Shown here in pieces: positions 1 to 28,496 of a stretch of DNA of 28,496 nucleotides (its first letter is position 1; the number at the start of each line of letters is the position of its first letter). The stretch comes from Saccoglossus kowalevskii (Eukaryota > Hemichordata > Enteropneusta > Harrimaniidae). The stretch lies in NCBI RefSeq assembly GCF_000003605.2, contig NW_003132365.1, positions 55,597 through 84,092 of the forward strand, in the 5' to 3' direction. The notes under the pieces were generated by a model, which ran no database searches, was not told where the DNA came from, and saw only the letters and a program-made list of their open reading frames with translations. Made by a program: the position numbers and the translations under genes.

Positions 1-2054
1 GTTAGTGATTAGTAGTGGCACATTGTGTCATCTAGTTTGGACTATTTTCGAGCGTGAAGCTACTCCTGTCCAATAAATGTTACGGGCTATGCGCATGCTA
101 CTGTGTAAAGCTGGTCGAGGTGACAGTAAAATCAGCTAAAGTTGAAAAAACAACACACACTCAATCCAGAGCAATCAGATTTATATATATTGCACATGTA
201 AGGGTAGTCTTGTTACACTGTTCAGGAGAATCTTAAAAATAGTCTGAAGTTCTGCATTCTGTGAGTTTTTGGCTGTTATTTTTATTTGTGATGGTTATCA
301 GGCAGTGAAAATGCCCTAATATTCACTCCCAAGTATTTGAGCATATGCTGCAGAGATTATAAGATTTTTATACTGTCCTATATTTATTATTATTGTCTGG
401 GATTTCATTGGCGTGGCATCTGTTGAAATAAAAGCATGATAATGTAAACCTCTATTCACGAGTGAATTCAATTCAACAAAAAGACCCCAAATTTAAGTAC
501 CGGGTATATTTGTTTAATTCTGATAGTGACAGCTTGTCCTTATATAAAATAATAAAATATTCTAATTAATAACATGCTTCAAAATTTGTAGGTATATTCT
601 AGACAGTTACGACTCAGTGTTAAAATAGGTCAGGTACGAGCTTGTCAGGGTGACTGAGGTAGAATCAATTAATTCAATGACATATATTGGAACTGATAAA
701 TGTAAATTCTCCAGCAAAATATTGCAATGGTGTTAATTATCCAACATATATTTATTTATTGACAATATGACACTGACTTTGGAAAGTACAGCAGTAAAGT
801 CACAAACAATAAAACAAAAATAAAATAGTAAAAAAAAAAGATAAAAAGCGGACACAACTGGAGACTTTCATCTTTAATTTCCCATGTACAACATAGGTCA
901 CATGTTTACAACTGGTGTTCCTGGTTTTGTGTGCCAGCCAGATTCAATTGTTAAATTGTAATTTTCTAATCGAAATTTGCTTAGCTGTTCAATGCCTGTT
1001 ATGTATTTTTCAGATTCTAATTTATTTTTAAAGTTTCTGTATTTTTCCCTGTGAAGTGCTTGTTGTCATTATAGATATCTGACATGAAAAATTCTTCAAA
1101 TTGATTTTGTTAATTTATTTACTTTTGCATTTATTTAAGATAGCTAGTATCGACCTCAAGAATGGCAGACTTGTGCATTCATGCCCCCAGACATCACTAC
1201 TATAAGTTAGGATTAAATTTAACAAAAAGGGAAAGTAATGTAGTTATTTTTATATATATATATTTTCTTTCAGGCCATTTGCTCTTTCTTTTTAGATTTG
1301 CTAGTGCATTTTTGAATCATTATTGTGTGATAGTGGTGCTGAATTTAAGCTAGCGATGTTTGGTTTTCGTTTAAAAACATTACTTTTCTTTCAGATTTTG
1401 ACATTTCGTGTTAAATTTCGATACCCCTCCAATGAAATACTTCAAAATCCATGAAACAACATCGATAGTGTGTTTCTTTCGTGGTAGTTGTGTCATAGCA
1501 ACCAGTAAAACCAGTAAACACAAGCAGTTTTTTGTCCCATTGATATACCGGTAATATTATACAAATCAGCAATCCCTGGACTGTGACAAAACCTTCAACT
1601 ATTTGTATGAATTTAGTACGGTAATAATTAGTGTGTTTATAAACAACAACAATTTATTGACACAACACTATATATGGTTCATACAGCAGTATGGTCACTA
1701 AAGAGAACTATAACTATCAACTACTTTCAAAATATGATATACATATTTGGAAAAATGTATAATACACTTATGAACTTACATTCTTTATTAAGTTTTTTTT
1801 TTATATAAATAATTATATTATTACCAGATATCATTTATTTGAAGAATTAGTTTATGCATGTGCGTGCCGTCGGGAACATGATTTATATTTCACCAAAAAA
1901 TATAATAGTGGATTTCCCATGTCTAATGAGCTCTCATGTAAATCAGTTTAGAAGGTTTGATGTGACAATTTTGAGGTCAGTGTAAGGCCACTGATGATGT
2001 GAAGTTATTTATCGTTTATGGCTTAGTGAAGTGAAGGGGATGTCATATTAGTGG

Positions 2055-2302
2055 CATACTGTCTGTCATCTTTTGTCGTTGTTGTTGTCGTCGTGAACTT
2101 TTCTTTTCGACGTGATAACTCCAATAATGTTTAGCCAATAACTATCAAACTTATATACATGTATATCCTTAATCTGTATGTATATATGTAGCAAACTGTC
2201 TGTTATCTTTTGTCGTTGTCACAAGCTTTTCTTTTGGACGCGATAACTCCAATAATTATTTAGCCAATCACTATGAAACATATATTAATTGGTAATCTGT
2301 AT
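2055..2302. repeat. Tandem duplication, two diverged copies of about 110-125 bp
   Basis: Copy 1 (about 2055-2180) and copy 2 (about 2191-2302) run in the same order: ACTGTCTGT, ATCTTTTGTCGTTGT, CTTTTCTTTT, GATAACTCCAATAAT, TTTAGCCAAT, ACTAT and AATCTGTAT. Copy 1 has extra GTTGTTGTCGTC units in the triplet-rich part. The copies differ by many point changes, so the duplication is not recent. No function is evident. Confidence 0.85.
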
Positions 2303-2487
2303 TTTTAGTGTTTATACATTACCCATTACTGTAGACAGATCGTATCTAATTTGAATATCTATGTCATAGTACACCAGTGAGATTGGCTTGCCCAGTAAAG
2401 TCGTACATGTAATATTGGCAAAGTGCTTGTATCCATTGTTGTCAACTTTACTGATAAAAATACATTTTTAGATACACAATCATGAAT

Positions 2488-2642
2488 ATTAAAGCGGGGG
2501 AGTCGTAACCTGCACGTGCGTCAGATGACCATAACGTGTCATTGTTTACAAACAAGCGTCTACCCATGAGCCTTTGCGCTTTTAACGTGTGTTGTTATCA
2601 TCTCTTGGGACTCAATTCCTGCATGTGCGCAGGTGACGATTC
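2488..2642. repeat. Dispersed repeat R1, copy with inverted arms
   Basis: The left arm starts AAAGCGGGGGAGTCGT, then ACCTGCACGTGCGTCAG. The reverse complement of 2614-2642 begins GAATCGTCACCTGC and continues with ACATGC, so the two arms are inverted copies about 100 bp apart. Related copies occur at 8282-8331 (same strand) and 26782-26822 (opposite strand). Three loci in 28 kb point to an abundant non-autonomous element. The exact ends and target duplication are unclear. Confidence 0.75.
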
Positions 2643-3588
2643 TTACGATGTATTATAGATTGATTTAAAATGTGTAAGCAGCATCAATAATACAATACAT
2701 GACAACGTAATATTAGATTGATGGAAAGTCCATCATGTCGAGTTAGTTTATTTCATTTTTAGACTGATAACTGTCGCTTGCAATATCGCAGCTTGCTGAA
2801 GAAAATGGTGGTATAGTAACAGCAAAAAGTAATAGAAGATTTAAACAACAAAGTTAAAAGTTTGTGTGCAACTTTATTGGGTATTCTTGTATCATGGTAA
2901 TAATTAGCCATTATAGACAGTGGAATATGTGCCCATATTCCAGGCTAGGTAGACTAAGTCTGTGACTTTTTTCGATCATCATGGCTTAGTTCACTGATAC
3001 AAGGAAGCAATAAGTGCAGTTGTTCTCAGTTTGTATATCTAATGAGCCAGAAACCAGGTCCATTTCGTCTTGATGGTGTGACATTACTAATATCTGTGTT
3101 GCATATTGTCAGTGTTTTTTGGTTATAACAACTTGTCATTTCTCTCTCACTGTCAACTAATTGATGCTTAAGTATTAGCCCAGTACGAGACTGACTGATT
3201 GTCTTTCAAATCTAGGTTTGTTAGAAACAACATGGACAGCTTGGTACTGCGTTTAATTTTTAAACAACACGGAACTGTTATTTGCATATGCTGAATTTTA
3301 CTGGCCAGTGACTGGAAAGCATTTTACTTTCTTTTGATCATTGACACTAGCATATAGTATGTGATGATTGTATGAATTTGCATCACCAATTAAACTGACA
3401 ATTCTAGACTGTAGATATATGTTCTGTAATGAACAAGTAATGATGCTTTTCTCATTTACATATAAACAGGAATTATCGCATTTGCTCAAAATAATAACAG
3501 AGTGTCCGAGACTGGATTCTTAAAATTAGAACTGCTTTAATAATATGTCAATAATCCAATTCTTAATTTCATTTTTTTTGTTACTCAG

Positions 3589-3774
3589 GTGCTGTTGTGA
3601 ATGCTAGAAAAATACTGGAGACTCCTCTCCATGTGGCAGCAAAGTACAGTCATATAGAGATTATCAAAGTATTGGTAGATTTTGGCGCTGACTTGTACAT
3701 ACGAGACAATCAGGACAATAGACCTGTGCACTATGCAAAATATCAAGCAAAAGAACTCCTACAATTCCATGAAA
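3589..3774 (+). CDS. ASB13: ASB13-like penultimate exon: last ankyrin repeat
   Basis: This exon of 186 bp lies between TTACTCAG (acceptor) and GTAAGT (donor). It starts with two bases of a split glycine codon (GT) and ends with the single base A of a split serine codon. It encodes one ankyrin repeat with the TPLHVAA helix signature, a GAD turn and a following helix ending ELLQFHE. An in-frame TAG lies just past the donor, so splicing is needed to reach the SOCS box. Confidence 0.9.
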
Positions 3775-4832
3775 GTAAGTAGTGCAGTTTATCCATTTAT
3801 TTTTTTTTTCTTTTCAATGCGTCTTGGTACTGTTATGTATAAATAGGTTAATTATCTTTTGATCCGTGGCATTGCATGTTCAAAAATAAATCTATTATAA
3901 TGCTATTATTGATACTGCATTTGTTATTATGAAACATAGCCAAGGCCATAACAAGTCATTTTTAAATAACGTATAAAATAATTGCATTTTATGTGCGCTT
4001 CATTAATGAAAAAACTGTAAAACTGTAATATAGTGGTATTTTTTTTTTTACAAAATTTTGAATGAAAACTGCCGTAAAAAATTCTGGCCACTTTTAAATA
4101 ATTGTTTTTGAAAAACGGCCGGATACCATAAACGATGAAGATAAATTTTCGACCAGTTAAATTTTTAGTGTGTAAAAATTCAACAAATATAAAAATTGGG
4201 TTATATAATAACAGTAGCAGAAATAGAATAGTTATAGAAAGTCGTGTCTTTAAACAAATATTTTGAGTAAAAATAAGTGATCAATTTCGGGTGAGGTCAA
4301 AATTTTGGAGGTCAATACATTACAAAAATTCACCAAATAATTAGGTGGTTGAATTTTTCGAGTAGGTGACATTTTAGAGTTTTTTGGTAGTTTTCATTGG
4401 AAGAATGACAAATACCATATAAAATACAAAAAAAAATTGGTTTGAATGAATTTCTATTCATTGACTGCTTTTCGGTATCTCTATCTCCATGCCTCCCGTG
4501 CATGTAAAGTAAAAAGTAACTCAATTCTCTGAAATTCTTCTTGTGTGCATAATCGGTACAAGTGACCTATAGGGGGCGCTGTTTGCAACAATTGTCTGTC
4601 TATGTTCTTCAATGTATTATTGCGATACATAAACTGTATTTATTGCTTTTTTGTATTCAGGATTGTAAGTGAATAATAAAGCTAATTTTCTGTCTCTTTT
4701 ACAGGCAATGCTTGGCCATTGTTACATCTTTGTCGGTGTACCATAAGATCCAATGTTGGCATATCAAGACTCAAATTTATAAAAAACTTAAAATTGCCGG
4801 AATTGTTACTAGGCTACCTCCTTTTTGAATAA
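3589..4832 (+). CDS. ASB13: ASB13-like ankyrin repeat and SOCS box protein, C-terminal two exons (5' partial)
   Basis: ASB proteins are substrate receptors of Elongin B/C-Cullin 5 ubiquitin ligases. Ankyrin repeats bind the target and the SOCS box recruits the ligase. The two exons (3589-3774 and 4705-4832) join in phase through a split AGC serine codon and encode about 103 residues. The first carries an ankyrin repeat (ETPLHVAAKYSHIEII, then VLVDFGADLYIRDN). The second is a SOCS box with a BC-box (PLLHLCRCTI, pattern xLxxxCxxxI) and a Cul5-box region (LKLPELLLGYLLFE). The spacing and the words VNA, ET-LH-AAK, FG and Y-RDN match vertebrate ASB13 as I recall it, better than other ASBs. The second proline of LPxP is absent, as in several ASBs. 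The N-terminal ankyrin repeats must lie left of the window. Confidence 0.88.
4705..4832 (+). CDS. ASB13: ASB13-like terminal exon: SOCS box and stop
   Basis: The acceptor TCTCTTTTACAG precedes 4705. After two bases completing the serine codon, 41 codons encode NAWPLLHLCRCTIRSNVG and the helix through GYLLFE, then TAA at 4830-4832. Leu and Cys of the Elongin C-binding BC-box are present, as is the IR that follows it in SOCS boxes. The protein ends directly after the box, as is usual for ASBs. The stop overlaps the start of a 17-bp tandem repeat, which begins at 4832. Confidence 0.92.
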
Positions 4833-4907
4833 TGAGACGATTAGAGCAATGAGATGATTAGAGCGATGAGACGATTAGAGCAATGAGATGATTAGAGCAA
4901 TGAGACT
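4832..4907 (+). repeat. 17-bp minisatellite in the presumed ASB13-like 3' UTR
   Basis: Four full units of ATGAGAYGATTAGAGCR start at 4832, 4849, 4866 and 4883, and a partial fifth begins at 4900. Units alternate between ACG and ATG in the middle, so the array is also two 34-bp units. It begins on the last base of the stop codon, so length changes would not alter the protein. Confidence 0.93.
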
Positions 4908-6079
4908 ATAATGTTTACATGGTATATCGAACAATATATTGTCAGTAAACTACCTCCTGTATGAATAACGAGAATAGAATGGTGTTGTGGTATATTTCAC
5001 AAAATATGAGTAAAATATTTGTGAAATAATTACTGCTACAAAATCTTGCAAATTCCTCGTCAAATTCATGAAAATGTGTTTGCCATAAAATTAGATTAAT
5101 TTACAGTAGTTTAGTATTGTATGTGATTATATCATGGTTATGCTGACATTCAGATAATAAGTAGGTAGCCTAAAACTTTTCAGAAATCTACAACATACAC
5201 ATAGTGTGAATACGGCATATTAGTAATGGAACTGTTCTCAAACAACATATCCCTGTCAAATCTGAACAATAGGAAGTAAAATACTCTTCATTCATTGGTC
5301 AGTTTAAAAAGTTAAAAACTGATTTATATGGTCAAAGGTAAAGGTCAAACTACCTCAGTGTGTTGTGAATTATAATCTTGTTTAGTGCAATTGGTATGAG
5401 AAGGTCAAATGTGATTAAGTCAAACACAATATATATAGGGGTAATGTGAATATGTTTTTAGCTAGATTTCATTTTTCTTGATTTATTCAATCATTTTAAG
5501 TTTAATTGGTACATATAATTTTGTGATAAACTATCCAGTCTAACTTTATGTCTTGTATGTCTTCCCCGTTCTGCAGTACAGAGTTTATTTTCACTCAGTA
5601 TTGCAGTAAATCAGTGAAAATTAAGTCTATGAAAGTAACATTTTTGGCGTTAATTTGCATAACGTATGATAAATCAATGAAAGAAAAATCATATAAACAA
5701 ATTGGGTTTGTTTTGAAAATTCATTCCTGATTAATTGAAATTTATTTGTCAGTATTTACCAGACTTACACCTCACCAACTTAGTATCAAACATGTTTTTA
5801 CTGTATTGTGTTTCCATTTTGTAATGTAAATCACTACACAAAGGACACACGTAGTATTGTGGCCTTATCAACTATTTACAGAAAGTTGTGCAATTGTGTG
5901 ATTATAGCGCCCTCAAGTGTTCAACAATTGATGCAAAGGAAGATATATTCACTTTGTTTTAATGTTGCAGAAATATTGAGTAGGTTTAAATTCATTGGTT
6001 TGTGAAGGAGATGATACATTTCATTATTAACATGTGCTTATTCAATCGGTTTTAATTACATATCAGTGAAATAAGTGAA

Positions 6080-6085
6080 AATAAA
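6080..6085 (+). terminator. Candidate poly(A) signal AATAAA for the ASB13-like gene
   Basis: Reading rightward from the stop at 4830, this is the first canonical AATAAA I find on the + strand. It would give a 3' UTR of about 1.25 kb. The downstream GT-rich element is not strong, and a variant signal could act earlier. Confidence 0.3.
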
Positions 6086-7189
6086 AGTAAACCCAGCTAA
6101 TGATTTAAAAACCTAATATTGTAGATCAAAGCAGATTCATATACAGCTCTCTTTTCAACAGTCTGTATCATATTATTCACAAACAGCATGAATTTTAGCA
6201 CATTATTTTCAGTATTGTTTTTTTCACTCCAACACCGAACCTTTTATTTGTTGATATACCATTTTTAGCCATCAGAGGTTTTTAGATCCATGCCATTCAT
6301 TCTTCTTGTAGATGAGCACTCCACATTTTAGATCGATAACAATGTAATTTTCAACAAACATGGGTACTTTTGATTGAAAATATTCTTGTCATTTGCAAAA
6401 TATCAATAATTAATCAACAAAATATCGACTACAAGTCTGTGGCTAATACTGACTGTTTTTTTTTTACTTTCTGCAACCTGATGTACTGTAAGTGATGAAG
6501 AGCGCCCTCATTTTTGAATATCAGTGATTTTTTTTGATCAGATCAGACTTTGTATTTGATATAGTTGGTGTGATGACAGGGAATGTAGTGTGACTAAACT
6601 ACAGCTTTTAATTGCAACAAATTGTGATATAGTTTATTACAGCTGTGAAACCCATTGGGTTGGATGCACCTCGGAGCGAGTGTTGTCATCAATGTGAAAC
6701 TTTGTGCCTTTCTTAATTAATAATGATTGTTCATGACATTTTTAACTGTAATGTATTTTTAAGTAACTTATTTTCATTAACTATATTGTATAACTCGTAC
6801 AAAAGATATTATAACACAGTAATTGTGGATATATTTTGTCAATAATCAATTTAATTTGTGTTTGATTTGTAACATTTTAGAGTGGAATGGAAAAATAGAT
6901 GTTGGTCATTCCCATAGAATAGATCCATGGTAATCAGTGTTGCTAAGGCCAGTAATTCTATGTTCTGAACATATACGCTCCAATATTCATATTTTTTTGG
7001 TTTTACTTGCTGTTGTTCTATATTTTTGGTATATATGATGCATCTTGGTCGCCTTAAAAATATATATAGAAATAAAAAAAAAATGGAGCTTATATCTACA
7101 TCAGATTTTAATCAGATGGGACGTTGATAGATATAGGTTAGCACACAGTTCATAATTATGGCTACTGCTGTTTTAGAGTGCAAAATGCA

Positions 7190-7405
7190 CCTTAACTTTT
7201 TCACCCCTCTTTTCATCACAAAATGGTCTCGTTTATAGTCTGCACTTTCCTTCAGAAAATTGGGAAAAAATTAGTCAATTTTTTTGAATGAAAACTGAAA
7301 ATTTACTCAAATATTGTCCATTGGCTCCAAAAAGTAAGGTTCATTTGCAGAAATATTAAAGAGTATAAGAAAAAAGTGCAGAAACATTTGGGCGAGAAAC
7401 TGGTG
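7190..7405 (+). repeat. Dispersed repeat R2, copy 1
   Basis: Segments CTCTTTTCATCACAAA, TTTATAGTCTGCACTTTC, GAAATATT and ATAAGAAAAAAG, then TTTGGGCGAGAAA, recur in order in the reverse complement of 10450-10621. The two copies lie in opposite orientation about 3 kb apart. The middle has an extra A/T-rich insertion relative to copy 2. It is non-coding and of unknown class. Confidence 0.75.
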
Positions 7406-8281
7406 TTGAAAACTTGTGAAGATGCTTTGCAAGTGGCAACAGTGTTGCATGAGTCACATTGTCAGCTAAGGTGATGTCAATCTGTTGCTACCGGTACCTA
7501 CTTGGATATGCAAATTTAGAAACGGGAAATTACTCATACAAAGTGCTGACATCAGTATGTCTATCAGACGACACCTGTTGACATCTCTTATCTTGTCCTC
7601 TATTTCAATACCGGTTCCTGGTAATGGCGAAGATGTGCAAACAAGTTGTCATAAAACGGAAGGTCATATTTAGGTTAGCGGTAGTTCGGAGAATAGTTTC
7701 AGTATGAGTTGTTCAAAGTCAATGTCAACGGTTTGAAGTAAATATAAGTCTTTTTCCCACTCAGAGTTCAAAGGTGAATCTACCGTAAGTGGAATTGTGA
7801 TTATTGTTTTGATACCGTTGTACCGGTAGGCATAGTTCACTAGTAGCAATAGTTCACTAATTACATCATTAAGCATTACGTAATGTGATTAACCATTTGA
7901 GCGACATTGTCAACTCTTAGCACCGCCTAATAATTTGTCGTCTGCTCTTTCCCATATGAAATGTTGATATAAATTGACAAATATTTTGATTAAAAACTAA
8001 AAGCAATATCTGAAACTGTTCTTATGGTCCAAAATGAAGATGAAATTTAGTGACAATTTTACAGAATGTGAAAATATCTGCATTTAATTTTTGGGACGGA
8101 AAAGTATTTGCCACTCAAAGGGTTAATTATTAAATAAAAAATCTGGACAAACAAATAAGTAATTCAAACTGGCAACAGATGTATTTATATTGATTGTGGC
8201 AAGGGATTTTGTTCAGTCATTAAAATAACTTGTGATTCCTGACAAATCACTGAAAACCACATCAAGTTATGCAGTTTGACT

Positions 8282-8331
8282 TTAAAGCGGGGGGAGTCGT
8301 CACCAGCGCCTGTGTCATTGTTTATAAACAT
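8282..8331 (+). repeat. Dispersed repeat R1, partial copy
   Basis: TTAAAGCGGGGGGAGTCGTC followed by ACCAGCGCCTG and GTGTCATTGTTTA-AAACA matches the left half of the 2488 copy, including the downstream CATTGTTTA-AAACA part. The right, inverted arm is not evident here. Confidence 0.75.
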
Positions 8332-9802
8332 GTGTGGATTTCTTGAGACAGCGACTTTCTGGAAACTATAGCAGCTCAATTAACGACTTGCATTATCTGT
8401 ATAAACACGTACGAAACACAATGTGTTGTTTGGACTGATTCATGGGCACAGAAATCGGGAATACTCAGACTGAGCTACCTCAGAGATTATCAGTCTTGTC
8501 TTAGATGTGTGGATGTTATTTGTAGATATTTACATGTAATTTGTAAAATATACAAAGCAACAGCAAATGGATAATATTTTATCAGAGTGTTTATTTTTTT
8601 CAGAGTAAACAAACTGTACATAACAAAACTGAAGAATATGGAATTAAACTTATCTTACAATGATTTCGTTGAACTTCAGATTTAGGAGTTCCAGTGCAAT
8701 AGATAGAAATTACCTTTACCCTTAGTTTATTGATAAACAGGCAGTGTCAGAGCATAGTTTATATTTACAATAAAAAAAAAAATAATATATACAAGTTCAT
8801 GCACGGTCTGAGAGAGATTTGTCAAAATGTAAATAGATGAGTTCACCGACGCCAGTACGATAATTCACTGGTGTAAACGGCTACTCTGGGTGGGAGTTTA
8901 ACCCAGACCGTGGACTTTGGAGCCATCAGATTGTTTATGTTAATTTAATGATGGTTGCCATTTTATTTTTTAAGGATGTCAATTTCAAATAATCTGTGTT
9001 TACATGGAAGGAAGTATTTATGACATGTCTTGTAAACATTTCTACTGCTTCCTTACTTTGTTAAACGCATGTTATAGTGATTTAATACTGGATGGTCCCC
9101 TGCAATATTAATGCTATCACCCCCTTAAGTGTAGTGCATTATCCCAAAAAGTCAATTTGTTTAATAGTATAGTTTGACATACACTTTGTTTTCACTACTT
9201 GATATGTTTTGAAAGGGGGGAGAAAAAAAAGAAAAACTGGCTGTATACTTTATGATATAATAAATAGAATAGAAATCATACAAGTAACCTCAGTAAAGAG
9301 TTCTCCTATTGGCCAGCAAAGCTGAATACATGAGGTTTTTGCCAATCAGAGAATTTGTTTTTGGATGGCAAACTGAATCAAACTGTAACCAGAAATTCAA
9401 TAATACATTTTGGTCCTGAATGTGAACGATAGGAAACAAGAACAGTGTCGAATTTAGGAAGGAGTCGTGCGCAAATAATGTTAAAAAATAAAAAAATAAA
9501 AGGTTCCAATTTAAAAAGATTTTTCCATAATTTGTAATCATATATAATATTTACAAAATTTTTAAAAAAGTTACAGTTTTGATACTCTTGTATATTTCAG
9601 CTTGTCCCTAATATGGCACATGATTTTTTTTCCAGAAAAAAATATATGCAACACTCTGATATGGGAATAAATAATTCTGACAAAAAAAAAATATCCTGGC
9701 AGCTCAGATTGTCAGTATGTTTGAAATTACAGAGCTGAATCTTAACGCTGACACTGACTTTGACCAGGATAAAAAAAACATTGGTTTTGAAACCATGTAA
9801 AT

Positions 9803-9808
9803 TTTAAT
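9803..9808 (-). terminator. Candidate poly(A) signal ATTAAA for the NET1-like gene
   Basis: On the minus strand the common variant ATTAAA sits about 435 bases past the stop codon. It is followed by a T-rich tract and a GT-containing stretch. No AATAAA occurs between the stop and this point. The next canonical minus-strand AATAAA is near 8962-8967. The choice is uncertain. Confidence 0.3.
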
Positions 9809-10242
9809 TAGAGCCCCCTCAGCTATTGGGCAAACAATTCGATCTCTGGGTCATTGTATTATTCAATGCTTATAGAAAAAGTAGAATACTTAAAATTACA
9901 AGATGATTTTACCACTTTCAGCATTTTTGAGACCCACCCCTGAAATCAAATGGCTCTTCCCTTATGTCCTATGTAACACATATTGTCTAATGTTAGAATC
10001 CCTGTTCCTTTGCAAAGGCTGACTTCATGGAGTACTTGCTCTGGCGGTATCTTCTGACTCTGGTTGGTCAACTCAGGCACAGTCCAGCAGTTGACAGCCG
10101 GTTATCAACCATTGATTTAACCAGGGTACAATAATTTTTTTCTCCTCTATACAGTGGGTCATACAGTTTGACCAGAGGGGCATATTCGTCCTTGGCTTCT
10201 GTTGTATTGTCACATTTAAGTTTTTTTTTTGCTGCGAGTGTG

Positions 10243-10391
10243 TCACACCACACTCTCCATTTTTGGCACAGCTGGCATTACAGTCCTCAGTAATTGCATC
10301 CATTGTTTTTTATCATGTTCATCATTAGCCTGCAGCGTATGACCCTGTCCTAATGTGGGATCAGTGGGAGTGATTCGGAACATGTGTTTAG
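10243..10391 (-). CDS. NET1: NET1-like last coding exon: end of PH domain and PDZ-ligand tail
   Basis: The acceptor CGCTTACAG precedes CT, which completes a split serine codon. The frame reads KHMFRITPTDPTLGQG, then HTLQANDEHDKKQWMQLL, matching the last PH strands and C-terminal helix of NET1. It then runs through a short tail to MESVV and a TGA at 10243-10245. Longer frames on the same strand (to 10073 and 10068) are out of phase with the PH helix and are not the gene product. Confidence 0.93.
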
Positions 10392-13300
10392 CTGTAAGCG
10401 AGAAAGAAAAGATCAGTGTTATTTCCTAATATAAAACAATCTAACACATTAACCTTTACACCACCAGACTTTCTCACCCAAATTTTTCTGTCTTTTTTCC
10501 TTATAATCTTCAATATTTCTGGAAATTTTTAGCTATTTTTGTCCTAATCTTCTAAAAGAAAGTGCAGACTATAAATGGGACTATTTTGTGAATTTGTGAT
10601 GAAAAGAGTGAAAAGGGCAAGCCCATCAGCACAAGCAATCATTTAAAACTGTAGCTGCCAGGGTTCTGCCCACGCCGAGCATACTGGTTTGTGTATGTTG
10701 GACATAAACACCGCCTTGCGGTTTTGAGACACCCAGTCTACAGAGAGGTTCAGTACAAAACACACTGTCTAGCCTAGTGGCCAAAGGGTCTATTGGATAA
10801 CATCAACAAACCATAAAAGGGATAGTACACTATCTTTGAACGTACAAATCACATGAACTCAAAGCTTCTGTACAGCTGATGAGTATAAGTATTTATTTAT
10901 TGCTATTGTAAACAACCTTTCCTTAGACTTTGTCAATGATTAACAGATTAAAATCAAATAGGTGTCAGGGCCAAGTACAATAAAAAGAAAAGAAAAAGAG
11001 GTGACTGCAACATAACTTTTAAATATTTACCCTGAGAGTAATAACACCTACTGTAGAATACTGTGGAATACTTTATTTTTAGCTGGAATTAATTTTCACT
11101 GAAAAGGCTTTTTGGGCGTTTTGTATGGAATTTATTTTCACTGATTTTTGATGAATTTAATGTGAAATATAGGAAAAAAAAGTATATTCGCTGGATTTTA
11201 TTTTCACGGAATCATCCCTTCAGCGAAAATAAATTCCAAGTGAAAATAAAGTATTCTAAAGTAGTTGGAAATATACCATACTTGGATGGTTTGGATTAGA
11301 GCCAGTATCATTAGACAAGTTTTAACAACATGACAGTTCTTATTACATCAACTCAATTTACTGTTTGATTGGAATTTAGTGATCTCTATTTAATTAAAAC
11401 TCAATCTCCTGCACTGCATGATCGGAAACACCATACTTTTTTCTTCTTCTCTTCTCTTCTCTGATCTAATTCTAATGTTATGTGGGATCGGATTGATTTC
11501 TTTTGATACGGTACTCTCACGGTTTATATTTGAAACTGCTGCAATTAAAAATTTGCAGTGTCCATGTACTTGTGAGAACCAGTTCCTTCTCCCACGTGTA
11601 GCAAATATGTTCAAATTAAACGAATAGTTTTAATTTCATATTTAAACTATGTATACAGAGGACACTTAAACCTGACTGGGCTGTATAAGCTACAGTGCTA
11701 AGGGAGAGACCATTTTCCAAGGATGGGTGGGAGGGGGGGGGGGTGCATTTCTTTCAAACTATTAATATTGCTTTGCAATGCTTTTTAATTTTCTATATCT
11801 CTTTTGTTATTAAATTTCTAAATTCGATCACAAACTTTATTTTTAAATGGCATGCACTTGTGAATGAAACTGGAAACAATTATAAGAGAAAAGACCAGAC
11901 AGTGTGTTCTGTGGCTGTAAATTCAATTATGCCATATTGCATATAAAAACCATACCCACAACTACCCCCTCCCCAAATGAAATAAGTTGACCCTAATTGA
12001 AATACTGTAAAATACTTTATTTTAGCTGGAATTAATTTTCGCTGAAAAAGCTTTTTGGGTGTTTTGTATGGAATTTATTTTCACTGAATTTTGACATGTT
12101 GAATGTAAAATATAGGAAAAAAGGTATATTCGCTGGATTTTATTTTCACTGAATCATTCTTTCAGCAAAAACAGCGTAAATTAATTCCAAGCGAAAATAA
12201 AGTATTTTACAGTAGAATAATAATTTGCACTTACATAATTGTTGCGTGAATGCTCCTCGAAACGACCCATTTAGTTTGGCATCACTATCATTCATATCAC
12301 CTAACATCAACTGCCTAACTGGAATCGGTTGGCGATAAACCTGATAATGCTTCTTGTCGTTTTTCGTCGTTTGCCTTGTCAGCACAAAGATATCTTCAAA
12401 TAAGAACACGTGTAATTTCTGCAAAAGAATTGTAAAAAAACAAACACCTTGATTAGTTTTGAGTCAATAAATTCTTTCACAAATAGACATTCCAACGAGT
12501 CTGCAGCCACTTTTTTTGTTTAGAATGTTCTCTTTGAAAGATTTTTTCTTTCTTTCTTGTATGAAAAGATCAGGTAAACTGAGAAGTCTCCATGATACTG
12601 TGGATAGAATGCAGGTAACACAAACATTGTGAGCAGCTGTGGAGTGTTATTTGAAAGATGCATTTTACCGGTAGATATAACCAGTAGGTTAACAATATGA
12701 TCACAATTAATTTTCTACCAAAATGTAGTTGCAACATTTTTCCATAATTTTTTTTTAAATATTTATACCAAATTTTCAGTTATAGCAATATATGAAATTT
12801 TTTAGTTTATTTTATTTTTTGCACTCAAAAAGCTAAATTTTACATAATTACAAGTATGGCTACTGTTTCTGTGATTATTACTAATTTTTTTTTTTTTTTT
12901 TTTTTTTGAAACAAATAATCAGTCGTGTAGACATTGTTAGTTAGAAGTGTTTTGGGAAAGTTATCAGCCTGTAGAACTTAACGGTTGTGTAAACAGGAAG
13001 ATATAGTGATTAGTGATTGGGAAAGGTTACATTAGCAATACTGCAAAACAAGTCAATTTAATTGACACTGAAGTGTTTTTGCCGAAAAGTATGTCAACGA
13101 GTTTACCACACGATCACCAATATACTCACCGTTCCTCTGTTGTTTCGTAAGATTCCCCCACACAATAACACTTTTTGTTTACATATGAGCGGGTCCATTT
13201 GCTTCTCATCGGTATATTCAAATGAGTCTATATAATGTCGACATTTCGCCTCCCCAGTTTTTCTATCGACTTGTCTAATAATAGCCTCGGATACTTTTAT

Positions 13301-16300
13301 CTAAAAATGAAAATAAAAAAAGGTTGTGTTATTGATCAGATCCAGGGTAGGACTGAATCTGAATGTCAAATAGTGCATATAATATTTATTTTTATCGATT
13401 TACGATAAAATGTAATCATAATTGAAATTTTACAGTGAAAAACACTTCAACAACAATGGACAAATCAAAAATAGGTCTAAAAATGTTAAAAATACACATT
13501 GATTTATAAAAGCTTACTAAATGCAGCTAAACGAATATGAAATTTTCCCAAAATAAAACTTACAGCTTCTATAATATATTCTCTTTCATGGTGTTCCAGT
13601 GACGTAAATTTCAGGAGATTCTTCAACAATAAGGGATACTTCACAAGTCGACTCCTAGGCACATCAAGAAAATTCCACAAATCAAGCTTCCTACTGAACG
13701 GTGACTCTCTACACCTCTGGAGAAAATCATCAACTTTTTTATCCGTTTTTTTTACATCAAGAAGCGATTTCGCAGCTACTAGATTGGAACAATAGGAGAC
13801 GTAACTACCTGATAACCTCGGAAACTGTAAAATAAAAAAATTTTGATGAAAAATGAGCTGGGAATGACAGCGAAAATAGTTGTTTATCAAATAGATATAC
13901 CCCTTACCCAGACACACTTCAACCACAGTCCATACATATATGTATACATACGTATGCACGCACACCCACGCATGCAGCCATCCTGTTCCGAAATTGATCT
14001 AAATTTCAAAAGGGCAGAGAGTAGTAAATAAACCTGACAAACTACATCCTCATGACAAAAGCTAACCTGACAAGTGTGGCAAGTGATTAGATTCCACAGA
14101 TGCTGACTAAGTGAACTATGTCTTACTGCTAGCTATATTGGATGTGTAAACATTCAACCTAAATCCATTCAACAACTGCACCCCACTAAGTCTAATAACA
14201 TCTTTAGTAATACAATATAAGGCCAGTGAAGTTTTTCTAATTATCCAGATACCTTAGCGAAAAAAAGGTACGTGTCAGAATTTACATTGAATGTAAATAT
14301 ATAAAAAAATACTATAAGGGAACATACATGTACATACATGGGGGGGGGGGGTTTATAATGCTAAGGAAATACTTACCCATTGCAATAAAATTGTTGCTAT
14401 GTTTTCTGTTGTGCCGTCTTTCCTTTTCTGCATTTTTAATGATTCAACAAGTTCTGTAAATAGTCAAAGAATTAAAGATTAAATTTGAATATGTCAGTGA
14501 AGGGACAAGAAGGCTAATCATAATTTACTGCTGTAACAACAAAAGTTGAACGAAGATTATCAAAAATAATCAAGTTGTAATAATGAATAATTTTTAAATA
14601 ACACACTGCATCGTGACTCACCTTCGTGAAGAGGTAGAATATTTGCCAGCGACCCGAAAATTGTATTCAATTCCTCGTCCTTTAAGATTCCTAACGATTT
14701 CATGGAATCATGGTAGGCTTTCTTGATTAATTTTAAATCTTCTACAAGATCCACTTCTCCTTGATACAATTCGTAAATAGCCTAAAAATAGATAAAAAAA
14801 AATGGAGTTGTTGATTCTGTGTCATTGAGTACCGTACATACCGATTCAAAATATTTGTATTCTAGGGTGGTGTGGAATATGAACCAAGGTGCTCGAGTCT
14901 GAATTCATAGCAAAACAGTTGTACACCCAAAAGTAAACATAAAGACACTACCAAGTGTGTTATTTTGCCAGGGAGGATGGCAAATGCTCTCTCCAAGTCA
15001 GAACAACATTCTAATTCTAACTTTCCTAAATGCAGCTTGTTGTTTTCAACTGAATTACGGTACAAGTCTAGCTGTCAATCACAGGAAAACTACGTTGGCC
15101 TAAATACAGGACGACACTCAGCATGATACCACATTTTCTTGCGGTTATTATTCACAATGTTATTTATGCTCTCATGCAGTGATTAACGCATCACTGGAAA
15201 CTAATATCTGTACTATTATTAACACTGGACCTCTTCAAAGGCTATAAAACACATTTTACATTCTCAGTATTTTTTTTTCTTTTCTTTTTGCACTTACAAA
15301 GACAATTCTTTGCAGAACATGAATTCAATTTCCTTATTTGACATTGACCTGTCAATGGCAGATAAGAATTTCTGATAAAATAGATTTTCTGACGAAACTA
15401 AGCGAAATCTTTTCTTGACCACCGCGATTCTGAAAACTGCTGATTTTTGGAATTTCACAGAACTATGGGTTATAAAAATGCAAAATCAATTTTATCATAA
15501 CTATTGCTGTAAACTAATTAAAATTTTAGTAAAATGTATGAACATGCAGCACAACACCTAAGTGTTTTTTTTTAAATAAAAATAAATTAGAGGGGACGCT
15601 GTTTTCTTCGTTCTATTTACTTCATAAACTATTACGGTATGATAAACAGGCGTGACGACAATGAGTGGGTAATACCTTTGCGTAATGACATCATTTCACC
15701 TTGGGACAATAAACGTTTGATATAGATGACTACTCGACAGTGCTGTATTGTTAACAAACCGACAGTGCACAGAGTGAACTTTACTACGCTTGTATAAAGT
15801 TTAAAATAATGTAGTAATGAATCTACCTCAATGATAATCAATGTACGCAGGATGTCTGAACCATACAGCCATTGTATTTTCAGTGTTTATAAACAAAACT
15901 GGCTTGAATATAAATTATGTTCACACCACGGAGATGCAACTGAACATGTGCACAAACATTTCTTTTCTGTTCGCATTTACAACAAATGTTAAACAACACT
16001 TATGAACTGTTTATGAAATATTAGCTTAACTATATTTCATATTTTTGCAAAAAAAATTGATACCAAAATATTTTTGAGAAATAATGCTATGGACCGACAT
16101 ACATGTATAAACAATTGTCCAATAAATCCATTATAGTTCTGGCACTGTATTTAAAATGTCACTGTATCGAACCAAACGTTTATTGATGTTTTGTATTGAT
16201 TTATACTAAAAGACTGCAAACCTTGTCAACATTTCACTTTGCAGGCTCGACTCATTTTATTGAAAACATTGTTCAGCGTGCGTGTGAGATTGACTGATAA

Positions 16301-19300
16301 CATCATCGATTCTTGATACTTTCCACAAATTTAAAATAGATTTTTTTATCTGCCACATTTCATCATAACATTTCAAACTTCAAAATATTTTTGCAATGTT
16401 TTATCATAAAAATATTCTAAACTTCAAAATTTTCTTTTTTTTTCCTGCCATGTTTTATCATAATATTCCCAAATTCTATCTTTTTTTTCATCCGCCATCT
16501 TTTATCATGACTTTAAACTCTAATGACTATCAGGAAATTTGAGTAAATTTGTACATTAAAAGAAAACTACATATATCATCACAGGACATCATGTCTACTT
16601 GTGTTAATGATGTGAAATGTACACATACATGTACACATGTATTTGACGCATGGAAGCAACAAGAGGTCTTTAACCTCAACACCATGTGAAATAGGAAACC
16701 ACAGAACCCAATCGAGCACCTGTCATACAAGGCGAGAAAAACATTTCCAAACAATAACAGGCCAAACAAAGGAAAGAATGCAGGGCATGCAATGAACTAA
16801 GTTTACACAATAGCAGGGGAAAAAAATGTTGTTCGTTGCCGTGTACTGACTTCTTCTCTCTGTTGATGTAACAACGTAGTCATAGTCTCACCATGAAAAA
16901 GTCTAGAGAAAATACACAATCTGGGGGTGAAAGTTGTTCAATTTAAGCGTTAAAACTTTTACAAGTCTTTTACAAAACTCAGGAAGTGGTAATAAAGCCT
17001 GATGAGGTCAGCAACCATCAGTTCCTTGTCGTCTATTCACATAATTGGGTTGCCTCCATATCTATTATTATTGATAATAATACCTTTCAATCAAGCTAGG
17101 TTGAAGAACCTGATCACTTTTTGATTGAGAGAACATCTTGTTTTTCTGTGATTAGCATATGTATGGGGGTAAAAGAGATGCCCTGGGGATTGCTCATAAC
17201 AATGTTTATTAGGTTTTGTTTTGTCTTGTTTAATATTGACAGTGTCAGTCGTTAGGCACCACAAGCCTTGCTACGGTCATTGCACCTGTGTACAAATGAC
17301 TTTGTTTTGAATGATAATTGAGAAACTAACAATCAGACAATTGCTCTTGTAGTTGACCGTTTAGAGTCCATTGATAACTGAATTCCTGCTGCCTTGAGAA
17401 ATCTAAGATAAAGCCTAATCGATAATGCTACCTGAACAAAGACATTCCTAGACGGAAATTGAGACAAAATACCTTTGTTCTGACACTGCAAGTGAATAAT
17501 TGAAATTCAAGACTCGAGAGAAACAAGTGATACACATTATATTATATCTCCATTAAATCCCCAAGATCATGAAAAAAAATTATAAAAATCTAAAACTCAC
17601 CTCTTGTCTCTTGATATCCATCTTGGAAAGAACGTCGTTGACATCGCCTTGTATCGTTTCACTCCATAGCTTGCTGTCACGTCGCTTAGTTGGAGTGGCT
17701 TGTGGTTTTGTGTACGGCTTAATCGTGAAAGTTGGTGATGAGCTGAGATTGCGGAAACTCATAGACCTCTGCGAAGGAACAGACACGGTAACACAGAACA
17801 TTACTTATCATTCATTCATTCGTTTTTGAATGCCTGAGTTCGCTACAAACTTGATGCATGGACTGAAAGCTGACGATGCTTGCAGACTGGACGGTCGGTG
17901 ATGACTGAGCACGCTTTAGTCGAGTGGCCAGAGCCAATACTTATACCCAGGAGAAATATGCGTAAACTAACAAAAGGGCGTTCGTGTCAACTGTTTTCAA
18001 AAAACTACTGAATACAAAGTTATGTCTAACTAACATTCCAGAGATCCTTAAAAAAAAAGCCGCTCAACAATAGGTGAAGAGGAAACATGTGAACATTCTT
18101 GACAGGTATTTGGTAAACACAATCGCCAAATCAAATTAGTTTGCACCAAACTAGAATCGCCTTTCCTGTTTTCCAATCAATAGCAGGTAAATTATACGTA
18201 GACTAGTGTCTTGATGAGCGTGAAAACCTTCGGGAAATGCTCAGAATGCGAATATTTGAAGACAACACGTGTCTACATAGTTGGGATTTACACATTGCAC
18301 TGATGACTAAACTGATGTCGTCACTGGTCAATATTTGAAAACATCCAATTGTTGGGCACTTCAGCTCGATGGCTGCTGAAGCTATTGATTTTCTTCTCTC
18401 CAAGGAAAACACATAGTACAGACAAACAAAAACACGCCTACTTAAATCCTGAGATTAAAACGATTTGCAAGTTTCAGACTCCTGGATTTTTCCACAGCTT
18501 CTACTACTGCATAACCTAGTAATTACAACAGCTTTTTTTTTTGGGGGGGGGGGTCGGATACACGACAACTCCAAATGTAATTTTAGTCACCAATGTACAC
18601 TTACTCTTTATATTTATATAAATTTGATACATGTGAGAAAAAGGTCTGTATGAAAATATCCAACAAGTGAATGCCGAAGCCAACTTTCGCCATCCTTTCA
18701 CAAACATATTTAAAAAAAAAATGTGATCAAGACAACTTACAGAAAATACAGAAAAATAAAAACAAATTCGCAAACAATGCCACAAAATATTAGCAAGAAA
18801 AATCATGGCCTTCAAAGGGTGGATATCTCAGCTTCCATGGTCAAGTAGGTGGTAATATACATGATATCGTTAACATTACGGCCAGCCCCACTCATTATTT
18901 AAAAATAATGGTTTAAAATAGCTCAGTATTTAAAAAAAAAAAATTCTAATTTTTGTAGATCATTATGTTAGTTAAATTGAGAAATTATTCAAATTAATTA
19001 AGGTTGTATGTTTCCTGCAAGAATTTTCACATCATCATAACCTATTCCAGTATACAGTGAATACATGTATCAATGGCGTTAGACAACCCGGAGCTACCTC
19101 AGTAGTCAAACCATAGCTATGTGTTTATTTGAAGTTTCTTATTAGCACACGTGTACAGGTAAACATCGGTATTCATCAACGGCAAATATTTCTATGCTTC
19201 ATATCTTTTAACTTCCTGACTGCACTAAGAGGTTTGTTTGTAAATGAGGAATGCAGCGTATTGGTTTGCTCCCGGCAAAGTATTCTCCTCCCTCCCACAT

Positions 19301-19852
19301 AATTTTTATCATGTTTGTGTACATACCGTCAATGCCTGTCCAACTTTTTTCACATGATTCACCGGAGAGATAATGTCTACTAGCGAAGCTACCCTAGACA
19401 TTTGGCGGACACGCTTCGAGCTAGGTTCCTATAATGAAGAAAGAGAAAATATTAGCAATATATTTTTTAGAAAAAAAAACTATTTTTTTTTTACTTTGAT
19501 ATAAAATAAACTGCATAAACGGGACAGTTTGAAGGAATTTGTCAGGACAGTTTGAAAGACAAGATAAGATAAAAAGCTGACATGATATGCGAGTTAAAAC
19601 AATACTCAAAGGCTAAGATAAGCAATGATTACGGAGAAAATAGACAGAAATAGAACAACAAAAAATATTCTCAATTGTTATAAAAATAAAATAAAAATGA
19701 AGAATTGTGTTATGTTTTGACGTCTAATGTGTGAACATAACCTTGTCTATGATTAAAAAAAAAAGGGTGCAAAATATTACCTGGAAACTAGAGAGAAAAT
19801 CATAAGATCCACGTCGCATGACAGGCATAGTGGCAGACCCGCGAAAAACCAT
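10243..19852 (-). CDS. NET1: NET1/ARHGEF3-type Rho guanine nucleotide exchange factor, short isoform (nine coding exons)
   Basis: This DH-PH exchange factor activates RhoA-type GTPases by GDP release. The coding exons, in transcript order, are 19852-19781, 19428-19327, 17768-17601, 14781-14622, 14453-14377, 13824-13564, 13300-13130, 12418-12235 and 10391-10243. All junctions are GT-AG with matching phases. The total is 1344 bp, or 447 residues plus stop. Residues 25-40 (EPSSKRVRQMSRVASL) and 83-93 (TPTKRRDSKLW) are NET1/ARHGEF3 hallmarks. The DH domain spans about 111-300, with the conserved RQEAIYEL helix and RLVKYPLLLKN. The PH domain spans about 315-435 (KLHVFLFEDIF, YQVYRQPIPV, HTLQANDEHDKKQWM). 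The C-terminus is MESVV. Vertebrates have two paralogues; this gene resembles both and is probably the unduplicated orthologue. The start ATG has a good context (AACATGG) and in-frame stops just upstream. The tail is much shorter than in vertebrates. Confidence 0.95.
10450..10621 (-). repeat. Dispersed repeat R2, copy 2, in the last NET1-like intron
   Basis: This is the inverted counterpart of 7190-7405. It shares TCATCACAAA, TTTATAGTCTGCACTTTC, GAAATATTGAAG and a GTGAGAAAG end on the minus strand. It begins about 60 bases upstream (in the transcript) of the acceptor of the final coding exon. Confidence 0.75.
11059..11263. mobile_element. MITE-like element, copy A
   Basis: About 205 bp, bounded by TACTGTGGAATACTTTATTT on the left and an inverted AAATAAAGTATTCTAAAGTA on the right. 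Inside are AGCTGGAATTAATTTTCACTG, CTTTTTGGGCGTTTTGTATG and TATTCGCTGGATTTTATTTT. It is the same element, in the same orientation, as copy B at 12003. It has no coding capacity, so it is non-autonomous. Terminal TA fits a TA target site but does not prove it. Confidence 0.85.
12003..12214. mobile_element. MITE-like element, copy B, next to a splice donor
   Basis: About 212 bp. The left end TACTGTAAAATACTTTATTT and right end AAATAAAGTATTTTACAGTA are perfect inverted repeats over 21 bp. With small gaps the match continues to about 42 bp (GGAATTAATTTTCGCTG against its inverse). The core matches copy A. It lies in the last NET1-like intron, ending 14 bases from the GTAAGT donor (12234-12229) of the PH exon. 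The transcript could fold it into a hairpin. Confidence 0.9.
12235..12418 (-). CDS. NET1: NET1-like exon 8: first half of PH domain
   Basis: 184 bp between acceptor TTCTTTTGCAG and donor GTAAGT. It starts in phase 0 with KLHVFLFEDIFVLTR and continues through HYQVYRQPIPVRQL to GSFRGAFTQQL plus one base. These are the most conserved PH words of NET1/ARHGEF3. The poly-basic loop residues KNDKK are visible. Confidence 0.96.
12419..13129 (-). other. NET1-like intron with a 23-base T run
   Basis: Between the linker exon and the PH exon. It contains an uninterrupted T run at 12885-12907 (A on the transcript strand) and otherwise A/T-rich unique sequence. No exon is seen. Confidence 0.8.
13130..13300 (-). 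CDS. NET1: NET1-like exon 7: DH-PH linker
   Basis: 171 bp, 57 codons, phase 0 at both ends, between TTTTTAG and GTGAGT. It encodes IKVSEAIIRQVDRKTGEAKC, YIDSFEYTDEKQMD and KVLLCGGILRNNRGT. This corresponds to the final DH helix (NTKTGESEC in vertebrates as I recall) and the first PH strand (VLCCHGEL). It is too short to appear as a long open frame and was found by homology and splice sites. Confidence 0.95.
13564..13824 (-). CDS. NET1: NET1-like exon 6: DH domain core
   Basis: 261 bp, 87 codons, phase 0 at both ends, between TTTATTTTACAG and GTAAGT. It contains YCSNLVAAKSLLD, VDDFLQRCRESPFSRKLDLW, NFLDVPRSRL and VKYPLLLKNLLKFT. The last word is the conserved DH helix that contacts the GTPase. 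It is the most strongly conserved exon in the window. Confidence 0.97.
14377..14453 (-). CDS. NET1: NET1-like exon 5: short DH segment
   Basis: 77 bp between TTTACAG and GTAAGT. Two bases complete a split Glu codon, then 25 codons read LVESLKMQKRKDGTTENIAT and ILLQW. This aligns with the vertebrate segment containing KPDGS/TxE and ending in W. Low complexity lies near it: a 12-base G run at 14340-14351 falls 20 bases past the donor in the intron. Confidence 0.93.
14622..14781 (-). CDS. NET1: NET1-like exon 4: DH domain start (CR1)
   Basis: 160 bp between TCTATTTTTAG and GTGAGT. It encodes AIYELYQGEVDLVEDLKLIK, KAYHDSMKSLG, NTIFGSLANILPLHE plus one base. The Glu of YEL in the first DH helix is the residue family members use to contact Rho switch 1. 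YHDPM of vertebrates is YHDSM here. Confidence 0.96.
14782..17600 (-). other. NET1-like intron, 2.8 kb, no gene seen
   Basis: This A/T-rich intron separates the TPTKRR exon from the first DH exon. Frames on both strands are short and unlike any protein I know. There are TACATGTA-type repeats near 16621-16640, and an octamer CTACCTCA at 15823. Confidence 0.75.
17601..17768 (-). CDS. NET1: NET1-like exon 3: pre-DH region with TPTKRRDSKLW
   Basis: 168 bp, 56 codons, phase 0 at both ends, between CCTTCGCAG and GTGAGT. It encodes RSMSFRNLSSSPTF, then KPQATPTKRRDSKLWSET and VLSKMDIKRQE. The KRRDSKLWSE word is nearly identical to ARHGEF3 (vertebrate NET1 has KRRSSALWSE as I recall). RRDS is a basophilic-kinase type site in the region where vertebrate NET1 is phosphorylated. 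Confidence 0.96.
17769..19326 (-). other. NET1-like intron, 1.6 kb, no gene seen
   Basis: No exon or RNA gene is recognisable. It includes a T10-G11 run at 18533-18553 (C11-A10 on the transcript strand) and an octamer CTACCTCA at 19094. Open frames at 18203-18412 and 18516-18815 look like chance. Confidence 0.75.
19327..19428 (-). CDS. NET1: NET1-like exon 2: common exon with EPSSKRVR
   Basis: 102 bp, 34 codons, phase 0 at both ends, between CTTCATTATAG and GTATGT. It encodes EPSSKRVRQMSRVASLVDII and SPVNHVKKVGQALT. Vertebrate NET1 and ARHGEF3 share EPSNKRV followed by L-RVTSLANLI-PV. It is the first exon shared by both predicted N-termini: the short exon at 19781-19852 and the long-isoform exon at 25720-25782 both end in phase 0 and can join it. 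Confidence 0.95.
19781..19852 (-). CDS. NET1: NET1-like alternative first coding exon (short isoform)
   Basis: The ATG at 19852-19850 has a strong context (AAC before, G after) and in-frame TAA and TGA within 24 bases upstream, so this is a true start rather than an internal exon. It encodes MVFRGSATMPVMRRGSYDFL and SSFQ, then a donor GTAATA in phase 0. RRGSYDF contains a PKA-type RRxS site and resembles RRGSSFTF in the long vertebrate NET1 N-terminus (recalled). It lacks the KRKRR cluster, so the product should have weaker nuclear targeting. Confidence 0.82.
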
Positions 19853-19949
19853 GTTTAAAAGTAATTATATTCAGCTGGTGGTACAGCCACTAACATTACT
19901 CAGATAACGGAGACAGAGAAAAACAGTCCTTACACCATGAAACTATAAT

Positions 19950-20060
19950 CAAGACTGAGAACCAAAGAGCCGGGGAAGCGTGAAGTGCCAACAACCTCAG
20001 AGCTATCTTAGCCCCGCCCACGATAAAGAAACACAGGAAACAAGAAGTGACCAATCAGAA
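19950..20060 (-). promoter_or_regulatory. Promoter of the NET1-like short isoform: CCAAT box, GC box, initiator
   Basis: In minus-strand order, the NF-Y site CTGATTGGTC (20058-20049) perfectly fits the reverse of RRCCAATSRG. A GC box GGGCGGGGC (20019-20011) follows, and then TCAGTC (19958-19953), a good initiator. If the A of TCA near 19956 is +1, the GC box sits near -60 and the CCAAT box near -97. These are classical positions, and the 5' UTR would be about 104 bases. I see no TATA box at -30. Such GC-rich sites stand out in this A/T-rich window. Confidence 0.6.
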
Positions 20061-23000
20061 GAAAGAAAAGTAGGGGTCAGTTGGATGACCTGAGTTATAG
20101 GATTACAGTGTCGCATGAGGTCACTATACTGACTGTCATTAATGCAGATAACCGCGAATGACACAGAACTGATTTTAGGGTTCAATAAGAATGTTGAATC
20201 TTATTGACCAATGCTGTGTCTCCTACACTGATAGAACTAATATACCGACAGCACAGTCAGAGGCAGGATTTTTATTATCAGTGAATTGTCAACAGTGGTC
20301 AGAATTATTAAGTTCATCCTGGGGAATTACTGCCGTATGACTGAATCAAACTTAAATAAAGCATGCTATTTTTGGAAATAAAAAATATCAGTCATATAAC
20401 ACAGGTAGAATAAATTAATTTAAAACTACCAGGTTACTTTACATTCAAATTTCTATGGGAAATAATTACCCCCCCCCCCCCAAGTTCACTTGTGTCAAAC
20501 TTTGGATCATTGAGAATCATTTATATAACATTTCTAAATTACAATTTTATAAGTAATATATATTATAAATTACAAATCGATGGTAATAGAGGAGTACAAA
20601 TGTACACTTTTTCTAAAATATAATGTTTAAAAATATTGTAGTATTGAGCTTCAACACAAGTATCTCTTCATGGCTACCTAATAAACACTGCTCATACCAG
20701 TTTTTCTGAATGAGTTGAAATAATATTATTGTTGGCGGTATTGACTTCCCTATAACTATGTCATCAAATGTCAGTTTACGTAGGACATATAGTTAGTTAA
20801 CTTGTTGTTCAGTCTATCAGGAAGTACTTGTGTCAGATTTGAACCCGCCCCGATCTCATATTTTATTGTTTCCTGTAACCTGCATACTTAATGTTAAAAC
20901 CCAAGTTACTGCTGGTCGCTATAAATATACCCATATCATTTTTCTAAAAAAAAATAGACTGGTAACCCCATTCATTATACAATGTGGAAATGAGTCCTCC
21001 TACTGTATAATTTTGTACAAACAATATAGCTAGCTCGCTTAAGAATAACAGTGGTTAAAATAGGTGATTAACATATTCTATTGTTATGCAAATAAGTTTT
21101 GTTTCTTAAAGGCAATATCCTAATTGCAAAATGAATAAATTCTGTTTATTTTAATGAACAGCCCATGGTCCAAACCAGATGTAGCCCTGATTTATTAACT
21201 AAAATATTCCTATGACATTTTATTTTATTTTAAAATAATTATGTAACAATTTACATAAATATGCATATAGAGATCACAAATTTGTAGGCGACTTTAAACT
21301 ACTACGAAATGAACCTACAACCCACACCAAAAAAATTTTCTGTAACTTTTTGCATGTTTTTATGTATTTTTTGTTGATTTTGAACCAAATGGATAGAATT
21401 CCTGTTGCTTCCTGGTTTTGATCAAAAACTGATGTAGGTTGGTTTAGTGAAAGGCGATAAACGTTGACTTTGACGCTCAAAGGATTTTAAATATTAAGCG
21501 CACATTGAAATTTCAGTGAACAGCACAGTGAGGATATCTCACATGTAGTAAGGTGACCAATTACCATTACCTGCTGTTAATATATGTGCACACTAGACTG
21601 AGTAGTGGAGCCCATCCACTTCACTGATCATTTGCTATTAAAATTAATGGCAGTGTAAACTGAAACTAAATTGGTTATTCAATGAAGTGCAATTTGCATA
21701 CTCGGCCATGTTCTCATTGACCGAATTTCAGGATCTGGGACGCAAGTAAAAAACAAAGTTCTTAAAACATGACTGAAACGGAAGGCCTGCAGCACACATT
21801 TTTTGAGTGGACACACTTTGCCAGCCATATGCTTTTTCTCCCAGCATAAAAAAAACTTGATTTTCGTTTTGGACAGGGCTTGTATAATACTTATATTAAA
21901 CTTATAATACTTATTATGTTAAACTTATATTAAAATCCAACTGCATGAAAAAGAAGTACCGTTACTTATTAACTATAATAAATTGTCTTTGATTTTGAAT
22001 TCTCTATTTTAATATTGTTTCCTTAGAGCAAACTATTGTTCCTAAACAAATAAATAATAAAAGTCGCATTTACATGTGTAAGCATGTTCTGTATCCCAGA
22101 ACATTGAGTCTATTAGTATTGATGAAATGGTTTAAAAAAGAACACTGTTCCCCAGGCTTTCATATAGTCTGTTGAAGCATTGAAGATCACTATGACAACT
22201 GATGGAGATTCAAATGAGGCAATTAAAGTTATTACATTGAATGATAGTTTATCTGAATTCGGGTTTCCAGAACAGTCAATGCACACAATGCAGAACAATG
22301 TGCTGCAAATCTATCGTAGATAGATGTTTGTATATCGACAGACAGACAGTTTGTAATTTATAATATGAATCTGTGATTTTCTTACTTGATACCCATTTGA
22401 ATGACAAATTCAATTTTATCACCAGTTACAAAATTAATCTGCACAATTTCTTTGCAAAAAATCCCACAAATGTTGCTTTATAATTTTGATGAAAAATAAT
22501 GCAGTTTATAAAATGGATATTAATAACAAAAAATAGATTTTAAAACAATGGTGTCCACGATTTCACCTTTTCCCTCCACTGACAGCCTTTATTCTCAATT
22601 CAGATTGAAAGCTATCCCTCCCAGGTATTGCACAGTTGGACACCATCTCTAATCATCTCTTTTTTTTTATAATTTTTAAAATTAGTAAAATAATCACTTT
22701 TCAAAATGGCATACAACTGTATGAATGCACGTAAATTCTACATCAAGTTATGATAAAATGGCTCGTAGGCAAATAAAACGGTACGCTATATCAATCACAG
22801 ATCACGTTATGTAAAGTCCCTGGGTGAAATAGCTAAAAAAAAAATCAAAATCTCTGACACAGAGTAATGTCCATGACGTAGTTAGAGTCCCTCAACCCAG
22901 CATGAGTGGAATAAGGCGTTTTTGAAATGGGAAGTAGATATGGTGATTCGCACGTACTACCCAAATATATCATCTACAGATGAAATATTGCATACATTTA

Positions 23001-25719
23001 AATACCCAATAAATGATGTACGTGCATACATACATACGCACATTCATTATTTACCATTGTCCACTGACAAACCCAGCCACATATAAAATTGCGTTAAATC
23101 GAGCATATATTTTGTGAGTAGGGGCGGAATGAATGAATGGCAGTTTATACTAGAACAACTGCTGTGTATTATTGTATAACAAGTCATTGAACGCTATAAA
23201 TAGACGTGGTTGGTCTTTCTTTGCGTAATTATAAACCTCACTCCTACATGTATGGGGGCTTCCTACGATAATGCTTCCCCTGGGTTCTGTGACGTTTTGT
23301 TGTGTAATTCAATCATTTAAGCTGTAGTTAGTTCCGTACATTATTTGTGCATATTTGGCTTCAACTCAGAGCAAAGTGTGCAACCTAATGCTACATATTT
23401 GGATGCTAATTATGTATGATAAACCTATTGTTCATGAAATTTTTTTCTTTTAAAACCCAAAAGTAGTTTTATGATTTGATATTAACAAAAGTTGATTAGA
23501 AAGCATAATTGACGTCATGGCATCAATTTCTAGTTGTTGTCTATGTGGCAAACAATGAGGATGAAAATCGTTCACAGCAATATATTGCTACACTTACCAT
23601 AATCACCATGACAACCAGCTGCAGCTATTTTATGTTTTCACAAGTAGTTTTTTTTCCCCAGGGTGCAAAATGACACCGGTGACCCCCTTCCAATTTTGCT
23701 TCCAACCAATTAGAATTCACGTAGACCAAAATTCTACATAAACATGTACATGTACAGATGAACAAAACATGAAAATATTCTTTTTTTCAGGATTTGTTCT
23801 ATTCAGAGCACCATGGTTACAAAATGACATAATTACTGCGGAAGTTACCAACAAAGGATATCCGATTTTCTAATTCTCCAATATTATCTCCCCTACCCCA
23901 CCGAGTACAATGTATACTAAGTCGCGAAAATGTATTTTTAGCTTGCTATTTCAAGCTATAGTGACTAAGTTCTACAACTGAACAGTTTTCCCCATGTATC
24001 ATCATAAATTGGGCGTACCTTAAGGAGTCTACTCTGATATGTCATAAATACCATGATTATCGTAAACACACACAATTAAATGTTATTGCTTCTTACATAC
24101 AACATAAGACTCAATTAAAACGCTGAAGCCATCAATAATTACAAGTCCCCGAGAGAGGTCAAATAAAAGTAACAGAAATACAAATCAAAAACATATCTCA
24201 GTTTTATTTCTTCACGTAACTCTGAGGTCAAAGACTGTAACTAAATAAGACAGTGGTCAGGTTCCGGTTCCTGAACTTCCTATCCGGGACAGAAATAAAA
24301 ACTATGCCCCACACCATTAGTTTCATTCATTCAATCCTGGGCTTATCCTACATTGTGGTTTTCAGTTTCCTTCCTCTCATGAGAATGTTGGTGGTTATAT
24401 TGTAAAGTAATATCCTATCCATCACTATCAATCTATATAAGGGCAGTACGAAGTAAAAAAAAAATTTCAAAAAATCTGCTCAGTATAAGTTTCTCTGTAG
24501 TATAAGTGACTAGCACCACACGCGTTTTACTCCATACGTTATAGACAGCATACAAAACTATACGTTGTCAATGCGTTAATTAATTGAATGGAAATAAATA
24601 CAGGAGTGTATGGTGCATGCAGCGAAAGCTCCATGGTCCCATAGTTCCTACTGTACAATGAATGAATTTGGAAAGTTCCTGTACTTTGAATATGAAACAT
24701 TCAAACTATTTGAGCTCGACTTTCATTGCATATGGTTTGACGTACCCCAGTCTCAAAATAAAGCAGACATGACAATGGTACAGCCAATGGCAGTCAATCA
24801 ACCACCCGCTGACCAATGAACAGACAGTAAGTTGTTTACCAAGTAAACATGGAAGGTCAGTCAACAAATAATTCTTATTCTTGTGTACGAGTAGCGTAGG
24901 TATGTGAGAAGTAGACATAATTTGAAGTTCTCATGATGGCCAAGTTGTGGTTTTATTTTACGATTTCCTCTTCTCAACTGAAGATAAACAGACAAAGTTT
25001 CACCCAGTACTTACTTGAAGTGGATATTTGTCTGAGATAAAACTAAGGTTACATACCAGTATTTAAGAAGTGTGAGAAAAAAAGAATGGTCACTTTTTAT
25101 GACAAACCTTCAAATTAAAATGAAGCACATTCACAGAGATCGTAATTGAAAGAAATAACCCAGTTTACAAATGTATAGTATATTGTAAAATAATTAATTA
25201 CCAGATAATTTTGCTGATAATTAAAATCCAAGTGAATATGTCAAATTACAATAGAAGTTTAATTTTCACTAGAAATTTTCTGGAATCAAAACCAAGTAGA
25301 TAATATCGAATATCAAAATAGTGAAATTGATCACCAGTGGAATTTTAATGTTTTTACAGTATGGTCCACAAAGCAGCTGTAATCTCAATATTAATTTTCA
25401 CTTCACCGATGTTGCTGTTTAGAAAAGTTTCAAGACAGTTGCTTTACCACCTTAATGAATCGTTTCCTGCTAACTCATGAAAAAATTTGCTATCTTGTGA
25501 ATGTTAAGCAATTTATAATAAGTATTCCCATAAAAATGTCCAGCACATGAATTAATAAATTTGTGGAGAAATATAGAATTCTCATTAGATGGATTTATGT
25601 AAAGAAAAAAAAAGAAAATGAACAAAAGTTTAGAATAATTTTTTATTTACTTGATTAGCATTTCTGATTGCCAGAACTCGGATTTGTTTGTCAACATGTG
25701 CATTGAATTACGTGCTTAC
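20061..25719. other. Long-isoform intron of the NET1-like gene; no other gene seen
   Basis: This lies between the short-isoform promoter and the KRKRR exon. Open frames are short and not family-like. Contents include a C13 run at 20469-20481, a CTATAAATAG motif at 23194, a pair of CCAAT boxes at 24783-24817 and a degraded MITE at 25181-25361. No RNA gene is recognised. Confidence 0.7.
25181..25361. mobile_element. Degraded MITE-like element, copy C
   Basis: About 181 bp. The left end TATTGTAAAATAATTAATTA and the inverse of the right end (TACTGTAAAAACATTAAAAT) agree over most of the first 17 bases and share TAnTGTAAAA with copies A and B. An internal TTTAATTTTCACT also echoes them. It is much more diverged, so membership of the same family is probable, not certain. 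Confidence 0.5.
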
Positions 25720-25782
25720 CTTCAGGTCTAGACTGCTTACACTGATGTTGTCGTCATCGGCCTCTCTTCGTTTTCTTTTCCT
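25720..25782 (-). CDS. NET1: NET1-like long-isoform exon with KRKRR nuclear-localisation cluster
   Basis: 63 bp, 21 codons, between ATGCATACAG and the donor GTAAGC. It encodes RKRKRREADDDNISV then SSLDLK. Vertebrate NET1 has KRKRREKDDD followed by SLSSLDLK directly before EPSNKRV (recalled). Here the exon ends in phase 0 and would join EPSSKRV at 19428. The basic cluster is a nuclear localisation signal in NET1. The preceding exon(s) with the start codon are not recognisable in the remaining 2.7 kb, so they lie further right. The acceptor tract is only moderately pyrimidine-rich. Confidence 0.9.
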
Positions 25783-26781
25783 CTGTATGCATAGGAAGTT
25801 GAAAAGAAAGCATGTTTTATTGTCATTCTGCGAAATCAGAATAATGGATGACCTACTAGGCACACAAACACTATTCCGAAGAATGCGCTCTACTCATGAA
25901 TTGCGAACCAAAACAAATGAACACCCTACAATGAAAACCAGTCACTAGAGGGCAGTCATCAATGAGACAATTGTCTCTTCAAAGGGCAGGTTATTGTATC
26001 GTTAACAATAGCGATGACCTGATTGACGTTACTGATTTGTGGTTTGAGGAAAGCAAATACATGTACATAGGTTTAGCAATCATGAGTATGTTTTAAAGGT
26101 CAATGATCGATGCCAAGAAGGGGGTGAGAGAATTCATCAGGAGGGAGTTCAATACACAATGAAAGGGCATAACCTTCTTCGTAGTACGCATGTTTCATAG
26201 CATGCATGCTAGGACAGAGATGAGATGGCACCACAATAAACAACACCCGAGTATTATATTGCAGACCTCTCTCCTTTTAAATTGTGGATATGCAATATGG
26301 TTTATTTAGCGTAAATATGAATACAATAAAGATGATTAATATATGCAAATTAGCGGAGAACATTAAACCAAATACTGTAAAATGCTAAATCTTTTTGAGT
26401 TAACACTAAATTTTAAAACTTAGTGGATGTTCATTGAATAGTTTCTTCTCAAAAACGAACATCTTTATATATTTACAATATAGTGCATTGTCCCTGCAGC
26501 CACTCAGAATAGGGATAAACTTTTTTAACAAATATTTTCAGAAGAACCAGATACATTTAACTATTTATGTAACGGCCAAAAAAAAAAGAAAAATGTGTTC
26601 CCGGTAACCTGACTTTGCCCAGATTTTTCAGGCTGTATCCTGTATCCTTTTATGGCAAAATTGAAAATTGGACACCTATCAGCTTCATTTGGATTTTTTC
26701 CTTTTTGAAAATGTCAAACTGATATTGTGTATCATTGAAAAATACTTTAAAAATATTAATTGACAATAATTAGAATTTAAT

Positions 26782-26822
26782 GCCCATCTGACGCATATGC
26801 AGGTGACGACACCCCCGATTTA
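26782..26822 (-). repeat. Dispersed repeat R1, inverted partial copy
   Basis: Read on the minus strand it is TTAAATCGGGGGTGTCGTCA followed by CCTGCATATGCGTCAGATGG. This matches the left arm of the copy at 2488 at most positions, including GCGTCAGATG. Confidence 0.75.
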
Positions 26823-27412
26823 ATTTTAGAATAGACGTCTATCTATGTTTTCTGCATTCTGCTCGATAAGATTTCTTATAAACTGTACAAATTCAAAAGC
26901 CTTGATGATGCTTACAGGGTGTGCATAGGTCTCCTGCAAATCATACAAAGCTTGACTGTTGCCTTGACAAGTCAATTCAGATAAGAAGAAATGTTAACAA
27001 CAAGGAGGACATTACCCCCAACAAATGACCTATAGAGGGCAGTATTTCTATCTATGTGCATGAGTTTGACTTTCATAGATTCCTTAACTACTTTAAAGGA
27101 TGTTTTGATATTGTTTTACTCTGTGACCCTGAAAGAGGAAGTCAGTGCTGTGATTGTTTTATTTTATATGCAAACATGTACTGTAGGTCGTTGAACTCTG
27201 AGAACTATTTGTAAGTATACACTACTCGTAGAACTTAGAGCCCGAACTTCACTGAGTAACCCCCCCCCCCCCATTTTTGGGAGATTTTCCATCCAAAATG
27301 CCTAAAATTTGACTGGCTAGTTATAAAACCTGTTCTTTGCACATTGTTTGATTACCGATACTTAAATTTATATAATACTCCATGGATATCAACCATGATT
27401 ATGTTTTGAATG

Positions 27413-27426
27413 GTAACCATGGTAAC
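27413..27426. promoter_or_regulatory. Candidate RFX X-box
   Basis: GTAACCATGGTAAC fits the X-box consensus GTNRCC-N(0-3)-RGYAAC with a 2-base spacer at every position. It sits inside a short direct repeat of GGTAACCAT. No adjacent gene start is known, so function is open. Confidence 0.35.
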
Positions 27427-28391
27427 CATGCATAAACTACACTTTGACAACGGCATGTTTAACAACTGAAAAAGGCAGTAAATACTTCATTACCATTTTT
27501 TTTAAATCATGTCAAAATCAATATGTGGGAGTGTGTCAATGGAATGCTTGGTTAAGAACCCACAATCCTAAAACACTGAGTTGATTACCCCTAAGTTAGA
27601 CGAGTACGATAAATACTAAACAGCATATATATGTAGTTCTTGAATTTATATTTTTAATCACAGGATCCTGCATACAAGTATATTAAATCAAGGCCACATT
27701 GAAACACAGTGATCATGTTAAAATTCCTCCTTTTGTGAGACTTCAGTGTTTTAGTGATTGAACTATGAGGGCGCTATGTCATTCAAATTTCACCTATTGT
27801 GGAATTTCAGTGCGTTTGTGAGGGTTTCTGTCATGTCTTGTTAGCAATTTTTTTTCCAATTTTGAAAGCTGACTTTAAGCAGTATTTGCAGGTGTTGAGA
27901 TGAGGGGAAATTGCTGGGTAGCATAGTGCATTGTCACGTTAAAGTGCCTGTGAAAAACCCACCCACACGTTTCGCATTTTAGATTTGTGATTCATTGAAA
28001 TGGACAGTTATTGATTTTTGTTGTTGAAAATGATTACTAGTATCTAAATAAATTTCAGATATTTCTTGTGCTGTAGCCACGCCTACCTATCCTGAGCAGG
28101 TTGCCTGTTTCCGGATTAACAGAAGAGTATGCACCAAAAAGTATGCCACCAAATGTGTGAGGAAGCTATATCCTTGAGTTGTACTTTTATAACACTGCGT
28201 CATTCAACATACTTTTAACAATAATATACATTTTTCGATTGACGTTTTTTTATCTACTTTTTTTTGAGAGAGAGGGTTTTTAGAAGTTGTTTTAACAACA
28301 AACATTTATGATGGTTAAACGTTGTATTGTGGGTGGGTGCAGTAATACATATAGGGCACAGATCTAGAAGCAGTACCTACACACGAATTGG

Positions 28392-28444
28392 TGACGTCAT
28401 AAAATACATGACCTTCAATCGGGGTCGTTTCCTCGGTATATAAG
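28392..28444 (+). promoter_or_regulatory. Candidate promoter: CRE palindrome and TATA box
   Basis: A perfect cAMP-response element TGACGTCA lies at 28392-28399, and TATATAAG lies at 28437-28444, 37 bases after it. On the + strand this would predict a start near 28470, inside the last bases of the window. The transcript would lie mainly outside, so no gene can be linked to it. Confidence 0.35.
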
Positions 28445-28496
28445 AATTGGTATATACAAATTACAATAAAGATACTTAAGACATTACACATAAGGT

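Follow-up and report, generated by a model that had tools for sequence, protein, structure and literature searches.

NET1 and ARHGEF3 are RhoA activators, and ASB proteins act as the substrate receptors in Cullin-5 ubiquitin ligases. TASOR belongs to the HUSH system, which silences transposons, and the IL-17 receptors are cytokine receptors. FAM208B, TASOR2 and TASORB are taken here to be one and the same gene. In vertebrates, members of these families are found in two neighbourhoods. One human chromosome 10 gene list reads NET1-CALML5-CALML3-ASB13-FAM208B (PMC6368290), and the Solea BAC lists give net1, asb13a and gdi2 and do not name TASOR2 between asb13 and gdi2 (PMC6579814). The second neighbourhood appears as a sheep list of APPL1, HESX1, IL17RD, ARHGEF3 and TASOR (PMC11591336) and as a listing of ASB14 on chromosome 3 with APPL1, HESX1 and IL17RD (PMC3732286). 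We took published lists as map order, which does not always hold: another human list has ANKRD16 and IL15RA ahead of GDI2 (PMC6393686), a 3p14.3 list is alphabetical (PMC5387319), and the list for a coho salmon region separates arhgef3 widely from il17rd, appl1 and hesx1 (PMC8102513). Bilaterian microsyntenic blocks have been described as three or more orthologues with up to five intervening genes, and vertebrates were inferred to have lost 84% of those that arose in the bilaterian ancestor; NET1, ARHGEF3, ASB13, TASOR and IL17R are all unnamed in its main text (PMC8851819).

The window analysed here, a 28,496-nucleotide stretch of scaffold NW_003132365.1 of Saccoglossus kowalevskii (scaffold coordinate = window position + 55,596), carries an ASB-like gene whose 3′ end faces that of a NET1/ARHGEF3-type gene across 5.4 kb (Table 1). 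The pair lies within gap-free sequence, and the window has N on both sides, in gaps at scaffold positions 22,281–55,596 and 84,093–163,211. The first-pass annotation had ended an ASB13-like gene on the plus strand at 4832 and a NET1/ARHGEF3-like gene on the minus strand at 10243, with no gene between them. Both ends proved exact to the base, and no gene recognisable by Pfam was found in the interval: all 12 of the listed open frames of at least 60 aa lying wholly within it lacked a Pfam match at E ≤ 0.01, as did three further open frames overlapping the last GEF exon. This gene-free call refers to open frames of at least 60 aa, so that small exons or RNA genes may still lie there; a tRNA scan of the whole window found none. 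As to the proposed identities, NET1/ARHGEF3 is firmly borne out, and ASB13 less firmly.

Table 1. Features of the window and of its scaffold (window positions unless marked as scaffold).
Feature	Position	Strand	Remarks
ASB13-like penultimate coding exon, last ankyrin repeat	3589..3774	+	open, flanked by AG and GT; Pfam Ank 36.3 bits
ASB13-like last coding exon, SOCS box, stop 4832	4705..4832	+	Pfam SOCS_box 42.3 bits
Convergent intergenic stretch of 5.4 kb, no recognised gene	4833..10242		Pfam-negative open frames
NET1/ARHGEF3-like coding exon 9, PH domain end, C-terminus ...MESVV, stop 10243	10243..10391	-	
NET1/ARHGEF3-like coding exon 8, PH domain	12235..12418	-	
NET1/ARHGEF3-like coding exon 7	13130..13300	-	
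NET1/ARHGEF3-like coding exon 6, RhoGEF/DH core	13564..13824	-	genome's best RhoGEF match
NET1/ARHGEF3-like coding exon 5	14377..14453	-	
NET1/ARHGEF3-like coding exon 4, DH domain start	14622..14781	-	
NET1/ARHGEF3-like coding exon 3	17601..17768	-	
NET1/ARHGEF3-like coding exon 2	19327..19428	-	
NET1/ARHGEF3-like coding exon 1, with the inferred start codon ATG at 19852	19781..19852	-	
TASOR	scaffold 19.5-20.4 kb	-	DUF3715
ASB13-like gene	scaffold end 60.4 kb	+	
NET1/ARHGEF3	scaffold 65.8-75.4 kb	-	
IL-17 receptor, SEFIR domain	scaffold 170.6-171.1 kb	+	Pfam SEFIR

The coding sequence of the NET1/ARHGEF3-type gene is complete, with nine coding exons separated by eight introns, all GT-AG, and the joined exons encode 447 aa without an internal stop. 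A DH domain is followed by a PH domain (Pfam RhoGEF, 130.7 bits; SOS1_NGEF_PH, 52.9 bits). The best solved relatives of the protein are NET1 (4xh9, 415.9 bits) and ARHGEF3 (2z0q, 402.2 bits), whereas the next different solved GEF, ARHGEF12, scored 85.8 bits; these near-equal scores, far above those of other GEFs, would fit one unduplicated parent of the two vertebrate genes. When eight RhoGEF loci were taken from the 24 matches in the genome, none of the seven others was NET1-like (best, 27% over 117 aa).

The ASB gene is represented by its last two coding exons only (103 aa). The ankyrin and C-terminal SOCS-box architecture of ASB proteins is present above the cut-offs, the last repeat alone being visible (SOCS_box cut-off, 23.5 bits; the last exon scored 43.8 bits in the whole-genome search, which gave 30 SOCS-box matches). 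Visual inspection of window positions 1–3588 showed no ankyrin exon, and the 5′ exons would be expected inside the 33,316-bp N run immediately preceding the window. Among the three human proteins compared, for which provisional reference letters were used, the tail scored highest with ASB13 (74.3 bits, against 57.0 for ASB11 and 56.2 for ASB9); identities were about equal (35.2, 35.8 and 36.9%, respectively), so that score alone separates them. By itself, the ankyrin part scored 53.9 bits with the ASB13 reference versus 42.4 with ASB11 and 38.5 with ASB9, and the SOCS part 28.5 versus 25.8 and 27.3. When the SOCS boxes of 21 loci of the genome itself were ranked, the window gene came fourth for the ASB13 reference (28.5 versus 30.4, 29.3 and 29.3 bits) and ninth to tenth for those of ASB11 and ASB9, indicating that this gene cannot be assigned to a subfamily by its SOCS box alone. 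The ankyrin exon, in contrast, was the best match to the ankyrin part of the ASB13 reference, with 47% identity over 49 aa and the next locus at 33.1 bits, in a set that held 20 other SOCS loci, five of them extended 8 kb upstream. The ASB9 letters were confirmed against 3zkj over 52 of 105 aa, and those of ASB13 match one published primer over 6 aa (PMC2852384). A comparison of the whole tail with the 20 SOCS loci (74.3 versus 38.5 bits for the next) was discarded, because the window contributed two joined exons and many other loci the SOCS exon only. In a PDB search with the whole tail, designed ankyrins crowded out other matches, and the SOCS part alone gave a single weak match, to ASB7 (E 0.098). 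The assignment to ASB13, which draws on the ankyrin exon and on provisional human letters, is therefore made less firmly than that of its neighbour.

We also assessed the scaffold around the window. It spans 191,850 bp, or 0.034% of the 572-Mb assembly, and 100,989 of its bases (53%) are N, in six runs; its joins across N were taken on trust and it comes from the one genome examined, two points that count against a conserved block. The sole DUF3715 match detected in the 572 Mb lies on this scaffold. Its likeness to TASOR was initially thin, with one exon at 33.5 bits, and the identity was kept because the next exon raised the match to human TASOR (6tl1) to 64.9 bits (E 5e-17). Pfam DUF3715 (pseudo-PARP) scored 52.6 bits (cut-off, 28.5) over profile positions 82–150 of 150, with no match found for the first half of the domain in this gene. 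On the other side, about 95 kb from NET1, an IL-17 receptor gene encodes a SEFIR domain (102.5 bits), one of four SEFIR loci detected genome-wide. Of these four it scores best against IL17RA (68.9 versus 47.0, 45.8 and 34.7 bits) as well as against provisional IL17RD letters (77.4 versus 56.2, 51.2 and 43.1 bits), and in a seven-sequence SEFIR tree it falls outside the pair formed by RD and RA. An upstream exon encodes an EGF-like repeat, which IL17RD is not known to have. The chance that one given locus lands on this scaffold is 3.4e-4, and that at least one of four does so 1.3e-3, the SEFIR locus having been found while open frames were listed rather than predicted. An extension of the block to GDI2, predicted from human chromosome 10, was rejected, all seven GDI matches being on another scaffold (C1340). 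The evidence that the pairing is more than chance comes from the flanking TASOR and SEFIR genes; the window alone would be insufficient.

Human 10p15 (TUBAL3, NET1, CALML5, CALML3, ASB13, FAM208B, GDI2) shares with the scaffold the order TASOR-type gene, ASB13, NET1, and presumably also the relative orientations of the three. The claim that NET1 and ASB13 are close neighbours on 10p15 holds in so far as they are listed near each other, with the refinement that CALML5 and CALML3 are listed between them (PMC6368290), whereas the scaffold pair has no recognised gene in between. Two further differences are that GDI accompanies the human genes but is on another scaffold in S. kowalevskii, and that the listed human stretch names no IL-17 receptor, whereas the scaffold carries one. 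The sheep 3p14-type list agrees with the scaffold in the order of TASOR, ARHGEF3 and IL17R but, unlike it, names no ASB13 between TASOR and ARHGEF3. The relative orientation of human IL17RD is presumably opposite to that of the scaffold receptor. The proximity of ASB14 to ARHGEF3, also invoked initially, was set aside: ASB14 is indeed listed on chromosome 3, but we take it to group with ASB15 and ASB2, not ASB13, in which case its nearness would be no evidence for a duplicated NET1-ASB13 pair.

The scaffold order amounts to a merger of two paralogous vertebrate segments. The window is probably the middle of an inherited pre-2R neighbourhood, TASOR-ASB13-NET1/ARHGEF3-IL17R, that was split by complementary loss in vertebrates. 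The suggestion that the linkage predates the vertebrate genome duplications is supported, and more strongly through the TASOR and IL-17 receptor genes on the scaffold. The gene order would already have been in place before those duplications; TASOR2-ASB13-NET1 would then have persisted in one copy (human 10p15) and TASOR-ARHGEF3-IL17RD in the second (3p14), with the complementary member dropping out of each. The genome of S. kowalevskii is apparently unduplicated.

Chance or independent convergence, with the genes gathered separately in the Saccoglossus lineage and in vertebrates, could draw on the use of a single genome, on the large size of the ASB family, with its 30 SOCS-box matches, by which some ASB could adjoin some GEF, and on the absence of GDI from the scaffold; it is nevertheless very improbable, given that the scaffold has four families in common with these vertebrate neighbourhoods, arranged in matching order, that TASOR is the sole one detected, and that the probability of each placement is some 3e-4 to 1.3e-3. 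The six N runs, the 53% of N and the N on both sides of the window would permit TASOR and IL17R to have been joined to it wrongly. Such a false join, however, would have had to add precisely those families found next to NET1/ASB13 and ARHGEF3 in vertebrates, and the ASB-NET1 pair itself is in gap-free sequence, so that we give a scaffolding artefact hardly any credence. The window gene might also be a different ASB, such as a member of the ASB9/11/5 branch or one confined to invertebrates: 103 aa are visible, with 35–37% identity to the ASB13, ASB11 and ASB9 references alike, and the SOCS box alone ranks it fourth of 21 for ASB13. This is unlikely, as the whole tail gives its highest score with the ASB13 reference, the window ankyrin exon is the best match to the ankyrin part of that reference, and the gene sits next to NET1 and TASOR, the position of ASB13.

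For the persistence of the inherited neighbourhood, slow decay of ancestral gene order is the likeliest explanation, and the proteins of the block need not act together. Regulatory sequence in or around the long-intron GEF gene perhaps helped. Functional maintenance by shared regulation, for instance through GEF-intron enhancers that drive neighbouring genes or through one chromatin domain spanning the block, would add to the inherited-block reading rather than replace it, and is doubtful. The order was apparently retained across very distant animals, the GEF introns are long, and chromatin-domain constraints have been proposed as a cause of ancient microsynteny (PMC8851819); yet in the vertebrate lists examined ASB13 is not named beside ARHGEF3, nor IL17RD beside NET1, which indicates that the block was breakable after duplication, and IL17R is distant. 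We offer only tentatively the fuller proposal of an ancestral bilaterian block, TASOR-ASB13-NET1/ARHGEF3-IL17R, that was kept by a shared regulatory domain and divided between the vertebrate copies by complementary loss. If that were true, a transposon silencer, a ubiquitin-ligase receptor, a RhoA activator and a cytokine receptor would have been kept together, in a block that as a whole is unreadable from either vertebrate segment alone.

No description of a TASOR-ASB13-NET1-IL17R block was found in the literature covered, which was partial, with few subscription journals and with supplements outside its scope. Like the bilaterian blocks described previously, the one proposed here comprises at least three orthologues that have apparently stayed close together from a time preceding the vertebrate duplications; unlike them, its intervening genes are uncountable in the N gaps, and the readable gaps are only partly annotated. 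With the inherited neighbourhood as the preferred reading, 10p15 and 3p14.3 can be interpreted as two descendants of a single ancestral neighbourhood, in which NET1/ARHGEF3 and TASOR2/TASOR would be the duplicates, and ASB13 and IL17RD would have been divided between the daughters. The block is thereby a concrete, testable case of long-lasting gene neighbours, and may exemplify the masking of ancient microsynteny in vertebrates by gene loss that followed duplication.

The first-pass annotation had put the end of a plus-strand ASB13-like gene at 4832 and that of a minus-strand NET1/ARHGEF3-like gene at 10243, with no gene between them, and the gene structures bear this out. Only the last two coding exons of the ASB gene are visible, encoding 103 aa in which Pfam recognises an ankyrin repeat and a SOCS box; its 5′ exons are unreadable because a run of N ends just before the first base of the window. 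The minus-strand gene has nine coding exons and eight GT-AG introns, and splicing of the window sequence yields 447 aa with RhoGEF and PH domains (Pfam). This protein scored 415.9 bits to human NET1 and 402.2 bits to ARHGEF3, whereas the next different GEF, ARHGEF12, scored 85.8. It ends in ESVV, which resembles a class I PDZ ligand, and NET1 carries a similar C-terminal motif. Among the open frames of at least 60 aa that were listed, no Pfam match was obtained for the 12 lying wholly between the two stop codons, for the three overlapping the last GEF exon, or for the 14 right of the GEF start. Repeats were also observed: a 17-bp tandem repeat (4.5 copies, window 4831-4906) begins inside the ASB stop codon and occupies the start of the 3′ flank, and the last GEF intron holds two palindromic MITE-like copies of ~205 bp (window 11059-11263 and about 12002-12215), which are 89-91% alike in ungapped pieces, the arms of the first being 84% complementary.

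Against human tails used as references, the whole ASB tail scored 74.3 bits to ASB13, 57.0 to ASB11 and 56.2 to ASB9; percent identity failed to separate the three (35.2, 35.8 and 36.9, respectively). No ASB13 chain was found among the PDB matches of the ASB-tail searches (for the whole tail, the best 60 of 417 matches). As a check on these human sequences, 52 residues of the ASB9 tail were identical to 3zkj, and a published ASB13 antisense primer, as translated here, encodes NLRKAT, as in the ASB13 tail used (PMC2852384). A genome-wide SOCS-box search gave 30 matches; of the 29 loci besides the window gene, 20 were compared. A strong lead of the window gene (74.3 bits to ASB13 versus 38.5 for the next) was set aside as unfair, because the window sequence was two joined exons and many other loci were the SOCS exon alone. 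Among these loci the window gene is singled out by its ankyrin part but not by its SOCS box. Judged on the SOCS box by itself, it ranked fourth of 21 for ASB13 (28.5 bits versus 30.4, 29.3 and 29.3) and lower still for ASB11 and ASB9. For the ankyrin part alone, with 8 kb upstream added for five of the 20 other loci, the window exon was the best ASB13 match of the loci compared (53.9 bits, 47% over 49 aa; next locus 33.1) and also the best for ASB11 (42.4; next 37.4) and ASB9 (38.5; next 33.5). Taken together, these comparisons make it the probable representative of the ASB13 branch in this genome, or else the probable parent of a broader group comprising ASB13, ASB9, ASB11 and ASB5.

The scaffold holding the window (contig NW_003132365.1, here C2400), on which the window occupies positions 55,597-84,092, is 191,850 bp long in a genome of 572 Mb, and 100,989 of its bases are N, in six runs; the window is flanked by the run preceding it and by another starting just after its last base. 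While open frames were being listed along the whole of C2400, a SEFIR domain was spotted at 170.6 kb. Four SEFIR loci were detected genome-wide, the C2400 locus being the best (102.5 bits by Pfam). It was also the best of the four to IL17RD (77.4 versus 56.2, 51.2 and 43.1 bits) and to IL17RA (68.9 versus 47.0, 45.8 and 34.7 bits), and in a seven-sequence tree it falls outside the RD+RA pair. On these sequence comparisons, we assign it as a putative IL17RA/RD-type receptor. Upstream of the SEFIR domain, an EGF-like repeat (26.8 bits, Pfam) is encoded by the exon just before one that, by eye, is likely to be transmembrane; such an architecture is not known from vertebrate IL17RD. The start of a cytochrome P450 gene was observed at C2400:181143-181592 on the minus strand (Pfam p450, 51.4 bits).

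We take FAM208B to be TASOR2. The human chromosome 10 region is listed as TUBAL3, NET1, CALML5, CALML3, ASB13, FAM208B and GDI2 (PMC6368290), a Senegalese sole BAC as net1, asb13a and gdi2, with TASOR2 unnamed there (PMC6579814, PMC7915175), and a sheep region as APPL1, HESX1, IL17RD, ARHGEF3, TASOR, CCDC66 and ERC2 (PMC11591336); these lists are assumed to be in map order; the lists of PMC6393686 and PMC5387319 do not follow map order. For coho salmon, il17rd, appl1 and hesx1 are listed far from arhgef3 (PMC8102513). From the vertebrate gene lists, the parent block was expected to hold TASOR and perhaps GDI. A DUF3715 match, the only one detected in the genome, lies at C2400:20261-20434 on the minus strand, as predicted for TASOR; joined to the following exon, it matched human TASOR (6tl1) over 75 residues (64.9 bits, E 5e-17) and Pfam DUF3715 over the latter half of the profile (52.6 bits). 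The GDI prediction failed, all seven genome matches lying on another scaffold, C1340, and none on C2400. TASOR-like proteins are described throughout metazoa and TEX15 as confined to vertebrates, and the TASOR/TASORB duplication has been dated probably to early vertebrates (PMC10578480). Read along the minus strand, the TASOR exons are followed by a long tandem array, seen by eye at about C2400:15500-17700, with open frames in several phases and VPLQDTMGTT / WYPLCPAVVP patterns.

Features on C2400; L023 denotes the IL-17 receptor locus. Among the transposon-like stretches, one had a weak endonuclease match below the cut-off and the others were judged by eye.
Feature	Position	Strand	Remark
TASOR exons	C2400:20401-20264 and 19675-19539	-	splice sites identified
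IL-17 receptor SEFIR gene, long cytoplasmic tail	C2400:170513-171808 (L023), with L023:6525-6722 upstream	+	
Retroelement/transposon-like coding stretch	C2400:163212-166502	-	near IL17R
Retroelement/transposon-like coding stretch	C2400:174114-174575	+	near IL17R
Retroelement/transposon-like coding stretch	C2400:183462-186220	+	near IL17R
Retroelement/transposon-like coding stretch	C2400:10088-10855	-	left scaffold end

The gene order on C2400 is TASOR(-), ASB13-like(+), NET1/ARHGEF3(-), IL17R(+). Reversed, the human list gives TASOR2, ASB13, NET1 and the sheep list TASOR, ARHGEF3, IL17RD, each ordered as on C2400, and the two vertebrate segments merged reproduce the C2400 order. As we take the human strands to be, the TASOR-type, ASB13 and NET1 orientations agree with C2400, but that of IL17RD does not. 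The earlier suggestion of an ancient linked pair is thus strengthened, with TASOR and IL17R on the same scaffold. The chance of landing on C2400 was 3.4e-4 for one given locus and 1.3e-3 for at least one of four SEFIR loci, figures that are rough: gene density is ignored, SEFIR was seen before being predicted, and one of the two later-predicted families (GDI) failed. The one DUF3715 match detected and the near-equal NET1 and ARHGEF3 scores would be consistent with a genome without the vertebrate duplications. None of seven other RhoGEF loci was similar to the window GEF beyond 27% over 117 aa, in a comparison that covered eight of the 24 genome matches, the window GEF included; one of the remaining 16 is another exon of the window GEF.

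The best account is that an ancestral gene order would have been inherited, with complementary loss following duplication; regulatory selection may have kept the block together. Conserved microsynteny is an already known phenomenon, and no description of this block was found in the literature searched, outside which lie most subscription journals and supplements; its genes are unnamed in the main text of PMC8851819. In that study a microsyntenic block is a set of at least three orthologues separated by no more than five other genes; 256 blocks are inferred to have been new in the bilaterian ancestor, and vertebrates are reported to have lost 84% of these, which the authors link to duplication of the genome and the subsequent loss of paralogues (PMC8851819). 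The TASOR-ASB13-NET1-IL17R case fits the picture given there.
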